Shown: positions 1 to 64,000 of the stretch, in pieces
Layout: every line of letters starts with the position of its first letter
Position numbering within the stretch: position 1 is the first letter of the stretch
NCBI RefSeq assembly: GCF_900128895.1
Contig: NZ_FSQW01000001.1
Span: forward strand, 248,001-312,000
Direction: 5' to 3'
Source of the DNA: Parasphingorhabdus marina DSM 22363
GTDB lineage: Bacteria; Pseudomonadota; Alphaproteobacteria; Sphingomonadales; Sphingomonadaceae
DNA length: 64,000 nt
The notes under the pieces: model-generated
What the model saw: the letters and a program-made list of their open reading frames with translations, nothing else
Database searches by the model: none
What the model was told of the DNA's origin: nothing
Program-made: the position numbers and the translations under genes

Positions 1-37
1 AAAGCGTGATCTGATCGAGTTTCTGAAACAGCTTTAG
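1..37 (+). CDS. 3' end of a truncated gene, possibly c-type cytochrome
   Basis: Only the last eleven codons are inside the window, reading KRDLIEFLKQL followed by TAG at 35-37. A C-terminus of the form DLIxFLKxL is common in class I cytochromes c and di-haem cytochrome peroxidases, but eleven residues cannot prove this. The gene converges on the minus-strand nitroreductase-like gene, and the two stop codons overlap (34-37). Confidence 0.4.
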   Translation, partial: KRDLIEFLKQL

Positions 38-1011
38 ACCAGAACGTCTTCCAACGGCAGGCGCGCCCTGACCGGCGTTGGTTCCTCGCCACGTCTGCCA
101 ATACGAAACGAACTGACCAGTCGCCGACTTTCGGCGATGCCATAGTCCCGCATGATCGCCCTGGAAGCCTCCAGATCATCGGCAAGTGCTGCCAGAACCG
201 TGGCACCAAAGCCTGCCGCTTCGATACTGAGCCAAAGGCGATAAAACTGGATTCCACTCTCAAATGGGTCTTCGTCCCGTGGCCGGTGGAACAGGATAAC
301 AGCCGCCGCATTTTTAAATTTGGCTTCTTCCTTCAACAGCGCTGGAGCCAGTCCCAGTCGATGACAAAGTCGAAAGGCTGGCCCTAATATGAGAGCGGCC
401 CCCAGTTTCTCGATGCCGCCCAGTGCCATGGCATCGGCATTCAAACCATCGCGCGACCAGTCGGGATGACGACGGCTGATCCGCATCCAGCCGAGAAGCT
501 CGCTCCTGAAATCATCGTCATTCACAAATTTGTAGCTGGAATGATCATATCTTCGGGCCAGGTTTCGCAATTCTTCAGGATCAGAGGCGATGATTGCATC
601 CGGGGCCGAGAGTTTTTGAGCGGCATATCTGTCATCCTTTGTCGGGGTAACGAATTTGCGTCGCCATGACTGCCGAGCATGCACCAAGGCAGATAGTGGG
701 TCTGGTTCGTCTTTTTGCTCGAGTTTATATCTGGCTACCACCCGCAACGGATTGGGGACATTCTCAGGTTGGGTCTGATGGGCTTGCACGGTCCAGCCTT
801 TCGCAGATGCAGCTAGTCTGAAGCCTTCCGCCGCCGCGCCCAGGCTGATACCGGCGTCGTTACAGCCGGGATCACCGATGGCAAGCCGGCGAGATTTGTC
901 CTCAAAAAGTGTGACGCCATCCGTTTCCAGTCGCCAGCGGGCCGGTTGCACATTGTGGACACTGGGAGCCAGCAACGCTTCTTCGACCAGAGAAATCAGC
1001 AATTCTCTCAT
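34..1011 (-). CDS. nitroreductase-fold flavoprotein, Acg-like
   Basis: This 325-residue protein resembles the Acg-type branch of the nitroreductase superfamily. Near the N-terminus it has APSVHNVQPARW, the phosphate/FMN-contacting pattern of that branch (APSxHNxQPW), followed by LAIGDPG, and a C-terminal FRIGR segment. Such proteins bind FMN, or in some Acg homologues sequester it; no specific substrate can be read here. It is the last gene of a five-gene leftward operon and overlaps the upstream acetyltransferase gene by four bases (1008-1011). Pairing of a nitroreductase with an E1-like enzyme two genes upstream recalls azole-forming peptide pathways, but no YcaO protein or precursor peptide is visible. 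Confidence 0.75.
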   Translation of the reverse strand: MRELLISLVEEALLAPSVHNVQPARWRLETDGVTLFEDKSRRLAIGDPGCNDAGISLGAAAEGFRLAASAKGWTVQAHQTQPENVPNPLRVVARYKLEQKDEPDPLSALVHARQSWRRKFVTPTKDDRYAAQKLSAPDAIIASDPEELRNLARRYDHSSYKFVNDDDFRSELLGWMRISRRHPDWSRDGLNADAMALGGIEKLGAALILGPAFRLCHRLGLAPALLKEEAKFKNAAAVILFHRPRDEDPFESGIQFYRLWLSIEAAGFGATVLAALADDLEASRAIMRDYGIAESRRLVSSFRIGRRGEEPTPVRARLPLEDVLV

Positions 1012-2108
1012 TGCGGGATTGACTTCCGAAACAGGTGCAGATTTTGCAGCGGCCGCGCGCCGATTTTTTCCATCTGCCTCAGGCTCGCCGGGTTTTCATC
1101 AGCAATCCATGTAATGCCAAGCTGTTCATATTTCGCCTGGCGCAGGGCAGCTATTGTCCGATTTAGCATCGCGCCCATCAATCCCTGGCCATGGTGATCC
1201 TTGGCGACCGAATAAAAAATGATGACCGCCCGTCGCCGATTCAAGCGGTAGCGAAGAAAATGGATTGGCGTCATCAGACGGAACCGGGAACGGGTGGCGG
1301 TCAAAAACCCGTTCAGATCAGGGATACAGATAACAGTCCCAACAGGTCGATCATCATGCATCAAAATGGAAGATAAACGCGGATCAAGGATCGACATCAT
1401 CTCCCCGGCCTGAAATTGAAACTCTTCCGGGGTAAGCGGAACAAACATGGGATTTTCATCAAATCCGTCGTTCAGCACAATGCGCGCATCTTCAAAACGC
1501 TGCTGAAATTCGGATTTGTCAACCGGTGCAAAATGGTAACCGCGACGTGTCAGATCGTCGAAATCGGCGCGTGGCGGAACGGCGGTATCCAGATCCACTT
1601 CAAATGTCGTCATCGGGAACCAAGCTTCATACCCATGGGCAGTGAGCAGTTCGGGGATATGCCGGGGGTTTGCGATCATATCAGTGTACGCGCGAGCACC
1701 GAAACCGTCAGTCATCACTCCCGCTTGCTGCATTGCAGTAAGATTAAAATTGCCGACAAGCTCGTCACACCCCTGATCACGTGCAAATATTTCCGCAGCG
1801 TTCAGCAATGTTCCCGCTATTTCGGGGTCATTCGCACAGTCAAAAAACCCAAATTGGGCGCGATTTGTCCCATGCCGCGCATTGGACTTTTTATAGACCA
1901 GCGAAATTATTCTGCCCTTTGCCTTGCCGTCGACATGTGCTGTCCAGAAAGCATAGGGATTGTTGTCAAGAAGCAAGGGGTTCTTGCTTTCATCGAGCAT
2001 TCTGAAAATATCCGATCGCAAAGGGGAAACATAGCCGTCTTCGCGTGCGTAAACGTTGAATGGCACATCAAAAAAAGCCTGCCGGTCTCCCGTATGCAAC
2101 TTGATCAT
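1008..2108 (-). CDS. GNAT-like N-acetyltransferase, large two-lobed form
   Basis: The protein has 366 residues, about twice a single GNAT domain. The C-terminal half has GNAT features: a beta-strand IIFYSVAKDHHGQG that fits the pyrophosphate-binding loop, then LGITWIADENPASLRQMEKIGARP, typical of motif B (neighbouring residues before the final strand). The N-terminal half (FNVYAREDGYVSPL, later QFGFFDC) looks like a degenerate second GNAT lobe. Acceptor unknown. It starts at 2108 within ATGA of the upstream membrane-protein stop, so translation is probably coupled. Confidence 0.7.
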   Translation of the reverse strand: MIKLHTGDRQAFFDVPFNVYAREDGYVSPLRSDIFRMLDESKNPLLLDNNPYAFWTAHVDGKAKGRIISLVYKKSNARHGTNRAQFGFFDCANDPEIAGTLLNAAEIFARDQGCDELVGNFNLTAMQQAGVMTDGFGARAYTDMIANPRHIPELLTAHGYEAWFPMTTFEVDLDTAVPPRADFDDLTRRGYHFAPVDKSEFQQRFEDARIVLNDGFDENPMFVPLTPEEFQFQAGEMMSILDPRLSSILMHDDRPVGTVICIPDLNGFLTATRSRFRLMTPIHFLRYRLNRRRAVIIFYSVAKDHHGQGLMGAMLNRTIAALRQAKYEQLGITWIADENPASLRQMEKIGARPLQNLHLFRKSIPQ

Positions 2109-3286
2109 TTGACTGCTCCCTCTGCCAAACGCGCCACGATGTCCAATTCGGTTTCTACAACATCATCGGTACCCAGCGGACCACATGCCAGCGCCAGAAA
2201 TTCCGGAGGCGTCTTTCGCAGCCTTACGAGATGCGATGCAGCATGTGCTGCAAGCAAATTTTCTTTCGCCATCGTGGCGTCTTGATCGACCCTGGTGCGC
2301 ACCGACACGACCCGAAAGTCTGCGAATTGCGAGACAATTTGTTCGTCATATATTGCGAGATCTTCACTATCTATCACGGTGCCATTCGCCAAAGTCGGGT
2401 GCGCTGACAATAAAGCCGTCAAGCTGGCTTGGTCAGGTAGTGCTCTCAAGCTTGGCAAAAGCGAAGCCGAAGGCCGTCGCCGACTGTTCAACTCGCGCTG
2501 TCGCTGCAAGACAAGCATTGCAGTGATCACGGCCGCAATGATGAAGAAAAGCCTGACCAGCACAGTCTGTGTTTCACCTGGCACCAGAAACGTGACCAAA
2601 ATGGTGAGCAATGCTGCCGAGACAAAAACACCAAGACAGTCAAGCAGTATCCATCGCGGCGACGCGGTCTGGGCCTGTATGCGTGTGACCGATAACACAA
2701 ACAGCAAAATTCCCAACGCTCCGGTACGAATGGGCAGTTCGGGAAAAATACTGCGAAAATCGCCCAGTGCGAAGGGGAGAGATAACAGCATCGCCATTGC
2801 CAGACTATCGACAGCGGCCGTCTCTGAAGGGGCAAGATCATGTTTCCGGTGAAGAAACAACAGGCCGACTGTCGTAACCAGCATGATGATTTGAAACGCA
2901 GAAAGAGCGGCAATCGCAAATTGCGGCCATAGACTGCCGGTGATCACGGCCAGCAGGCTGAAGCCAATAGATCCAAAAAGTGCGATCCATTTAACAAGTG
3001 GGGGCGCATGGCGACGGAGCAGCTGTTCAGCCAGTAACAAGGCAAAGAAAGGCAACCAGGCAGCAGCAAGCAACGCGCCGATTTCGAAAATCGCCGAAAT
3101 CTGGAACCAGGCCAGGAGCCGCATCAGAAGCAGCGCGGCGATCGCCCGAAAAAGAAGTTGCAAACAGCGCTCGGAAGAGGATGAAACCGCTGTGCTAACC
3201 CGAACCGCTGGCGTTGCAATCAAAACACAACCCAGAGCAATCAGGTTGATTGCCAGATCGGCGACCAGGGTCGGCGTAAATATCAT
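2105..3286 (-). CDS. polytopic membrane protein of unknown function
   Basis: I do not recognise a family. The 393-residue product has about seven to eight hydrophobic segments in its first 270 residues, beginning right after the start (MIFTPTLVADLAINLIALGC), then a charged stretch (QRQRELNSRRRP) and a soluble C-terminal region of about 120 residues. The start at 3286 is chosen because its ATG overlaps the stop of the ThiF-like gene; a longer frame to 3349 would run into that gene. Its place between an E1-like enzyme and two acetyltransferases suggests export, or membrane anchoring of a modification pathway. Confidence 0.65.
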   Translation of the reverse strand: MIFTPTLVADLAINLIALGCVLIATPAVRVSTAVSSSSERCLQLLFRAIAALLLMRLLAWFQISAIFEIGALLAAAWLPFFALLLAEQLLRRHAPPLVKWIALFGSIGFSLLAVITGSLWPQFAIAALSAFQIIMLVTTVGLLFLHRKHDLAPSETAAVDSLAMAMLLSLPFALGDFRSIFPELPIRTGALGILLFVLSVTRIQAQTASPRWILLDCLGVFVSAALLTILVTFLVPGETQTVLVRLFFIIAAVITAMLVLQRQRELNSRRRPSASLLPSLRALPDQASLTALLSAHPTLANGTVIDSEDLAIYDEQIVSQFADFRVVSVRTRVDQDATMAKENLLAAHAASHLVRLRKTPPEFLALACGPLGTDDVVETELDIVARLAEGAVK

Positions 3287-4164
3287 TGGGCCATCATTTT
3301 CTTCAGGAAGCGGCGCACAAGAATCGCTTTGGGTGCGGCCAGCAACCACGGCAGCGGGCGCTCTACCCGAACCTCATGCGGATTGAAGAAATATCCCCGA
3401 TAGTCGGTGCCAGAATTTCGACCGAGCAGATGATGAACCGCTTCCTGCGCCATCATGGTGCCGGCAAGGGTCACCATGGTAGAAAAGGAAAAGCGAGACC
3501 GTCGTCCAGCCGCCACATCTGCAGCGACATCAAGGTCAACATGCTTGTGCGATGATGAATGTGTGAGGACATATTCGATCTCGCGGACCAGGCATTCATT
3601 TCGCATATCATCGGTAACATCCTTCCAGTCCACACCGACGGTTGGATATCCCAAACGTTCCTCAAGACGCGGATCGTCCGGACCGACCACGGTTACCGAT
3701 GGCAAAGGGGAGGCATAGGCATCTATCAGGGTGCGTCGATGCTTTGCCGCGCAGCGATAGAGATGCACGCCAGCGGCTGCATCATCCATACCATTAACCA
3801 GGATATCATGGTTCGGGACGATCTCTTCCAGTTGCTCGGTCCATTCTCCGCCCAGCACTGCTATCTCGACTCCGGGATTTATCCCTTTGGCCTCTCTGGC
3901 GGCGGCCTTCGCCTTGTGCACGCCCACGCTATCCATGTTGGCAAAGAGTTGCCGATTAAGGTTCGATACTTCGAAACCATCCAGATCAGCAATGGTGAAC
4001 CTTCCGATTCCAGCGCGCAACAAGGCCATGAAAACTGCACCGCCCATACCACCCACTCCCGGAATGAAAACGGAAGAATTGCGCAGCTTTTGCTGCTCTG
4101 CGGCGTCTACAAACCCGAAATTCCGGGTTGTCATTTCTTCATAGCTGAATGTTTCTTGAGTCAT
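3283..4164 (-). CDS. E1-like ThiF/MoeB/HesA-family adenylyltransferase
   Basis: A 293-residue Rossmann-fold protein with the hallmark nucleotide loop GVGGMGG near residue 37, the acidic strand end IADLDGFEVSNLNRQ (the NLNRQ of E1 enzymes contacts ATP) and the NGMDD segment typical of ThiF domains. Family members adenylate a C-terminal carboxylate of a carrier protein or peptide, or a small substrate. No CxxC zinc motifs are evident, and no obvious ubiquitin-like partner is encoded nearby. Both ends overlap neighbours by ATGA junctions, so it sits at the core of the five-gene unit. Confidence 0.85.
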   Translation of the reverse strand: MTQETFSYEEMTTRNFGFVDAAEQQKLRNSSVFIPGVGGMGGAVFMALLRAGIGRFTIADLDGFEVSNLNRQLFANMDSVGVHKAKAAAREAKGINPGVEIAVLGGEWTEQLEEIVPNHDILVNGMDDAAAGVHLYRCAAKHRRTLIDAYASPLPSVTVVGPDDPRLEERLGYPTVGVDWKDVTDDMRNECLVREIEYVLTHSSSHKHVDLDVAADVAAGRRSRFSFSTMVTLAGTMMAQEAVHHLLGRNSGTDYRGYFFNPHEVRVERPLPWLLAAPKAILVRRFLKKMMAQ

Positions 4165-5096
4165 TTTGCAGGCCTTAAACTTCCTAGACTTTTATTTGCT
4201 GCGAGCCACTGAATGGTTGGGGCCAGCAATGCCTGAACCCCAAGCACCAAAAGCTGAACAGCCAGTTTCGGAAGTGCCGAATTGGGTACAGAACGCATCA
4301 GATAGGTTCGTGCGGTAGCCAGGTTGAGTTGCCCAACCTGCAAGATATCATCGCCTCTTTCATAGTCGAGCCACTCTTCGCAAAGCGCATTATACTGTTC
4401 ATCACGATGTTTGGCAGCGCTTTCAAAACTCTTCTTCAGATTGTCTGATCCACCTGTATATGCGTTGGTGATGATGAAGCGTCGGTCGTCAAAACCTGCT
4501 TCCATCCCGACGCCAAAGAAATGTCGATGATCGCGCATAATCTGTTTGGCCACATGGCCATGCGCAAACGTGGGTGCCGATGTAGTTTCTTGACCCGGCC
4601 AGACACTATCGAATGTTTCTGCCACCATCCCGACAACAGCTGGCACCTGAGTCACGCTGCTGATCCAAAGCGGCCGCATTTGCTGTCGCACAAACAGCAA
4701 AAGGCAGGTCAGGCCATATAAAATCCAAGAAAGTCCGCCACTTCGATAATTGGGGTCAACCATCACAAGGCCCAGATGAACAACCTGAATCTCTTCCGCT
4801 CCCAATTTGGCATCCATCAGCGGCAAAGCGTTAAATGCAATGGGCCGACCGGACTCGCGGTCACTTATCAGTGTTATGATCGTTCTCTCACGTGCCTGCA
4901 GATCATCGCCAAATATTCCATAATCCAAGGGTTCCGGCAGCGACGATGCGACAACAGACTGGCACTTGGCCAGCAATTGCTCCACCTCTGCTTCGTCCAT
5001 CCAGAGGCCGGGACGTTCCACTATCCGGACATCGATATTCTTGGAGGGCCGGAAACGGATGTCCAGATAAGGGGCTGTCAGTATTTTCCAGATCAT
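4161..5096 (-). CDS. GNAT-like acetyltransferase, first gene of the E1/nitroreductase operon
   Basis: The 311-residue product contains a probable GNAT core: the strand VVHLGLVMVDPNYRSGGLSWILYGL matches the CoA-binding strand-loop-helix (V-x-P-x-YR-x-GG/L). The N-terminal 90 residues and the C-terminal 90 residues are not assigned; the C-terminus has a hydrophobic helix (LAVQLLVLGVQALLA) that could touch the membrane. It is the first gene of the leftward unit. Its ATG has only a weakly placed GGAGG about 13 bases upstream, so the exact start is uncertain. Confidence 0.6.
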   Translation of the reverse strand: MIWKILTAPYLDIRFRPSKNIDVRIVERPGLWMDEAEVEQLLAKCQSVVASSLPEPLDYGIFGDDLQARERTIITLISDRESGRPIAFNALPLMDAKLGAEEIQVVHLGLVMVDPNYRSGGLSWILYGLTCLLLFVRQQMRPLWISSVTQVPAVVGMVAETFDSVWPGQETTSAPTFAHGHVAKQIMRDHRHFFGVGMEAGFDDRRFIITNAYTGGSDNLKKSFESAAKHRDEQYNALCEEWLDYERGDDILQVGQLNLATARTYLMRSVPNSALPKLAVQLLVLGVQALLAPTIQWLAANKSLGSLRPAK

Positions 5097-5147
5097 GAAA
5101 TAGAGAGGCCTCCGACCACACCCATCTAGAACATAACTCTAAAGAAA

Positions 5148-5585
5148 TCACTTAACTTTCTTGATCGCTGTCACAACAAAAACGTAGTCCCTCAAACAAA
5201 AATTGTGAACGACTTGGCTACCATAATACTTCCTCGCCAGCAGACGATCAGCATCAGTTTGTCCTGTTTGAAGTGCATCATATGGCACGACATTTCCTTC
5301 GATTGCCACTTGTTTGCGATCAAATTTTCGCCAGAAATCTCGCGGTTGGTTTGTACCATTTATGAGACTCACACATTTTTTGTTCTCGTGTTGAGTATAT
5401 GGGTCATAACTGGAAAAATTTTTGTTTGGGAAAAGCGTCCATTCCCCTCTAGAATCGAACCAACCGGAAAGCGATTTTGTCCTTTCAACGATAACCAGTT
5501 CTTTATTCGACATTGACGTGTGCGAGCAAGAACAAAGCAGGGTCAACGACAATCCCAGGATGAACGTATTGTGCAAGATATTCAT
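5148..5585 (-). CDS. small lipoprotein, probable immunity protein for the RHS toxin
   Basis: A 145-residue protein with a lipoprotein-type leader: hydrophobic segment FILGLSLTLL followed by CSCSH, where Cys20 could be lipidated. The mature part resembles nothing I recognise. Its ATG overlaps the TGA of the RHS gene (5582-5585), the usual layout of polymorphic toxin and immunity pairs. The coding sequence is visibly AT-richer than its neighbours and uses AAA, AAT and TTT codons freely, a common sign of recently acquired toxin tips and immunity genes. An envelope-located immunity protein would suit a toxin acting in the periplasm; that is inference. Confidence 0.65.
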   Translation of the reverse strand: MNILHNTFILGLSLTLLCSCSHTSMSNKELVIVERTKSLSGWFDSRGEWTLFPNKNFSSYDPYTQHENKKCVSLINGTNQPRDFWRKFDRKQVAIEGNVVPYDALQTGQTDADRLLARKYYGSQVVHNFCLRDYVFVVTAIKKVK

Positions 5586-8500
5586 TTACAACCTTTGCCC
5601 CTTCCAGATGGCGGAACCGAAGGTTTCCGCCCACTCAAAGTAATCGGACGCGATCCGCGAGGTGCGCCAACAGGTAGCACCCATGTTCCCCTACTATTTA
5701 TATTGTAAACGTGAAATGACTGTGCCTGCGTGTAGTCGCCTGCCCCCGGCCAGGCCCGTGCCCATTTTGGATGCGTATGAATCAGAGCAAAAATCTGGGA
5801 GTTATCGGGAACTGGGCCAGCGGGTGTGATAGCCCCTAAGACATTCCCGCAGGAATCTGTAGCCTCTATGGCTTTGACTGGAATGTGTAGAATCTCCAAC
5901 TGAAGATTTACGATCCACAGTTGTTCGAGTGGGTAAGCGAGGTTCAAATCTATATCGACACCTGCCAGCGACTTTTCCTTCCTAGCCTTAACCACAATTT
6001 CATTGACTCGCAAAAATTTACGAATGGGGGTAATTACCGAAACACCAAGTCTTTTGAAAAGCGAACTTATATTGTCCAATGCAATGCCGATACGCCTCTG
6101 GGCAGTAACTACAATTGCGCGCGCAGCCCCTCCACCTCCCGGGCTGGTAAAAGCGCTGTAGTGAGCTCCCTGACCGGGGCTATTGCTATCGTCGCTCCCT
6201 TCTTGACCACTTTCCCGGTCTCCAAAATAAAAGCTCTGAACATTGTATCCTGTTACAACCCCGCCATTGCTGCCACCATGTGGACATATCCGCGTTCCGG
6301 TGCACCTACCGGACAGACCTTCTGGATCACCCAAATTAATCGGATCCCCACCGACATAAGCATACATATTCATCCCATCGCCATATCCAATAGGATCGGT
6401 CTGCAGGAACCGGCCCAGCGTCGGCGAGTAAATTCGCGCTTTGTAATGATAGAGCCCCAGATCTGCGAGCCACTGCTGTCCGGTGTACTGGAACCTTCCA
6501 ATATTTGTAGACGCAGGAATGCCATAGTCGTCATAGGCATTGAGCTGTATGACACCCCCTGAGCCGTTGGTGAGCGCAATGACACTGCCGCGCTCGTCCT
6601 TGTGGAGATAGCGCTTGTCGCTGGTACCGGTGCCTTCATACCAGAGGATCGGGTCATCGGTGCCGGGGCCATGCACATATTTGCGCAGCACGGTGCCGGA
6701 AGCATTGTACTCTGCGATCAGATCTGCTCCATCATAGCCCATGCGCGTGGTTGCCGTGCCGGTGGTTTTGGCGAGCCGACCATAGGCATCATAGGTGAGC
6801 GTAACACCGCCCGGACCCGTGATCAGGCGGTTCTCATTGTCATAGGTATAGCTGTTGCCATTGCCATCATTGGTAAGATTCCCGCGTCCGTCATATGTGA
6901 GGGATAGCGCACCTGCTGCAGTCAGCTGGTTGAGGCCATTGACCGTATAGGGCCGGTCCACATTGTAATGATCCTGCCAGGCATAAGCGTTGTTGCTGCG
7001 GGTGAGCTGGCTGATCTGCGAGGCCGGATTATACTGGAACGTCGTGGTCAGGTCATTGGTGGTGCCGGACAGATTGCTGGTCAGCGATGCCATCCGGGAG
7101 GCCGTGTCATAGGCATAGTTGGTGACCGCGCCATTGCCATAGGTCAGCGACGAACGCCGGCCATTGGCATCATAGGCATAGGTGGCCAGTGTTGCCGAGC
7201 CGTTTTCCTTGATCTGATAGAGCGAGCCGTCGGTCTTGTAGCTGTAAGTGACATACATGCCGCCCCAGGTCATCCGCGTCCGGCGCGAGGCCACATCATA
7301 GAGATAGCTGGTAACACGCGATCCGCCGCCGGTGGTGTCGGTGACAGAGGTTAGGCGGCCCAATGCATCAAAAGCGTTGGTCAGGCCAGGTCCAGAAGTG
7401 GACCCTTCGCGGGCATAGGTCTGTCGGCCGGCGACATCATAGCCGTAAAATATTTGTCCGTGATGGCCTTGCGCTGCAGACCAGTAAATTCTCGATGTGA
7501 CGCGATTGAGTTTATCATAGGTATAACTGATCGATCTGTTATCGCGAGTTACGCGTCCAGTGACACTGTCATTGCTGTCGTAGGAGTACTCGTCGTAATC
7601 GGATGTAGAACTGCTACCGGTAGATGTTTTGTGAGGATATTGCGTTCTGAAGAGACGATCAAAACCATCATACAGATATTCAGTTTTGTTTCCTTCACCA
7701 TCCTTGACCCAATGAACGGTGCCATTGTCGCGATACCCATATTGCACCTCGTCGCTGACATCAGTGGTTCCCACAGCCGTCTGCACCTTGGTGACCCGGC
7801 TTGCTGCATCATAATAGTTCTTGGTAATCCGGTCCTGCCCATAGGTGCCGGTGGTGCCCATGGTGCAGGCGGAAGCCGGAAGCGATGCGAAGACCGCGGG
7901 GTTCATGCGCTGCGCGGTACACTGCAGGCGACTGGCGCTGTCATAACTGTACTGGGTGACGGCCAGCGTTGTGCTGCCCCCCTTGAACGTGGTTTTGGTG
8001 AGATTACTATTCACATCATATGTGTTTTCAGCAGTGTCCAGCACCGACATGGCGTTGAGCGCAGCCAGCGTGGAACTTGTGGCGGTGCCTTGCTCGACCT
8101 TGGTCACCCGGTCGCGACCATCATAGGTATAGCGGGTTGCCCGGCGCTTCATCACGCCGCCCGCATCCGGATCGGGACCGATCTCGCCAATGACTCGGTT
8201 CTTCTCATCATAATGATAGGTGGCTGTATCCGTTGTTCCAGATAGCGGACCGTTGACGGTCAGCAGGTTGCCATAGCTGTCATAGGTAAAGCTGGTCGTG
8301 GCCGCCAGCGTGCCATTGCCCGCAGAACGCGTGGTCGAGAGCAGTTGCAAGTTGTTGATCCCGCCATAGCTGAACGTGACCTTGGACTCGTTTGCGCTGC
8401 CAGAGCAGGTGGCGGCGGTGGTGCACTGCGTAATCGCCGTCACCAGATATATCGGTGTTGTCTCGGTCACGAACACGCCGCTGGCGTTCTTCTTTTTGCC

Positions 8501-10114
8501 GTAGATGGCAGAGTAGGTGTAATTGATCTCGGGCCGCGCCTGACCGCTGGCCGGTGCCGGCAGGCGCACCTTGGTCAGTCCGCCGTGGGTGCTGCTGTAA
8601 GTGTAATCCGTCTGGTTACCAGCCGCATCTTTGGTCCAGTTGGGCTTGTTGCAGGTTTTGGCATTGGTACAGCTGGACGAGAACGATGCTGTTGTGGTTG
8701 TGGTTGCCAGGCTCGAGCTCGGCTTGGATACACGCGCCGCAGCTGTGACATTGCCGCGGCTGTCATAGGTGAGATTGACATAGTTGCCTTCGGGCGCCGT
8801 GGTACGGGTCACCCGGCCAGTGCTGTCATAAAGGAAGCTGGTGGTTTTGCCGACCTCGTTGGTGACCGATGTCACACGGCCGGTCGCGATGTTGCTGACA
8901 TAAGTGCGCGTACCCACACCGGATTCTGTGACAGTTGTGGTTCTGTTGCCGCCGCTGTCGGAGTAGCTGTAGGTGAATGTGCGGCCATTTCGAACGAGCG
9001 TTGCAGTTCTGTTGCTCGTATAAGTCACCGTTGTGGTTGGCGATGTGGCTTCTGGCGGCTTGATCGAGGTCACCTTTGATCCGCCGGTATAAACGGTTGT
9101 CTCACCGGCCTGATCAATCATATTTTGGAACGCGCCAGTATATTCCCGTTTGCGCCAAGTGCTGCTGACGCTGCAGGTGTTGGCAGTCGGATTGCAATAT
9201 TCGACCGCATTGTTGATCGCGATCGCTTCTTTCATCTCAAACCAGCCATCCAGCAGGTTCACGTCCATGAATTGCAGGACCTGATTATAGGCATAATGGA
9301 TCTTGATCTGATAACCGGAATTGGATGTCACCGATTGCAGGCGGACATAGTTGTCCACCGGGATTGAGCAGCCAGAGAACTGAGTGGTACCGCCTCCGCC
9401 AAGAATTGGCCTGCCGGGGTTGGAGTTGTTCGAAGATGCCGGGGGTGTTGTGGTGCCGACTGGAGATGGATTGGGTAGAGGTTCAGTAGAGTTTCTGCTC
9501 AATGCAGAACCGCCAGCTGCCGACTGGCCGCCTAACCCACCACCCGGGCCACCGCCTCCACCAGTACTTCCCCGACAAACCTGTCCATAGACATAGTGGA
9601 AGGTGATCTTCGCGCCATTGGGACGGGTGAGTGTGCTGATGATGCCCAGCGGATTGCCGTAATAATATTCCGCATTGCCTGGCGATGTGAAGTAAGCGAC
9701 GGTTCCGTCAGAGGAAGTATAGGTCCAAGTGGAGCCAGCTTGGGTCAGCGTTGCACCGGTCCCTTGTTGCGAAGAATAGACGCCGCCCGAATAGGTGAAG
9801 TTTTCCGTGTAATCGCCAATGCTGATGACCTTGCTCACGCCGCCTGTGCCATTGCGGATGGATCCGCGCAGAGCAGGCGCCCAACCAGCTCCGCGATTGT
9901 TGGCTGAGAACGAGAGATCACCGATCGTGAGAGAGCTCTGACGTGCATTGAAAAAGCCGGTGAGAACATCGACACTGTTGCTGTCTCCATTGTCGATCAC
10001 AGGTGCAACAGGCACTTCTTGTGCCGATGCCGGAACAGCAAGCACTGCTAACAGGATCGCGAACATTGCGCTGATCCAGGCAAGAGTATGATTAGACGGT
10101 GTAGATACCTGCAT
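5582..10114 (-). CDS. exported RHS/YD-repeat polymorphic toxin
   Basis: The protein has 1,510 residues when started at the ATG at 10114, which has GAGGAGG about nine bases upstream; the longer frame to 10135 would need a TTG start. A cleavable signal peptide ends near VPASAQE. An N-terminal region with a Gly/Pro/Ser-rich linker is followed by many YD repeats (forms such as YTYDxxGRLxxxT), then the RHS core with DERGSVIALT, LGLYHYKARIYSPTLGRFLQ and DPINLGDPEGL. About 190 residues after DPEGL form the variable tip. The tip has a charged helix and then IHTHP followed by GAGDYTQA, a His-x-His...Asp pattern reminiscent of JAB/MPN or DUF4329 metal-binding toxin domains; that assignment is tentative. 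The tip DNA is AT-richer than the repeat core. Confidence 0.85.
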   Translation of the reverse strand: MQVSTPSNHTLAWISAMFAILLAVLAVPASAQEVPVAPVIDNGDSNSVDVLTGFFNARQSSLTIGDLSFSANNRGAGWAPALRGSIRNGTGGVSKVISIGDYTENFTYSGGVYSSQQGTGATLTQAGSTWTYTSSDGTVAYFTSPGNAEYYYGNPLGIISTLTRPNGAKITFHYVYGQVCRGSTGGGGGPGGGLGGQSAAGGSALSRNSTEPLPNPSPVGTTTPPASSNNSNPGRPILGGGGTTQFSGCSIPVDNYVRLQSVTSNSGYQIKIHYAYNQVLQFMDVNLLDGWFEMKEAIAINNAVEYCNPTANTCSVSSTWRKREYTGAFQNMIDQAGETTVYTGGSKVTSIKPPEATSPTTTVTYTSNRTATLVRNGRTFTYSYSDSGGNRTTTVTESGVGTRTYVSNIATGRVTSVTNEVGKTTSFLYDSTGRVTRTTAPEGNYVNLTYDSRGNVTAAARVSKPSSSLATTTTTASFSSSCTNAKTCNKPNWTKDAAGNQTDYTYSSTHGGLTKVRLPAPASGQARPEINYTYSAIYGKKKNASGVFVTETTPIYLVTAITQCTTAATCSGSANESKVTFSYGGINNLQLLSTTRSAGNGTLAATTSFTYDSYGNLLTVNGPLSGTTDTATYHYDEKNRVIGEIGPDPDAGGVMKRRATRYTYDGRDRVTKVEQGTATSSTLAALNAMSVLDTAENTYDVNSNLTKTTFKGGSTTLAVTQYSYDSASRLQCTAQRMNPAVFASLPASACTMGTTGTYGQDRITKNYYDAASRVTKVQTAVGTTDVSDEVQYGYRDNGTVHWVKDGEGNKTEYLYDGFDRLFRTQYPHKTSTGSSSTSDYDEYSYDSNDSVTGRVTRDNRSISYTYDKLNRVTSRIYWSAAQGHHGQIFYGYDVAGRQTYAREGSTSGPGLTNAFDALGRLTSVTDTTGGGSRVTSYLYDVASRRTRMTWGGMYVTYSYKTDGSLYQIKENGSATLATYAYDANGRRSSLTYGNGAVTNYAYDTASRMASLTSNLSGTTNDLTTTFQYNPASQISQLTRSNNAYAWQDHYNVDRPYTVNGLNQLTAAGALSLTYDGRGNLTNDGNGNSYTYDNENRLITGPGGVTLTYDAYGRLAKTTGTATTRMGYDGADLIAEYNASGTVLRKYVHGPGTDDPILWYEGTGTSDKRYLHKDERGSVIALTNGSGGVIQLNAYDDYGIPASTNIGRFQYTGQQWLADLGLYHYKARIYSPTLGRFLQTDPIGYGDGMNMYAYVGGDPINLGDPEGLSGRCTGTRICPHGGSNGGVVTGYNVQSFYFGDRESGQEGSDDSNSPGQGAHYSAFTSPGGGGAARAIVVTAQRRIGIALDNISSLFKRLGVSVITPIRKFLRVNEIVVKARKEKSLAGVDIDLNLAYPLEQLWIVNLQLEILHIPVKAIEATDSCGNVLGAITPAGPVPDNSQIFALIHTHPKWARAWPGAGDYTQAQSFHVYNINSRGTWVLPVGAPRGSRPITLSGRKPSVPPSGRGKGCK

Positions 10115-10161
10115 TGAAAATCCCCTCCTCGGCAACTCGGCCGGCTTCCCAAGCCAGCCAC

Positions 10162-10184
10162 AAAAAAGCCCGCATCAAGCGGGC
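10162..10184 (-). terminator. intrinsic terminator after the small YD-repeat gene
   Basis: On the minus strand a GCCCGC/GCGGGC stem with a five-base loop (10168-10184) is followed by six T residues (10167-10162). It lies directly downstream of the stop of the small YD gene (10191) and upstream of the RHS start, so the RHS gene either depends on read-through or has its own promoter in 10115-10160. Confidence 0.8.
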
Positions 10185-10190
10185 GCGTTG

Positions 10191-10412
10191 CTATGGCGGG
10201 GGCGGGTTGGCAGAACCGGTGACTTTTACCCGGTCGCGGTTATTGGCCTTGTCATATTCATATTCGGTGTTGACGCCGTTGTTCACGGTGCCCGTGCGTT
10301 CAACCTTCACCAGACGGCCTTTGGCATCATAAGTATATTTCTGGGTTTCGGCGGCGTGGACGATACCGGACATTCCAATCAAGGCGGCACCGGTGAGCAA
10401 GGTCTTCTTCAA
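10191..10412 (-). CDS. small exported YD-repeat protein
   Basis: A TTG start at 10412 is preceded by AAGGAG at a seven-base spacing and gives 73 residues. A signal peptide (KKTLLTGAALIGMSGIVHAAE) is followed by one and a half YD repeats (YTYDAKGRLVKVERTG, EYEYDKANNRDRVKV) and ends in a proline run. It carries the same repeat grammar as the adjacent 1,510-residue RHS protein but has no core or tip. The longer reading frame to 10472 would add a non-secretory extension and lacks a ribosome site. Role unknown; it could be an accessory chain, a chaperone-like piece or a remnant. Confidence 0.65.
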   Translation of the reverse strand: MKKTLLTGAALIGMSGIVHAAETQKYTYDAKGRLVKVERTGTVNNGVNTEYEYDKANNRDRVKVTGSANPPPP

Positions 10413-10867
10413 AACAATTCTCCTTACGGGAGTAAAGGATGAACTGCGACTCTGTTTTGTTTTATTGCGCACCTAAAGCAACACGCTGGGCCGAAAGTGT
10501 CAATGAACTGGACAAGTGAAAAACACCCATATTGGGCGAACTGTTGTTCGAGAACACATTTAGATATTTATTTTTGATGTCCGATTCTGCGCCTATAACG
10601 GACTTTGCATAGAGATGTCTGTTTCGACACGACCCGTTGACAAATCCAGCTGGTTCAGCGATCTCACCTGACATGATTTCAACCGGGACACGTTTTGCAG
10701 GCAGAATAGCGATCGCGTTATTGCGACAGACAGCCTGTGCGCAGAAACCGTATGAACTCAATCTGACGGAGCTGGGTGAAATCTGATCTTTTCTTGAACA
10801 GTGCAAGTGACTTTCACCCTTTCGGACAAATCCATCCGGAAGGGTTTTTTATTGGATGCAAGACAAT
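10413..10867. other. 455-base intergenic region between the RHS locus and the RNA-repair operon
   Basis: This is the longest gene-free stretch. It must hold the leftward promoter for the small YD gene and the rightward promoter for hen1, but I could not fix either. A TTGACA at 10637-10642 faces right, without a convincing -10 at the right distance. A strong rightward terminator at 10817-10850 ends just before hen1 although no plus-strand gene precedes it, which leaves room for a short non-coding transcript. A 114-codon minus-strand frame here looks non-coding. Confidence 0.5.
10817..10850 (+). terminator. intrinsic terminator with no recognised upstream gene
   Basis: A ten-pair stem (CCCTTTCGGA with TCCGGAAGGG, one G-U pair) with an eight-base loop is followed by six T residues on the plus strand. 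It lies 17 bases upstream of the hen1 start. It would end a short rightward transcript starting in 10473-10816, or act as a leader attenuator for the RNA-repair operon. Confidence 0.7.
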
Positions 10868-12265
10868 ATGCTGCTGACCATATCAACCACACACGAACCG
10901 GCATCCGATCTGGGTTTTCTGTTGATGAAAAACCCGGATAATCTGCATGAAGTCGATCTGGCTTTCGGCAAGGCGACGGTTTTCTATCCGGAAGCCAGTG
11001 CAGAGAAATGTACGGCTGCGCTCATGCTTGACATTGATCCGGTTCAGCTCGTGCGCGGCAAGGGCCGCCAGCGCGGAGCGGAAGATCAGTATGTCAATGA
11101 TCGCCCCTATGCGGCTTCATCATTGCTTTCGGTTGCGCTGGCCCGTACCTTTGGCACAACGCTCAGCGGGCGATCAAAGCACAGGCAGGAACTGGCTGAA
11201 ACACCGATAGAACTGGAGGCGAAAATCTCCCCGCTGCCGGTTCGTGGTGACCGGCAGATCGTGGCACAGCTTTTTGAACCGTTGGGTTATCAAGTGGAAA
11301 CCGGCTCGGTTCCCCTTGATCCACAGCATCCTGATTGGGGTGATAGCCCCTATATATCGCTGGTCGTGAGGGGAAAGCAAAAGATCGCAGACCTGCTCAG
11401 CCATCTTTACGTGCTGGTTCCCGTGCTCGATGCCAACAAGCATTATTACATCGGCGACGCCGAAGTCGAAAAACTTCTGCGCAAAGGCCAAGGCTGGCTC
11501 GAGGAGCATCCGCACAAGGATCTGATCGCGAAGCGCTATTTGCGCTTTCGCTCGCTTTCACGTGCAGCCTTGCGGCAGCTGGAAGACAGCGTCGAGCCCG
11601 AGCCAGCTGAAGAAATCGCCAAAAAGGATGAAGCCGAGGAGGTCATCGAAAGGCCCATTCACCTCAACGAACAGCGCATGCTCTCGGTTTTGGCAGAGCT
11701 GGAACGATCGGGTGCTTCGTCCATGCTAGACCTGGGCTGCGGTGAAGGGAAACTGTTACGCCGTCTGATCCAGCAAGGCCAGTTCCAGAAAATTCTGGGC
11801 GTCGAGGTGTCGCCGCAGATATTGTCAATTGCGGCAGAACGCCTGAAGCTCGAACGGATGGGTGATCGTCAAAGAGAGCGCATTGAACTCGTCCAGGGTT
11901 CGCTCGTCTATCGCGATGATCGCCTGAAGGGATTCGATGCGGCAACGGTCATCGAAGTCATCGAGCATATGGATGCAGAACGTCTGACCGCTTTTTCCGA
12001 TGCCCTGTTCGGGTACGCACGGCCGAATACCGTCATCATGACCACGCCAAACAGGGAGTATAATACCCTGTTTGAAGGTTTGACCGAGGGTGTTTTGCGG
12101 CACCCGGACCACCGCTTTGAGTGGACACGCCAGGAATATGAAAGCTACGCCGTCACTTGCGGCGACAAATATGGCTATTCCGTATCCTTCGCACCAATTG
12201 GCGAGGTACATCCCGATCATGGCGCACCAACTCAAATGGCAATATTCAAGAAAACGGCTGGGTGA
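10868..12265 (+). CDS. hen1: 3'-terminal RNA ribose 2'-O-methyltransferase Hen1
   Basis: Bacterial Hen1 methylates the 2'-OH at the 3' end of cleaved RNA before Pnkp reseals it, so the repaired site resists the same nuclease. The start at 10868 (MLLTISTTHEPASDLGFLL) matches the typical Hen1 N-terminus better than an in-frame ATG 12 bases upstream; neither has a strong ribosome site. The 465-residue protein has the N-terminal Hen1-specific domain (FYPEAS, LDIDPVQLVRG), then after a charged linker the methyltransferase domain with SAM loop LDLGCGEGK and the metal-binding EVIEHM, followed by a His in HRFEWTR. It leads a four-gene operon; its TGA overlaps a GTG start of the next gene. Confidence 0.93.
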   Translation: MLLTISTTHEPASDLGFLLMKNPDNLHEVDLAFGKATVFYPEASAEKCTAALMLDIDPVQLVRGKGRQRGAEDQYVNDRPYAASSLLSVALARTFGTTLSGRSKHRQELAETPIELEAKISPLPVRGDRQIVAQLFEPLGYQVETGSVPLDPQHPDWGDSPYISLVVRGKQKIADLLSHLYVLVPVLDANKHYYIGDAEVEKLLRKGQGWLEEHPHKDLIAKRYLRFRSLSRAALRQLEDSVEPEPAEEIAKKDEAEEVIERPIHLNEQRMLSVLAELERSGASSMLDLGCGEGKLLRRLIQQGQFQKILGVEVSPQILSIAAERLKLERMGDRQRERIELVQGSLVYRDDRLKGFDAATVIEVIEHMDAERLTAFSDALFGYARPNTVIMTTPNREYNTLFEGLTEGVLRHPDHRFEWTRQEYESYAVTCGDKYGYSVSFAPIGEVHPDHGAPTQMAIFKKTAG

Positions 12266-13083
12266 GAGACGTGATCGAATTTCATTCCTCCATCACGCCG
12301 GAGATACGTGCCGAAATCCTGTCTCAACTGGACGAGATTGAACGGACGGAGGATGTGCGTCTCCTTTTTGCCATTGAAAGCGGCAGCCGTGCTTGGGGAT
12401 TTCCATCTCCCGACAGCGACTATGACGTGCGGTTTGTCTATGCCCGCCCCGCAGATTGGTATCTGTCAATCCATCCCGGCCGCGATGTGATTGAACGGCC
12501 ACTGGAGGGCGATTGGGACGTAAACGGTTGGGATATCAAAAAGGCGATGGGGCTTTTGCTGAAACCCAACCCTGTATTGCTGGAATGGTTGTCCAGTCCG
12601 GTGCGCTATCGCTGGGATGACGATATTTGCAGCAAGCTGATCACGTTCTCGAAGCAAGTTGCGCACGGCAATGCCTGTTTGAACCATTATCGCCGTCTCG
12701 GCGAGCGGCAGTGGGCAACCTATGTCGATGGCAGGGAAAAAATCAGTCTGAAAAAGTATCTCTATGTAGTGCGTCCGGCATTGGCGATCAGGTGGACAAG
12801 AATGCATCCTGAATCGATCCCGCCGATGAACTTTCAGGCGCTTATGGACGGGACTGATCTGGATGCCGAGGTGACAATGCGTCTGACGCGCCTGCTGGAA
12901 GAAAAAAGCAAAAGCAAAGAGATGGGCGACGGGTCGCGTGAACCGCTGATCGATGATCTGGTCATGTCCGAGTTTTCGCAAGCGCGAGCCATCGCTCAAA
13001 CACTCAAGCCTGACCAGACTGATCTTCGGCCAGCCGCTGATCGGCTGTTTAGAGAGATAATCAAAGTAACCGAACATGACTGA
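12262..13083 (+). CDS. RNA-repair-associated nucleotidyltransferase, RlaP-like
   Basis: A 273-residue nucleotidyltransferase-fold protein. The motif GSRAWGFPSPDSDYDVRF (about residues 39-56) gives the G-S loop and the Asp-x-Asp metal pair. Proteins of this type (as recalled, Pfam RlaP/PF10127) recur beside RNA ligases and Hen1-Pnkp systems, but the nucleotide added and its target are not established as far as I know. The start is taken as GTG at 12262, inside GTGA with the hen1 stop; a second GTG at 12271 is equally possible. The 3' end overlaps pnkp by eight bases. Confidence 0.85.
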   Translation: MRDVIEFHSSITPEIRAEILSQLDEIERTEDVRLLFAIESGSRAWGFPSPDSDYDVRFVYARPADWYLSIHPGRDVIERPLEGDWDVNGWDIKKAMGLLLKPNPVLLEWLSSPVRYRWDDDICSKLITFSKQVAHGNACLNHYRRLGERQWATYVDGREKISLKKYLYVVRPALAIRWTRMHPESIPPMNFQALMDGTDLDAEVTMRLTRLLEEKSKSKEMGDGSREPLIDDLVMSEFSQARAIAQTLKPDQTDLRPAADRLFREIIKVTEHD

Positions 13084-15628
13084 AACAAAAGACATATCCA
13101 TTCCCGAGTTCTCGCTGGTTCTCCTGATCGGTGCATCGGGCACCGGCAAATCGAGCTTTGCCGCAAAGCATTTCAAACCCACCGAAGTGGTGTCTTCTGA
13201 CACCGCTCGCGGCTGGGTGTCGGATGATGAGACCGATCAGTCCGTGACTGGCGATGCGTTCGAACTTGTGCATGCGGTGATCGAGAAACGCCTGAAAAAC
13301 CGCAAGCTCACCGTTGTGGATGCAACCAACGTCCAGCCGAACGCGCGCAAATCGCTCGTGGCACTGGCCCGCAAATGGCATTGTTTACCCGTGGGAATTG
13401 TGTTCCAGCTTCCGGAAAAGCTGGCCATCGAACGCAACAAGCAAAGGCCAGACAGGCAATTCGGACCGGGACCGGTGAAACGGCAGATGCTTGATCTGAA
13501 GCGATCCCTGCGCGGCCTGAAGCGCGAAGGTATCCGGGCGCGCCATATCCTCAAATCGGTTGACGAGATTGACGCTGTCACCATCTCCCGAGCCAAATTG
13601 TGGAATGACAAGCGTGAGGAAACAGGGCCGTTTGACATTATCGGCGACGTGCATGGCTGTGCTGATGAACTGGAAACGCTGCTCGTCAGGCTGGGCTATG
13701 GGGTATCCTGGACGGACGGCGAACCGGAGATCACCGCTCCGGAAGGGCGCAAAGCCGTTTTCGTTGGTGACCTGGTTGATCGCGGACCGCGCTCGCCTGA
13801 TGTGCTCCGGATTGCGAAACATATGGTCGACAAAGGCACCGCATTGGCGGTGGTTGGCAACCACGATGACAAACTGAAACGCTATCTGGATGGCCGCAAT
13901 GTCAAACAAACCCATGGCCTGGCCGAGACCATCGAACAGTTGGGCACCGAGAGCCAGGACTTCCGTCAGGACATGCGGGAATGGCTTGATGGCCTGATCA
14001 GCCACTATGTACTTGATGAGGGCCAACTCGTTGTGGCGCATGCGGGTCTCAAAGAAGAAATGCAAGGGCGCGCGTCCGGCGCGATCCGCAGTTTTTGCAT
14101 GTATGGCGAAACCACCGGAGAAACAGACGAATATGGTCTGCCTGTCCGATATAACTGGGCGGCCGAATATTCAGGCAAAGCCAAGGTCGTGTACGGGCAT
14201 ACGCCTGTGCCGGAAGCACAGTGGACAAACGGCACCATCTGCATCGATACCGGCTGCGTGTTCGGGGGCAAGCTGACCGCCCTGCAATATCCGGAAATGG
14301 AGCTGGTCGAGGTTCCGGCCGAGAAAACCTACTACGAACCCGTCAAACCACTGGATGCTGCGCCGAATGCTGAGGACAATGACGCCGGAAAGCTCAACAT
14401 CAAACATGTGCTGGGCAAACAGGCCATCGAAACCCGCGATATGGGCATGGTCATCGTGCGTGAGGACGAAAGCGCAGCAGCGCTCGAAGTGATGAGCCGT
14501 TTCGCGGCCGATCCGCGCTGGCTGGTGCATTTACCACCCACCATGTCGCCCCCGGCTACGAGTGGCAAAGACGGCTGGCTTGAGCGTCCGGAGGAAGCCT
14601 TTGCTTACTACCGCGAACAGGGAGTCGGCTCGGTTGTTGTTGAGAAAAAACATATGGGATCACGGGCGCTGATCACGCTCGCACGCGATGCCGAGGCTGC
14701 ATCGAAACGCTTTGATGTCGATGATGGCTCCAGAGGTATCATTGTCAGCCGAACAGGAAGGCGTTTTTTCCCGGACGCGGAACTGGAAAAAACCGTTCTG
14801 GATCGTCTGGACATGGCGATGCAGAAAGCAGGTCTATGGGAGGAGCTTGAATCGGACTGGGTGCTCTGGGACGCCGAGATCATGCCGTGGAACCTCAAGG
14901 CCAGCAGCCTGATCAGCCAGCAATACGCGCCGGTTGGAGCCGCAGCGGTGGCGGGCTTGTCTGAAACGACAGCCTTGCTCGAAATTGCAAAACAGCGTGG
15001 TGTGGAAGTGGATGAATTGTACGCCAGGTCATCGCAGCGGCTGGCCAATGCCCAGGGTTATCGCACAGCCTATAACCACTATGTTGGCGAAACGGCATCT
15101 ATCGACGACATTGAAATCGCGCCATTCCATCTGCTGGCATCCGGCGATGCAGTGCATAGTGACAAGGACCATATGTGGCATATGGATCGCGCCCATCGAC
15201 TGGCCGTGGCCGAAAGCGGGCTCATTGCAGCCACGCCATTCCACAAAGTTGACCTTGCTGATGACAAGCAGGTCAGTGATGCCATTCAGTGGTGGGAAGA
15301 CATTACCGCTGAAGGCGGAGAGGGCATGGTGGTCAAGCCACTGCAATTTGTTGTGCGCGGCAAGAAAGGACTGGTACAACCGGCAATCAAATGCCGGGGC
15401 AAGGAATATCTGCGGATCATCTACGGTCCGGACTATGACATGCCAAAAAACCTCGAGCGACTTCGCAAACGCGGACTGGGGCAGAAGCGGCGCATGGCAT
15501 TGCGCGAGTTTGCCCTCGGACTGGAAGGGCTGCACCGCTTCGTGGAGAATGCACCGTTCAGCCATGTGCACCAATGTGCCTTCGGTGTCCTGGCCATGGA
15601 AAGCGAGCCAGTCGATCCGAGGCTATGA
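13076..15628 (+). CDS. pnkp: polynucleotide kinase-phosphatase-ligase Pnkp
   Basis: This 850-residue enzyme heals and seals broken RNA. Three modules appear in the canonical order. The 5' kinase has Walker A GASGTGKS at about residues 18-25. The central 2',3' phosphatase has binuclear metallophosphoesterase motifs GDVHG, GDLVDRG, GNHD and VVAHAG. The C-terminal adenylyltransferase/ligase has motif I KHMGSR, carrying the lysine nucleophile, and later EGGEGMVVKP. Length and order match described bacterial Pnkp proteins, which need Hen1 for ligation. Its stop overlaps the start of the HEAT-like gene as ATGA. Confidence 0.95.
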   Translation: MTETKDISIPEFSLVLLIGASGTGKSSFAAKHFKPTEVVSSDTARGWVSDDETDQSVTGDAFELVHAVIEKRLKNRKLTVVDATNVQPNARKSLVALARKWHCLPVGIVFQLPEKLAIERNKQRPDRQFGPGPVKRQMLDLKRSLRGLKREGIRARHILKSVDEIDAVTISRAKLWNDKREETGPFDIIGDVHGCADELETLLVRLGYGVSWTDGEPEITAPEGRKAVFVGDLVDRGPRSPDVLRIAKHMVDKGTALAVVGNHDDKLKRYLDGRNVKQTHGLAETIEQLGTESQDFRQDMREWLDGLISHYVLDEGQLVVAHAGLKEEMQGRASGAIRSFCMYGETTGETDEYGLPVRYNWAAEYSGKAKVVYGHTPVPEAQWTNGTICIDTGCVFGGKLTALQYPEMELVEVPAEKTYYEPVKPLDAAPNAEDNDAGKLNIKHVLGKQAIETRDMGMVIVREDESAAALEVMSRFAADPRWLVHLPPTMSPPATSGKDGWLERPEEAFAYYREQGVGSVVVEKKHMGSRALITLARDAEAASKRFDVDDGSRGIIVSRTGRRFFPDAELEKTVLDRLDMAMQKAGLWEELESDWVLWDAEIMPWNLKASSLISQQYAPVGAAAVAGLSETTALLEIAKQRGVEVDELYARSSQRLANAQGYRTAYNHYVGETASIDDIEIAPFHLLASGDAVHSDKDHMWHMDRAHRLAVAESGLIAATPFHKVDLADDKQVSDAIQWWEDITAEGGEGMVVKPLQFVVRGKKGLVQPAIKCRGKEYLRIIYGPDYDMPKNLERLRKRGLGQKRRMALREFALGLEGLHRFVENAPFSHVHQCAFGVLAMESEPVDPRL

Positions 15629-16647
15629 CGAAAAGAAAATCACCAGTGCTACCTGTCGAATTGGTCAATTGCTTGCAAAGGATCGGTTCCGGGTTGAGGA
15701 CCGGAACGGATATCTCACGCGAACTGGATGATGCCCTGCCTCTTTTATGGGCGCTGCCTCCCGGGTCGATTGCCAAGGCCGAACATGAAATTGTCGATGC
15801 CTGTGAACTTCATCGATATCCGAGATATTACCCGACTTTGCCAGGTGCTCTCTCCCCAACTGCCAGTATGGCTGATATTCTTGACCGTCATGATGGTCTG
15901 AAATATCTGTACATTTTCCATCGCGATGGAAAATTGAGACAGGCAGCACTAAACAGAATCAGCAACAGCCTTCCCACGCCATTTGCCTTCATTTCCATAG
16001 CCTGGCGCTTGAATGACTGGGTGCCTCAGGTACGGAAAGCTGCCGCCTATTGCGCGGATCGTTCGTTTCCCGCCACGGATGCGGACATTATCGCCGAAGC
16101 AGCAATTCCGCTTCTGTCTCGCAAATCCAGCTGGACGAGATGGGGTGCGGAACATGAGATTCTGGATGCCTGTCTCGCCCGACGAGATGTTGCACAAAAG
16201 GTTGGTCTGATTTTGGCGCAAGGAATGACCGGTCCGCTGGCATCGGTCCTGCGAGAAGCACTGAAGAAGCCCAGTCTGGACCCTTGCCTTGCCCTGCTGT
16301 CATCCGAAGCGGTTCAGCCTGCAGTGCGTGCCCTGGCACTGCAGACCCTGTTAAATCGCAAAGCCAGCTGGGTCGTGGGATACGAGTGGCAATGGGTGGA
16401 AAAGCCGCTGGGCATCCGCAGGAAAAAGACCTTGTTTGAACATCGGAATGTCAGTCATACTCTTTCTGTTACCGGTCTTGTCAAAGCCGGGTTGAAAGAT
16501 CGTTCCGGAGTTGTGCGCAAAGCCGCGATTTCGGCTGTAATCGAAAATCCGGAAATGTTTCCCGACGCCAGGGAACTGGCCCTTCGGCATGTTGATGATC
16601 GTTCCAGGCCAGTGAGGGAAAGAGCGCAGTTTTTGTTGAAACCGTAA
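15625..16647 (+). CDS. HEAT-repeat-like protein coupled to the RNA-repair operon
   Basis: A 340-residue all-helical protein. Repeated pairs of helices of the type DWVPQVRKAAAYCA, QPAVRALALQTLL, DRSGVVRKAAISAVIENPE and DRSRPVRERAQFLLK resemble HEAT/Armadillo repeats. The start at 15625 gives ATGA overlap with pnkp; a longer frame from 15574 lies inside pnkp and is less likely. HEAT scaffolds bind protein or nucleic acid, and one (AlkD-type) family repairs DNA, so a role in presenting damaged RNA is possible but unproven. I do not know this protein as a standard Hen1-Pnkp component. Confidence 0.7.
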   Translation: MTKRKSPVLPVELVNCLQRIGSGLRTGTDISRELDDALPLLWALPPGSIAKAEHEIVDACELHRYPRYYPTLPGALSPTASMADILDRHDGLKYLYIFHRDGKLRQAALNRISNSLPTPFAFISIAWRLNDWVPQVRKAAAYCADRSFPATDADIIAEAAIPLLSRKSSWTRWGAEHEILDACLARRDVAQKVGLILAQGMTGPLASVLREALKKPSLDPCLALLSSEAVQPAVRALALQTLLNRKASWVVGYEWQWVEKPLGIRRKKTLFEHRNVSHTLSVTGLVKAGLKDRSGVVRKAAISAVIENPEMFPDARELALRHVDDRSRPVRERAQFLLKP

Positions 16648-16710
16648 GAAATCCTGCCGGTTCGGACCTCCTGCGGCACGCCATTGCCAAACACCCCATT
16701 CTCCTTCATG

Positions 16711-16724
16711 TTGTCCGGACAAAT
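16711..16724. promoter_or_regulatory. GntR-regulon operator, site 1
   Basis: TTGTCCGGACAAAT; the 12-base core is a perfect palindrome. It ends 20 bases before the ATG of the secreted-protein gene at 16743 and marks the left boundary of the regulon. Confidence 0.75.
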
Positions 16725-16742
16725 TATCCGTGAGGACTGTCC

Positions 16743-17552
16743 ATGCTTTTTACCACCACGCTTTCGATGCTTGCCCTGGCCGCGCAACAGGAGAAGGATC
16801 CTGATCTGGCCACAGCGCTGACGGGGACCTTTACCAACGAGGAACAGAATTATTTCGAGGCCGATGCCGGCCGGGAAGCGCCGCCCTGGACAGGTCTGCG
16901 CATTGCGGCGGACGACAATGGCATGACGGTGACAGAGATTGACAAGTTCGGGAAGGCGCTGTCGGCGGAACGTACGGTGACGGTAAACAGCGGCGCCGAA
17001 CAGGACGTGATCACCGTCGACAATTGCGCCCGCAATTTCGAACGCTCGGACCAGGGCTGGGCCTATGCCCGGATACAGAACCGCATGGCGTGCAATCAGG
17101 ACTGGCAGATTATCCGCGTGACCGAAGATGCCCTCACCTTGCGTCTGGCAGACGGGACCCAGACCGTCCTCAATCGGGCGCGGGACGTGGAATGCTGGGC
17201 CGCGGTGCCCAAAAAGGCGAAGAAGCCGGATGGCAGCACCGACTGGCTGTTCGTGCAAAAGCTGAATCTGCATGACCAGGGCGGGCGCGTTTCGGTTGGC
17301 GGCGGGGAGAGCGGGGCAGAGGAAATCATCCTGCGCATGCGTGCGGTCCACTGGCCGCCGCCCAGCACCAATCGCCCGAGCATGGTGCTCTACGTGCACA
17401 AACCCGACAATCCGGAGCGCGCAGTGAGCTACAGCTGGGCCGACATCAATGCCAGCCGGATCGGACTGAACCTGCGCTGGATGCAGGCCAGCTGCACGAT
17501 CAAGGGCGCCGAGCGGGCTTCGGAAATCACCTCCGACACGTTTCGCGGCTAG
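16743..17552 (+). CDS. exported protein of unknown function, CpeT-like pattern possible
   Basis: The start at 16743 has GAGGA six to seven bases upstream. The 269-residue product begins with a short hydrophobic leader (MLFTTTLSMLALAAQQ) and is probably exported. After it, LTGTFTNEEQNYFEA recalls the opening of CpcT/CpeT-like lipocalin-type proteins (LxGxFSNxEQ), but the rest gives no firm match and no chromophore role is implied. Three spaced cysteines could form disulphides. The operator at 16711 is just upstream, which places it in the GntR regulon; it faces the convergent gene at 17560. Confidence 0.6.
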   Translation: MLFTTTLSMLALAAQQEKDPDLATALTGTFTNEEQNYFEADAGREAPPWTGLRIAADDNGMTVTEIDKFGKALSAERTVTVNSGAEQDVITVDNCARNFERSDQGWAYARIQNRMACNQDWQIIRVTEDALTLRLADGTQTVLNRARDVECWAAVPKKAKKPDGSTDWLFVQKLNLHDQGGRVSVGGGESGAEEIILRMRAVHWPPPSTNRPSMVLYVHKPDNPERAVSYSWADINASRIGLNLRWMQASCTIKGAERASEITSDTFRG

Positions 17553-17559
17553 AGGCGGA

Positions 17560-18315
17560 TCATTCCGCCGGTGGCGTAAACAGAGCCGGGTCAATAGATG
17601 CGTTGACGACAGTGTTGGTCCAGAACACCTCATTGGACTTGCGCCCGTCATAATAGAGCGTGACATGGCGCGCCTGAACCCAGCGCGGATTGGCGAGCTC
17701 GACAAAATCGTCATAGGTCCTCAGGTGCCAGCCACGCGGCGTGCGAAAACCCATGGTGCGGATATAGCCGCTTTTCTGGTCGATCCCGAACAGGGTCGTC
17801 CCGCCGGTTGGATCGGTCAGTTCGACCATGTAGAGCGGGTGACCATCATGGGTATCGTCGGCGAGGCGGAGAGCGGTGAAGCCCGGCTTGTTGGCCTGAC
17901 GAATAATGCCAAAGCCGAAATTGTTGGCCCAGAATTTGTCCGCTTCAGCCTTGGGTGTGACTCCCCGTTCGGTCCACGTGGTCTCGCCGTCATAACCCAC
18001 TTCGAAGAGCAGGCTTTCGGCAGAGCGGGCGATGATCCGGACCTTGCCATCGGCGCCATGAGCAACCGTCCGGTTGCGATCAAATTCGCGCCACATCCGG
18101 TAGTCGCTGGCTACCGACCGCGGCTTGTGACCCGCCCGGCCATAGAAAACTGCGTGTCCCGACAATTGCAGTGTCTGGGCATTGGCCCATGCATCCCCGC
18201 CGGCTGCCTCGCGCGCCATCGCCAGAATCGCGGCTCCGTCCGGCTCGTCCGCAGCATGTGCCGGTGCGACGACCACAATCAGTGCCAGCAGGGCGGTTTT
18301 CCAAAAGAGGTGCAT
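17560..18315 (-). CDS. exported protein of unknown function
   Basis: A 251-residue protein with a clear signal peptide (FWKTALLALIVVVAPAHAADE). The mature part, beginning GAAILAMAREAAGGDAWANAQTLQLSGHAVFYG, has the layout of LolA/outer-membrane lipoprotein-sorting-like beta proteins (helix AREAxGG, then alternating strands with DGE, DYRMWREFD, DPTGG). The family call is tentative. The ATG at 18315 is preferred over an upstream TTG at 18330. It diverges from the amine oxidase gene, with operator 18334-18347 between them. Confidence 0.6.
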   Translation of the reverse strand: MHLFWKTALLALIVVVAPAHAADEPDGAAILAMAREAAGGDAWANAQTLQLSGHAVFYGRAGHKPRSVASDYRMWREFDRNRTVAHGADGKVRIIARSAESLLFEVGYDGETTWTERGVTPKAEADKFWANNFGFGIIRQANKPGFTALRLADDTHDGHPLYMVELTDPTGGTTLFGIDQKSGYIRTMGFRTPRGWHLRTYDDFVELANPRWVQARHVTLYYDGRKSNEVFWTNTVVNASIDPALFTPPAE

Positions 18316-18333
18316 GATCTGAATTCCCAAAAG

Positions 18334-18347
18334 TTTGTCCGGACAAA
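18334..18347. promoter_or_regulatory. GntR-regulon operator, site 2
   Basis: TTTGTCCGGACAAA, a perfect 14-base palindrome between the divergent genes starting at 18315 (minus) and 18390 (plus), so one site can control both. Confidence 0.85.
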
Positions 18348-18389
18348 TTTCTCTTGCCTTGGCAATCGCCTGTCTGTCAATATCCGCCC

Positions 18390-19802
18390 ATGGAACATCA
18401 CCCAGCTTCTTCCGTCTCCCGCCGAGTCTTTATCGGTGGTCTGAGCGCTTCCCTGATCGCCTGCGCCGCGCCCCGCCGGACATGGAGCAGCACCACCGCC
18501 GATGTCATCATTGTCGGAGCCGGTCTGGCCGGTCTGCACGCCGCGAGCCTGATCGAACAGGCCGGGTACAAGGTCATCCTGCTGGAAGGCAATGACCGGA
18601 TTGGCGGGCGGCTCTATACGCTGGATGATCTGCCCGGCGGACAGGATGCCGGGGGCATACAGATTGGGGGCAGCTACCGGCGCTTTCATGCCATTGCCGA
18701 CCGGCTTGGCGTCGAACGATACGAGCCGCCTGCATCGGGCCGGGGATCGCTCTATCATGTCGGCGGCAGCTCGTTGACGGCCGCGCAATGGCCGGCTTCA
18801 GACATCAATCGGCTGAGTGCTGCCGAGAAAGACACGCCGCCAGACCGGCTGTTCTTCTCCTATTTGCGAAACCTCCCGAAATTGGAAAAGGTGACCGACT
18901 GGATGGACCCGGAAATGCAGGTGCACGATGTGTCGCTGCAGGAATATCTGACCGGTCAGGGGGCTTCTGAAGAGGCGATGCGGCTGATCGAGGCCAATCT
19001 CAACGGCAACAGCCTGCAGGGGCAGTCGGCGCTGCATATGATCCGCAGCCTTGCCGCCTTCCGCGCCGGCAGCGGGCCCACCCGCTACGTCCGTGGCGGT
19101 TCGCAGCGGATGACCGATGCGATGGCCGGCGCGCTGAAGAGCGATATCCTGCTGAACAGCAATGTCCGGGTGATCCAGGATGAAGGCGATGGGGTCGAAC
19201 TGGGTCTGGCCGACGGCCGCAAGTTCGGGGCACGGCATGTGATCTGCACCGCGCCTTTTTCAGTGATGCGGGACATGCGGATTGAAGCGGACCTGCCCCC
19301 CGCCCTGCGATCCGTGACCGGCAATCTGCCTTACACCATGGCAAGCTTTGCCTATATTGCCGCCAGAGATCCGTTCTGGAAGGATGATGGTCTGCCCGCA
19401 ACAATCTGGAGCGACGATCCGCTGCTCGGCCGGGTCTTCGTGCTCGGCGAGGATCCGGCGATGATCAAGGTCTGGCTGAACGGCGCGGCGGCGGCGGCAG
19501 TGGATCGGATGGATGATGCCGAGGCCGGGCGCGCCATCATCGCCCGAATCGAAAAGGCGCGCCCATCCGCCAAAGGCAAGCTCCGGTTCCTGCGCATGTT
19601 CAGCTGGCAGAAGGAGTCGTTTGCGCGCGGCATCTACCATCATATCGGCACCGGACAGGGCGCGGCCCTTGCCGCGGCTAGCCAATATCAGGGCGAACGC
19701 CTGCATTTTGCGGGCGAGCATCTGGCGCAGGAAAATCCCGGCATGGAAGGTGCCCTCGAAACCGCCGAACGCGCCGCGGGACGGGTGCTGTCGCTACTCT
19801 GA
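18390..19802 (+). CDS. Tat-exported flavin monoamine oxidase family protein
   Basis: The 470-residue protein starts with a twin-arginine leader (SRRVFIGGLSASLIACA). A FAD-binding Rossmann loop follows: VIIVGAGLAGLHAA, then LEGNDRIGGRLYT, the GG motif of flavin amine oxidases. The C-terminal FAD segment is LHFAGEHLAQENPGMEGALETAERAA. Family members oxidise amines to aldehydes or imines, releasing ammonia and H2O2; some oxidise amino acids or ring C-N bonds. The likely folded export places this step in the periplasm. The start at 18390 is ATG; an upstream TTG at 18354 is possible. Operator 18334 lies 42 bases upstream. Confidence 0.85.
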   Translation: MEHHPASSVSRRVFIGGLSASLIACAAPRRTWSSTTADVIIVGAGLAGLHAASLIEQAGYKVILLEGNDRIGGRLYTLDDLPGGQDAGGIQIGGSYRRFHAIADRLGVERYEPPASGRGSLYHVGGSSLTAAQWPASDINRLSAAEKDTPPDRLFFSYLRNLPKLEKVTDWMDPEMQVHDVSLQEYLTGQGASEEAMRLIEANLNGNSLQGQSALHMIRSLAAFRAGSGPTRYVRGGSQRMTDAMAGALKSDILLNSNVRVIQDEGDGVELGLADGRKFGARHVICTAPFSVMRDMRIEADLPPALRSVTGNLPYTMASFAYIAARDPFWKDDGLPATIWSDDPLLGRVFVLGEDPAMIKVWLNGAAAAAVDRMDDAEAGRAIIARIEKARPSAKGKLRFLRMFSWQKESFARGIYHHIGTGQGAALAAASQYQGERLHFAGEHLAQENPGMEGALETAERAAGRVLSLL

Positions 19803-19814
19803 ATAGCCGCCCCG

Positions 19815-20969
19815 TCAATCCTTTGGCGGGTGGTTGAAGCGGCTGACGCTTTCCATCAGTTCCTTCATTGCCGCTCCCGTTTCCGGTAGCTGGTCGCGCG
19901 GCACGTCGAGATGGTTGAGCGGGAATTCCTGGACATATTGCGCCAGCACCGGTTGCACCATGTCGAGCGCATAATTGGGGATTTTCCGCCCCTTGCGGAA
20001 CTCCGCAATCGGGATCTCGGCCTCGATAATTCCGTCCTTGTCGAGGCTGGGGTCCTTGGCGAGGATTTCGCCGTTGGGCCCGACGATGATCGACTCCCCG
20101 GCCTTGTACTTGTCGGTCGGCGGGAAAGCGATATTGGTCATGGTCGAATAGAAATTGTTGATCCGCGCCATCGACGTCACGTCTTCCTCGGCAAACAGGG
20201 TCGCGGTCCGGATCATGATTTCCGTCCCGCGCATGGCAAAGGCGGCGAAGATGAAGGGATCCATCTGCACCGTGCTCACCGCGATATTGCCATATTCGGT
20301 CTGCAGCACCGGAAACTCCTCCTCGGGTCCGTACATCGCGCGATATCTGTCCCGCACGGCCTCGATTGTCGTCGTGGTGATTTCCCGGTCGGGATATATC
20401 CGCTTGATATTGCGGGATTTCCAGAAGGCCTTGGCGACCTTGCCATCCCGGCCGATCACCGTGTTGATGCTCAGGATATGGCCCGGCCAGTCGTCATCCG
20501 TGGCATAGGTCCCGAACACCAGATAGGTGTCGCAATCCTTCGCAATCTTGCCCAGTCGCTCGGTTTCCGGACCGGGAATTTTCACCGTATATTTAAGCTT
20601 TTCAGTGCGACTGCCGCCCGAATATCCGGTCAGAGGGAATTCGTGATAGAGCAGGAAATCCGGCTTTTTCCCGGTCGAACAGGCTTCTGCCGCGATTTTT
20701 TCCATATGCTGCAGATTGTGCTCCAGGCCCTCCTCGACCGTGGGGAAATCGGAAAGCGAATCGACCGTGGTCTGCAGGACTTTCAGCACAATCTTGTCTT
20801 TCGCCAGCGGCTTGACCGGATAGCTGCCATCCGGTTGAACCAGCACTGGCATCTCTGCTGCCGTCGCCTGTTCGGCATCCGCTCGCCCATGGATGGTCCA
20901 GATCGCCCCGGTCCCAAAAGCCACCGCAGCAATGGCTGCCGGTAAAATCATCTGACGGAAATTCATCAT
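19815..20969 (-). CDS. exported nitrilase-fold protein with Ser in place of the catalytic Cys
   Basis: A 384-residue carbon-nitrogen hydrolase superfamily member with an N-terminal signal or anchor (MILPAAIAAVAFGTGAIW). The expected Glu is present (Glu110 in LLYHEFPLTGYSG) and a Lys fits (Lys184 in FWKSRN). At the nucleophile position, fixed by counting 16 residues back from the conserved RG-x-E-I turn, the residue is Ser232 (IAVSTVQMDP). Either it uses a serine nucleophile, or it is a binding or scaffold protein. Its close regulon companion at 48457 has the same change. Operator 21035 separates it from the divergent hydrolase gene. Confidence 0.8.
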   Translation of the reverse strand: MMNFRQMILPAAIAAVAFGTGAIWTIHGRADAEQATAAEMPVLVQPDGSYPVKPLAKDKIVLKVLQTTVDSLSDFPTVEEGLEHNLQHMEKIAAEACSTGKKPDFLLYHEFPLTGYSGGSRTEKLKYTVKIPGPETERLGKIAKDCDTYLVFGTYATDDDWPGHILSINTVIGRDGKVAKAFWKSRNIKRIYPDREITTTTIEAVRDRYRAMYGPEEEFPVLQTEYGNIAVSTVQMDPFIFAAFAMRGTEIMIRTATLFAEEDVTSMARINNFYSTMTNIAFPPTDKYKAGESIIVGPNGEILAKDPSLDKDGIIEAEIPIAEFRKGRKIPNYALDMVQPVLAQYVQEFPLNHLDVPRDQLPETGAAMKELMESVSRFNHPPKD

Positions 20970-21034
20970 CTCTCTCCCGCTGCGGTCCGGAACCGCGTCC
21001 CATAATGTGCGGCAAGCATCTCACGCTCCGGCAG

Positions 21035-21052
21035 AATTTGTCCAGACAAATT
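21035..21052. promoter_or_regulatory. GntR-regulon operator, site 3
   Basis: AATTTGTCCAGACAAATT: identical to the 18-base consensus except for one central base (A for G). It lies between the divergent starts at 20969 and 21110. Confidence 0.8.
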
Positions 21053-21109
21053 TTGACTTTCGGAATTTTCCTGTCATCTTTCCGGAGATCACAGGTAGCG
21101 GAGCAGAGA

Positions 21110-22030
21110 ATGAATCAATGGGCCAGCAGCATCGCATGGGCAGTCACTTTTCTGGCCGGTGCGCTCATCGTGTCACCTGCCGATGCTTCCGAAGCCGTCC
21201 CGGAATCGGGATCCGACATCCGGATCACGCGCGATTTTGTGCCCGGCCCGTTCGGACAGGTCCATGTCCGCATTGCCGAACCCACGCACCCCGGCGCCAA
21301 TCCGCCGCTCGTTCTGTTTCATCCGACGCCTTATTCGGGCGATTATTTTGACACGTTCATGAAGGTCATGGCCACGGACCGGACGGTGATCGCGATTGAT
21401 ACGCCCGGTTATGGCGATTCGGACCGGCCCGAACAGCTGCCGTCCATAGGCGACTATGCCCGGTCTGCAGCTGCCGCACTGGACGCCCTTGCGATCGGCA
21501 CGGACGCGGACCAGAAAATCGATGTTCTGGGCTATCATACCGGCGGCCTGATCGCGGCGGAACTGGCGGTGATCCGTCCGCAGCTGGTCCGGCGGCTCGC
21601 CTTGCCGGGACTGCCCTTTTTTGTCGGGGAGGAGCGGAAAGCCGCTTATGACCGCAATGCCAGACCCGAACCGGTGGAAGCGGATGGTTCCCACCTGCTC
21701 TCCCGCTGGAAGTTCACCACCGCGGCCACCGATGTCGGCCTGAGCCAGACACGTGGGCAGGCGCATTTCAACGATTCCATGCAATGTTATCCGCATTGCT
21801 GGGAAGCCTATCATGCGGTCTTCACCTGGCCTTCCGAACGGCGGCTGGCGAAAATCACGCAGCCGGTGTTGCTGATCACCAGTGCCGGCAGCCTGAAGGA
21901 AGAAACCGAGGCCGCCCGGGAATATCTCGACGACTCCCGGCTGATCCACTTTCCCGAAATCACGCTGGGCGGATTTGACCTGCACACTGACAAACTGGCC
22001 GCTGCCGTCCGCAGCTTTCTCGCGGAGTGA
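21110..22030 (+). CDS. exported alpha/beta hydrolase with G-Y-H-T-G elbow
   Basis: A 306-residue alpha/beta-hydrolase-fold protein with a signal peptide (IAWAVTFLAGALIVSPADA). The strand order is typical: LVLFHPTPYSG (oxyanion region), VIAIDTPGYGDSD, then the nucleophile elbow VLGYHTGG at residues 140-146. The usual Ser is His143. A C-terminal His is present in GFDLHTDK. Two other regulon hydrolases share the G-x-H-x-G elbow. The start at 21110 has GGAGC upstream; the longer frame from 21005 would run through the operator. Confidence 0.85.
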   Translation: MNQWASSIAWAVTFLAGALIVSPADASEAVPESGSDIRITRDFVPGPFGQVHVRIAEPTHPGANPPLVLFHPTPYSGDYFDTFMKVMATDRTVIAIDTPGYGDSDRPEQLPSIGDYARSAAAALDALAIGTDADQKIDVLGYHTGGLIAAELAVIRPQLVRRLALPGLPFFVGEERKAAYDRNARPEPVEADGSHLLSRWKFTTAATDVGLSQTRGQAHFNDSMQCYPHCWEAYHAVFTWPSERRLAKITQPVLLITSAGSLKEETEAAREYLDDSRLIHFPEITLGGFDLHTDKLAAAVRSFLAE

Positions 22031-22060
22031 AGGCCACCAGGAATATCCGGAAATTAGAGA

Positions 22061-22088
22061 TTGCATTATGTGCAGGCGTGCGTAATTT
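22061..22088 (+). promoter_or_regulatory. candidate sigma-70 promoter overlapped by operator 4
   Basis: TTGCAT (22061-22066), a 16-base spacer and TAATTT (22083-22088). The -10 element runs into the operator that starts at 22084, a layout suited to repression. A similar arrangement occurs at 47003-47030. Confidence 0.4.
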
Positions 22089-22101
22089 GTCCGGACAAAT
22101 T
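22084..22101. promoter_or_regulatory. GntR-regulon operator, site 4 (perfect)
   Basis: AATTTGTCCGGACAAATT, a perfect 18-base palindrome, 17 bases before the ATG at 22119. It heads the eleven-gene rightward operon 22119-30034. Confidence 0.88.
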
Positions 22102-22118
22102 TGCAGAAGGAGTTGTCA

Positions 22119-22424
22119 ATGCCCGCATACATGATTGTCACGGCCAGCATAAAGGACCGCGACGCATTCATCTCCGGCTATGGCGCGGCGGCTGGCGCGC
22201 TGGTCGAGAAAATGGGTGGCAAATATCTGCTGCGAGGGCCGGGTGCGGAGCTGCTGGAAGGCGATTTCGGCGACGGCGCATCAATGGTGATCTCCGAATG
22301 GCCGGACAAGGCGGCCGCCAGGGCTTTCTGGAACAGTGCAGAATATCAGGATGTGAAAAAGCTCCGCGAGGGCATTGCAGATTGTCAGGTGCTGCTGATC
22401 GAAGGAGATCTGGCCCATGGCTGA
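22119..22424 (+). CDS. DUF1330-like small protein
   Basis: A 101-residue ferredoxin-like alpha/beta protein: PAYMIVTASIKDRDAFISGY, then EWPDKAAARAFWNSAEYQDVKKLRE, matches DUF1330 (dimeric alpha-beta barrel fold). Biochemical role not established. The ATG at 22119 has AGAAGGAG upstream. It is the first gene of the operon and overlaps the VOC gene that follows. Confidence 0.8.
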   Translation: MPAYMIVTASIKDRDAFISGYGAAAGALVEKMGGKYLLRGPGAELLEGDFGDGASMVISEWPDKAAARAFWNSAEYQDVKKLREGIADCQVLLIEGDLAHG

Positions 22425-22890
22425 CATTATCAAACGGACGACGATGATGGTCCGCGACGGCGACCGGGCGAAAAACTGGTATGAGCAGGTATTTGGCATG
22501 ACCGCCTGGATGGACACGCCCTTCACCCTGTCCGGCACCCAGCTGGCCGCCGGCAAGAAAGGCGACAAGACCCGGCTGATCATCCTCAAATGCGAGGATG
22601 ATCTGATCGGCATGATCGGGCTGCTCGAATGGCTGGATCCGAAAATGGACGCCCCGGCCGAACTGCCGACGGAAATTCAATTTGGTGCACCGGTGTTCGT
22701 AGTCGCTTCGGAAGATGCGAAAGGCGCACTGGAACGGGCACGCGCGCTGGGCTCCCGCATTCACTGCGAGCCCCGCGAGTGGACCGTGACCGGCGCGGAC
22801 GGCAAGCAAAAGGACATGATCGGTTGCTCCTTCTGGGATCTCGACGGCTATTTCTACGAAGTGAACCAGGTCGTCAGGATCCATGACTGA
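22417..22890 (+). CDS. VOC (glyoxalase/dioxygenase fold) protein
   Basis: A 157-residue two-module vicinal-oxygen-chelate protein: KRTTMMVRDGDRAKNWYEQVFGM opens the first beta-alpha-beta-beta-beta unit, and SFWDLDGYFYEVNQV closes the second with the Glu common at a metal site. VOC proteins isomerise, dioxygenate or lyse small substrates using a divalent metal. Substrate unknown. It overlaps both neighbours (22417-22424, and TGATG at 22888-22892). Confidence 0.8.
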   Translation: MADIIKRTTMMVRDGDRAKNWYEQVFGMTAWMDTPFTLSGTQLAAGKKGDKTRLIILKCEDDLIGMIGLLEWLDPKMDAPAELPTEIQFGAPVFVVASEDAKGALERARALGSRIHCEPREWTVTGADGKQKDMIGCSFWDLDGYFYEVNQVVRIHD

Positions 22891-23975
22891 TGACTGACGG
22901 CCTGCAGGAGTTTGACGCGCTTGCGGCCGACAAGCGGATTGACGACGGCGCGAACTATCAGTGGCGTGTGGCGGCACGACCAGTGGGCAATGTCGTACCT
23001 ACGGATTTCGAATGGGCGGTGACCGACATTCCCGAACCGGGCGCTGGCGAGGTCCTCCTCAAGACCCACTATCTCGGCCTCGCGCCGGTCATGCGATTCT
23101 ACATGCAGGGCACGGGCGCAGCGGGCGAGCGCGTGCTCGAACCCGGCGATGTGATCCATGGACGCGGAGTCGCGCAGGTCGTCAAATCTCGCCACCCCGA
23201 CTGGCGCGAGGGTGAAATGGTGCAGGGCCAGATGGGCTGGCAGACTTACAAAGTTTCAAAAATGACGGACCAGGAAAAGTTCTGGCGGATGCCGCCCAAC
23301 GACCTGCCCGCTGCGCTCGGCTCCGGTGTGCTGGGCATGACCGGCCTGTCGGCACATGCCGGCCTGTTTGCCTGTGGCGATCCCCGTCCGGATGATATCA
23401 TGGTGCTTTCTGGCGCGGCGGGCGGCGTCGGATCGATGGTCAGTCAGATGGCTGCAAATGTGGTGGGATGCGAAGTGATCGGCATGGCTGGCGGGGCGGA
23501 GAAATGCGCCTTCATCAAAGAGCATGGCTGCAGTAACGCCATTGACTATAAATCGGAAAACATCCCTGACCGGCTGGACGCACTCTGCCCTGACGGCATG
23601 GATCTCTATTTCGACAATGTCGGCGGCGAAACGCTGGAAGCCTGTCTGGAGCGGCTGCGTCTGCACAGCCGGGTCGTGCTCTGCGGCTCGATCAGTGAGT
23701 ATACACGGGACGAGCCGTTCCGGCTGTCCAACTATACCCGCCTGCGCGCGACCGAGACCCGGATGCAGGGTTTCTTTGTCTATAATCATGTGGACCGCTG
23801 GGACGCGGTGATGGAGGATCTGGCCGGATGGATCCATGACGGCAAGCTGGAACCGGTACAGGATATCGAACAGGGGTTCCAGAACATGCCGCGCGCGCTG
23901 GCGAATCTCTATTATGGCCGCAATGTCGGCGTGCAATGCTGCTCCGTCAGGGGCGAGCCGGAAGAATGGAATTGA
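22890..23975 (+). CDS. MDR-family NADP-dependent oxidoreductase, CurA/LTB4DH-like
   Basis: A 361-residue zinc-independent medium-chain dehydrogenase/reductase. The opening RVAARPVGNVVPTDFEW and the nucleotide loop SGAAGGVGSMVSQMA resemble the leukotriene-B4 12-hydroxydehydrogenase/CurA group, which reduces the double bond of alpha,beta-unsaturated carbonyls with NADPH. YFDNVGGETLEACL is the conserved NVGG segment. Within this operon it probably saturates an enone or enoate intermediate. The start overlaps the VOC stop. Confidence 0.85.
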   Translation: MTDGLQEFDALAADKRIDDGANYQWRVAARPVGNVVPTDFEWAVTDIPEPGAGEVLLKTHYLGLAPVMRFYMQGTGAAGERVLEPGDVIHGRGVAQVVKSRHPDWREGEMVQGQMGWQTYKVSKMTDQEKFWRMPPNDLPAALGSGVLGMTGLSAHAGLFACGDPRPDDIMVLSGAAGGVGSMVSQMAANVVGCEVIGMAGGAEKCAFIKEHGCSNAIDYKSENIPDRLDALCPDGMDLYFDNVGGETLEACLERLRLHSRVVLCGSISEYTRDEPFRLSNYTRLRATETRMQGFFVYNHVDRWDAVMEDLAGWIHDGKLEPVQDIEQGFQNMPRALANLYYGRNVGVQCCSVRGEPEEWN

Positions 23976-23988
23976 GGGAGTAGAGTCC

Positions 23989-24441
23989 ATGAGTGAAAAG
24001 CAGCAGACCCGGTTTCAGCGCGGGAATTTCGTGGTCAGCGACCTCGACCGGGCGCTGACCTTTTATGAAGGCGTGCTGGGATTTGAGGTGACCTATCGCA
24101 AGGGCCACAATCCCGACAGCTATTCGATTCCCGTATTCGAGATTCCCGATGGCGCGGAACTGGGCTTTGCCATTCTGTCGCTGCCCAATCAGCCTCGTGT
24201 CATGGCGCTTTCGGAGATCAGAAATGTGCCGATGCCGCCGGTCCCCCATCCCCGGCGCGGGGCGATCGTGCTCGATGTGGCGGATCCTGACAAGGTGATG
24301 GCGGACTCCCGGGCTCTTGGCTTGCATGTGTACGAGGAGGGCCGGCTGGAAACCCATGACGGGCGGATCGGGCGTGAGATCGGCATAGTCGATTTCGATG
24401 ACAATCTGATCGTCATCTACCTCATTCCGGACGCGGCATAA
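23989..24441 (+). CDS. VOC protein
   Basis: A 150-residue vicinal-oxygen-chelate protein (FQRGNFVVSDLDRALTFYEGVLGFEVTYRKG; C-terminal DFDDNLIVIYLIPDA). It starts at the ATG at 23989 with GAGGGAG upstream; the long frame upstream is a shadow of the MDR gene. Stop and next start overlap as TAATG. It is one of four VOC genes in the regulon (others at 22417, 26910 and 30031). Confidence 0.8.
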   Translation: MSEKQQTRFQRGNFVVSDLDRALTFYEGVLGFEVTYRKGHNPDSYSIPVFEIPDGAELGFAILSLPNQPRVMALSEIRNVPMPPVPHPRRGAIVLDVADPDKVMADSRALGLHVYEEGRLETHDGRIGREIGIVDFDDNLIVIYLIPDAA

Positions 24442-25805
24442 TGGCGGAGGCTGCAGCAGGTCCCGCGGATGGCGCCGAAGCACCGGCGACCGACACCAGG
24501 CCCTATCCCAGCGCGGCTGCCGGATGGTTTCTCGTCGTCATGCTCACGCTGGCTTATATTTTCAGCTTCGTGGACCGCTATATTCTCGGCCTGCTGATCG
24601 AGCCGATCAAGGCGGAATTTGACCTGTCCGACCGGCAGATCGGCTGGCTGCTCAGTGCCTTCACGCTGGTCTACGGCTTTGTCGGTATTTTCATGGGCTG
24701 GATGATTGACCGCGGCAAGCGGGTCTGGATTGTCTCGATCGGTATCGCCCTCTGGTCCGCCGCCACCGTGGCCACCGGCATGGCCAAGAATTTCGGCCAG
24801 CTCTTTGCCGCCCGGATGGGCGTTGGGGTCGGTGAAGCGACACTCAGTCCGGCCACATTCTCCATGATCGGCGACAGTTTCCCGACAGAAAAACGCGGCA
24901 AGCCGATCGCCTTCTATTCCTCCGCCCTGCCGATCGGCGCCGGCATTGCCTCGCTGCTCAGCGCCGCGATCATCGCCTGGAGTGCGTCCAGCGGCACGCA
25001 AACGCTCCCGTTATTTGGCGAGCTGGAACCGTGGCGTTTCACCCTGATCGTGGTCGGCCTGCCGGGGATATTTTTCGCCCTGTTCTTCCTGTTCATGAGA
25101 GAACCGGTCCGCCGCCCCGCCGCGGCATCCGCGGATGTCATCAGCGGTACCGGCTTCATCGACGCGCTCAAATATATCTGGCGCAACAAGGTGCTCTATA
25201 CCGGTTTTCTGCTGATCATCTGTACGATGACGGCAATCGCCTACAGCCAGGGCTTTCTCGCGCCGGTTTTTGAACGGACCTGGGGCTGGTCGCCGGAAAA
25301 ATATGCGACGATCAATGGCATTGCGATCCTGATCATCGGTCCGCTCAACATGCTGATCATGGGATCGATTTCCGACTGGTGGACCAGCAAGGGCGTCAAG
25401 GACGCCTCGCTGCGCCTGCTCTATATTGGCTTTTTCATCATGGTGCCGACAGGAGCGATCCCACTGTTCATGCCCACCGCTGAACTGGCCTTTGCCATCC
25501 TTTGCATCAACACGGTTGGGATTGGCATCGTCTCCGCCATCGGTGTCACATCGCTGCTGGTCATCACCCCGGCGCAAGTGCGCGGACAAGTCGTTGCCAT
25601 CTATTATCTTGCGATCAGCTGGTTCGGATCTCTGGGCCCGATCGCGGTGGGCGAATTGTCCAGCGGGCTGTTTGGCGAAGAGAATCTGCGCTATGCCGTG
25701 GCCAGTGTTCCCATCATTTTTGCCGTCATCCCGCTCATCATGATGCCGCTGACCAAACGGCTTTACCGCGAGCAGATGGTGCGGCTGGGAGACAGTACCG
25801 AATGA
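24441..25805 (+). CDS. MFS transporter, spinster-like
   Basis: A 454-residue transporter with about 12 transmembrane helices. LAYIFSFVDRYILGLLIEPIKAEFDLSDRQIGWL and GWMIDRGKRVW are the helix 1 and loop 2-3 signatures of the spinster/MFS group that imports organic anions in sphingomonads. It is likely to bring the regulon substrate, or an intermediate released in the periplasm, across the inner membrane. It overlaps neighbours at both ends. Confidence 0.85.
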   Translation: MAEAAAGPADGAEAPATDTRPYPSAAAGWFLVVMLTLAYIFSFVDRYILGLLIEPIKAEFDLSDRQIGWLLSAFTLVYGFVGIFMGWMIDRGKRVWIVSIGIALWSAATVATGMAKNFGQLFAARMGVGVGEATLSPATFSMIGDSFPTEKRGKPIAFYSSALPIGAGIASLLSAAIIAWSASSGTQTLPLFGELEPWRFTLIVVGLPGIFFALFFLFMREPVRRPAAASADVISGTGFIDALKYIWRNKVLYTGFLLIICTMTAIAYSQGFLAPVFERTWGWSPEKYATINGIAILIIGPLNMLIMGSISDWWTSKGVKDASLRLLYIGFFIMVPTGAIPLFMPTAELAFAILCINTVGIGIVSAIGVTSLLVITPAQVRGQVVAIYYLAISWFGSLGPIAVGELSSGLFGEENLRYAVASVPIIFAVIPLIMMPLTKRLYREQMVRLGDSTE

Positions 25806-26605
25806 TCCGCAAGGGCTATTCTGACGGACCTTCTGGTCAGATTCACTGGCGCATGCTGGTGCCGGAGGCCGCAGGCAGTCAGCCGGACCTCTATTGCCTG
25901 CAGCCCGCGCCGTTCAGCGGTCTCGCCTGGACCGGGATCATGCCCCATCTGGCAAAAGGTCGCCGGGTGATTGCACCGGATTTTCCCGGCTATGGCGGAT
26001 CGGACGGGGCAAAGCCTGATCCTTCGATCGCAGAATATGCTCAGGCAATGCTGGCGGTCGTCACGGATCTGTCTGGGGACCGGGAAGTTGATCTCGCCGG
26101 ATTTCATACCGGTACACTGGTGTCAGCTGAGATGTCACTGACAGCCCGGCACCATGTCCGCCGACTGGCGCTCGTCGACATTCCGGCCTTTGATTCCGAA
26201 ACCAGTGCCAAATATCTGGATAGCGCTGCCCGGCCGCTGGAGATCACCGAAAATCTCACCTGCCTCGAAAAGCCCTGGAAGGTCCTGACCAGCCGTCTGG
26301 AAAGCCAAAGTACGGACCGCGCGTTTGAAATGTTTGTCGAGCAGCTGCGACCCGGAAAGCTGATGAACAGCGCCTTTCATGCCGCCTTCACCTATGATGC
26401 CCGGGCCCGTATGCCGGACATCACCCATCCGGCACTGGTGCTGGCGACCCAGTCGGGATTGCTCGAACCGACACGCTGGGCGGGACAGAATATTCCGTCC
26501 GCCATCGTCGTCGAACGGCTCGACATCACCCGGGCGGTGCTTGACGAGGCAGCGGAATTGACGGCATCTGAAATCCTGAACTTTCTCGACGAGGCCCAGC
26601 CATGA
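25802..26605 (+). CDS. alpha/beta hydrolase with G-F-H-T-G elbow
   Basis: A 267-residue cytoplasmic alpha/beta-hydrolase-fold protein. VIAPDFPGYGGSD is the strand-4 region, and the elbow is LAGFHTG with His102 where Ser normally stands. The C-terminal segment (VVERLDITRAVLDEAAELTASEIL) lacks the usual conserved His, so the triad seems doubly altered. Start fixed by ATGA overlap with the MFS stop; the longer frame is a shadow of the transporter gene. Confidence 0.8.
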   Translation: MIRKGYSDGPSGQIHWRMLVPEAAGSQPDLYCLQPAPFSGLAWTGIMPHLAKGRRVIAPDFPGYGGSDGAKPDPSIAEYAQAMLAVVTDLSGDREVDLAGFHTGTLVSAEMSLTARHHVRRLALVDIPAFDSETSAKYLDSAARPLEITENLTCLEKPWKVLTSRLESQSTDRAFEMFVEQLRPGKLMNSAFHAAFTYDARARMPDITHPALVLATQSGLLEPTRWAGQNIPSAIVVERLDITRAVLDEAAELTASEILNFLDEAQP

Positions 26606-26913
26606 CCGACACAATCCCCTTCGCCATCTATTGCCTCGACAAGCCCGGCACTGAACGAAAGCGCCTCGATGCCCGCGATGCCCATTTTGCGCATATTGAA
26701 AAGACGCTCGACAATCTGCTGATCGCCGGTCCGTTGAAGGACACCGATGGCGCCACCATCGGCTCGTTGTTGATCGTCAAGGCCAGCGACGCCGATGACG
26801 CGCGCCGACAGCTGGAAGCCGACCCCTATTTTGCCGCCGATATCTGGGCCGATATCCGGATCAGCGAGTTCATGCCGGCTGCCGGAGACTGGATCGGCGG
26901 AAAAATCTGGTGA
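26602..26913 (+). CDS. YciI-like protein
   Basis: A 103-residue ferredoxin-like protein of the YciI/YCII family: FAIYCLDKPGTERKRLDARDAHFAHIE contains the Asp-His pair (RDAHFAH) typical of the family, and ADPYFAADIWADIRISEF the C-terminal motif. A YciI-like protein has been shown to act in chloroaromatic catabolism (dehydrochlorination of a muconolactone), so an elimination or hydrolysis step is possible. Overlaps neighbours at ATGA and GTGA. Confidence 0.85.
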   Translation: MTDTIPFAIYCLDKPGTERKRLDARDAHFAHIEKTLDNLLIAGPLKDTDGATIGSLLIVKASDADDARRQLEADPYFAADIWADIRISEFMPAAGDWIGGKIW

Positions 26914-27935
26914 AGCGACTGTTTGCAGCGCTGGCGATCTGGCTGGGGCTGGCCATCCCGGCATCGGCACAGACGGTTTCTCCCTGGACAGAAACGCTGG
27001 TCAGCGTGGAGAATCTGGACCAGGCCTCGCGACTCTTTCGCGAACTGGGGAGCTGGGAGATCAAAAGCGAAGGCAAAGTCGCGACAGCGGAACTGCGCTA
27101 CTGGAAACTGCCCGCAACCGCGAGCGGCCGCTATCAGCTGATCTGCGCACCCGCGACGGAGACCGGCTGTATTCGCTTTGTCCGGCTGGAGGGAGTGGGT
27201 CCACAGGCCCCTGTACGCCTTGCCCTTCGTGCCTGGGACACGGGCGGAATTTTCTCGATCATGGTGCGCTCGGACAATGTCCCGCAACTCTTTTCAGATG
27301 CCATCGCGATGGGCTGGTGGGCGGAGAGCCAGCCGATCCGCTTTCAGTTTGGCACATCTGACCTGCGCAATGTCGTACTGACCGGTCCGCACGGCATCAA
27401 TCTTGCGGTCTATGAGCGGATAACGCCGGACTTTACCGCCTTCCCGGTCGGCCGGATCAGTCAGGGATTCAACAGCATGCGGATGGTCAGGGACAAGGCA
27501 CTCGCCCGGGCCTTTTACGAGCAGAAGCTGGGTTTTTCTGTGCTGTTTGATTCGGGTCGCGAGCCACCCGAGCCCGCACCGTCCAATTTTGGTATTCCGC
27601 TCAACCGGACTCCCGATATCAAGCGTTCGGCCGCCGCCCTGCAGCCCCGGCCCGGCGAGACCGGCCGGGTGGAAGTGATGCAAATTGAAGGATTTACCGG
27701 TCTGGATGTCAGCCGGGAAGCGCGCCTGCCCAATCTCGGGATCATCTCCGTCCGCTATCCCGTCGACGACCTGCGGGCCTATCGCCAGCAGATCGAAGCC
27801 CGAGGAGTGATAGTGGACTATGCGGCAAGCAGCGTTACGATAGGGGCGATCGGGACCGTGGACCTCTTCGCGGTCCGCGATCCGGATGGCAATATCACCG
27901 AATTTTACCAGAAGTCCCACGAAAAGCCCCAGTGA
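26910..27935 (+). CDS. exported tandem VOC protein
   Basis: A 341-residue protein with GTG start (GTGA overlap), signal peptide (LFAALAIWLGLAIPASAQT) and two VOC halves: a degenerate one opening with SVENLDQASRLFREL, and a better one at about residues 185-335 (MRMVRDKALARAFYEQKLGFSVLF ... DLFAVRDPDGNITEFYQK). The DPDGNxxEF end is the classic glyoxalase-like metal segment. Export is unusual for VOC proteins and agrees with a periplasmic phase of this pathway. Confidence 0.8.
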   Translation: MKRLFAALAIWLGLAIPASAQTVSPWTETLVSVENLDQASRLFRELGSWEIKSEGKVATAELRYWKLPATASGRYQLICAPATETGCIRFVRLEGVGPQAPVRLALRAWDTGGIFSIMVRSDNVPQLFSDAIAMGWWAESQPIRFQFGTSDLRNVVLTGPHGINLAVYERITPDFTAFPVGRISQGFNSMRMVRDKALARAFYEQKLGFSVLFDSGREPPEPAPSNFGIPLNRTPDIKRSAAALQPRPGETGRVEVMQIEGFTGLDVSREARLPNLGIISVRYPVDDLRAYRQQIEARGVIVDYAASSVTIGAIGTVDLFAVRDPDGNITEFYQKSHEKPQ

Positions 27936-27946
27936 AGGAACCGAAC

Positions 27947-28918
27947 ATGGCTCGTGTCGCACAGATAACCGAATTTGGAGGGCCGGAGAATATCCGCTGG
28001 ATCGATGTCGATCTGCCCGCACCCGGTGCCGGAGAAGTCCATGTCCGGATGACGGCGGTCGGTCTCAACTATATCGACACCTATCACCGCACAGGCCTCT
28101 ATCCTATCGAGCTGCCCAGCGGACTGGGAATTGAAGGCGCGGCGGTAGTCGAGGCAGTCGGAGAAGGGGTAACCAGCGTGCAACCCGGCGACCGCGTGGC
28201 GACATTCGGCCTGATCGGCGCCTATGCGACGGAACGGGTGCTGCCGGAATCGGCGCTGGTTCCGCTGCCCGACTCCATAGACGACGAAACCGCGGCGGCG
28301 ATCATGGTCAAGGGCTGTACCGCGGAATTTCTGATTGAAAGGTGTGGAAAGGTCCAGAGCGGCTGGCCGGTACTGGTCCATGCCGCAGCCGGCGGAACCG
28401 GGCTTCTGCTGGTCCAGTGGCTCAAGCATCTCGGCGCCCATGTCATCGGCACGGTGAGCACGGAGGAAAAGGCGGCGCAGGCGAAAGCGGCGGGAGCCGA
28501 TGACATCATCTTCTACCTGAAGGAAGACACCGCCGCCCGGGTGCGCGAAATTACTGATGGGGCGGGGGTCCGAGTCGTATTTGACGGGGTCGGCATGGCG
28601 ACCTGGGAAAGCTCGCTCGACAGCTGCGGTCAGCGCGGCCTGATCATCAGCTTCGGCAATGCCGATGCCCCGGTGACGGGAGTCGGGCTTGGCATTCTCG
28701 CGGCCAAAGGCTCGCTGCATGTCACCCGGCCCACCCTGTTCGATTATTATGCCACCCCGGAAGACAGCCAGCAGGGCATGGGCCGCCTGTTCGAGATGGT
28801 CGGCAGCGGTACCGTCAAGGTGCATATCGGCCAGCGTTATCCTCTGGAAGAGGCGGCGCAGGCGCATGTCGATCTGGAAAGCCGCAAGACGGTCGGTGCA
28901 ACCATCTTGCAACCCTGA
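27947..28918 (+). CDS. quinone-oxidoreductase-like NADPH dehydrogenase
   Basis: A 323-residue zinc-independent MDR protein close to QOR/zeta-crystallin: GLNYIDTYHRTGLYPIELPSGLGIEGAAVVEAVG is the N-terminal QOR hallmark, VHAAAGGTGLLLVQWLKHLGAHVIGTVST the NADPH loop. It reduces quinones or conjugated enones. The ATG at 27947 has GAAGGAA upstream and is chosen over 27932. Confidence 0.88.
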   Translation: MARVAQITEFGGPENIRWIDVDLPAPGAGEVHVRMTAVGLNYIDTYHRTGLYPIELPSGLGIEGAAVVEAVGEGVTSVQPGDRVATFGLIGAYATERVLPESALVPLPDSIDDETAAAIMVKGCTAEFLIERCGKVQSGWPVLVHAAAGGTGLLLVQWLKHLGAHVIGTVSTEEKAAQAKAAGADDIIFYLKEDTAARVREITDGAGVRVVFDGVGMATWESSLDSCGQRGLIISFGNADAPVTGVGLGILAAKGSLHVTRPTLFDYYATPEDSQQGMGRLFEMVGSGTVKVHIGQRYPLEEAAQAHVDLESRKTVGATILQP

Positions 28919-28928
28919 GAGGATTTCG

Positions 28929-29531
28929 ATGACCCGTATCGCGCCGCTCAGCCTGGAAGAGCTGCCCAAAGAAACCCGAAAGAGCCTGGAATATGCGCAG
29001 AGCATCATGGGCTTTACCGCCAATGATGTCCTCGCCATGGCGCATTGGCCAGAACTGCTGGCCGCGATGGAGCAACTGGTCGGGGTGATTTACAAGCCCG
29101 GCGAGCTGGACGATGTGTTGAAGCGCATGATTGGAACCATTATCAGCGGCGCGTCCGGTTGCCGCTATTGTCAGGCGCATACCGCGCATGGAGCGGCGAA
29201 AATGGCAGGCGGTGATGCCGAAAAAATTGCGGCGGTCTGGGACTATCAGACGAGCGACCTGTTCGACCCGGCAGAACGCGCGGCGCTCGATCTCGCCCTG
29301 GCCGCCGGGCAGCAACCCAATGCAGCAACAGACGCACATTTCCGGGAACTGGAGAAATATTTCTCGCGTCAACAGATCATGGAGATCATGGGCGTGATCG
29401 GGCTGTTCGGATTTCTCAATCGCTGGAATGACACGCTGGCGACCGAACTGGAAGACCAGCCATTCGATGCGGCCCGTTCACTCTATTCCAAAGACCAGTG
29501 GGAGGCCGGGAAACATCGGCAGGACGGATGA
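28929..29531 (+). CDS. carboxymuconolactone-decarboxylase-like / AhpD-fold protein
   Basis: A 200-residue all-helical protein of the CMD/AhpD superfamily. It carries the redox or proton-relay motif GCRYCQAHTAHGA (C-x-x-C-x-x-x-H). Such proteins either reduce peroxides or decarboxylate lactone acids. A peroxidase role would fit with H2O2 from the amine oxidase, but the substrate cannot be read. The stop overlaps the next start (ATGA). Confidence 0.8.
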   Translation: MTRIAPLSLEELPKETRKSLEYAQSIMGFTANDVLAMAHWPELLAAMEQLVGVIYKPGELDDVLKRMIGTIISGASGCRYCQAHTAHGAAKMAGGDAEKIAAVWDYQTSDLFDPAERAALDLALAAGQQPNAATDAHFRELEKYFSRQQIMEIMGVIGLFGFLNRWNDTLATELEDQPFDAARSLYSKDQWEAGKHRQDG

Positions 29532-30034
29532 AGAAATACCAACTCTCCTGTGCGTTGCTGATCGCGTCCTTGCCGGCAGCAACACCGGTCGCAGCCAATC
29601 ACGCTGCTGCAGAAGCCATGGCAGCCGACACCCGGCTGATCATCGACTGGGGCACGGCCTGGAAACGCCATTTCGAGGCCGGGGATACGGAAAAGCTGCG
29701 CGATATGTATGAGCCGGATGCGGTGCTGATGGCCAATGGCGCTCCCCCGAAAACTGGTGTCGATGATATCCTGGAATTTCTGGGCCGAAACAAGAAGGCG
29801 GGCAACCAGGTTACGATCGACTTCGCCAATGAAGACATCACGATCGACGGCAAATACGGGTATCTGACCGCGAGATACTGGATGACCATTACCCCGCCCG
29901 GTGCCCGGCCGATCAACGTCATGGGCCGATCGTTCCTGGTCTATAAAAAGGGTGATGACGGCCGCTGGCGGCTGTGGCGCGACATGGACAATCAGGCGCC
30001 GGATGTTCGCGCCGAAGACCGTCCCGGCCGCTAG
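29528..30034 (+). CDS. exported SnoaL/DUF4440-like protein
   Basis: A 168-residue protein with a signal peptide (YQLSCALLIASLPAATPVAAN) and a cone-shaped NTF2/SnoaL-like domain: DWGTAWKRHFEAGDTEKLRDMYEPDAVLMANG is the helix-strand opening, GRWRLWRDMDNQAPD the last strand. NTF2-fold proteins act as isomerases, cyclases or binding proteins. It is the last gene of the rightward operon and converges on 30031-30933; both stop codons share the palindrome CTAG. Confidence 0.75.
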   Translation: MKKYQLSCALLIASLPAATPVAANHAAAEAMAADTRLIIDWGTAWKRHFEAGDTEKLRDMYEPDAVLMANGAPPKTGVDDILEFLGRNKKAGNQVTIDFANEDITIDGKYGYLTARYWMTITPPGARPINVMGRSFLVYKKGDDGRWRLWRDMDNQAPDVRAEDRPGR

Positions 30035-30933
30035 CCGATTTCGATCAGTTCGAGAATTTCTCCCGCCGGACCCTGCGTGCTGGCCGACCGCCGGCCATTA
30101 TAGGGTGCTTCGCTGCGTATCCGGGGTTCGGCAATCCACTTGAGCGCAATCGCATCGAGGCTTTCGACCGCCAGCGACACCAGCGCATTGCCGGGCGGCA
30201 ACATGCCTTCATGCCGCGCGCGCGCCGTTGCTTCGGCGGGATAGTCATCCACCTCGACAATCGGCAACCGGTCATTCTGCACCATGGTCAGATCGGAAAC
30301 GGTGCCGGCAGGCTTGCCGAACGCGTCGTTGATCATGCTGTATTCCAGCGTATATGTGTCCCCGACCGTCAGATGCAGCCGGTCGCGATACCAGTCGACT
30401 GTCGCCACCCGGTCCGGTGTCGCCAGAATAACGATAAACATGTGATCAGTCAGGCTTTGCGCCTTGGGCAAATCGGACGAAGGCGTGTTTTCGCGAACCT
30501 CGTTGAGATAGACCATCTCCCGGCCGGTCCCCAAAACTTGCATCGGCACGAAAAAAGGCAAACCTTCCAGCTCCTTGGGCGGGCCGACAATCTCAAAACC
30601 CGATCCTTCGAGCCGGTCCGGCCAGCCAAACACGTCCTGCACGGTCAGCTCATACGCCGCCCAGCCATATGTCGTGGTCGGTTTGAATCCGGGATGATCG
30701 GGCTGTTCGACCAGGCGGATGTGGCAGTCTGCTCCGCTGGCCGGCCGCAGCACGGCCATGGCAGCCCCGGCACTGGCGGACACATCCCAGGCGGCCGCCA
30801 GTTCTGCTGACAGCGAACCCCGTTCGACCAGATCCATGCCCAGCACGTCCCGATAGTCTCGCAAAGCCGCGTCCAGATCCGGCACGGTAGCGACACCTCC
30901 CAGAATCGATCCATGCTGCAATTTATGTGTCAT
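30031..30933 (-). CDS. tandem VOC protein
   Basis: A 300-residue two-domain VOC protein (GGVATVPDLDAALRDYRDVLGMDLVE; second unit from about residue 160 with DHMFIVILATPDRVATVDWYRDRLHLT; closing PAGEILELIEIG). The Glu of GEILEL would be a metal ligand. AGGAA precedes the ATG. It may be transcribed by read-through from the long leftward operon across the REP-like repeats, or from its own promoter. Confidence 0.75.
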   Translation of the reverse strand: MTHKLQHGSILGGVATVPDLDAALRDYRDVLGMDLVERGSLSAELAAAWDVSASAGAAMAVLRPASGADCHIRLVEQPDHPGFKPTTTYGWAAYELTVQDVFGWPDRLEGSGFEIVGPPKELEGLPFFVPMQVLGTGREMVYLNEVRENTPSSDLPKAQSLTDHMFIVILATPDRVATVDWYRDRLHLTVGDTYTLEYSMINDAFGKPAGTVSDLTMVQNDRLPIVEVDDYPAEATARARHEGMLPPGNALVSLAVESLDAIALKWIAEPRIRSEAPYNGRRSASTQGPAGEILELIEIG

Positions 30934-31010
30934 GACAGGTTCCTGTGTTGCGCAAATGATGACAGATATGGGCTGGCCGCAGAATTCACACCCAACTGCC
31001 GGGAGATGGA

Positions 31011-31142
31011 CCCCCGCCTGCGCGGGGGTACAAAACCACGTTCCTCTTCAAAAACCTCGTATTCCCGCGAAGGCGGGAATCCAGCTCCTTCCAGGTGACC
31101 CGGACGCAACATGGAGGAGACAGGCACCCGCCTGCGCAGGAG
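31011..31142. repeat. cluster of three REP-like GC palindromes
   Basis: Three imperfect or perfect inverted repeats: CCCCCGC/GCGGGGG (31011-31028), ATTCCCGC/GCGGGAAT (31061-31080, followed by CCAG) and a degenerate ACCCGCCTGCGCAGG copy (31126-31140). The ATTCCCGC-gaag-GCGGGAAT unit is a widespread intergenic palindrome in alphaproteobacteria. They could form hairpins in the 3' region between the crotonase gene and the VOC gene. Confidence 0.75.
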
Positions 31143-31174
31143 CACAAGATATGGTCGCTGCACCTCGCGTTCCA

Positions 31175-31939
31175 TCAAAATTCCGGTTTCCTTTTCTCGA
31201 GGAAGGCCGCAACGCCTTCCCGGAAGTCATCGCTTTCAAAGGCCGCATCGAACAGCGCCCGGCTCGCTGCATCGTCATCGGCCTGACCATCCAGAATGCG
31301 CCGGATGATCTGTTTGCTCATTTTCTGGCTGTGTGATGAGACTGTGGCCATGGTTTCCGCCAGCGCATCTGCTTCCGCATAGGGATCGTCAGACATCTGG
31401 GTTATCAGGCCGATACGCAGCGCTTCCTCGGCCGGCAGGATCTGGCCAGTGAACAGGATGCGTTTCGCCTGGGACGGACCAACCGCATCGACCAGCAATT
31501 TGGTATCGTGCAGCGGATAAACCAGCCCCAGCTTCGCCGGCGTGATGCCAAAGCGCGCAGCCGGTCCGGCAATCCGTATGTCACAGGCGAGCGCGATGCC
31601 GCAGCCGCCACCAATGCAGTCGCCATCAATCACCGCGATGGTCGGTTTCTCCGCCTGCGCCAGATCATGCTGAACCTTGCCGATGGCCGCCTGATTGCGC
31701 GCGCGCCATTCGGGATCAGTCGACCCGGCACCAAATTCGCCAATGTCCGCACCGGCGCAAAAGGCGCTGCTCTTGCGACTGGAATGCACGGTCAGCACAC
31801 GCACTCCATCATCGGCCATCGCATCGGCGAGCAGCTCGGGAAACAGTTCCCACATCTCCTGGGTAAACGCATTGCGCTTGTCCGGCCGGTCGATCAGCAA
31901 ATGCGCGATCTTGCCGTCCTTTTCGAGACGCAGGGTCAT
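31175..31939 (-). CDS. enoyl-CoA hydratase/isomerase (crotonase) family protein
   Basis: A 254-residue crotonase. The oxyanion-hole segments are FCAGADIGEFG and GGGCGIALACDIRIAG. In the second, the expected catalytic Glu region reads FGITPAKLGLVYP, with Pro-Ala where hydratases usually have PE; this suggests an isomerase, hydrolase or C-C lyase variant rather than a standard hydratase. It is the last gene of the tightly coupled leftward operon from 39474; its start overlaps the deacetylase stop. Confidence 0.82.
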   Translation of the reverse strand: MTLRLEKDGKIAHLLIDRPDKRNAFTQEMWELFPELLADAMADDGVRVLTVHSSRKSSAFCAGADIGEFGAGSTDPEWRARNQAAIGKVQHDLAQAEKPTIAVIDGDCIGGGCGIALACDIRIAGPAARFGITPAKLGLVYPLHDTKLLVDAVGPSQAKRILFTGQILPAEEALRIGLITQMSDDPYAEADALAETMATVSSHSQKMSKQIIRRILDGQADDDAASRALFDAAFESDDFREGVAAFLEKRKPEF

Positions 31940-32805
31940 GCCGGATCCACTTCCGCGAGATGCCGGGCAATCTGGTGCCGGGTCGTGACCCAGACATCCT
32001 GTTTTGAACGAACGTGCCGGAAAAATTCTTCGAGCGCCCAGATCCGGCCCGGTCGTCCGATGATCCGCAAATGCAAGCCGAGCGACATCATTTTCGGATT
32101 GCCTTCCTCACCCTCGCGGTAGATCTGGTCGAAATTGCGGATCGCATAGTCCAGCCAGCTTTGCGGCGTCATCGCCGGATCGGTCCACATTTTCATGTCA
32201 TTATTGTCGAGCTGATAGGGAATAATGGCAATCGGTTTTTCGGGCACTGTCTCCCGGTCCCAGAACGGCACGTCACCGGAATAATTGTCCATATGGTAGG
32301 CGAAACCTTCCTCGATCAGCAGGCGCCGGGTATTGTCTGTGTGGAAATAACGCGACAGCCAGCCATAGGGGCGCGTGCCTGTGGTCTTTTCAATCGACTG
32401 CACAGCCTTGCGGATAAATTCGCGCTCCTGATCCTCGTCCATCTTGAACTGGTGGACCCAGCGATAGCCGTGACTGACCGGCTCATGGCCCATTTCCGCG
32501 ATCGCCTCTCCAATCTCCGGATGGTTTTCCAGACTCAGCGCCGCCACCGTCCAGCTCGCCATCATGTCATGCTCCTTGAGCAGTTTGACGATCCGTGGCG
32601 CACCCGCCTTGATCCCGTAGAGATAGTTGGATTCATTGCCATAATTGCGGATCGGTGACTTGATATGGATGCCCAGTTCGTCAACAGGTTCCATCCCGCG
32701 ATCGCCCCGGGCAATCGTCATCTCGCTGCCTTCCTCGACATTGACCACCACGCTCAGCGCCATTTTGGCACCGTCCGGCCAGTCGATACGTTCTTCTTCC
32801 ATCAA
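31936..32805 (-). CDS. PuuE-like polysaccharide-deacetylase-fold hydrolase
   Basis: A 289-residue NodB-fold protein of the allantoinase-like (PuuE) branch: ALSVVVNVEEGSEMTIARGD corresponds to the VNYEEGGE strand of PuuE, EPVSHGYRWVHQ to its HGxRW motif, and GWLSRYFHTDNTRRLL to the third motif. PuuE-type members hydrolyse a cyclic amide rather than a sugar N-acetyl group. Here the likely reaction is opening of a lactam, imide or ureide ring. Two more relatives lie at 57435 and 58355. Start at 32805 or one codon later. Confidence 0.8.
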   Translation of the reverse strand: MMEEERIDWPDGAKMALSVVVNVEEGSEMTIARGDRGMEPVDELGIHIKSPIRNYGNESNYLYGIKAGAPRIVKLLKEHDMMASWTVAALSLENHPEIGEAIAEMGHEPVSHGYRWVHQFKMDEDQEREFIRKAVQSIEKTTGTRPYGWLSRYFHTDNTRRLLIEEGFAYHMDNYSGDVPFWDRETVPEKPIAIIPYQLDNNDMKMWTDPAMTPQSWLDYAIRNFDQIYREGEEGNPKMMSLGLHLRIIGRPGRIWALEEFFRHVRSKQDVWVTTRHQIARHLAEVDPA

Positions 32806-33230
32806 TGCATGTCCTCTTGCTTTATTGCCACCGGCGTCCAGCGCTCCGCACGGCGATCGATACGGGCCTCCAGCAATTCCCCATCCAGATCCATCGGCGC
32901 GGCCGCGTCCAGAAAAGCCGCTTTCTCTTCCAGACAGTCGACCCGGATCACACCCAGAAAACGACCGGTGATTTCACTGGTCACCACGGGTACGACGCCA
33001 CAGGCTGTGCAGACAAGGAAGTCGGAAGTTTTCGTCCCGAACCGGTATCGGCTGACAGGTCCGGCAAGAGTGATGTCCACTTGCCCGCCGGGGTCCGAGG
33101 TCCAGGATGCGCCGTGCATCCTGCAGAAGGAACACTGGCAGGATCGCGCGCCCAGCTCGGCAGGCGTCCGCTTGCTCCGAAAATCGAGCGTCACAGCGCC
33201 ACAATGACAAGACCCGGCATAGGCCACCAT
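32802..33230 (-). CDS. GFA/CENP-V-type zinc protein
   Basis: A 142-residue protein with the GFA (glutathione-dependent formaldehyde-activating-like) zinc pattern: GSCHCGAVTLDF, CQCSFCRMHG and VCTACGV provide three Cys pairs for two zinc sites. Function in this family is mostly unproven; some members bind thiol adducts. It could handle a released C1 or aldehyde unit. Overlaps the flanking genes. Confidence 0.88.
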   Translation of the reverse strand: MVAYAGSCHCGAVTLDFRSKRTPAELGARSCQCSFCRMHGASWTSDPGGQVDITLAGPVSRYRFGTKTSDFLVCTACGVVPVVTSEITGRFLGVIRVDCLEEKAAFLDAAAPMDLDGELLEARIDRRAERWTPVAIKQEDMH

Positions 33231-34042
33231 CAGTGCATTTCCTCTCCGCCAGACACGTTGAGTGCTTCGCCGGTAACATAGAAGGCCTCGTCACTGGCCA
33301 GCCAGGCACAGGCCGCCGCCGTGTCGGAGGGCAGGCCCGGGCGGCCCATCGGGTTCTTGGCCGCCATATTGGCAAGATAGGCCTCGACCGTGTCAAAACC
33401 GAGCAGTTTGGAGAAATAAGCATTTTGCTCCGCACCCAGTGCCGTTGTCACATGATTGGGGCAGATCGCGTTGACGGTGATTCCGTGCGCGCCCAGTTCG
33501 ACCGCGCTCGCCCGCGTCAGGCCGACCATGCCGTGTTTGGACGACACATAGGCGGGCAGATGCGGGAATCCGGTCTTCGCTGCCTGCGACGCGATATTGA
33601 TGATCCGGCCGCCATTGCCGGCCTTGACCATCGCCTTCGCCGCCGCCTGTGTACAGTAAAAGGCGCCGTTGAGATTGACACCGATGACCAGCGCAAAATC
33701 GTCGGGTACCACGTCGAGCAAAGGCTTCATCATGAAGCCGATCCCGGCATTGTTGACGAACACGTCCACTGCGCCAAAGGCATCCACAGCCTGATCAACC
33801 AGCGCCTGACATTGCTCGGCATCACTGACATCACAGGCAATATTGGCAACTTTCGCGCCGCGACCCCGCAATTTCTCGGCGACACCTTCCGCCTCGCCAT
33901 CGATCGTCAGATCGGACACCACACAATTCGCGCCTTCATCGGCGAAGCGCTGCAATATGCCCTGCCCCAGTCCTTTTTCCTTTCCGGAACCGGTGACAAT
34001 AATCGTTTTGTCACGGAATTTTGCCCCTGACGAATCTGGCAT
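33230..34042 (-). CDS. short-chain dehydrogenase/reductase
   Basis: A 270-residue classical SDR. The cofactor loop is TGSGKEKGLGQG, followed by NNAG, active-site Ser in IINIASQAA and Tyr-x-x-x-Lys in AYVSSKHG. Asp-Leu at the end of strand 2 (VVSDLTI) favours NAD(H). It probably oxidises a hydroxyl intermediate. Its start shares a base with the stop of the HapK-like gene. Confidence 0.88.
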   Translation of the reverse strand: MPDSSGAKFRDKTIIVTGSGKEKGLGQGILQRFADEGANCVVSDLTIDGEAEGVAEKLRGRGAKVANIACDVSDAEQCQALVDQAVDAFGAVDVFVNNAGIGFMMKPLLDVVPDDFALVIGVNLNGAFYCTQAAAKAMVKAGNGGRIINIASQAAKTGFPHLPAYVSSKHGMVGLTRASAVELGAHGITVNAICPNHVTTALGAEQNAYFSKLLGFDTVEAYLANMAAKNPMGRPGLPSDTAAACAWLASDEAFYVTGEALNVSGGEEMH

Positions 34043-34347
34043 CAGAGATCTTCCGTCAGGATGAAGGTGGGATTGTCAGCATAATCCTGAAACGGCGCCG
34101 CGGCTTCCTGAAAGGCCGGGTCAGACACATCGGCGACAAATTCATCCATCCCGCTGATATCGATAATCTCGAAATATTCATAAGGCGACGGGTCATCCGA
34201 ACCGAACAGGCCCGTGGCCTTGTGGACGGTGAAGGATTCAACCGAGGCCAGACCGCTGGCGGTCGGGATATCCCGGGTCTTTGCCCATTCTTCATATTCG
34301 GCGATATCGACGCCCTCTTTCAGGTTGAACAACACGATAATGCGCAT
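34042..34347 (-). CDS. HapK/RedY-like small protein
   Basis: A 101-residue dimeric alpha-beta-barrel protein. FNLKEGVDIAEYEEWAKTRDIPTASGLASVESFTV and YEYFEIIDISGMDEFVADVSDPAFQE follow the pattern of REDY-like proteins (HapK), known from prodigiosin-type and related biosynthetic clusters. Its catalytic role is unclear there and here. AAGGAGAG precedes the ATG, marking it as an efficiently translated gene inside the operon. Confidence 0.7.
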   Translation of the reverse strand: MRIIVLFNLKEGVDIAEYEEWAKTRDIPTASGLASVESFTVHKATGLFGSDDPSPYEYFEIIDISGMDEFVADVSDPAFQEAAAPFQDYADNPTFILTEDL

Positions 34348-34359
34348 TTTATCTCTCCT

Positions 34360-35571
34360 TCAGGTTTCCACGAAAAGTTCAGGCCGGCGAAAGGCCGCCA
34401 GCGCCGCATCCAGCTCACGCGCCCTGGCCAGCACGCCAGCATCATTCCCGGCGGCGCCCACCAGCTGTACGGCCACGGGCAATCCATCCGCCGTCATTCC
34501 GGATGGAATGGTCACGGATGGCAGTCCGGCGATATTGGCTAGACAGGTAAAATCTGCCTGATTGGCCGGAGCCCTGTCGGCATGCGGAAAGGCCGCCTGT
34601 GGGGCGGTCGGCATCAGCAGGGCCGTGCCAGGCGCGATAGCGCTGTGCAAAGCATCGCTGACCTCGGTCAGGATGCGCCGGTCCTCGGCCAGATCCCCGG
34701 CGCCGCGCTTCGGGCCGTAGGTCAGCAAATGCCGGAGTTGTTCTGACAATCCGTCCGGATTGGTGGCGAGCATATCCGCCAGTTCCCGGGACAGGCCAAG
34801 CGAAGACATGATGAAGCCGGCGAAGCGAATTCGGGACAGATCATGCGGCAGGGACAGGGTCGCATCTGCACCACAGGCCGTCGTGGCTGCTTCATAGCCT
34901 TCGCGGACGGCCGGTTCGCATTCCACACCGCCAAGACCATCCAACAATACAATATTATCAATGACTTGACTGTCATCATAGCCGTCCACCAGAACCTGTG
35001 AACAAGCGTCCAGTACGTCCAGCGATTGCGCCAGTGGGCCGATGCTGTCGAGCGATGGATCGACAATCTCAAGCCCCTCCTGACTAACCGAACCACGGGT
35101 CGGTTTCAGGCCGTATATCCCGCAATAAGCGGCCGGTATCCGGACCGATCCCATCGTGTCGGTGCCCAGCGCTGCATCACACAGACCTGCAGCAACGGCC
35201 GCCCCGCTGCCACCCGACGAGCCGCCCGGCGTATAGCCAATCCGGTGCGGGTTCTGGGTCGCTCCGAAAAACGGATTGTCGGTCTTGGCGCCGAGTGCTG
35301 CCTCTTCCATGTTGAGCGTGCCGATAATCGCGGCACCCGCCTCGCGCAGTGCCGCGACAGCCGGCGCATCCTGTTCGGCTGTCCGGTCGGCAAAACCCTC
35401 GATACCCGCGGTCCATTTCATTCCGCGCACCGCGATATTGGCCTTCACGCCAATCGTCAGATCCGCCAGCGGACCCTCTCCGGATGTCGCATCCGGATCC
35501 AGTTCCGTGAAGGCGTTGAGCGCCGTATTGGCCGCGTCGAGATCATCCCGGTTGATCATGCCGTCCGTCAT
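34360..35571 (-). CDS. amidase-signature-family hydrolase
   Basis: A 403-residue amidase-signature enzyme. The Ser-cis-Ser-Lys triad is visible: Lys43 in GVKANIAVRG, cis-Ser118 in PGGSSGGS and nucleophile Ser142 in GTDTMGSVRIPA. The common GGS before the nucleophile is MGS here. It hydrolyses a linear amide to acid plus ammonia or amine. The start at 35571 is fixed by ATGA overlap with the upstream ligase; about 50 extra residues of a longer frame are shadow sequence. Confidence 0.9.
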   Translation of the reverse strand: MTDGMINRDDLDAANTALNAFTELDPDATSGEGPLADLTIGVKANIAVRGMKWTAGIEGFADRTAEQDAPAVAALREAGAAIIGTLNMEEAALGAKTDNPFFGATQNPHRIGYTPGGSSGGSGAAVAAGLCDAALGTDTMGSVRIPAAYCGIYGLKPTRGSVSQEGLEIVDPSLDSIGPLAQSLDVLDACSQVLVDGYDDSQVIDNIVLLDGLGGVECEPAVREGYEAATTACGADATLSLPHDLSRIRFAGFIMSSLGLSRELADMLATNPDGLSEQLRHLLTYGPKRGAGDLAEDRRILTEVSDALHSAIAPGTALLMPTAPQAAFPHADRAPANQADFTCLANIAGLPSVTIPSGMTADGLPVAVQLVGAAGNDAGVLARARELDAALAAFRRPELFVET

Positions 35572-36929
35572 ACGCCCCGTTTGTCGATCAGGCGAATCGG
35601 TTTCTGCCTTGTGTCGATTTCGGTTTCCTTTGCCGTGTCCCCGGCTCCGACCAGAGTGACACCCACCTCGATACCAAGACCCTTGCGAAGAAGGTCGGCG
35701 AGCGCCGCCTGATCTCCCGTATCCCGGCATTCCAGTGTGACATGCATGTCATCGCGCCCGGCATCGTCACGCGTCACGTGACAGACATATTCTCCGGTCA
35801 GCTCACTGCGACCCTCGATGATCGCCCCGATCGCATGCGGAAAAATGTTGATGCCGCGCAGCTTGACCATATTGTCGCTGCGGCCCTTGAAACCGGTAAT
35901 CCGCTTGAACACCATGCCGGTCTGGTTGCTGCTGGTGATTTCCTCGGTAATGTCATGGGTGTTGAACCGGATACAGGGCGCGATATCGTCCTTGAACAGG
36001 CAGGTCACCACCATGTCGCCTGTCTCTCCCGGTGCCACCGGATCGCCGCTGTCGACATCGAGCAGTTCGAGATATTGTGCGTCTTCCCAGACATACATGC
36101 CGTCCCGTTCCGGCCCCTCGCCGGCAATCGATCCGGTATCGCCGACGCCATACCAGTCATAGGCTTTCGCACCGTGCCAGGCGGCTTCGGTCGAGGCTCG
36201 ATCCTCGGTGCCGAGATGGCCGATGATCATCTTCAGCTGAATCTTGTCGAACAACTCCTCGGTGGCGGCCGTGTCCGCCAGCTTGCGGATATAGTCGACA
36301 AAGCCGACCATGCAGGTGACCCCAAAATCCGCCATTAGATTGACCTGATTGATCGACCGGGTTTCGATCCCGGTTCCGGCGCTGAGGAACAGGGCGTTGG
36401 TGAAATGGGTAACGGCTTCGCGGATATAATGACCGCCATTGATCATGCCATGGCCATAGACCGACTGGACCACATCATCGCTGCCCAGGCCCATCCAGCG
36501 GTACATGCGGCCGACCAGAAGATTGGTAATCTCGCGCCCCTTCGGCCCGAACATCAGCGGCTGCGGCCGCCCGGTGGTGCCGCTGGTGGTGTGGAACACG
36601 ACCGGCGTGTTCCCGCGCCCGTCAAAGTCGCCATAGGGCGGAAAGGCATTGACCGAGGCCATCAGGTCGGACTTGTCATAGACCGGCAGCCTGGTGATAT
36701 CGGCCAGCCCGCCAATATCGCCAGGTTCAATGCCCTGCTCGCCCCAGAGGCGCTGATAGAAAGGGATCTGCCAGCCGCGCTGCATCAGCTTGCGGAACTG
36801 CCTGTCTTGCACCGCGTAGAGCTCATCGCGCGACATGGCCGTGTAGCGGCGGACAAATTCGTCGCCGACCGGATACTGGTCGAGCATCTCTCTGGCATCA
36901 AAAGTCTCAAAATAGGTCGGAAATGTCAT
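35568..36929 (-). CDS. phenylacetate-CoA-ligase-like AMP-forming acyl-CoA synthetase
   Basis: A 453-residue ANL-superfamily enzyme with the PaaK layout: an ATP loop HTTSGTTGRPQPL near residue 113, then WYGVGDTGSIAGEGPERDGMYVWED (the adenine-binding segment) and RSDNMVKLRGINIFPHAI, a close match to the PaaK signature GRSDDMLKIRGVNVFP. It should activate a carboxylic acid as its CoA thioester. The substrate need not be aromatic. Flanked by amidase and MmgE/PrpD genes with ATGA overlaps. Confidence 0.88.
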   Translation of the reverse strand: MTFPTYFETFDAREMLDQYPVGDEFVRRYTAMSRDELYAVQDRQFRKLMQRGWQIPFYQRLWGEQGIEPGDIGGLADITRLPVYDKSDLMASVNAFPPYGDFDGRGNTPVVFHTTSGTTGRPQPLMFGPKGREITNLLVGRMYRWMGLGSDDVVQSVYGHGMINGGHYIREAVTHFTNALFLSAGTGIETRSINQVNLMADFGVTCMVGFVDYIRKLADTAATEELFDKIQLKMIIGHLGTEDRASTEAAWHGAKAYDWYGVGDTGSIAGEGPERDGMYVWEDAQYLELLDVDSGDPVAPGETGDMVVTCLFKDDIAPCIRFNTHDITEEITSSNQTGMVFKRITGFKGRSDNMVKLRGINIFPHAIGAIIEGRSELTGEYVCHVTRDDAGRDDMHVTLECRDTGDQAALADLLRKGLGIEVGVTLVGAGDTAKETEIDTRQKPIRLIDKRGV

Positions 36930-38233
36930 GGGGACTCCGTGGCATAGGCAAGTGGATTGTCAAAAATTCGGGCATCGCAACCGGCCGCGGCAAGACTGCG
37001 GGCGAGATCGCGCTTGGACCGGGTCTGGGCGTCGGACATCGGCGCCACCGGGCTGCCGAGATTGGCTTCGATGATTTCGGTCAGACCAAAACCTGCGGTC
37101 GATCTGATCGTGAGCTGCTGAGGGGCCAGCGCATTGTGATCCGGATTGTCATCAATACGCACCGACACCTTCTCGCCCAGAGCCATCAGGGCCGGATCGG
37201 CAAAGTGTTCGGGCGTAAAACAGCGCGGATCAATAATCCCGTCGCGCAACATGAGCGGTACAAGGAAAGGCAGGCACAACCGGGCATAGGCGGGTGTCAT
37301 ATCCCGCTTGTACGGCCTCCCGACCAGCCGGTGAATCAGCGGCGGGGCGGCGATTTCGATCGACTCGACATCGGCCGGTTCCAGCGCGTCGTCACGCAAC
37401 AGATTGTCGATCGCACCCAATATTCCATGGCTGGCACGACCGGACGGGAAAGGCTTGATGCTGACCTCTTCGATCAGCCAGCGCTGGCCAAGGCCTGCAA
37501 CATAACCCGACAAATCCCCGGGTTCGATCAGCTGGAAATAGCCAAACGGGCCTTCCAGTACATCATGTGGACCGTTCATCCCGGCCTTGACCAGATCGAC
37601 GGCGGCAATGGCGGCCCGGGCGGCATTGGCGATCTGCAAAGGCAGCGCAATTGACGCCTCGACATGTGCCTGCATGGTGCCCGCTGCCTGCGAATAGGCG
37701 AGACCCATGACGTCGGCGAACTGTTCAGATGACAGCCCCTCCAGCCGGGCCGCAGCCAGTGCGGCCCCGATGACACCGGCCGTGGCAGGCCGGAAAAAAC
37801 TCATGGCTCCACTGGCTGAAACCCCCAGACCGCTGGCGATATCGACGCCCACGGCGAGCGCAGTCAGAAAGGCCGCCTCATCGCATCCGTTCCTGCGGTC
37901 CGCGCTCGCCAGCAAGGCCGCAGTAACCACCGACATGGCGTGCACCACCGCCGGTTCATGAACCGCATCCCATTCAAGACAGTGGATCGCGAAGCCGTTG
38001 AACCAGGCCGCAGAGGGCGCTGGCAGGCGCTCGTCCAGTCCGAGAAGTCGCGCTTCATCGCCCTGTCCCCAGCCGCGAACGGCATCCAGCATCGCCTGTG
38101 CCTCATCCGAAGCCGCGCCGGCTGCCCCACCGGCCAATGTGTCTGCAAAAAGACGCTGCGCCGCAGCGATGGTGCTGTCCGGCAAGATATGTTCAGCCGC
38201 AGCGAAGGCCAGAATGTCCTGCGTCGCGCTCAT
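36926..38233 (-). CDS. MmgE/PrpD family protein, copy A
   Basis: A 435-residue protein of the 2-methylcitrate dehydratase/aconitate decarboxylase/iminodisuccinate epimerase superfamily. Conserved marks are FNGFAIHCLEWDAVHEP (active-site His-x-x-Glu-x-Asp region) and IKPFPSGRASHGIL, corresponding to KPYPSCRxxH. Such enzymes dehydrate, decarboxylate or epimerise branched polycarboxylates. It is immediately downstream of, and overlaps, a second MmgE/PrpD gene; the two sequences differ clearly, so they may form a heteromer or catalyse successive steps. Confidence 0.85.
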   Translation of the reverse strand: MSATQDILAFAAAEHILPDSTIAAAQRLFADTLAGGAAGAASDEAQAMLDAVRGWGQGDEARLLGLDERLPAPSAAWFNGFAIHCLEWDAVHEPAVVHAMSVVTAALLASADRRNGCDEAAFLTALAVGVDIASGLGVSASGAMSFFRPATAGVIGAALAAARLEGLSSEQFADVMGLAYSQAAGTMQAHVEASIALPLQIANAARAAIAAVDLVKAGMNGPHDVLEGPFGYFQLIEPGDLSGYVAGLGQRWLIEEVSIKPFPSGRASHGILGAIDNLLRDDALEPADVESIEIAAPPLIHRLVGRPYKRDMTPAYARLCLPFLVPLMLRDGIIDPRCFTPEHFADPALMALGEKVSVRIDDNPDHNALAPQQLTIRSTAGFGLTEIIEANLGSPVAPMSDAQTRSKRDLARSLAAAGCDARIFDNPLAYATESP

Positions 38234-39474
38234 GACAGCCAGTCCTCCAGCATGGCATGGATCGCCCGCACATCATCGCCGTCCAGCGCCAGTTCGATAG
38301 CACGGTCCGCTTCGCATTCAGCTAGTCCGCCCCAGGCGATCAATGCCCGGGCCTTGGCAATCACGCCATCGCGGGACAGCGGCCGTTCGGGATCACCGAG
38401 CGTGTCGACCAGCTCCACAGTCTCTCCAGCGCAGGTTACCCTCGCGCCATAGTGATCGGGATAGCGCGCGGTGATGTCCCGGTTTTCCGCGACGCTGACC
38501 CGGCTGCGATCCGATGCCATGGCGGATATCGCCTCCGATTCGAAATCGACCAGCTGCGGCACACCGCGTGTCGCCACCAGCGCCACCGCGTGCTGCAACG
38601 AGAATTTGGCATCCAACACGGTTTCCGGATCGGGCCGGTCGCAAAAGGTGATGGCATCGGCATAGGTCTCGACCTGGATTTCGCCATCGAGGTGACCAAG
38701 CTTTGCCTTGAGTTCCAGCGCCGCATCAATCGCAGGGTGGGCATGGCGGCAGGCGCCCCAGGGCTTGAAGCTCACATCGTGGATCCGCCACTGATCCGGA
38801 AAGGTCATGGGTTTGGGGTTTTTGCAGGTGGCGGCATAGAGGCCCTGCGGACCCTCGAGGATGAAGCGGGGGCCGGTCGCGCCATGACTTGCATAAAACC
38901 CCGCGCTACCGCCCGTCGTCAGGACATTTGCCGTATGCCATTGCTTTGTCATTCCGGACTCATGGCGCATTTGCCAAAGCCCGCCCGTTACAGATCCGGC
39001 AAGCCCCATCGCGGATGTCAGAACCTCCGGCTCACCCCCAAACAGATCGGCGACCGCCGCTGCCGCGCCAAAATTTCCTGCGGTCGATGTGTTATGGAAA
39101 AATGCATAATGGTGCTGATCAAATGTTGAACCAATGGCGATCGTCGTTTCATAGCCACGAACAGCGGCATTCAGGACATCTTCCATCCGGTAATCGAGAC
39201 CGACGACAAGCGCGGGCCATATCACCGGCCCCGGATGGAGAATCGATGACCTGTGGATATCATCCATCTCAAGCACATTTCCCAGCCAGGCGCAGTTGCT
39301 CGCATTATTGGCTTCCTGATAATTTTTTTGCAGGGCTGCAACTTCACTCTCCCGTGCTCCCGCCACACAGCCCAGCCAGTCCAGCAAATGCAGTCTCGCC
39401 CGCTGCCGGGTGGCTTCGTCCACGGGACGCAAAAGATGCGTGGCCAATTTCTCGGTCAGGCTCTCTTGCGTCAT
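38230..39474 (-). CDS. MmgE/PrpD family protein, copy B
   Basis: A 414-residue MmgE/PrpD protein: RLHLLDWLGCVAGA at the N-terminus, GNVLEMDDIHRSSILHPG (active-site region) and VSFKPWGACRHAHPAIDAAL (the KP-x-x-x-CR-x-x-H loop). Its ATG lies 26 bases from the divergent GntR start codon, with the operator between and over that codon, so it heads the leftward operon 39474-31175. Confidence 0.85.
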   Translation of the reverse strand: MTQESLTEKLATHLLRPVDEATRQRARLHLLDWLGCVAGARESEVAALQKNYQEANNASNCAWLGNVLEMDDIHRSSILHPGPVIWPALVVGLDYRMEDVLNAAVRGYETTIAIGSTFDQHHYAFFHNTSTAGNFGAAAAVADLFGGEPEVLTSAMGLAGSVTGGLWQMRHESGMTKQWHTANVLTTGGSAGFYASHGATGPRFILEGPQGLYAATCKNPKPMTFPDQWRIHDVSFKPWGACRHAHPAIDAALELKAKLGHLDGEIQVETYADAITFCDRPDPETVLDAKFSLQHAVALVATRGVPQLVDFESEAISAMASDRSRVSVAENRDITARYPDHYGARVTCAGETVELVDTLGDPERPLSRDGVIAKARALIAWGGLAECEADRAIELALDGDDVRAIHAMLEDWLS

Positions 39475-39497
39475 GAGTCCGCGCCCCTTAAGACAGC

Positions 39498-39515
39498 CAT
39501 ATGTCCGGACAAAAA
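39498..39515. promoter_or_regulatory. GntR-regulon operator, site 5, over the regulator start codon
   Basis: The core TGTCCGGACA (39502-39511) has an AT-rich right arm but an imperfect left arm (CATA for AATT). It covers codons 1-4 of the GntR gene (ATG TCC GGA CAA), so bound repressor would block both the regulator and the divergent MmgE/PrpD operon. No ribosome site is visible between. Confidence 0.75.
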
Positions 39516-40250
39516 ACGACCACTGCCAAAAAACAGCCGCGCTATCTTGTGCTTGCCGATGAATTGCGGGAGGCGGTGCTGCGCGGAGACTATCCCGATC
39601 CTGGGGATTTTCCGACCGAATCCGTGCTCTGCAAAAAATATGATGTCAGCCGGTTCACGGTCCGGGAAGCCTTGCGCAAACTGACGTCTGAAGGTCTGAT
39701 CGCCCGCAAACGCGGTTCGGGAACCGTGGTCCAGCCGGCTACCGCTCGCGCCGGCGCGCTGCACCAGCCGCTGAGCAATGTCGGCGAGATTCTCCAATAT
39801 GCGCGCGACACCACGATCAGCTTTGAACAGCTGGAAGCGCAGGAGATCCCGAAGAAAATTGCCGAACAGATCGGGATCAGCCCGAAGCGCAAATGGTTCG
39901 TCTTCCACGGCAAGCGGCTGAAACCGGGACGCAAGCGCCCGATCGCCATCACCGTCGCCTGGGTCAGTCCTGATCTGAAAGACACGGTCAGACAGATCGA
40001 TGTCGAGGGTGCAACGCTGTTCAAGCAGATCGAGGAATATGGGAAGATCACGGTCACGCGCGTGACCCAGGATATTCAGGCGATCGCCGCCGCGCCCCAT
40101 TTTGCCGACAATCTGGGCATAGAGGAAGGCGATCCGGTGCTGCGCATATTGCGCTGCTATTACGACCAGAATGACCGCCTGTTCGAGATTTCGGCGAGCT
40201 ATCATCCCGGGGAACGCTTTGCCTATTCGATGCATATCGAGGTCGACTGA
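39501..40250 (+). CDS. GntR-family regulator, HutC type; likely master regulator of the TTGTCCGGACAA regulon
   Basis: A 249-residue transcription factor. Residues about 12-78 form the GntR winged helix-turn-helix (LADELREAVLRGDY, DFPTESVLCKKYDVSRFTVREALRKLTSEGLIARKRGSGTVV); residues about 95-245 form a UTRA-type ligand domain (HQPLSNVGEILQYA, ILRCYYDQNDRLFEISASYHPGERFAYSM). It is the only regulator in the 16.7-64 kb block and its start codon lies within one copy of the repeated palindrome. GntR proteins often bind TTGT-N-ACAA-type sites, which fits. With no clear ribosome site the message may be leaderless. The ligand is probably a pathway acid. Confidence 0.9.
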   Translation: MSGQKTTTAKKQPRYLVLADELREAVLRGDYPDPGDFPTESVLCKKYDVSRFTVREALRKLTSEGLIARKRGSGTVVQPATARAGALHQPLSNVGEILQYARDTTISFEQLEAQEIPKKIAEQIGISPKRKWFVFHGKRLKPGRKRPIAITVAWVSPDLKDTVRQIDVEGATLFKQIEEYGKITVTRVTQDIQAIAAAPHFADNLGIEEGDPVLRILRCYYDQNDRLFEISASYHPGERFAYSMHIEVD

Positions 40251-40258
40251 ACCGGCCG

Positions 40259-41341
40259 TCATTCCGGCAGCTCCGGAGAATCTGTCACTTGCCAGGGGTC
40301 TTCTGAGCGAAAGGCAAATGACGGGCCGATCTGATGGGCACCGTCGGCTTCGACCAGCAGGCCCTTTTCCTTGACAAAATCCTGATCCAGCGCCTCACGG
40401 AAATCCAGCACGGGCGAAAAGGCGACATCCTTGTCGGCAAACCATTTTACCCATTCGTCTCGCGTTCGGCTCGCAAATGTCTCGCGCAGGAACGCGATCA
40501 GCGGTGCTTGCGGCGGGCCGGCTTCCAGTTCGGCCAGTGGCAACAGATCGAGCCGGTCGAGCGCCGTCAGCAGGTTCTTCGCGAATTTTACTTCCCGGGC
40601 CCCCAGCACCACATGCCGGTCATCCGCCGTGCGATAGACCTGATAAAAGGCCGCGCCACCGAGCGAGCGCTGGCTTTGCGATACGGGTGGCGGACCGCCA
40701 CTGATCGCCCCGCCAGCGATATGCGCGCACCAGGGCAGCATCGAATCAAACATGGCAATGTCGACATAGTCGCCCTTGCCGGTCTTTTCTCGGCCAATCA
40801 GCGCCATCAGCACGGCCGAAAGACCGTTCAGTCCTGCCGCCATGTCCGCCGACGGCACGCCGGGGACAACCGGCATGCCATCCGTGCCGTCATTCACCGA
40901 AAGAAAACCCGACAGCGCCTGGACCGCGAGATCATGGGCCGGGTGATGGGCCATTTCTCCTTCCTGACCGAAGGCGGAAATCGAGCAATAGACAATCGCG
41001 GGATTTCTCGCCGCCACTGCTTCATAGTCAAATCCCAGCCGTTTCATGACCCCGGGCCGAAAGCCCTCAATCATCACATCCGCATCCGCCAGCAGATCCC
41101 ATAGCCGTTCGCGCCCGGTATCGGATTTCAGGTCGAGTGCTTCCGCCTGCTTGCCCCGATTGAGGTTGCGGAACCAGACCGACTGGCCCGCTTCCATCGG
41201 TTCCATCTGTCGTGCCGGATCACCTGCGGGTGGCTCCACCTTGATGACCTCTGCTCCATGATCAGCCATCATCATGCTGAGCATCGGGCCCGGCAGGAAC
41301 AGCGAGAGGTCGATGACCTTTATGCCGGAAAGCTTGCCCAT
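40259..41341 (-). CDS. CaiB/BaiF-type CoA transferase, copy 1
   Basis: A 360-residue class III CoA transferase: GIKVIDLSLFLPGPMLSMMMADHGAEVIKVEPPAGD is the N-terminal hallmark and SADMAAGLNGLSAVLMAL contains the catalytic Asp. It moves CoA between carboxylic acids, usually from succinyl-CoA. It lies last in a unit with a MaoC hydratase and CitE-like lyase, the same trio used for itaconate or mesaconate breakdown. The ATG at 41341 is preferred to a TTG at 41353. Confidence 0.88.
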   Translation of the reverse strand: MGKLSGIKVIDLSLFLPGPMLSMMMADHGAEVIKVEPPAGDPARQMEPMEAGQSVWFRNLNRGKQAEALDLKSDTGRERLWDLLADADVMIEGFRPGVMKRLGFDYEAVAARNPAIVYCSISAFGQEGEMAHHPAHDLAVQALSGFLSVNDGTDGMPVVPGVPSADMAAGLNGLSAVLMALIGREKTGKGDYVDIAMFDSMLPWCAHIAGGAISGGPPPVSQSQRSLGGAAFYQVYRTADDRHVVLGAREVKFAKNLLTALDRLDLLPLAELEAGPPQAPLIAFLRETFASRTRDEWVKWFADKDVAFSPVLDFREALDQDFVKEKGLLVEADGAHQIGPSFAFRSEDPWQVTDSPELPE

Positions 41342-41345
41342 CGGT

Positions 41346-42560
41346 TCACACAATTCCGTCGGCGCGCAACGCCGCTATTGCATCATCATCATAGCCCAGA
41401 TCACCGAGGATCGCATCGCTGTCCTGCCCCAGCAGCGGGCCGGCCCTGTTGGGCAGCCGTTCACCATTGAGCTTGATCGGGCTCGACAACACATCCATTT
41501 CGTCACGGTCCGGGTGGCTGATCGTCTGACGCATGCCGATGGTTTCGAGCCACGGGCTGTCGAGCGCTTGATCGAGCTGATAGACCGGCGCTACCGGGAC
41601 ATGACCTTCGAGCAGCGTCTGCCAGTGCGCCATCGAGTGTTCCGCAAAAATCGCATTGAGCATTTCCGACAGGGCCGGACGATTGTCGAGCCGTTTCGCT
41701 GGCGTATCGAAACGGGGATCGGCGATCAGCTCCGGATGGCCGATTTTATCACACAGGATCGGCCAGAATTTGGGGATCTGGGCCATGACAAACAGCCACC
41801 CGTCGGTGGCCTTGAACATCTGGCTGGGGGTCGCCGAGGGATGGGCTCCGTTTGGCGCGCGTCCGGTAATGTCATTCTCGTTCATGTACCAGAGCGCGGG
41901 GTAGCTGGTCTGATGCACCGCTGCGGAGAGCAGGTCGACATCCACGTCACAGCCCTCGCCGGAGCGCTGCGCGTCGAGCAATGCGGCGAGCAATCCCACG
42001 GCCATTTGCGTGCCCGACATGAAGTCGACCATCGACAGGCCGAAGCGCACCGGGGGGCCATCCGGATCGCCGGTGAGGGCGCAAAAGCCGGCCTCGGCCT
42101 GCATCAGATAGTCATAGCCGGGCCATTTCGCGCGCGCATTGTCGCGCCCATAGGCCGACACATGGGCACAGACGATGGCCGGATTGACCGCCTTCAGCGC
42201 CGCGTAATCGAGACCGATCTTCGCCGGGACATCGCCGCGCAGATTATTGGCCATAACGTGGGATTCCCGCACCAGCTGGTGGAGGATTGCAATGCCCTTT
42301 TCGCTGCGCAGGTCGAGCGTCAGCGAACGCTTGTTGAGATTGAAACTCTGGAAGTAGAGGCTTTCCTGTTCCCGCAGCCAGTGCGGTCCGACATGGCGCG
42401 CCGTGTCGCCACCTTTGGGCGGTTCGATCTTGATGACCTCGGCGCCCATCTGGGCGAGAAACATCGTGCCATAGGGCCCGGCCCCATATTGTTCTGCCGA
42501 AAGGACCCGAAAACCCTTGAGGGGCTGTTTTGCGCTCAAGCCGGATTCCTTTTCACCCAT
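41346..42560 (-). CDS. CaiB/BaiF-type CoA transferase, copy 2
   Basis: A 404-residue class III CoA transferase: VLSAEQYGAGPYGTMFLAQMGAEVIKIEPP and the catalytic Asp in GLSMVDFMSGTQMAVGLLAAL. It differs substantially from copy 1 and is probably specific for a different acid or acceptor; the two may alternatively form a heterodimer. The ATG at 42560 lies 25 bases inside the acyl-CoA dehydrogenase gene. Confidence 0.88.
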   Translation of the reverse strand: MGEKESGLSAKQPLKGFRVLSAEQYGAGPYGTMFLAQMGAEVIKIEPPKGGDTARHVGPHWLREQESLYFQSFNLNKRSLTLDLRSEKGIAILHQLVRESHVMANNLRGDVPAKIGLDYAALKAVNPAIVCAHVSAYGRDNARAKWPGYDYLMQAEAGFCALTGDPDGPPVRFGLSMVDFMSGTQMAVGLLAALLDAQRSGEGCDVDVDLLSAAVHQTSYPALWYMNENDITGRAPNGAHPSATPSQMFKATDGWLFVMAQIPKFWPILCDKIGHPELIADPRFDTPAKRLDNRPALSEMLNAIFAEHSMAHWQTLLEGHVPVAPVYQLDQALDSPWLETIGMRQTISHPDRDEMDVLSSPIKLNGERLPNRAGPLLGQDSDAILGDLGYDDDAIAALRADGIV

Positions 42561-43729
42561 TGTTTCGAAATGATCATGCGCTGCATCTCATTCGTCCCCT
42601 CACCGATACACATCAGCAGCGCATCGCGATAATAGCGTTCAATCTCATATTCCTTGGAATAGGCATAGCCACCATGGATCCGCATCGCCTCCTCGGAATT
42701 GCGCACGGCGGATTCAGAGGCGAAATATTTGGCCATCCCCGCTTCCATGTCGCAGCGTTCACCGCGGTCGTAGGCTTTGGCAGCATCCATGGTCAGCAGT
42801 TCGGATGCCCGGGCACGGGTGACCATCTCGCCCAGTTTCAGCTGGATCGCCTGGTGATCGGAAATCGGCTTGCCCATGGTTTCCCGCAACTGGGCATATT
42901 CGGTGGCCAGCCGCAAGGACCCCTGAGCCAGCCCGACGCCCCGCGCCGCTACATTGATCCGTCCAAGTTCGAGACCGCCGGTCGCCTGGAAAAAGCCTTT
43001 GCCTTCCACGCCGCCGATTAGATGATCGGCGGGAATGCGATAATTGTCGAAAATCAGCTCGGCACTGTCGATCGACTTGTAGCCGAGTTTTTCAAATTTC
43101 TTTCCGACAGTGAACCCTTCGCCCTTTGGCGCAATCATCAGGCTCATGCCCTTGTAGCGCGGTTCGGCAGCCGGGTCGGTTTTGACAAGCAGCGCGAAGC
43201 ATTCGCCCTTGATCCCGTTGGAGATCCAGGTCTTGGTCCCGTTGATGACATAGTCATCTCCATCCCGCTTCGCGACGGTGCGGATTGCCTGGAGATCGGT
43301 TCCCGCATTGGGCTCGGTCAGCGCCAGTCCCCCGCGAATTTCGCCGGTGGCGAATTTGGGGAGCCATTTCTGTTTCTGGTCTTCGGTGCCAAAGCGCTCG
43401 ACGGCAGCGGCCATGATCAGATGGGAATTGAAAATCCCGGTGATCGCCATCCAGTAGGAGGAAATATAGGTGACTATCTTCGCATAGGTCGTCGCCGGCA
43501 GGCCCAGGCCGCCATATTCCTGACCGATCGTGGCGCCAAACAGACCCATCTCGGCCATCTGGTCCACCAGTTTTTCCGGCCAGATATCCCCATGGTCATG
43601 TTCCATGACGACCGGTTTCACTTCGCCTTCAACCCATTTCTCGATGGCATCCATAAAGGCGCGCTCGTCCTCCGGATCAATTGTCCGCGGAACAAATTCC
43701 TCCGTTGGAATTTCCACTGCACTGGCCAT
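42536..43729 (-). CDS. acyl-CoA dehydrogenase
   Basis: A 397-residue FAD acyl-CoA dehydrogenase with LALTEPNAGTDLQAIRT (flavin/substrate loop), TKTWISNG, QLRETMGKPISDHQAIQ, and C-terminal RIHGGYAYSKEYEIERYYRDALLMCIGEGTNEMQ, where Glu in EGT is at the catalytic position of MCAD-type enzymes. The ATG at 43729 has GGAG upstream. Between CoA transferases and a MaoC hydratase it would introduce a double bond, for example methylsuccinyl-CoA to mesaconyl-CoA; that substrate is inference. Confidence 0.9.
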   Translation of the reverse strand: MASAVEIPTEEFVPRTIDPEDERAFMDAIEKWVEGEVKPVVMEHDHGDIWPEKLVDQMAEMGLFGATIGQEYGGLGLPATTYAKIVTYISSYWMAITGIFNSHLIMAAAVERFGTEDQKQKWLPKFATGEIRGGLALTEPNAGTDLQAIRTVAKRDGDDYVINGTKTWISNGIKGECFALLVKTDPAAEPRYKGMSLMIAPKGEGFTVGKKFEKLGYKSIDSAELIFDNYRIPADHLIGGVEGKGFFQATGGLELGRINVAARGVGLAQGSLRLATEYAQLRETMGKPISDHQAIQLKLGEMVTRARASELLTMDAAKAYDRGERCDMEAGMAKYFASESAVRNSEEAMRIHGGYAYSKEYEIERYYRDALLMCIGEGTNEMQRMIISKQWVKRNPA

Positions 43730-43784
43730 TGTCTTGCTCCAATATTTTCGCCGCCGCACCATAGCGGCCGGCTGTTCACTCAAT

Positions 43785-44294
43785 TCAGTCGTCCGCGCCG
43801 CCGAAACCGCGTTTCCAGATCAACATGGTCCGCTCAAAGGTGCAGACGACCTTGCCATCCTGGTTTTTGCCGATGGTCTTGATTGTCACGATTCCCTGTT
43901 CCGGACGTGAGGAGGATTCGCGTTTCTCGAGCACTTCGCTTTCCGCGTAGAGCGTGTCACCCGGAAATAGCGGGTGAGTCAGACGGATCTTGTCCCATCC
44001 GAGATTGGCGAGCGCTTTCTGGCTGGTGTCGGACACGCTCATGCCAACCATCAGGGCCACAGTGAGTGGCGAACAGACAAGCGGCTTCTTGAATTCGGTT
44101 TTCGACGCAAATTCATAATCGAAATGGGCCGGATGGGTGTTCATGGTCAGCAACGTAAAATGGACATTGTCCGTGTCGGTAATCGTTCGGCCCGGACGAT
44201 GTTCGTAAATATGTCCGATCTCGAAATCCTCGTAATACCGGCCAAATGTTTCCCGGAACCGACCGGGGCTGACTTCTATTACTCCATCACGCAT
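43785..44294 (-). CDS. MaoC-like hydratase resembling itaconyl/mesaconyl-CoA hydratase
   Basis: A 169-residue hot-dog-fold MaoC protein: YYEDFEIGHIYEHRPGRTI, TDNVHFTLLTMNTHPAHFD (catalytic Asp/His region) and MVGMSVSDTSQKALANLGWDKIR follow the pattern of itaconyl-CoA and mesaconyl-CoA hydratases closely, from memory. Hydration would give citramalyl-CoA, the substrate of the CitE-like lyase encoded immediately upstream. ATG at 44294 with AAGGAA upstream; a TTG at 44312 is less likely. Confidence 0.85.
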   Translation of the reverse strand: MRDGVIEVSPGRFRETFGRYYEDFEIGHIYEHRPGRTITDTDNVHFTLLTMNTHPAHFDYEFASKTEFKKPLVCSPLTVALMVGMSVSDTSQKALANLGWDKIRLTHPLFPGDTLYAESEVLEKRESSSRPEQGIVTIKTIGKNQDGKVVCTFERTMLIWKRGFGGADD

Positions 44295-44336
44295 GTGTTT
44301 TTCCTTGCTCAATCCAGTGTGTGTTCAAAACCCATA

Positions 44337-45146
44337 TCATGCCGAGGCAACGATATGCCGGTATCTTTGCATGACCGGCGCCTCCAGCATATGGCCATTA
44401 TGACTGATGGCCCGACCGCCGGCTGCCTCAAATGCAGCAATGGCGTCCTTCGCCTCCGCAATTTCCGCCGCCGATGGTCGCATCGCATCCGCAATTGCGG
44501 CAATCTGCTTTGGATGAATGGCCGCTTTTGCATGAAACCCGAGGGATTTCGATTTTGCGCATTCTTCCTTCAGGCCGGCGTCATCGGCCAGATCTATCCA
44601 GGGCACATCGATCGCCGTGACCCCGGCCGAGGCACAGCACAGAATGAATGCGCCCCTGGCGGCAAGCAACGGCTCCCACTCCAGCTTCGTGCCGAGCTGA
44701 GCGGACAAATCTCCTCCGCCGAACATCATTGCGCTGACTCCCGGACTTGCAGCGATCTGATCCCCGTTTCGCAACCCCTGGACGGTCTCAATCAGCGGAA
44801 CCAGTCCCGCCGTCTGTTCACCCAAAACGGCATGGACTATTTCCACCTCGGTCGCGCTTTCGACCATGGGCAAGAACAGCAGTGCCGGTAAATGAGGAGC
44901 CGCCTTGAGGGCCAGCAGGTCGGTCAGTCCCGCTTCCGTTTTCAGACCGTTGATTCGAACGGCCGTCTTTGGAAGATCAAGCGAAGTCAGGGCCTCGACC
45001 ACGGATTCGCGGGCCGTACTTTTTTCCGCTGGCGGCACCGAATCTTCGAGGTCAATGCAAATCAGATCAGCGCCACTATTAGCCGCTTTTTCAAAGCGTT
45101 CCGGCCGATTGGCGGGCACAAAAAGAAGATTGGTAAAACCGGTCAT
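44337..45146 (-). CDS. CitE/HpcH-type acyl-CoA lyase, citramalyl-CoA lyase-like
   Basis: A 269-residue TIM-barrel lyase: LLFVPANRPERFEKAANSGADLICIDLEDSVPPAEK is the HpcH/HpaI-CitE signature; LVPLIETVQGL and MMFGGGDLSAQLG supply the Glu and Asp metal ligands; GFHAKAAIHPKQI closes the site. Enzymes of this group split malyl-, methylmalyl- or citramalyl-CoA to acetyl-CoA plus an oxoacid. It is the first gene of the leftward unit 45146-40259, 41 bases from operator 45186. The longer frame to 45260 runs through the operator and is rejected. Confidence 0.87.
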   Translation of the reverse strand: MTGFTNLLFVPANRPERFEKAANSGADLICIDLEDSVPPAEKSTARESVVEALTSLDLPKTAVRINGLKTEAGLTDLLALKAAPHLPALLFLPMVESATEVEIVHAVLGEQTAGLVPLIETVQGLRNGDQIAASPGVSAMMFGGGDLSAQLGTKLEWEPLLAARGAFILCCASAGVTAIDVPWIDLADDAGLKEECAKSKSLGFHAKAAIHPKQIAAIADAMRPSAAEIAEAKDAIAAFEAAGGRAISHNGHMLEAPVMQRYRHIVASA

Positions 45147-45185
45147 GAACAGCAAATTGCCCTGCGATTGATATTGCCCCTTCAC

Positions 45186-45203
45186 AATTTGTCCGGACAA
45201 ATC
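45186..45203. promoter_or_regulatory. GntR-regulon operator, site 6
   Basis: AATTTGTCCGGACAAATC; 16 central bases (45187-45202) form a perfect palindrome. It lies between the divergent genes starting at 45146 (minus) and 45281 (plus). Confidence 0.88.
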
Positions 45204-45280
45204 TAAAGTCAACCAGAAAGTGAAAATAATTGCATCGTCACTGGCGTCCTCTGACACCAATTATCCGGGAGAATCGGGAA

Positions 45281-46189
45281 ATGAGAAATATGTTGAAACA
45301 TGTGGCACTGACATCATCCGCGCTGGCCTTTATCATGGGTGCGCCGGCCGCAGCGCGGACCCTCGATCCCGAAAAGCCCGAAGACGCCCTGGAAATCATG
45401 AAGCGGACCCAGTGCGGCACAGCAGATGGCGTACCGGCTGTCTATCACTGGTCCGGACGCGTCTATTCGCGGGTTCAGGGCGAGCCGGACCGGTTGCTGT
45501 TTAACGGGGAGGGCATGAATATCCGCCAATGTGTGCGGATCGAGGACCCAAAGCGGGGTGTCGGTTACCGGCAGGTCAGCCGGGAAGTGATGTTCTATCT
45601 GGATCCCAAGACCAATGAAGTGCTGCGGACCTGGGACAATCCCTGGACCGGCGAAACGGTCAAGGTAATGCAGATTGCCAATGATCCGGTAAACAGCCGC
45701 CCCAACTATCCGTACAGCGCCGACGGCAAACCTTACAAAATTTCAACCTTGCGCCGACAGGGCAAGTGGATGTTCATGCCGTTCGAAGTGCCGCTCTTTT
45801 ACCACAATGTGCTGGCGGGCGACTATCAGGATTATGTCGGCAACAAATATCACGCGATGGAAATTTTCGATTTCGCCTTCCTCGCGGACGAGATGCTCGA
45901 TACGCGCAACCCGACAGCTTATCCGACGATCAGCTGGGTGCGCATTTCGGACTGGATGCCGTGGATGAAGATGCGCGGTCGTCAGGGGCAGATGGTGTTC
46001 AATGCCATGGGCGCCAAGCTCAAAAGCTATGACGAGCTGCCCAAGGTGATCAAGGACGAGATTGCGCTCAATTATCCGGAATATACCGCACCGCCCCCGG
46101 GCGATGATCCGCGCAAGAATGAAACGACCTGGACCGTATTCAAGAAAATGATCGACGCGGAACGGGCAGCCGAGAAAGAGAAGAAGTAA
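45281..46189 (+). CDS. exported DUF1838-like protein
   Basis: A 302-residue protein with signal peptide (KHVALTSSALAFIMGAPAAARTL). The mature sequence, with QCGTADGVPAVYHWSGRVYSRVQGEPDRLLFNGEGMNIRQC, FYLDPKTNEVLRTWDNPWTGETVKVMQIANDPVN and MEIFDFAFLADEMLD, matches my memory of DUF1838, a family without a known activity. Two cysteines in the mature region could pair. Single gene with its own terminator, facing away from the CitE gene across operator 6. Confidence 0.8.
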   Translation: MRNMLKHVALTSSALAFIMGAPAAARTLDPEKPEDALEIMKRTQCGTADGVPAVYHWSGRVYSRVQGEPDRLLFNGEGMNIRQCVRIEDPKRGVGYRQVSREVMFYLDPKTNEVLRTWDNPWTGETVKVMQIANDPVNSRPNYPYSADGKPYKISTLRRQGKWMFMPFEVPLFYHNVLAGDYQDYVGNKYHAMEIFDFAFLADEMLDTRNPTAYPTISWVRISDWMPWMKMRGRQGQMVFNAMGAKLKSYDELPKVIKDEIALNYPEYTAPPPGDDPRKNETTWTVFKKMIDAERAAEKEKK

Positions 46190-46224
46190 CTCTTTCCTCG
46201 CATTTCAAAGAGTTTTCTCCCTGG

Positions 46225-46253
46225 GGGTCGGCTGTAACGCCGGCCCTTTTTTT
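46225..46253 (+). terminator. intrinsic terminator of the DUF1838 gene
   Basis: Eight-pair stem GGGTCGGC/GCCGGCCC (one G-U pair), six-base loop, then seven T residues on the plus strand. It directly follows the DUF1838 gene and touches the stop codon of the convergent membrane-protein gene. Confidence 0.88.
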
Positions 46254-46935
46254 AAAACGGCTTCACATTGCCGAGAAAAGCGGTAGCCAGCAGCAGCAGA
46301 TAGACAATCCAGACCCAGATTCGCGTCCGGTCCATTGTCCTCAGAAGCGGGATTTCGGTTTCGTCCGATGATCCTTCGGCGATCAGCTTGCCCAGTTGCG
46401 GACCGACCGGCTTGAACGCCACATCGATCATGATCGCGGCGGCGAAAATCAGACCGAACATCAGCGCCTTGGTCGCCAGCCAGACCGGGATCAGTGGCGC
46501 TTCATTGGCCAGGGAAGCAATGCCCAGGCCCAGATAGAAGAGCGTCAGGCCGATTTTCAGGAAGAATTCGATCATCCGGTCACGCGCAGCCCGCTCCGTC
46601 TGGTCATGGATATGCGCGTCCCAGACCAGCCACAGCCAGAAACCGCCCACCAGCCAGGCCAGAATGACGGCCCAGCCGGGCAGATCCCACCAGCCGCCGG
46701 CATCCGCCATGGTGAGCGTGATCGGCACCATCAGTGCCCAGGCCGTTCGCGGAACCATGTCCAGACTGACCAGCAGCTGCAGCAGGATGAGCCGTTGCGG
46801 CAGATCATATTTGTCCCGCTTGCGAAAATGCTGGCCGAGCATGAACACTCCAACATCTGCCCCAAGCCAGAGCACAAACAGCAGGACATGGATGAAGACC
46901 AGCAGCTGGTAATAGCTCATTGCGAAATATTCCAT
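46252..46935 (-). CDS. six-helix membrane protein, paralogue of 51939-52631
   Basis: A 227-residue integral membrane protein with about six hydrophobic helices. The first has LLVFIHVLLFVLWLGADVGVFMLG, the His-x6-Trp-x-Gly pattern seen in CopD/DUF2269-like and haem-linked small membrane proteins; the C-terminus is FLGNVKPF. The regulon contains a second member ending FLGAVKPF. Possible electron carrier or permease subunit; not assigned. ATG at 46935 with GGGGAG upstream; divergent from the MFS operon across operator 7. Confidence 0.75.
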   Translation of the reverse strand: MEYFAMSYYQLLVFIHVLLFVLWLGADVGVFMLGQHFRKRDKYDLPQRLILLQLLVSLDMVPRTAWALMVPITLTMADAGGWWDLPGWAVILAWLVGGFWLWLVWDAHIHDQTERAARDRMIEFFLKIGLTLFYLGLGIASLANEAPLIPVWLATKALMFGLIFAAAIMIDVAFKPVGPQLGKLIAEGSSDETEIPLLRTMDRTRIWVWIVYLLLLATAFLGNVKPF

Positions 46936-47002
46936 TGATACTCCCCTGCCGGATCTGAATTCCCGGTTTGTGCGAATTGCCTGGTGCAGGCGAATCAATC
47001 GC

Positions 47003-47030
47003 TTGCCAAAGCCTGTTTAACGTGTAAATT
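47003..47030 (+). promoter_or_regulatory. candidate sigma-70 promoter next to operator 7
   Basis: TTGCCA (47003-47008), 16-base spacer, TAAATT (47025-47030); the -10 element overlaps the left arm of the operator, as at 22061-22088. Confidence 0.38.
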
Positions 47031-47044
47031 TGTCCGGACAAATC
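47027..47044. promoter_or_regulatory. GntR-regulon operator, site 7
   Basis: AATTTGTCCGGACAAATC with a perfect 16-base palindromic centre (47028-47043), between the divergent starts at 46935 and 47147 (or 47057). Confidence 0.87.
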
Positions 47045-47146
47045 TAATTCAGAAACATGATCGTTTTCAACGGGGTTTATGGCGATGGCAACTGTGCAAA
47101 GTGGCCGTGCCTTGCCTATTCACTGCCGGAGGGGCAAAACAGCGAA

Positions 47147-48460
47147 ATGACCAGTTCAAACCCGAATATCGCTTCTGCTCCCGGAGAGCGCGGAGAATTT
47201 TCACTGGGCTGGAAAGTCCTGCTGGCCGGAGTCCTGGGTGTCGCCTGTGGTGCATCCCCCATCCCGTTCAATGTCATTGGCTTCACGGTCGCGCCACTGA
47301 CCGAAGAATTTGGCTGGACGCGGACGGAAATCCTGTTCCCGATCACGATTTTTGGCGTGATCGCTGCTTTGCTTGCGCCAGCCTTCGGATGGATGGCCGA
47401 CCGGTTTGGTGTGCGCCGGGTTGCATTGGGATCACTGCTGGCCTTTGGGCTCGCGTTCGCGGCCATCGCCCTCACCCCAACCACCAACGCACAGTCGACA
47501 CTCTATATCTATTACGCGCTCTGGTTGATGGTCGGACTGATCGGAATAGGTTCCACGCCTGTAACCTGGAGCCGGGCGATCAACATGTGGTTTTTCAAGA
47601 ACAAGGGATTGGCACTGGGCATATTGCTGCTCGGCACCAGCCTCGCCGCTATCGTCGTACCGCCGGTGGCCGAATGGGCCATCCGGGAACATGGCTGGCG
47701 GGCGATGTTCGCCATTGTCGCCGGATTTCCGCTGCTCATTGCCCTGCCGATCGGTTTTTTGCTGTTCCGCGAACCGCGACCCGAAGAGCGGCCCCAGGCG
47801 ATTGTCAGCAATGGCGGAAAACTGACCGGCGTCACCCTCGGCGAAGCCCTGCGCGATTATCGCTTCTGGCTGATCTGGCTGTCCATTCTGACCATCGCAC
47901 TGGCCTTTGGCGGCGCGTTTATCAATATGGTCCCGATCCTCAGCGACCATGGCATTTCCTCCCAGAGAGCTGCCACTGTGATGCAGATTCTGGGGATCGG
48001 AATACTTTCCGGCCGCATCATCACCGGGATGCTGCTCGATCGCTTCTGGGCCGGATATGTCGCATTCCCGTTGCTCTGTTTGCCGGCGATTTCGAGCTAT
48101 CTTCTGCTCGGGACAGACACGGCCTTTCTGCCTGTTGCGATCGGCGGGTTCCTGCTCGGCTTTGCGGCCGGCGCGGAAAGCGATTTGATCGCTTATCTGG
48201 CGAGCCGCTATTTCGGCATGCTGCACTATGGCAAGATCTATGGCATGCTGTACATGCCGTTTGGACTGGCTTCTGCGGTATCCCCGGTCCTTTATGCCAT
48301 GGTTCGCGATACCCAGGGCAGCTATGATTCGATTCTCACGGTCGCCATATTTGCCTATGTCATCGGTGGCGGACTGCTGCTGCTCCTCGGCAAATATCCG
48401 GAAGCCTTTGGCCGACCCGAAGAGGAACCGGACACAGAGGAGGCAGTGACCGCGACATGA
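47147..48460 (+). CDS. MFS transporter, monocarboxylate/OFA-like
   Basis: A 12-helix MFS protein of 437 residues from the ATG at 47147 (MTSSNPNIASAPGERG). An ATG at 47057 gives 30 more residues but lies 13 bases from the operator and has no ribosome site, so the shorter form is preferred with moderate confidence. GWMADRFGVRRVALGSLLAFG is the loop 2-3 motif. It likely imports or exports a carboxylate. First gene of the operon transporter-nitrilase-methyltransferase-small partner-SDR, all with ATGA or TGATG overlaps. Confidence 0.85.
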   Translation: MTSSNPNIASAPGERGEFSLGWKVLLAGVLGVACGASPIPFNVIGFTVAPLTEEFGWTRTEILFPITIFGVIAALLAPAFGWMADRFGVRRVALGSLLAFGLAFAAIALTPTTNAQSTLYIYYALWLMVGLIGIGSTPVTWSRAINMWFFKNKGLALGILLLGTSLAAIVVPPVAEWAIREHGWRAMFAIVAGFPLLIALPIGFLLFREPRPEERPQAIVSNGGKLTGVTLGEALRDYRFWLIWLSILTIALAFGGAFINMVPILSDHGISSQRAATVMQILGIGILSGRIITGMLLDRFWAGYVAFPLLCLPAISSYLLLGTDTAFLPVAIGGFLLGFAAGAESDLIAYLASRYFGMLHYGKIYGMLYMPFGLASAVSPVLYAMVRDTQGSYDSILTVAIFAYVIGGGLLLLLGKYPEAFGRPEEEPDTEEAVTAT

Positions 48461-49623
48461 ATGTCGACCGCCGGCAACTCATGGCAACAGCAATTTGCGC
48501 CGCCATGGCTACCGGTGCTCTCGCAAGAACCGCAACCGAAGATATGACGAGCAGTGACAAGGACAATATGACAGAAACCACCAATTATGCCGCCGTCGCG
48601 ATGCAACTTGCCGCGCGGTCTGTCGAGAAAGCAGCTGATCGGACAGAGGCGCGTGCGCAAATGCTTGCCATGATCGGGGAAATCGAAACAAAGATCCGCT
48701 CGGCCACGATTTTCATCCAGCAATATGCGGGCAATCCGGTGAAGCTGGCCGTCCTCCCCGAATATCTCCTGACCAGTTATCCGGGACGTATTTCGATACC
48801 GGATTTTGCGGAAAAGGCGGCGCTGGAAGTTGATGGCCCGGAATATGAAGCGCTCGGAGCCATGGCGCAACGGCTCGGCATGTTCATCGCCGGCAATGCC
48901 TACGAGGTCGACGCCAATTTCCCGGATATCTATTTTCAGACCAGCTTTGTCGTGGCACCGTCCGGTGATGTCGTACTGCGCTACCGCCGGCTCAACAGCA
49001 TGTTCGCCCCGACACCCCATGATGTCTGGTCGAAATATCTCGATATCTACGGACTGGATGGCGTTTTTCCGGTCGCCCGAACCGAAATCGGAAACCTCGC
49101 TGCGATCGCGTCCGAGGAAATTCTCTATCCGGAAATCGCCCGAGCTCACGCCCTGCGCGGTGCCGAAATATTCGTGCACAGCAGTTCCGAAATCGGTTCG
49201 CCGCTGGACACGCCCAAGGATGTCGGCAAGCGCGCCCGGGCACAGGAAAACATGGCCTATGTGATCTCGGCCAATACCGCCGGCATTGAAGGCAGCGCCC
49301 TCCCGCTGGCGTCGGCGGACGGCAACAGCATGATCGTCGATTACAAAGGCCGGGTGATGTCCGAATCCAACAGCGGCGAAACCTTTACCGCCTTTGCCGA
49401 TATTGACCTCAACGCATTGCGCCGGACAAGACGCAAGCCGGCCATGACCAATTTTCTCGCCCGCCAGCGGCTGGAACTGTTCGCAGCCACTTACGGAGAA
49501 ATGTCGGTCCAGAAGGCGGATGGTTTGATCCAGGACAATGACATCCGGACGCCAGATCGGGATTATTTTCTTCGCACCCAGGAACAAACGATTGAACGCA
49601 TGATCAAGGATGGTTTGATATGA
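48457..49623 (+). CDS. exported nitrilase-fold protein with Ser at the Cys position
   Basis: A 388-residue carbon-nitrogen hydrolase homologue with a possible Tat leader (DRRQLMATAICAAMATGALA). The Glu is kept (Glu102 in LPEYLLTSYPG). The expected Lys is Arg178 (RYRRLN) and the nucleophile is Ser219, aligned with Cys by the following YPEIAR and LRGAEIFV. It is therefore further altered than its regulon companion at 19815. Either an unusual hydrolase or a non-catalytic binding protein. ATGA overlaps on both sides. Confidence 0.8.
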   Translation: MNVDRRQLMATAICAAMATGALARTATEDMTSSDKDNMTETTNYAAVAMQLAARSVEKAADRTEARAQMLAMIGEIETKIRSATIFIQQYAGNPVKLAVLPEYLLTSYPGRISIPDFAEKAALEVDGPEYEALGAMAQRLGMFIAGNAYEVDANFPDIYFQTSFVVAPSGDVVLRYRRLNSMFAPTPHDVWSKYLDIYGLDGVFPVARTEIGNLAAIASEEILYPEIARAHALRGAEIFVHSSSEIGSPLDTPKDVGKRARAQENMAYVISANTAGIEGSALPLASADGNSMIVDYKGRVMSESNSGETFTAFADIDLNALRRTRRKPAMTNFLARQRLELFAATYGEMSVQKADGLIQDNDIRTPDRDYFLRTQEQTIERMIKDGLI

Positions 49624-50864
49624 CTAGCAAAACTCCGGAAAATCAGAAACTTGATGTTCCCCCGCCCTACAATGCCGTAGCCCGCCACGGGGTGTCGGCC
49701 GAACCGAATCACGATGAAATCGCGCGATTCAACTTCCTCGCAAACTTCAACAAGTTCATGGCGAGTGAACTGAGCCCGGGCAACAAGCTGGCCTATGACA
49801 AACGGGTTCTGCCGGCATTCCAGAAAACCCATGGCCGCGAACCGAAAGACCGGTTCGAGATCCGGCATGCAATGAACGATGATCCCTTCCACCGCTTCTG
49901 GTCCGCGCTGAAACGCAATTCGATGGAAATGCGCCAGCAAAATGGCCGGGCCATGGTCCTGCGGCAGATTGACGAAATCAACGCGAAAGCGCGCCAGTTT
50001 AACGAGGGCCGGGACACGCTGGAACTGCATCCGGAAATCGAAATACCCCGCTACCAGAGTGCGGTCGACATCCATTGCATGCCGGGCAGCTATCATGGCG
50101 AAGAGCTGCCGGGAGATGTCTCGGCCGGCGCCAATTATGATTGCGGAATATTCGCGACAACCGGTGGCGGTCTTGGTGCGCTGACTGATGGTGGCGGGCA
50201 GGCACTGGTCAAGTGGATCAGGGAAACCCGCCCGGGCTGGGAACCGCGCCGGGTGCTGGATATCGGCACCACGGTCGGTCACAATATCGTCCCGCTGGCG
50301 CTGGCATTTCCGAATTGTGAGTTTATCGCCATCGATACCGCCGCGCCGATCCTGCGCTATGCCCATGCTCGCGCGCAATCGCTCGGAGCAACCAATATCC
50401 GGTTCATTCAGGCCAATGCCGAAGACCTGTCCCGCTGGGATGACGGCACGTTTGACTGGGTGCAGACGACGATGTTCCTGCACGAAACCAGCGGCAAGGC
50501 ACTGCCAAAGATTCTGGCCGAGGGCTATCGGGTGCTCGCCGATGACGGCCTGATGCTGCATCTCGAACAGCCGGAATATTCCGACGAAATGCCGCTCTAC
50601 GAGCAGTTCATCCGCGACTGGGACGCGTTCAACAATAACGAACCCTTCTGGTCCTCCATGCATGCACTCGACATGAAAGACGAAATGGTCAGCGCGGGAT
50701 TTGATCGCAGCGAGCTGTTCGAAACCGGGGTCCGCGCTGTGGTCGATACCGAAATCTTCCCGCAATCCGATACCGAGGAAGGGGAAGATCATGGCCGTGC
50801 CGCATTCTGGCATGCCTATGGCGCCTGGAAAAATCGCGATGAACTGCAGGAGGCTGCAGAATGA
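49620..50864 (+). CDS. class I SAM methyltransferase-like protein, copy 1
   Basis: A 414-residue protein. Residues about 35-180 form a family-specific N-terminal domain (AYDKRVLPAF, LEIHP-type strand LHPEIEIPRYQSAVDIHCMPGSY); residues about 205-330 are a methyltransferase-like domain with loop VLDIGTTVGHN instead of the usual D-x-G-C-G-x-G, then FIAIDTAAPILRYA and DLSRWDDGTFDWVQTTMFLHE. Copy 2 at 54761 has the same layout. SAM use is not certain given the altered loop. Always followed by a small helical partner gene. Confidence 0.8.
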   Translation: MTSKTPENQKLDVPPPYNAVARHGVSAEPNHDEIARFNFLANFNKFMASELSPGNKLAYDKRVLPAFQKTHGREPKDRFEIRHAMNDDPFHRFWSALKRNSMEMRQQNGRAMVLRQIDEINAKARQFNEGRDTLELHPEIEIPRYQSAVDIHCMPGSYHGEELPGDVSAGANYDCGIFATTGGGLGALTDGGGQALVKWIRETRPGWEPRRVLDIGTTVGHNIVPLALAFPNCEFIAIDTAAPILRYAHARAQSLGATNIRFIQANAEDLSRWDDGTFDWVQTTMFLHETSGKALPKILAEGYRVLADDGLMLHLEQPEYSDEMPLYEQFIRDWDAFNNNEPFWSSMHALDMKDEMVSAGFDRSELFETGVRAVVDTEIFPQSDTEEGEDHGRAAFWHAYGAWKNRDELQEAAE

Positions 50865-51223
50865 CCGATCAGGCTTTTGACTGGATGGCCGCCGCCAACA
50901 AGAAGGCGAAAGGCAAACGACCGGAATATTTCGACGATCCCGAAGACGAGCGGATGCTGTCGATCCTGATGGCGGTTGTCGGCGAGGTATCGGTATTGCG
51001 TGAACGACTGGACACGGTCGAACGGCTGCTGGAAAGCAAGGGCAGCATTACGCGTTCCGACATTGACAGCTATGAGCCCGATCGCGATGCTGCCTATGAA
51101 CGCGGTGCGATGGCCCGCGAATATATCTACCGGGTGATGCGGGGTCCGCAGCAGATGGTCGAGGAACTGGAACAAGCCGAACCGCCTGTCGAACATATCA
51201 GCGAGGAACTGAAGGAGATTTGA
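50861..51223 (+). CDS. small helical partner of methyltransferase copy 1
   Basis: A 120-residue, highly charged, mainly helical protein not known to me. PEYFDDPEDERMLSILMAVVGEVSVLRERLDTVERLL matches the small protein at 54498 (PQFFNDPGMDRFVAVVMNMAQEMWVQEERLMALEGL), so both are one family; the helix has coiled-coil character. Position directly after, and overlapping, the methyltransferase gene in both operons suggests an obligate subunit. Confidence 0.7.
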   Translation: MTDQAFDWMAAANKKAKGKRPEYFDDPEDERMLSILMAVVGEVSVLRERLDTVERLLESKGSITRSDIDSYEPDRDAAYERGAMAREYIYRVMRGPQQMVEELEQAEPPVEHISEELKEI

Positions 51224-51942
51224 TGCAGATTGCCGGAAAGCGCGCGATTGTCACCGGGGGAACCGATGGCATTGGCCTCGAAATTGCCCGGCTGCTGCAA
51301 TCAAAAGGTGCCCGTGTGCTGGTCTGCGGGCGCAATGCCGAGCGGCTGGAACAGGCGCGCAAGGCAGGTTTTGACGCCGTTTCCGCAGATCTCTCCACGG
51401 CGGAAGGTTGCGCCGGATTGCTGGCGGAGCTGCAGGGCGAAGACATTGATATTCTCGTCAACAATGCCGGCATGGCAGGCAATTTCGGTCCGGATGATCC
51501 GCTTGATCTGAACTTTACCGACAAGGCGATTTTCCTGAATCTCAATGCACCGATGCACTTGATCGGGTCCCTGTTGCCGCAGCTGAAATCGCGTCCCGAA
51601 GCCACCATCGTCAATGTGACGTCCGGCCTCGCCATCGCGCCGCGCGGCGGCGGTCCTGTCTATTGCGCCACCAAGGCCGGGCTGAGAAGCTTTACCCAGG
51701 CGCTGCGCCACAATCTGAAGGACAGCTCTGTCCATGTGGTCGAAGCCTTGCCGCCGGTTGTTGATACCAACATGACCGCTGCTCGTGACGGCAACAAAAT
51801 GTCATCGGCAGAATGCGCCGCGCAAATCGTCGCGGCCGTCGAGAGCGGTCGCGACGAAGCCAATGTCGGAATGGTAAAAATACTTCAGCTGGTAAACAGC
51901 ATTTCACCGGCGCTGGCGCGGAAGATCATGATCCGGTTCTAG
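51223..51942 (+). CDS. short-chain dehydrogenase, DltE-like
   Basis: A 239-residue SDR: TGGTDGIGLEIARLL (cofactor loop), NNAGMAG, catalytic Ser in NVTSGLA and YCATK. CGRNAERL after strand 2 suggests NADP(H). It starts at the ATG at 51223 (TGATG with the preceding stop). The stop codon shares the palindrome CTAG with the convergent membrane-protein gene. Confidence 0.87.
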   Translation: MQIAGKRAIVTGGTDGIGLEIARLLQSKGARVLVCGRNAERLEQARKAGFDAVSADLSTAEGCAGLLAELQGEDIDILVNNAGMAGNFGPDDPLDLNFTDKAIFLNLNAPMHLIGSLLPQLKSRPEATIVNVTSGLAIAPRGGGPVYCATKAGLRSFTQALRHNLKDSSVHVVEALPPVVDTNMTAARDGNKMSSAECAAQIVAAVESGRDEANVGMVKILQLVNSISPALARKIMIRF

Positions 51943-52631
51943 AACGGCTTCACAGCTCCCAGGAAACAGACGCTGGCAATGGTGATCCAGTAGATATAGG
52001 CCGAAATACGGGCCTGCCCGATCTCGCGTTCGAGCGCTGCCTCCTGCTCGGCATCCGGTCCTTGTGCAAGGATCCGGAACCGCTCGGTCCATCGCCGCAT
52101 GACCAGCCGCAGGAACAGGCCGATGCACAAGGCAAAGGCGTACAGACCCATTTTTGCCGGGTACCAGAAATTGCCCGGTCCGGACTCGATCGGGCCACTG
52201 CCGCCGAATGACATGAATGTCAGCACAATCAGTGCGAGAATCAGCGGATAGCGTAATTTTTCTTCGAGCATGGTGACCGTGATGCCGATATCGGTTTCGC
52301 GCTTGATAAAGGCCGTCCACGTCATCGCGAGCCAGATCGCGAAGAACAGCCACATCCACCAGATTCCGGCCCCGTCGAGAAGCGGAACAAAGCCGTAAAT
52401 CTTGCCCATGTGCAGGCCAAGCGGAAGCAGCAGCACAATGCCGGTACGCGCCAGAATATCGATGCGATAGGCCGTTTCCATATGCCGCCGCCGCTCTTCC
52501 AGCGACAGTTCCCGATTGGTCACATGATAGCTGGTCTGGAACACGCCCCATTCGCCGCCCAGCCAGTAGACCATCGCCAGAATATGAATCCACCGCAAAA
52601 TGCTCAGTTCATTGGCTGTCAGAAATTCCAT
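51939..52631 (-). CDS. six-helix membrane protein, paralogue of 46252-46935
   Basis: A 230-residue membrane protein. ILRWIHILAMVYWLGGEWGVFQTS holds the His-x6-Trp-x-Gly-Gly pattern in helix 1, and RISAYIYWITIASVCFLGAVKPF closes the protein much as in its paralogue. Five to six helices. GGAGGG lies nine bases before the ATG. Divergent from 52752 across operator 8. The paired His/Arg residues near helix ends leave a haem or metal site open. Confidence 0.75.
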   Translation of the reverse strand: MEFLTANELSILRWIHILAMVYWLGGEWGVFQTSYHVTNRELSLEERRRHMETAYRIDILARTGIVLLLPLGLHMGKIYGFVPLLDGAGIWWMWLFFAIWLAMTWTAFIKRETDIGITVTMLEEKLRYPLILALIVLTFMSFGGSGPIESGPGNFWYPAKMGLYAFALCIGLFLRLVMRRWTERFRILAQGPDAEQEAALEREIGQARISAYIYWITIASVCFLGAVKPF

Positions 52632-52669
52632 ATTTTGCGTCCCTCCGCATCCATCCCTGTTCTGCCCCT

Positions 52670-52687
52670 AATTTGTCCGGACAAATT
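52670..52687. promoter_or_regulatory. GntR-regulon operator, site 8 (perfect)
   Basis: AATTTGTCCGGACAAATT, perfect 18-base palindrome between the divergent starts at 52631 (minus) and 52752 (plus). Confidence 0.88.
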
Positions 52688-52751
52688 TAACTTGGCAAGT
52701 GAAAAATGCGCTGGCATGAAGAAAGACCATGAGACAGGCTGGGAGACAGGC

Positions 52752-53480
52752 ATGAAACACCGCATCATCGAGGGGCGGCTGGAATATACTTCGCGCAAGC
52801 CGGAAATGGAGGGACAGAACCGCGGGTTTGAAACCTTCATGTTCACCCACCACAGCGATGGCAAGGTCACCATGCGCGCCCATTGCGAGATCTATGAGCC
52901 CGAACCCACGGTGATGCGGGACATAATCTACGCCATGGACGAGAATCGCCAGCCGATGGATCTGCATGTCCGGCTCACCGTTGGCGATGAATTTATGGGA
53001 TCCGGCTGGATGCTGTTCGATGGTGAACAGATCGAAATGCAAAGCTATGGCCCGTCCATTGGCCGGTTGTCGCAAAAAGTGTCCGCGGAACTGCCGCTTG
53101 ACGGCTTTGGCACCCACCCGATCGTGTCCGACGGGTTCATGCTGTCGACCAAGGACTGGGACGAAACTGACAAGCGCCTGCTCAATTGCTACCTGCCCTC
53201 ACCCGATCATCGCGGCGCGACACCGCCGCAAATTGCCCAGGTCAAGATCGGCGCCGTCTATATCGGCAAGGAGGAAATCACCGTGCCTGCCGGAACCTTC
53301 CAGTGCAAACATCTGCAATTTGTCGATGACAGCAGCATTGTCCCTGGCACCGGCGGCATGGCCGGCGAGCACCCACCCTATGATGTGTGGATCACCGATG
53401 ACGAAGACGGGATATTTGTCCAGGGCGGTGTCGGCGGCTACATGATGACCTGGTATGAACTGGTCGAGTTGAAGCGGTAG
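52752..53480 (+). CDS. cytoplasmic beta-rich protein of unknown function
   Basis: A 242-residue protein without a signal peptide that I do not recognise. It is beta-rich (RLEYTSRKPEMEGQNRGFETFMFTHHSDGKVTMRAHCEI; VGDEFMGSGWMLFDGEQIEMQSYGPSIG), with a layout like DUF3108 or lipocalin-type barrels: paired strands, a central SDGFM loop and a VPAGTFQCKHLQFVD strand. VPAGTFxCxH is a motif of DUF3108-like proteins. ATG at 52752 has GGGAG upstream; an ATG at 52716 is less well placed. Single gene under operator 8. Confidence 0.6.
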   Translation: MKHRIIEGRLEYTSRKPEMEGQNRGFETFMFTHHSDGKVTMRAHCEIYEPEPTVMRDIIYAMDENRQPMDLHVRLTVGDEFMGSGWMLFDGEQIEMQSYGPSIGRLSQKVSAELPLDGFGTHPIVSDGFMLSTKDWDETDKRLLNCYLPSPDHRGATPPQIAQVKIGAVYIGKEEITVPAGTFQCKHLQFVDDSSIVPGTGGMAGEHPPYDVWITDDEDGIFVQGGVGGYMMTWYELVELKR

Positions 53481-53481
53481 A

Positions 53482-54501
53482 TCAGGCCTTGATCATAACC
53501 TTGCCCATATGGGCCCCGCTTTCGAGATGCGCATAGGCCTCTGCTGCCGCTTCAAATTCAAATACGCTTTCGACCAGCAGCTCGATTCCGTTTTCGGTCA
53601 CAACATCCAGCGCTTTTTGCAGCATGTCGCGGCTGCCGGAGGCGATTCCCTTGATCGTGATATTCTTGCCAATCAACGCTCCCTGACTGGCGCTGGACTG
53701 GGCCTGCGGCGTACCCGACAGGGCGCCCAGCGTGCCGATCCTCGCGTTGACCGCACAGGCTTCCACCGTCTGTTCCATCGCCGGGAAACCGAGCGTATCG
53801 ACAACCACATCGGCGCCTCGGCCACCTGTTGATTCGAGCAGCGCGGCCGCCCAGTCTGGCCGGTCCCGGTAATTGACCAGGTGATCCGCGCCCATATCTT
53901 TCGCCCGGGCAAGTTTTTCGTCACTCGACGAGCTGATCGCGAACTTCATGCCCATGGCCTTGGCGAGCTGCAGCGCAAAAATCGATACGCCACCGGTACC
54001 CTGAGCCAGGACAAGATCGCCCGGCTTCGCATCCCCAAAAGCCATCATCGCATGCCACACAGTACTGCCAACCACCGAGAAGGTGGCTGCGCTGTTGTCG
54101 CTGACCGAATCTGGTACGACAATCGCCGCATCCGCGGGCAGCAAGATCATTTCAGCCAGCCAGCCATTGGCGGTGACCCCGAGATCCTGCGCAAAAACAC
54201 CGAACCCATAGGGTCCATCCTGCCAAGTCACGAAATGCGGCGCGAGCACCCGCTGACCGGCGGCCAGTCCTGATACGCCATCTCCAACAGCTTCAATCAC
54301 ACCCACACCGTCCGACAGCGGCACCCGGTCCGCAGGCAGATCGGTGCCATAGTCGCCGCGCAAGACCATCAGGTCGCGATAGTTCAGGCCGGCGGCCGAA
54401 ACCCGCACCAGAACTTCTCCCGCTCCGGGCACCGGATCAGGCAGTTCTCCCAGTTGCAGTCCGTCAATCCCGCTTCGCGGACCGATTTGCCAGGCCTTCA
54501 T
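53482..54501 (-). CDS. zinc-independent alcohol-dehydrogenase-family oxidoreductase
   Basis: A 339-residue MDR protein. AAGLNYRDLMVLRGDYG replaces the zinc-binding GxCxTD segment, and no structural-zinc Cys cluster is seen. GTGGVSIFALQLAKAMG is the nucleotide loop. Likely an enoyl reductase or NADPH-linked carbonyl reductase. It is the last gene of the leftward operon 59928-53482 and overlaps the small partner gene by ATGA. Confidence 0.85.
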   Translation of the reverse strand: MKAWQIGPRSGIDGLQLGELPDPVPGAGEVLVRVSAAGLNYRDLMVLRGDYGTDLPADRVPLSDGVGVIEAVGDGVSGLAAGQRVLAPHFVTWQDGPYGFGVFAQDLGVTANGWLAEMILLPADAAIVVPDSVSDNSAATFSVVGSTVWHAMMAFGDAKPGDLVLAQGTGGVSIFALQLAKAMGMKFAISSSSDEKLARAKDMGADHLVNYRDRPDWAAALLESTGGRGADVVVDTLGFPAMEQTVEACAVNARIGTLGALSGTPQAQSSASQGALIGKNITIKGIASGSRDMLQKALDVVTENGIELLVESVFEFEAAAEAYAHLESGAHMGKVMIKA

Positions 54502-54761
54502 GATTCGTCACTCCCCGATTCGCGCAAAGGCGCAAAAATACGGTCGATAAACTGCTTCAGCTTCGCTTCCCGGTCCTCCGAAGAAGCGTCCAGTCCTTCC
54601 AGTGCCATCAACCGCTCTTCCTGCACCCACATCTCCTGCGCCATGTTCATCACCACAGCAACAAACCGGTCCATGCCCGGATCATTGAAAAATTGCGGTT
54701 GCCCATCCGGACCGTACAGATCCTTGGGCGTGTCATCCGGTTTGAATTCGGGTTCAGCCAT
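54498..54761 (-). CDS. small helical partner of methyltransferase copy 2
   Basis: An 87-residue charged helical protein homologous to 50861-51223 over the N-terminal 45 residues (both contain P-x-FF/YF-x-DP-x-x-x-R followed by a long helix with EERL/RERL). The ATG at 54761 overlaps the methyltransferase stop as ATGA, which rejects a longer start at 54791. No known domain. Confidence 0.68.
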   Translation of the reverse strand: MAEPEFKPDDTPKDLYGPDGQPQFFNDPGMDRFVAVVMNMAQEMWVQEERLMALEGLDASSEDREAKLKQFIDRIFAPLRESGSDES

Positions 54762-55948
54762 CAGCGCTTCCACGCCCCGAAGCCAAACCACATGATCCCC
54801 TCGGCGAGGCGGCCGGTGGTTTCGCTGTCGACTGCATTGGCATCCTCATTTGCAATGGCTTCGGCCACAGCATCCACCCCGTAAATGCCGATGCTGGGGA
54901 CAACAAACTGAAAATAGTCATCGGCCGCAAAACCGCCGGTTTCGCAGAGCTGTTTGGGGTCTTCGTCCCGATAGCCCTTGTAGAAGGGCTCGCTGTTATA
55001 CCAGCTGTCCCAGTCGAGATAGAAGCCGTCAAATGCGTTCATCTGGTCATTGGGCGGCAGCTCCATGTGCAACAGCAGACCGCCCGGTTTCAACACCCGA
55101 TTGGCTTCGGCAAAAGCCTGCGCGCGCGTCTTTTTGGACAGCTCATGCAGGAACATGGACGAGAAAACGAGATCGAAGCTATTATCCTCATAGTCCAGCG
55201 CATCTGCGCTCATCTGCCGGAAATGGACCTCCTGGCCCTGCATCTTCGCCCGCGCCGAAGCATAGCGCAAACCGCCCGCAGCCGCATCGATTGCTTCGAC
55301 ATGCGCATCCGGATAGGTCTGTTTCCAGGGCAAGGTATTGTGGCCAATGGTACAGCCGGTATCGAGAATGCGCTCGGGCCGGAAGTCAGGGAACTTGCCT
55401 GACACATAGGCGGCCATGGAGAGACCGATATCATCGAGATTGGCGCCCATCAGGCCCATGGAAAAAACCGCCAGCCCCTGGTCATAGACCGCGCCTGCCT
55501 CAAGCGAAGGTCCGCCCCGCGTATAGCTGCCTGGCATCAGGTGCACCTCAATCGCATCCACATTGCGCGGGATTTCCAGATCGGGGTCCAGCGTGACCGA
55601 GCCCGGCCCCGCTTCCACAGCCGCCGCTTCCTTCTCCATCCGTTCCAGGTCACGATCAACAACGGCACCCGCCGCATTCCACACCATTTTCTGGGCCTGA
55701 ACCCGCATCGCCGAATAGATATTGAACGCCGGATCTCCGCGCAGCGCCTGATGCGCTTCATTGCTGGTTTCGGGCGGGCGCCCGGCTTTTCGCACAAAGG
55801 CCGGAGCCGCCCTTTTGTCATAGGCGGTTCGCATGTCCGCCGCGAGATCGTTGAGAATGAAAGACCGGATTCCCGATACAAACCGCCCGCGGGCCGCCTC
55901 GTCCGGGGACAACTCGGGTTTCATAGGATGCTGTAACTCCACGCCCAT
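54761..55948 (-). CDS. class I SAM methyltransferase-like protein, copy 2
   Basis: A 395-residue paralogue of 49620. Shared landmarks: AYDKRAAPAF, LDPDLEIPRNVDAIEVHLMPGSY, SAM-loop position ILDTGCTIGHN (about 194-204), AIDAAAGGLRYASARA and FDLVFSSMFLHELS. It ends with FGFGAWKR where copy 1 ends with a longer tail after YGAWKN. Lies between the aldehyde dehydrogenase and its small partner. Confidence 0.8.
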   Translation of the reverse strand: MGVELQHPMKPELSPDEAARGRFVSGIRSFILNDLAADMRTAYDKRAAPAFVRKAGRPPETSNEAHQALRGDPAFNIYSAMRVQAQKMVWNAAGAVVDRDLERMEKEAAAVEAGPGSVTLDPDLEIPRNVDAIEVHLMPGSYTRGGPSLEAGAVYDQGLAVFSMGLMGANLDDIGLSMAAYVSGKFPDFRPERILDTGCTIGHNTLPWKQTYPDAHVEAIDAAAGGLRYASARAKMQGQEVHFRQMSADALDYEDNSFDLVFSSMFLHELSKKTRAQAFAEANRVLKPGGLLLHMELPPNDQMNAFDGFYLDWDSWYNSEPFYKGYRDEDPKQLCETGGFAADDYFQFVVPSIGIYGVDAVAEAIANEDANAVDSETTGRLAEGIMWFGFGAWKR

Positions 55949-56016
55949 GGTCTGTGCTCCTTTGCGCTGGCTGACCGTATCACCGGACTACACGGAGTCC
56001 GGTGGCGTTTCAGCTA

Positions 56017-57438
56017 TCAAAAATTCTGCTCGGCAAAGGCGTCTATCACCGCAGCCTCTCCGCTCTGCCGGATCAGCGCCTGCTTGCGGAAGAAGCGCAT
56101 CAACCCGCTTTCACCCATCCGCGATGCGCCAAGACCCGAATATCCGAAACTCGATTTTTCCGCCTCCCATATCATGGAGGTCAATGACCCGTCATTTATC
56201 GAAACGGCGCCAGCCTGAAGACGCGATGCCACGGCTTCCGCTTTCGCAATGTCGGACCCGATAACCGCCGCCGAGAGACCGAACTGACTGTCATTGGCGA
56301 GGCCGATGGCCTCCTCAACATCGTCGTAGATCGTGACCGGAATAACCGGACCAAAATTCTCCTCGCGGATGATATCCATTTCGGCACTCACCCCGGTCAG
56401 CACCGTCGGCCGCAAATAAAGGCCACCGTCAAGATTCTCCACCTCGCCGCCTGCCCTGACTGTCGCGCCTTGCTCGACCGCCTGGTCGATCTGGTGTTGC
56501 GCGATCTGCGCTTGTTTTTCGAAAATAAAGGGCCCGATATGGCCTTCAGCAATGTCTGGATGATTCAGCCTGACGGCATCCGCCTGATTGACAAGACTGT
56601 CGAGAAACGGTTCCGCAATAGCGCGCGCAACATAGACCCGCTCGATCGACTGGCAGGCCTGACCGGTATTGACGATACTCGCACGCAGTGCGACCGATGC
56701 TGCCTTTTCCGGTTCAGCATCGGGCAAAATGATCATCGGATCTTTCCCGCCGAGTTCCAGACTGGCCGGAATGAAGGCCTTGGCCGCTGCTTCACCCACC
56801 TTGCGACCCGTCGCGACCGATCCGGTGAAGCAGACATAGTCGACATGCGCGATCATCGCTGCACCGGTCGCGCCATCACCTTCGATTATGGACAATATAG
56901 ATGCCAGTTCGGGGGTGTTTCGAACGGTTTCCATCAATGGCCGAATGAAGCGTGGCGTGACTTCCGACGGCTTGATCAAGACGGCTGACCCTGCCATGAG
57001 CGCCGGTATCGCGTCGATCAGCGCGAGGGTCATCGGGAAATTCCACGGACTGATCACCCCGACCAGCGAATAGGGAACAAGCCGCGTTGATGTGGTGATT
57101 GTGGGCACCGAGGTCGGTTCCCCGCTTGGTTGCGCAGAGGCAATCAACGCCGGTGCGGAATTGGCCCAGCGACGGATCTGGCCGGGCACGCCAGCGGCTT
57201 CGATTTTCGATATTCCACCGCGTCCGGTGTCATCGGTCAGGGCCGGAATAATCGCTCCCAGATGCGCCTCAATCGCATCTGCCCATTGCAGCAGAATTTC
57301 TCCGCGCTGTTCCGGCGTCTTCGCAAGCCATCCTGTTTGTCCGACCCGCAGTCGCGCGGCTTCGGCTGCGACCGCCGCCTCATCAAGCGGAGCGATTTCG
57401 TGATCCGGCTTGCCGGTCCGCGGATTGCGTATCTTCAT
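56017..57438 (-). CDS. NAD(P)-dependent aldehyde dehydrogenase
   Basis: A 473-residue ALDH-superfamily enzyme: ISPWNFP, FTGSVATGRKV (cofactor), general base Glu228 in LELGGKDP and catalytic Cys262 in NTGQACQSIERV. It oxidises an aldehyde or semialdehyde to acid, a natural step after the amine oxidase or after ring opening. The ATG at 57438 overlaps the deacetylase stop (ATGA). Confidence 0.92.
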   Translation of the reverse strand: MKIRNPRTGKPDHEIAPLDEAAVAAEAARLRVGQTGWLAKTPEQRGEILLQWADAIEAHLGAIIPALTDDTGRGGISKIEAAGVPGQIRRWANSAPALIASAQPSGEPTSVPTITTSTRLVPYSLVGVISPWNFPMTLALIDAIPALMAGSAVLIKPSEVTPRFIRPLMETVRNTPELASILSIIEGDGATGAAMIAHVDYVCFTGSVATGRKVGEAAAKAFIPASLELGGKDPMIILPDAEPEKAASVALRASIVNTGQACQSIERVYVARAIAEPFLDSLVNQADAVRLNHPDIAEGHIGPFIFEKQAQIAQHQIDQAVEQGATVRAGGEVENLDGGLYLRPTVLTGVSAEMDIIREENFGPVIPVTIYDDVEEAIGLANDSQFGLSAAVIGSDIAKAEAVASRLQAGAVSINDGSLTSMIWEAEKSSFGYSGLGASRMGESGLMRFFRKQALIRQSGEAAVIDAFAEQNF

Positions 57439-58358
57439 GGGCGCGCTTTCCAATTGTCGAGCAGCACATCACCACGGGTAAAGCCGACGTCCGGACGGTC
57501 GGCCATCGCGGCGACCAGCTTTTCGAAACTGCCAATCCGGTATGGCAGACCCATGATGTAAGGTGTCAAATGCATGGGCAGCATGCGGCCGCCATAATGT
57601 CCGGCTTCGTCCACCAGCCAGTCCGCTGCATCGGTCATCTGCTGCGCATAGCTGTCGACCGACTGCTGCTGAACATTGATGATCTGGCGATCCGACAGTT
57701 CGTGGTTGAGCGGGATATTGACGATTTCTCCGGCATCCGTGCGAAACTTGTAGGGCAGTTCGTCATTGACCCAGTCACACATGTAATCGAGCCCGGCTTC
57801 GACCAGCAGTTTCGCCGTGTGAAAACTCTGTGACCGGGCGATGGACAACCAGCCACGCGGGCGCTGACCCGTCACTTTGTCGAGCATATCGAGCGACTCA
57901 TTGATCAGGGCGCGCTCGGCATCCTCTTCCATTCCGCTCGCAATCGTGCCGTTCATGTCGGTTGAATGGGCGATGATCTCATGGCCACCCTGGAGGATAT
58001 CCTCGATCAATTGCGGATATCGCTCCGCCACCTTGCTGTTGGTTGCCACCGAGATGCTGGCACCCACTTTCTCGAACGCGCCCAGCAGACGATAGATGCC
58101 GATCCGCGTACCATATTCCCGGGCGGTATAGTGCCGGTAGTCGGGATAGGCCGTCTGCATGTGCCCCGGTGCACGGAACGGATCATCGCTGGGGACCATC
58201 GGAAAATATTCGAGACTGATAACCGGCCAGACCAGCAATTTCACCTGATTTGGCCAAAGAACCGGTTCGCGCTTGAAAAAATGGGTCCAGGGATAATGAT
58301 CGTGATCCATCCCGCGCCCGCGCTTCGGATATTCGAGGTAGCTGCTGTCGAGGCTCAT
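57435..58358 (-). CDS. polysaccharide-deacetylase-fold hydrolase, copy 2
   Basis: A 307-residue NodB-fold protein: LLVWPVISLEYFPM (first motif strand, lacking the usual Asp-Asp), GHEIIAHSTDMNG (His motif), GWLSIARSQSFHTAKLLVEAGLDYMCDW (third motif). The order and spacing parallel its neighbour at 58355 and the PuuE-like protein at 31936. Adjacent tandem copies suggest two successive amide hydrolyses or a heteromer. Confidence 0.78.
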   Translation of the reverse strand: MSLDSSYLEYPKRGRGMDHDHYPWTHFFKREPVLWPNQVKLLVWPVISLEYFPMVPSDDPFRAPGHMQTAYPDYRHYTAREYGTRIGIYRLLGAFEKVGASISVATNSKVAERYPQLIEDILQGGHEIIAHSTDMNGTIASGMEEDAERALINESLDMLDKVTGQRPRGWLSIARSQSFHTAKLLVEAGLDYMCDWVNDELPYKFRTDAGEIVNIPLNHELSDRQIINVQQQSVDSYAQQMTDAADWLVDEAGHYGGRMLPMHLTPYIMGLPYRIGSFEKLVAAMADRPDVGFTRGDVLLDNWKARP

Positions 58359-59248
58359 GCGGCATCTCCCGTCTGCGCCCGAAACCGGTCAACAATGTCT
58401 CCGGCCCTGGTGATCCAGGCCCGGCCGTCAGCGGCGATATGTTCCAGCACCGATTCAAACGGCCCGATGCGATGCGGTTGTCCGATCAAATAGCTGTGCA
58501 AGGGAATGCACATGACGGTGCCAGATTGGGCGCCCTCTTCCGCAAGCCGGTCATATTGCCGGATCAGCGTGTCGGCATATTCGCGGGGAGACATGTTGTA
58601 GATAAAAAAGCCATAATGATCGTTGACCTCGAGGCTATAGGGAATTGCCGTCAGCTGACCCGACTTGACCTTCACGTCAGTGGGCTGGTCGTCATGATAG
58701 AGGTCGCAGGTATAATCCATGCCATATTCGGCGAGCAGGTCCAGCGTCCGCGGCGTGTGGGTCAGGGCCGGGGCCAGCCAGCCGCGAATACGCTGTCCGG
58801 TCGCCCGTTCCACGGTGGCGATGCTGTCTTCGATAATCGCCCGTTCCTGGGCTTCGTCCATGCCGTAACTGTACCGGGTATTGTAGATGCCGTGGCTGAA
58901 AAACTCCCAGCCGCGCTGGTTCGCATCTTCGACGACCTCCGGAATATGATCACAAAGTGCGACCGACAGGCTGACCGAACCCGGGAAACCGTGCTTTGTC
59001 ATCATCTCCGCCATGCGCCAGTGGGACACTCGGTTGGCATGATCGCGGTGGCTGTAACCAACCACATCGGGATGCGGTTTCGGCCAGCTTTTGCGATGCG
59101 GATTGGCTGCGGGGTCGAGCTCATAAAATTCCAGATTGGGCGCGACCCAGACTGCGCAGGTCTTGCCCTCCGGCCAACTGATTTTCGGCCGTTTTCGCCA
59201 GGGCTGATAATCGTAAAGCCCCGGATCCGGTTTCTGCGCATCTGCCAT
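58355..59248 (-). CDS. polysaccharide-deacetylase-fold hydrolase, copy 3
   Basis: A 297-residue NodB-fold protein: CAVWVAPNLEFYELDP (strand 1), GWEFFSHGIYNTRYSYGMDEAQERAII (the SHG-x-x-x-x-R motif of the PuuE branch), GWLAPALTHTPRTLDLLAEYGMDYTCDLY. Probably a metal-dependent C-N hydrolase. Its start shares a base with the stop of the cysteine hydrolase gene that leads the operon. Confidence 0.8.
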   Translation of the reverse strand: MADAQKPDPGLYDYQPWRKRPKISWPEGKTCAVWVAPNLEFYELDPAANPHRKSWPKPHPDVVGYSHRDHANRVSHWRMAEMMTKHGFPGSVSLSVALCDHIPEVVEDANQRGWEFFSHGIYNTRYSYGMDEAQERAIIEDSIATVERATGQRIRGWLAPALTHTPRTLDLLAEYGMDYTCDLYHDDQPTDVKVKSGQLTAIPYSLEVNDHYGFFIYNMSPREYADTLIRQYDRLAEEGAQSGTVMCIPLHSYLIGQPHRIGPFESVLEHIAADGRAWITRAGDIVDRFRAQTGDAA

Positions 59249-59928
59249 CAGCGCGCCTCCAGCCAGTCGATCACGGCCTGCACCGGTTCGACATCGGCAT
59301 ATTTGATCTGCAGGTCGGTGAGATTGGCGAAATGATAGCTTTCATGCTTGTCGGCACAGGTTTCGACCGGAACAATCGTCCGATAGCCATGACTCAAGGC
59401 ATCTACTGCGGTTGCCCGGACACAGCCGGATGTTGAGCCACCGGTCACAATCACGGTGTCGACCTTGTGCCAGATCAGATAACTGGCGAGGGGTGTTTCG
59501 AAAAAGGCGCTGGGCATGCGTTTCGTATATTGCAAGTCATCCTTGCCGATCTCGCATCGGGGATCCAGCTTGTGCCGCTCGCTGTCATATTTGATGTTCT
59601 GCAGCGAATCTTCAGTGTCGGTCCGCGTGCCCCAGACCCCGGCATCGCCGGCGTCGTCCTTGTAGGCCACCCGGCTCCAGATAACCGGCATGTTCTTGTC
59701 CCGCGCCAGTCCGGAAATCCGGTTGATATGGTCGATCTGACGGGGATCGGTTTCATAGGCGGTCTTGAACAGATCGGTGCGCGTGTAGGCTTGCTGCACG
59801 TCCACATTGACGATCGCCAGTTTCTCGCCGAATCCGAATTTCTTGCGGGCAGGATTGCTCATCAATTCTTCGAAAATCTCCCGGGCGGTCCGTCCGTCCT
59901 CGACCATTTTCGTTCCAACCAGTGCCAT
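59248..59928 (-). CDS. isochorismatase-fold cysteine hydrolase, N-carbamoylsarcosine-amidase-like
   Basis: A 226-residue isochorismatase-superfamily protein with the complete amidohydrolase triad: Asp43 in VNVDVQQAY, Lys136 in YTKRMPSAFFET and Cys169 in GGSTSGCVRATA. The TSGCVRAT form is typical of N-carbamoylsarcosine amidase and related ureidohydrolases, which release ammonia and CO2 from a carbamoyl amine or hydrolyse an amide. First gene of the leftward operon 59928-53482. Confidence 0.88.
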   Translation of the reverse strand: MALVGTKMVEDGRTAREIFEELMSNPARKKFGFGEKLAIVNVDVQQAYTRTDLFKTAYETDPRQIDHINRISGLARDKNMPVIWSRVAYKDDAGDAGVWGTRTDTEDSLQNIKYDSERHKLDPRCEIGKDDLQYTKRMPSAFFETPLASYLIWHKVDTVIVTGGSTSGCVRATAVDALSHGYRTIVPVETCADKHESYHFANLTDLQIKYADVEPVQAVIDWLEAR

Positions 59929-59978
59929 ATGCCTTGCTCTCCAGAATCAATAAAAAGACAATAACCCCAAGAAAAAGC

Positions 59979-60007
59979 TTGTCGAGACAAATTTGTCCGG
60001 ACAAATA
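59979..60007. promoter_or_regulatory. GntR-regulon operator, site 9, with a tandem degenerate copy
   Basis: The strong site AATTTGTCCGGACAAATA (59990-60007; 59991-60006 perfect) is abutted by TTGTCGAGACAA (59979-59990), which keeps the TTGTC/GACAA arms but not the CCGG centre. The pair lies between the divergent starts at 59928 and 60017 and ends only nine bases before the latter. Confidence 0.85.
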
Positions 60008-60016
60008 TGGATTCTC

Positions 60017-61387
60017 ATGAGGATTACACGCCACTTTATCGATGTCCGCAAGAACGGCCAGAGTCGCCGGGTGCATTACCGCAGGGCGGGCAATGGTCCG
60101 CCGCTGCTGATGGTGCACCAGAGCCCGCGCAGTTCGAAAGAATATGAGACGCTGATCGAGAAGTGGGCGGAGAATTTTACCTGTATCGCCCCCGATACCG
60201 CCGGTTTTGGTCAATCCGATGCATTGCCCGGTCAACCGGAAATCAATGATTTTGCCGATTCCGTTATCGACCTTCTCGATGCGCTGGGTATCGGAAAGTG
60301 TGCCGCATATGGCTTTCACAGCGGCGGCATCATTCTCGTGACAGCCGCAAAACGCCAGGCGAATCGGTTCACCTGTCTGGCCGTTGGCGGCTATGCCGTC
60401 TGGAGTCCGGAAGAAATGGCTCTGTTCAGTGACAGATATCTTCCGGAATTCCATCCCGCCGCTTATGGAGAACATCTCGCCTGGCTGTGGAACAGGATAT
60501 TGGAGCAGAGCTGGTTTTTTCCCTGGTTCGCAACGGATGATGCCCACCGGCTGCCCGTTTCGAATGATCGGCCCGAACGCGTGGATGCGATCGTCCGCGA
60601 GATGCTCGATGCGGGAAATGCCTATCAGGCCGGCTATGGTGCTGTATTGCGGGCGCCGCGCGATATCCCGGCACCGGGTACAGAAGTGCCGCCCTGCCTG
60701 ATCACCGCCTATGACGGAGATCCATTGCAGGATCATATCGACCGGTTGGGTGAATTGCCGTCAAACTGGAACGCACAAAAAGTGCGCACGCCCGAGGATC
60801 TTGAAAATAGCTGCCTCGCCTTCCTGCAACAGCACGAGACGCCCCTGTCCGATCGCATATTGGAAGCCGGAAACGAGGGATTCATTTCCGTTGAAACCGA
60901 GCAGTTTGACGGTCTTGTGCACTGGCGGGGCGAACAGGGGAGTGAAACCCTGGTTCTTCATGGCCCGGGATATGCCATGGCAACGGAACCAGATCCCGGC
61001 TGCATTGCCATTGATTTGCCGGGACATGGTTTGTCTGATGCATGGGATGGCGATCCTCCGGACAATTGGGGCGATTGGCGGGTGGTGATTGATGCAGTGG
61101 CCGCGAATCTGGGGACAACGGACGTCCGCTATCCTGATCTACCCGCTTGCGATCCGGACCGGCTCTATCCCGACCTTTCACCCGACCGCTTTGGCAACTA
61201 CCTCCACATGGCCTGGCAGATCGTTCGGGCGCGACACATGTTTGCACCCTGGTACGAGGTGGATCCCGCGCACGAAAAAGCTTTTGACGCGGATGACCTC
61301 GATCCGGAAAACCTCGCCCGGGAGCATCTTGCCCTGATTCAGGCCTCGGCCGCGAAACACTATCACCTCGCCCTCCAGTCAAGATAA
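60017..61387 (+). CDS. large alpha/beta hydrolase with G-F-H-S-G elbow and a second hydrolase-like half
   Basis: A 456-residue protein. Residues 25-260 are an alpha/beta-hydrolase domain: LLMVHQSPRSS, CIAPDTAGFGQSD and elbow AYGFHSGG with His101 at the nucleophile position. Residues about 305-380 look like the beginning of a second, degenerate hydrolase domain (ETLVLHGPGYAM, CIAIDLPGHGLSD) with no elbow. This is about 190 residues longer than usual. The ATG at 60017 is just after the operator; a frame from 59993 would pass through it. First gene of the rightmost operon. Confidence 0.82.
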   Translation: MRITRHFIDVRKNGQSRRVHYRRAGNGPPLLMVHQSPRSSKEYETLIEKWAENFTCIAPDTAGFGQSDALPGQPEINDFADSVIDLLDALGIGKCAAYGFHSGGIILVTAAKRQANRFTCLAVGGYAVWSPEEMALFSDRYLPEFHPAAYGEHLAWLWNRILEQSWFFPWFATDDAHRLPVSNDRPERVDAIVREMLDAGNAYQAGYGAVLRAPRDIPAPGTEVPPCLITAYDGDPLQDHIDRLGELPSNWNAQKVRTPEDLENSCLAFLQQHETPLSDRILEAGNEGFISVETEQFDGLVHWRGEQGSETLVLHGPGYAMATEPDPGCIAIDLPGHGLSDAWDGDPPDNWGDWRVVIDAVAANLGTTDVRYPDLPACDPDRLYPDLSPDRFGNYLHMAWQIVRARHMFAPWYEVDPAHEKAFDADDLDPENLAREHLALIQASAAKHYHLALQSR

Positions 61388-61399
61388 CAAGGAATATCA

Positions 61400-61891
61400 A
61401 TGGGAATCAAAGAAGACATGCCGCTGCTCGCCCGCCACGAAGGCGTCTGGGACGGCACCTATGCCTATTTCAACGCACAGAATGAAAAGATCGACGAACA
61501 TGCGTCTCGCCTGATCTGCCGTTTCCCCGATAGTGGCGATATCCCCTATCACCAGACCAATCATTACAAGTGGGCGGACGGCAAAACCGAAATCCGCGAG
61601 TTTCCAGCCGAATATCGTGACAAACGCGTGTGGTGGGACAATGATCTGATCAAGGGCTGGGCTGCCGAAGTGCCACTGGATGAATATAACCGCACAGTGA
61701 TGTTATACTGGCAACGGCAGGGTGATCCGTCGCTATATCTGTATGAGCAGATCCAGATTTCGGATGATGGTCAGAACCGGTGCCGGACATGGCACTGGAT
61801 CAGGAATGGCCTGCTCGAGACCCGAACAGCGATACAGGAGACATTCGTGACCAGAGACTGGCGCACAATCGAAGCGGAAATGGAGGCCTGA
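61400..61891 (+). CDS. lipocalin-like protein, DUF3598-type resemblance
   Basis: A 163-residue cytoplasmic beta-barrel-like protein: HEGVWDGTYAYFNAQNEKIDEHASRLICRFPDSGDIPYHQTNHYKWADGKTE, then MLYWQRQGDPSLYLYEQIQISDDGQNRCRTWHWIRNGLLETRT. The G-x-W-x-G opening is lipocalin-like and the Y-x-QTN-x-Y-x-W motif recalls DUF3598. No activity known. AAGGAAT precedes the ATG. It ends one base before the CTG start proposed for the LeuC-like gene. Confidence 0.65.
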   Translation: MGIKEDMPLLARHEGVWDGTYAYFNAQNEKIDEHASRLICRFPDSGDIPYHQTNHYKWADGKTEIREFPAEYRDKRVWWDNDLIKGWAAEVPLDEYNRTVMLYWQRQGDPSLYLYEQIQISDDGQNRCRTWHWIRNGLLETRTAIQETFVTRDWRTIEAEMEA

Positions 61892-61892
61892 G

Positions 61893-63272
61893 CTGACTGG
61901 ACCCCGTTCCCTGTTTGACAAGCTGTGGGACAGCCATGTCGTCGCGGACCTCTCCGCTGGCAGTGCGCTGATCGCGATTGACCGGATATTTTTGCACGAA
62001 CGAACCGGTGCGGCAGCGCTCAACAGTCTCGCTGAAGCCGGACGGACCGTCGCAGACCCGGCGAGGGTATTTGCCGTGACCGACCATATTGTCGACACCC
62101 GGCCCGGCCGGACGGATCAGACCCTGATGCCGGGGGGACAGGCTTTTGTCACCGAAACCCGGGCGGCGGCAAAGGCCGCCGGCATCACCTTGTTTGACGT
62201 GAACGATCCGGATCAGGGGATCGTTCATGTGATTTCTCCGGAACTGGGCATTGTCCTGCCCGGCTGCACGCTGATTGCACCGGACAGCCATACCTGCACC
62301 CAGGGCGCTTTTGGCGCACTCGCCTGGGGCATCGGTTCCTCGGAGGCCGAGCATGCGATGGCGACGGGGACCCTGCGGCTGAACAAGCCGAAATCAATGC
62401 TGGTGAAATTCAGCGGCAAGCGGCCCGAAGGTGTCACTCCCAAGGATATGATCATGACCCTTATCGCGCGTCATGGCGCGGCCGGAGGCAAGGGGCATGC
62501 GGTCGAGTTTGCCGGAGAAGCCGTAACAGCGCTGGATATGGAAGGCCGCATGACCCTGTGCAACATGGCGACCGAATTCTCCGCCATGTCCGGTTTCATT
62601 GCACCAGATGACAAGACTTTCGCATATCTCGAGGGGCGACGCTATGCGCCGAAAAATGTCCTTTGGGAGCAGGCCGTTGCACACTGGAAGACGCTGGCGA
62701 GTGACAGAGATGCAGATTTTGATCAGCATATGGAGATTGATGCCAGCAAGATCGAACCGATGGTCAGCTGGGGCACCAGCCCCGAGCACAGCATCGGGAT
62801 CAGCGACCAGATCCCGGGCAATGCCGGACAACGACCGCTCGAATATATGGATCTCGACAAAGGCCAGCGATTAAGGGGCACGCCCATTGATGCCGCCTTC
62901 ATCGGCAGCTGCACCAACAGCCGCCTTTCCGACTTGCGTCGGGCATCTGCCCTGCTCCGGGGCAAGACCATTGCACCAGGTCTGAAAGCGATTTGCGTAC
63001 CGGGTTCCTCCCGGGTCAAGCGGGAAGCCGAAGCGGAAGGTATTGATCGGCTTTTCCGTGAGGCCGGGTTCGAATGGCGCGAGAGCGGCTGTTCCATGTG
63101 CTTTTATGCCGGAGGGGAGAGCTTCGATGCCGGATCGCGAGTCATCTCCACCACCAACCGTAACTTCGAAAGCCGCCAGGGTCCCAATGTCAAAACCCAT
63201 ATTGCCAGCCCGGAGACCGTGGTGGCCAGTGCCCTTGCCGGTGCCATTGCTGACCCGCGGGAGCTGACCTGA
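61893..63272 (+). CDS. LeuC/aconitase-type hydro-lyase large subunit with probable CTG start
   Basis: The frame contains the full N-terminus of LeuC-type proteins (RSLFDKLWDSHVV) upstream of its first ATG, GTG or TTG codon. A CTG at 61893 has GGAGG exactly six bases upstream and gives 459 residues, the normal size. DSHTCTQGAFGALAWGIGSSE, FIGSCTNSR and ESGCSMCFY supply the three 4Fe-4S cysteines. Enzymes of this shape isomerise isopropylmalate, or hydrate citraconate, dimethylmaleate or homoaconitate. No leuA or leuB lies within the window and it sits in the GntR regulon, so a catabolic role is more likely than leucine synthesis. Confidence 0.85.
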   Translation: MTGPRSLFDKLWDSHVVADLSAGSALIAIDRIFLHERTGAAALNSLAEAGRTVADPARVFAVTDHIVDTRPGRTDQTLMPGGQAFVTETRAAAKAAGITLFDVNDPDQGIVHVISPELGIVLPGCTLIAPDSHTCTQGAFGALAWGIGSSEAEHAMATGTLRLNKPKSMLVKFSGKRPEGVTPKDMIMTLIARHGAAGGKGHAVEFAGEAVTALDMEGRMTLCNMATEFSAMSGFIAPDDKTFAYLEGRRYAPKNVLWEQAVAHWKTLASDRDADFDQHMEIDASKIEPMVSWGTSPEHSIGISDQIPGNAGQRPLEYMDLDKGQRLRGTPIDAAFIGSCTNSRLSDLRRASALLRGKTIAPGLKAICVPGSSRVKREAEAEGIDRLFREAGFEWRESGCSMCFYAGGESFDAGSRVISTTNRNFESRQGPNVKTHIASPETVVASALAGAIADPRELT

Positions 63273-63889
63273 TGGCCGAACCGTTCACGACCCTGACATC
63301 GCTGCCCATGCCGCTGATCCGGGACAATATCGACACCGATCAGATCATTCCGTCACGGGAAATGAAAAGCACCGGAAAAACCGGGCTCGCAGACGGGCTC
63401 TTTGCCGGATGGCGCTATACGGCGATTGGCGGCCGCGATCCTGATGAGTCCTTTGTCCTGAATGATCCGGACTTTGCCAATAGCCGCATCATTCTCGGCG
63501 GGGAGAATTTCGGGTGCGGCTCGAGCCGGGAACATGCCGTCTGGGCTCTGGCCGAATATGGTTTTCGCGCTGTCATCGCACCGAGCTTTGCCCCGATCTT
63601 TGCCGGAAATTGCGTGCGCAACGGAATTTTGCCCGCAGTGCTGGATGCCGAACATGTCGCGGCGATTGCCGAATCCGGCAAGGTGGCAACCATTTCCCTG
63701 CCAGACCAGACCATTGCGATTGACGGCGCAAACAGCTGGCCTTTTCCCCTCGAAGCCGAAGCCAAGGCGATGTTGCTGGAAGGACTGGACGCAATTGATC
63801 TCAGTTTGAAAATGGCCAACGAAATTTCCACATGGCAAGAAGCGGATCGCGCCGCACGGCCATGGATCTATCCAGGAGCAACAGCATGA
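63272..63889 (+). CDS. LeuD-type hydro-lyase small subunit
   Basis: A 205-residue swivelling-domain subunit: PLIRDNIDTDQIIPSREMKSTG and GGENFGCGSSREHAVWAL are the LeuD hallmarks. It pairs with the LeuC-like subunit just upstream (TGATG overlap). The residues after DTDQIIP, which shape substrate choice in this family, read SREMKSTGKTGL and keep an Arg and Lys. Confidence 0.9.
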   Translation: MAEPFTTLTSLPMPLIRDNIDTDQIIPSREMKSTGKTGLADGLFAGWRYTAIGGRDPDESFVLNDPDFANSRIILGGENFGCGSSREHAVWALAEYGFRAVIAPSFAPIFAGNCVRNGILPAVLDAEHVAAIAESGKVATISLPDQTIAIDGANSWPFPLEAEAKAMLLEGLDAIDLSLKMANEISTWQEADRAARPWIYPGATA

Positions 63890-64000
63890 CCCTATCTGTC
63901 ACCATCAGCGAAGTCGGACCGCGCGACGGTCTGCAAAGCGTCGACCGCGTAATGCCGACCGAAGCCAAGAAAGCCTGGATCAAGGCGGAAGCCGAGGCCG
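63886..64000 (+). CDS. HMG-CoA-lyase-like enzyme, 5' part only
   Basis: Thirty-eight codons are inside the window before the edge. TISEVGPRDGLQS matches the N-terminal motif of the HMGL-like/DRE-TIM family (hydroxymethylglutaryl-CoA lyase and relatives), in which the Arg-Asp pair acts in C-C cleavage. It overlaps the LeuD stop (ATGA). A lyase directly after a LeuCD-type hydratase suggests hydration followed by retro-aldol cleavage, as in 2,3-dimethylmalate breakdown. Confidence 0.82.
   Translation, partial: MTLSVTISEVGPRDGLQSVDRVMPTEAKKAWIKAEAEA

Follow-up and report, generated by a model that had tools for sequence, protein, structure and literature searches.

The window, a stretch of 64,000 nucleotides from Parasphingorhabdus marina DSM 22363 (contig NZ_FSQW01000001.1, positions 248,001 to 312,000), carries two operons in which a gene for a methyltransferase-like protein (termed 'large') is coupled to the gene for a short partner ('small'). 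Operon A, on the forward strand, starts with an MFS transporter (47057..48460), followed by a carbon-nitrogen hydrolase (CN-hydrolase; 48457..49623) that precedes and overlaps large A (414 aa; 49620..50864), then by small A (120 aa; 50861..51223), predicted to be helical from the model of a relative, and by a short-chain dehydrogenase (SDR; 51223..51942) having a one-base overlap with the end of small A. Each gene shares 1 to 4 bases with the next; where large A meets small A, stop and start codon are combined in ATGA. Operon B, on the reverse strand, consists of large B (395 aa; 54761..55948), a paralogue of large A, its partner small B (54498..54761; 87 aa when translated from its ATG at 54761) and a zinc-type/quinone oxidoreductase-like dehydrogenase (53482..54501) overlapping the end of small B; here the large stop and small start are joined as TGATG. 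The mechanical start of the small B reading frame is a GTG 10 codons upstream of its ATG. In single comparisons, large A and large B are 35% identical over 396 aa (E 1e-72); the two small proteins are likewise 35% identical, over a stretch of 37 aa (E 7e-7), and have a common motif that reads RPEYFDDP in small A and QPQFFNDP in small B. The genome contains two additional pairs, which bring its large genes to four: one at C2:1320083, with the small gene upstream of the large, and one at C2:1331922, with an ATGA overlap. A and B are homologous overlapping gene pairs whose pairing exceeds chance; the duplicated two-gene module proposed earlier from the sequence-only reading is confirmed in its coordinates, overlaps and small-protein motif, and enlarged by the two extra pairs.

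Large A comprises a helical N-terminal domain (residues ~1–130) and a class I methyltransferase domain (~205–404), limits borrowed from the model of a relative, L024, that is about 53–54% identical, with a linking segment containing the invariant residues P143, H152 and G156. The ~150–170 N-terminal residues of the large proteins lie outside every Pfam or NCBIfam match among the best 25 listed, and neither this region nor the small protein reaches a Pfam or NCBIfam cut-off. The AlphaFold2 model of L024 (pLDDT mostly >90 in the methyltransferase domain) displays the Rossmann-like fold of class I SAM-dependent methyltransferases. Its structural matches, which are not restricted to the C-terminal domain, include UbiG with SAH (Z 18.0, rmsd 3.2, 200 aligned) and Coq5 with SAM (Z 17.5).

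The sequence-only reading had also noted an altered loop, which is indeed present, as motif I, with the sequence DIGTTVGHN in large A (residues 214–222; 50259..50285, forward strand) and DTGCTIGHN in large B, and had suggested that the cofactor may not be SAM. Across 100 alignment rows, four of them from the P. marina genome itself, only one of the three motif I glycines varies: at the middle position, T occurs in 59 rows, S in 19, A in 11, other residues in three, and G in 8. The 89 rows with Thr, Ser or Ala at this place are what speaks for a non-SAM cofactor; the 8 rows with Gly, the conservation of D214 (D97/E3), G216 (98), G220 (100) and the beta-2 acid D239 (D97/E3), and a fold whose nearest structures are SAM enzymes all speak against it. 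Motif I and the beta-2 acid thus have the features expected for SAM despite the varying glycine, and we rejected the non-SAM proposal, in our view extremely improbable, because of the motif as seen across the family and because of the structural matches.

The large proteins share their catalytic fold and SAM-site residues with the UbiE/UbiG/Coq5-like class I SAM methyltransferases (Pfam Methyltransf_25, Methyltransf_11) but add the N-terminal extension, a His-Glu dipeptide after strand beta-4 and a partner gene. This dipeptide, His288-Glu289 in large A (50481..50486, forward strand), is invariant in 100/100 rows and falls, in the profile alignment, at the place of a His-His in RebM. RebM and the CysG/BelI O-methyltransferases are small-molecule methyltransferases whose sequences match the large-family profile. 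Passages of PMC11408123 describe a His122-His123-Asp191 site for Ca2+ in CysG/BelI and mention no small partner. Unlike these enzymes, the large family has Glu in place of the second His, and E341 as a third ligand is a guess. For large A and large B the best-scoring NCBIfam model is NF043040, CpaM (corrinoid protein-associated methyltransferase), with 46.2 and 68.1 bits, well under the cut-off of 180 for membership. No published account of the large–small pair was found in the open-access literature, most subscription papers lying outside the search; a word search of the main text of PMC6946804 gave no methyltransferase term.

Taken with the linkage and co-divergence described below, these features make it probable that the pair is a two-subunit SAM-dependent small-molecule methyltransferase of catabolic operons. 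The large protein would be the catalytic subunit, in which a helical N-terminal domain peculiar to the family and an invariant H-x-x-P-G-x-Y-like segment come before the methyltransferase domain. SAM would sit in the usual place, and His288-Glu289, His152, Asn339 and Glu341 may bind the acceptor or take a proton from it, perhaps with a divalent metal at the centre. The small helical protein would act as an accessory subunit, probably required to fold the enzyme or to close its substrate pocket.

The neighbours of the pairs encode oxidoreductases, hydrolases and transporters, the commonest immediate flanks being zinc-type dehydrogenases (8/58 downstream) and CN-hydrolases (6/68 upstream). The flank sets were produced with a crude gene caller and include some spurious frames; they cover 68/69 genes upstream (L003:148-735 left out), 64/69 genes at nine expanded-genome loci (five overlapping ones left out) and 54/81 genes at a further twelve loci (near-copies and frames that overlap left out). 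Naming a substrate from these neighbours was tried and abandoned, since they vary too much. A methylation step is unusual in catabolism, which counts against the methyltransferase reading. The methyltransferase fold might instead have been reused, SAM or SAH being kept as a structural or polarising ligand while another reaction is performed. Decarboxylation, hydroxylation, and lyase or isomerase chemistry come into consideration, with RdmB and SpnF as precedents according to the titles of their structure entries. Such a reuse would suit the degradative neighbours, which have no obvious need for methylation, as well as copy numbers of up to 70 per genome, which suggest a broad chemical role, and the presence of DnrK relatives, RdmB (1qzz, Z 16.7) and SpnF (4pne) among the structural matches of L024. 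However, ordinary methyltransferases occupy the same Z range and the sequence has lost none of the methyltransferase features, so that we hold this reuse to be unlikely.

The coupling of the two genes extends well beyond the window. Among the loci of relatives (best 80 of 150 relatives kept), 79/100 large ORFs are accompanied by a small ORF on their own strand at no more than 500 bp, a count from which two copies of the window (L001, L002) and the short hits L005 and L079|2|559 are omitted. Strains that carry the pair include Erythrobacter cryptus DSM 12079 (L012), Niveispirillum irakense DSM 11586 (L050) and Stenotrophomonas terrae DSM 18941 (L020). The small gene lies upstream of the large one in 8/79 pairs, showing that the linkage survives rearrangement. 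The 21 large ORFs that have no small ORF within this distance include L056 and L058, close relatives of large A; diverged small genes were not detected near them, even at E 5, and the paired (79) and lone (20, the remote L055|1|1693 being left out) large proteins differ at no diagnostic residue at the thresholds used. Conversely, three small ORFs of the same locus set are without their own same-strand large ORF within 500 bp. When 119 genomes of the window's family were surveyed, a small gene was found within 400 bp of 68/73 large genes, and for the remaining five an unpaired small gene stands on the same strand of the contig at a distance of 1.6–15 kb; co-presence at the genome level has a Fisher p of 2e-26, the kinship of the genomes being ignored. 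Apart from these five, the set has two unpaired small hits, both containing a stop: one in the small-only genome G048 (E 3.7e-4) and the other in G113 (E 1.6e-4). At the level of the phylum (398 genomes), both genes are found in 4, P. marina counted, where they are adjacent; G496, with a partial large gene only (124.6 bits), is an exception to co-presence. In the family of G129, the same 13/41 genomes possess both genes (copy numbers in this and the phylum survey are lower bounds, as at most 46 candidates per genome were scored here and at most 4 or 12 in the phylum), and on plasmid records bearing a large gene the best small match adjoins it in 8/8. Summed over the wholly searched genomes with a clear large gene, 51/51 also have a small gene: 28 from the window's family (its own genome included), 3 more from the phylum, 9 more from the G129 family and 11 of the 12 chosen for their lone large genes, G123 sharing places with G030. 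Against this sum stand the large-only G496 and the small-only G048.

A different balance prevails in some alphaproteobacterial metagenome assemblies, where as many as 70 copies of the large gene and 36 of the small one occur. The large to small ratio is 64:8 in G120 and 70:36 in G129, and 56/64 and 39/70 large genes, respectively, have no small gene nearby. Routine occurrence of the large protein without the small one, named in the sequence-only reading as evidence against it, is thus partly seen at the operon level in these expanded genomes, where many large genes lack a neighbouring small one, but is not seen at the genome level. Trm112 is a zinc-binding small partner that can serve several methyltransferases, and in archaeal Hvo_0019/Trm112 it accompanies a class I methyltransferase; this entry (6f5z) is among the structural matches of the catalytic domain, at Z 16.2. 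By analogy, the small protein could be an activator or chaperone shared in trans by several large paralogues, a Trm112-like hub instead of a 1:1 subunit. This is quite unlikely in our estimation. The excess of large genes is in keeping with it, as is the finding that 12/12 genomes searched because of their lone large genes still have small genes; so is the proximity of 7/8 (G120) and 31/36 (G129) small genes to a large gene (within 500 bp, either strand). Against it, large and small genes are near-equal in number (73 and 75) in the window's family, and own partners co-diverge. Unlike zinc-binding Trm112, the small protein is predicted to consist of helices only, and its consensus (61 rows) contains no Cys, the conserved cysteines of a Trm112-type activator being absent.

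Co-divergence was quantified over the 79 pairs by the mirror-tree approach, giving r 0.852 as compared with 0.13 for the best of 1000 permutations. Operon co-inheritance alone would lift such a correlation. The own small protein fits better than that of a neighbouring pair in 14/14 comparisons, 8 of them contributed by a group of four close copies of the locus in the window, with some own correlations being weak (0.33 for L078; 0.51 and 0.04 for L082). Two pseudo-fusions were folded with AlphaFold2, the placement of the small part being read from pTM. The large–small fusion of L024 reached pTM 0.86 over 523 residues; since the large part accounts for 394 of them (0.75), the small part, predicted as helices only, must be placed too. 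For the order-swapped fusion of L078, pTM was 0.72 and the small part came out poorly defined. As for natural large–small fusions, none was noticed, and the very long frames of L027, L044 and L079 have no second domain by eye. The putative complex of large and small protein, proposed in the sequence-only reading, is well supported by linkage, phyletic co-occurrence, co-divergence and one confident model; the complex prediction agreed for L024 and left the interaction ill-defined for L078.

The two proteins might also not bind, in which case the small one would regulate the operons or be carried in them as a passenger. Lone large genes and the ill-defined small part of the L078 model lean this way, together with a plasmid on which a small gene persists next to the remnant of a large one and two sub-threshold, excisionase-like matches of small B (Pfam DUF1233, 18.3 bits for a cut-off of 22; PHROG 539, E 0.006). 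A sequence search for solved relatives of the small protein returned one match at chance level (E 0.34). A regulator or passenger role is nevertheless very unlikely, considering that the pair is kept across loci labelled Sphingomonadales, Xanthomonadales, cyanobacteria and Binatota while the other neighbours change, that it is kept when gene order changes, and that the small part is confidently placed in the L024 pseudo-fusion.

The favoured two-subunit methyltransferase may belong to a wider picture, which we put forward tentatively and consider possible, the chances being rather against it. An undescribed two-component methyltransferase superfamily, with a small helical subunit acting in cis or as a trans hub and serving up to 70 paralogues per genome, would carry out an unrecognised, possibly metal-dependent activation of diverse environmental organic compounds. 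Its role would resemble that of the expanded catabolic enzyme families which abstracts report for SAR202. Undescribed enzymes may well be sought among protein families that occur in fixed pairs. The co-occurrence of these two across many bacteria, with dozens of copies in some, points to a two-part enzyme family, as yet unstudied, that serves to break down organic compounds. Should the pair be an enzyme, members annotated only as 'class I SAM-dependent methyltransferase' would need the neighbouring 'hypothetical protein' in assays. The tens of copies in some aquatic bacteria suggest that an unrecognised reaction is important in organic-matter breakdown.

The two-gene module is present twice in the window, its copies on opposite strands. 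The methyltransferase-like gene large A (49620-50864, + strand, 414 aa) shares an ATGA overlap with its partner gene small A (50861-51223, +, 120 aa), and large B (54761-55948, - strand, 395 aa) a TGATG overlap with small B (54498-54761, -, 87 aa). Identity is 35% over 396 aa between the large proteins and 35% over 37 aa between the small ones (E 7e-7 in a single comparison). Motif I reads DIGTTVGHN in large A and DTGCTIGHN in large B, and the small proteins carry RPEYFDDP (A) and QPQFFNDP (B); coordinates, overlaps and motif sequences thus bear out the duplicated module with an altered loop and a P-x-F-x-DP-type motif described in the sequence-only reading. Both pairs lie within tightly overlapping operons with oxidoreductases, operon A additionally holding a transporter and a CN-hydrolase. 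When the whole genome was searched with large B, five places matched: two are the window's own copies, two hold relatives and the fifth is a weak match (E 9e-5). Each of the relatives is paired: at locus L003 the small gene (899-1243) is upstream of the large one (1258-2349), and at L004 the large gene (1198-2235) is followed by a small gene (2232-2522) with an ATGA overlap.

In a scan of named genomes, from which the best 80 of 150 relatives' loci were kept, Sphingomonadales formed the largest group by record title; other titles were Xanthomonadales genera, Rhodospirillaceae, Gammaproteobacteria, Nostoc, Symploca and Binatota. A same-strand small-family ORF lies within 500 bp of 79 of 100 large ORFs (the window genome's four included), downstream in 71 cases and upstream in 8. 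In a quick-method, midpoint-rooted tree of the large proteins, which contains several long branches, paired members occupy most main branches, including the remotest, and lone members several, so that pairing is read as probably ancestral, with adjacency lost repeatedly. Of the 119 genomes in the window's family, 28 contain large genes and 29 contain small ones (73 and 75 genes in total), the extra small-only genome, G048, having a marginal match. For 68 of the 73 large genes a same-strand small gene lies within 400 bp, downstream in 63 cases and upstream in 5; each of the remaining five has, on its own contig and strand, an otherwise unpaired small gene at a distance of 1.6, 5.0, 9.0, 10.2 or 15.1 kb. 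In a phylum sample of 398 genomes, both genes are found in four (the window's own included), adjacent every time, and a fifth, G496, gave a partial large match only. In the family of genome G129 (41 genomes), large and small genes occur in an identical set of 13, the chance of which is 1/C(41,13) = 6e-11, a figure that ignores kinship. The pair is real and is kept together far beyond chance.

The genomes behind lone large genes also contain small genes (12 of the 12 searched), and several hold very many copies: 64 large and 8 small in G120, 58 and 5 in G122, 27 and 5 in G121, 45 and 22 in G127, 53 and 28 in G128, 70 and 36 in G129, and 61 and 34 in G130; many expanded genomes are metagenome assemblies of unstated completeness. 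Large genes lacking any small neighbour (500 bp, both strands) number 56/64 in G120 and 39/70 in G129, while 7/8 and 31/36 of the respective small genes are near a large one. At the operon level these unaccompanied large genes partly contradict the linkage claimed earlier, though not at the genome level. At least 18 large and at least 12 small copies are present in each of the 13 genomes of G129's family; in a sample of 60 genomes of its order, searched for the small gene only, two carry it, G129 included. The genomes of loci L027, L033, L073, L075, L083 and L085 (G120, G122 and G127-G130; 45-70 large, 5-36 small genes) are titled Alphaproteobacteria or Rhodospirillaceae. At L033, L028 and L083, large genes stand in tandem runs of four, two and three, respectively.

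Across 79 adjacent pairs, the large-protein and small-protein distance matrices correlate with r 0.852 (best of 1000 permutations, 0.13). At the seven loci with two pairs, all 14 comparisons favour the large protein's own small partner over that of the neighbouring pair; 8 of the 14 involve four copies of the window's locus that are closely related, and correlations were weak for L082 (both pairs) and for one of the L078 pairs. Since operon co-inheritance alone would also raise r, co-divergence shows that the two genes are inherited as a unit, and not that their products bind. The adjacent genes of L024, whose large protein is ~53-54% identical to large A, were folded as one chain with AlphaFold2 (51 aligned rows, intervening stop read as Ser). 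This pseudo-fusion gave a mean pLDDT of 87.9 and a pTM of 0.86, with the joining stretch 398-418 below pLDDT 50 and a small part consisting mainly of helices (428-460, 476-493 and 495-509). The large part makes up 394/523 residues (0.75); set against this share, the pTM argues that the small part must be positioned relative to the large part in the model. A small-first pseudo-fusion from L078 (50 rows) reached a pTM of 0.72, with the small part poorly defined. A physical complex of the two proteins, as proposed from sequence, is the best explanation of the pairing.

Pfam assigns general methyltransferase domains to the large proteins, and the top NCBIfam score is far below its cut-off. With the L024 model as query, the top VIA-align match is UbiG/SAH (4kdr; Z 18.0, rmsd 3.2, 200 aligned), followed by SgMT, Coq5/SAM and many other methyltransferases, all within two Z units. 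In most matches the aligned stretch starts at model residues 122-184; for MfnG, RedM, DnrK, BchU and others it starts at 1-34 or 98, so that the alignment takes in parts of the N-terminal region. Over the 100 rows of the family alignment (large A numbering), P143, H152, G156, D214 (97), G216 (98), G220, D239 (97, otherwise E), Q264, D279, H288, E289, R304, G310, N339 (98) and E341 (99) are invariant or nearly so. The sequence-only reading had seen a loop without the normal glycine pattern and a cofactor that might not be SAM; instead, a single motif-I glycine varies (T59 S19 A11 G8 and three others), G216 and G220 being kept. A cofactor other than SAM was set aside in view of the methyltransferase structural matches, the conserved residues and the Gly found in 8/100 at the variable position; fold matches, conserved residues and motif-I variation favour SAM.

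COMT-like enzymes have a catalytic His at a similar place to H288-E289, and in a profile alignment this residue pair coincides with a His-His of RebM (3bus). Passages of PMC11408123 describe Ca2+ bound by a His122-His123-Asp191 site in CysG and BelI, where single replacements had effects from none to strong. By analogy, His288-Glu289 and a later acid, e.g. E341, could form a candidate metal site of this kind. The module is judged a new arrangement inside a known enzyme class and not a new class, namely a class I methyltransferase whose small helical partner would be its dedicated subunit. The points of most interest are the substrate, the small subunit's role and the reason for dozens of copies in some bacteria.

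Immediate neighbours vary across loci (zinc-type dehydrogenases, CN-hydrolases, aldehyde dehydrogenases, MFS transporters, nitroreductases, and DUF1330, DUF1838 and DUF3598 proteins); genes around nine expanded-genome loci include FAD-dependent oxidoreductases, alpha/beta hydrolases and DctP-type binding proteins. The window also encodes aconitase-like, isochorismatase-like, deacetylase-like and (by eye) CoA-transferase-like genes. These surroundings look like catabolism of some organic compound, and the neighbours name no substrate. A DUF1838 protein (45230-46189, +, E 4e-68) has counterparts near the pair in other loci. Operon A is flanked by homologous small membrane-like proteins (46252-46998, -, and 51939-52631, -; 26% identity over 232 aa, E 7e-23; no Pfam match), likewise duplicated inside the same island. 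One gene run (57435-59928, -) holds two adjoining polysaccharide-deacetylase-like proteins and an isochorismatase-like one, and a further deacetylase-like gene was seen by eye elsewhere in the window. CN-hydrolase-like proteins at 48457-49623 (+) and 19815-20969 (-), the second recognized by eye like both N-terminal signal-like sequences, suggest a nitrilase-family step outside the cytoplasm.

Large A matches eight plasmid records; small A matches the same eight, adjoining the large match each time, and one more, plasmid p1 of Novosphingobium sp. ES2-1 (L089 8783-9333). There, an intact small gene is preceded by a 59-aa C-terminal large remnant, which over 52 aa matches the C-terminal end of the L044 protein at 81% identity, and a large-profile search gave no other large-family match in the surrounding 18 kb; p1 is a natural instance of a small gene without a partner beside it. 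Large B led to an Antarctobacter plasmid on which the methyltransferase start is overlapped by a 76-aa protein, matched by the small profile at E 2e-10. In the annotation of pJE1, a plasmid of Sphingomonas sp. JE1, the pair appears as 'class I SAM-dependent methyltransferase' and 'hypothetical protein'. The pair is carried by two contigs titled Klebsiella pneumoniae (L042 and L052); this title looks doubtful because their nearest tree neighbours, L070 and L046, are titled Gammaproteobacteria and Steroidobacteraceae, respectively.
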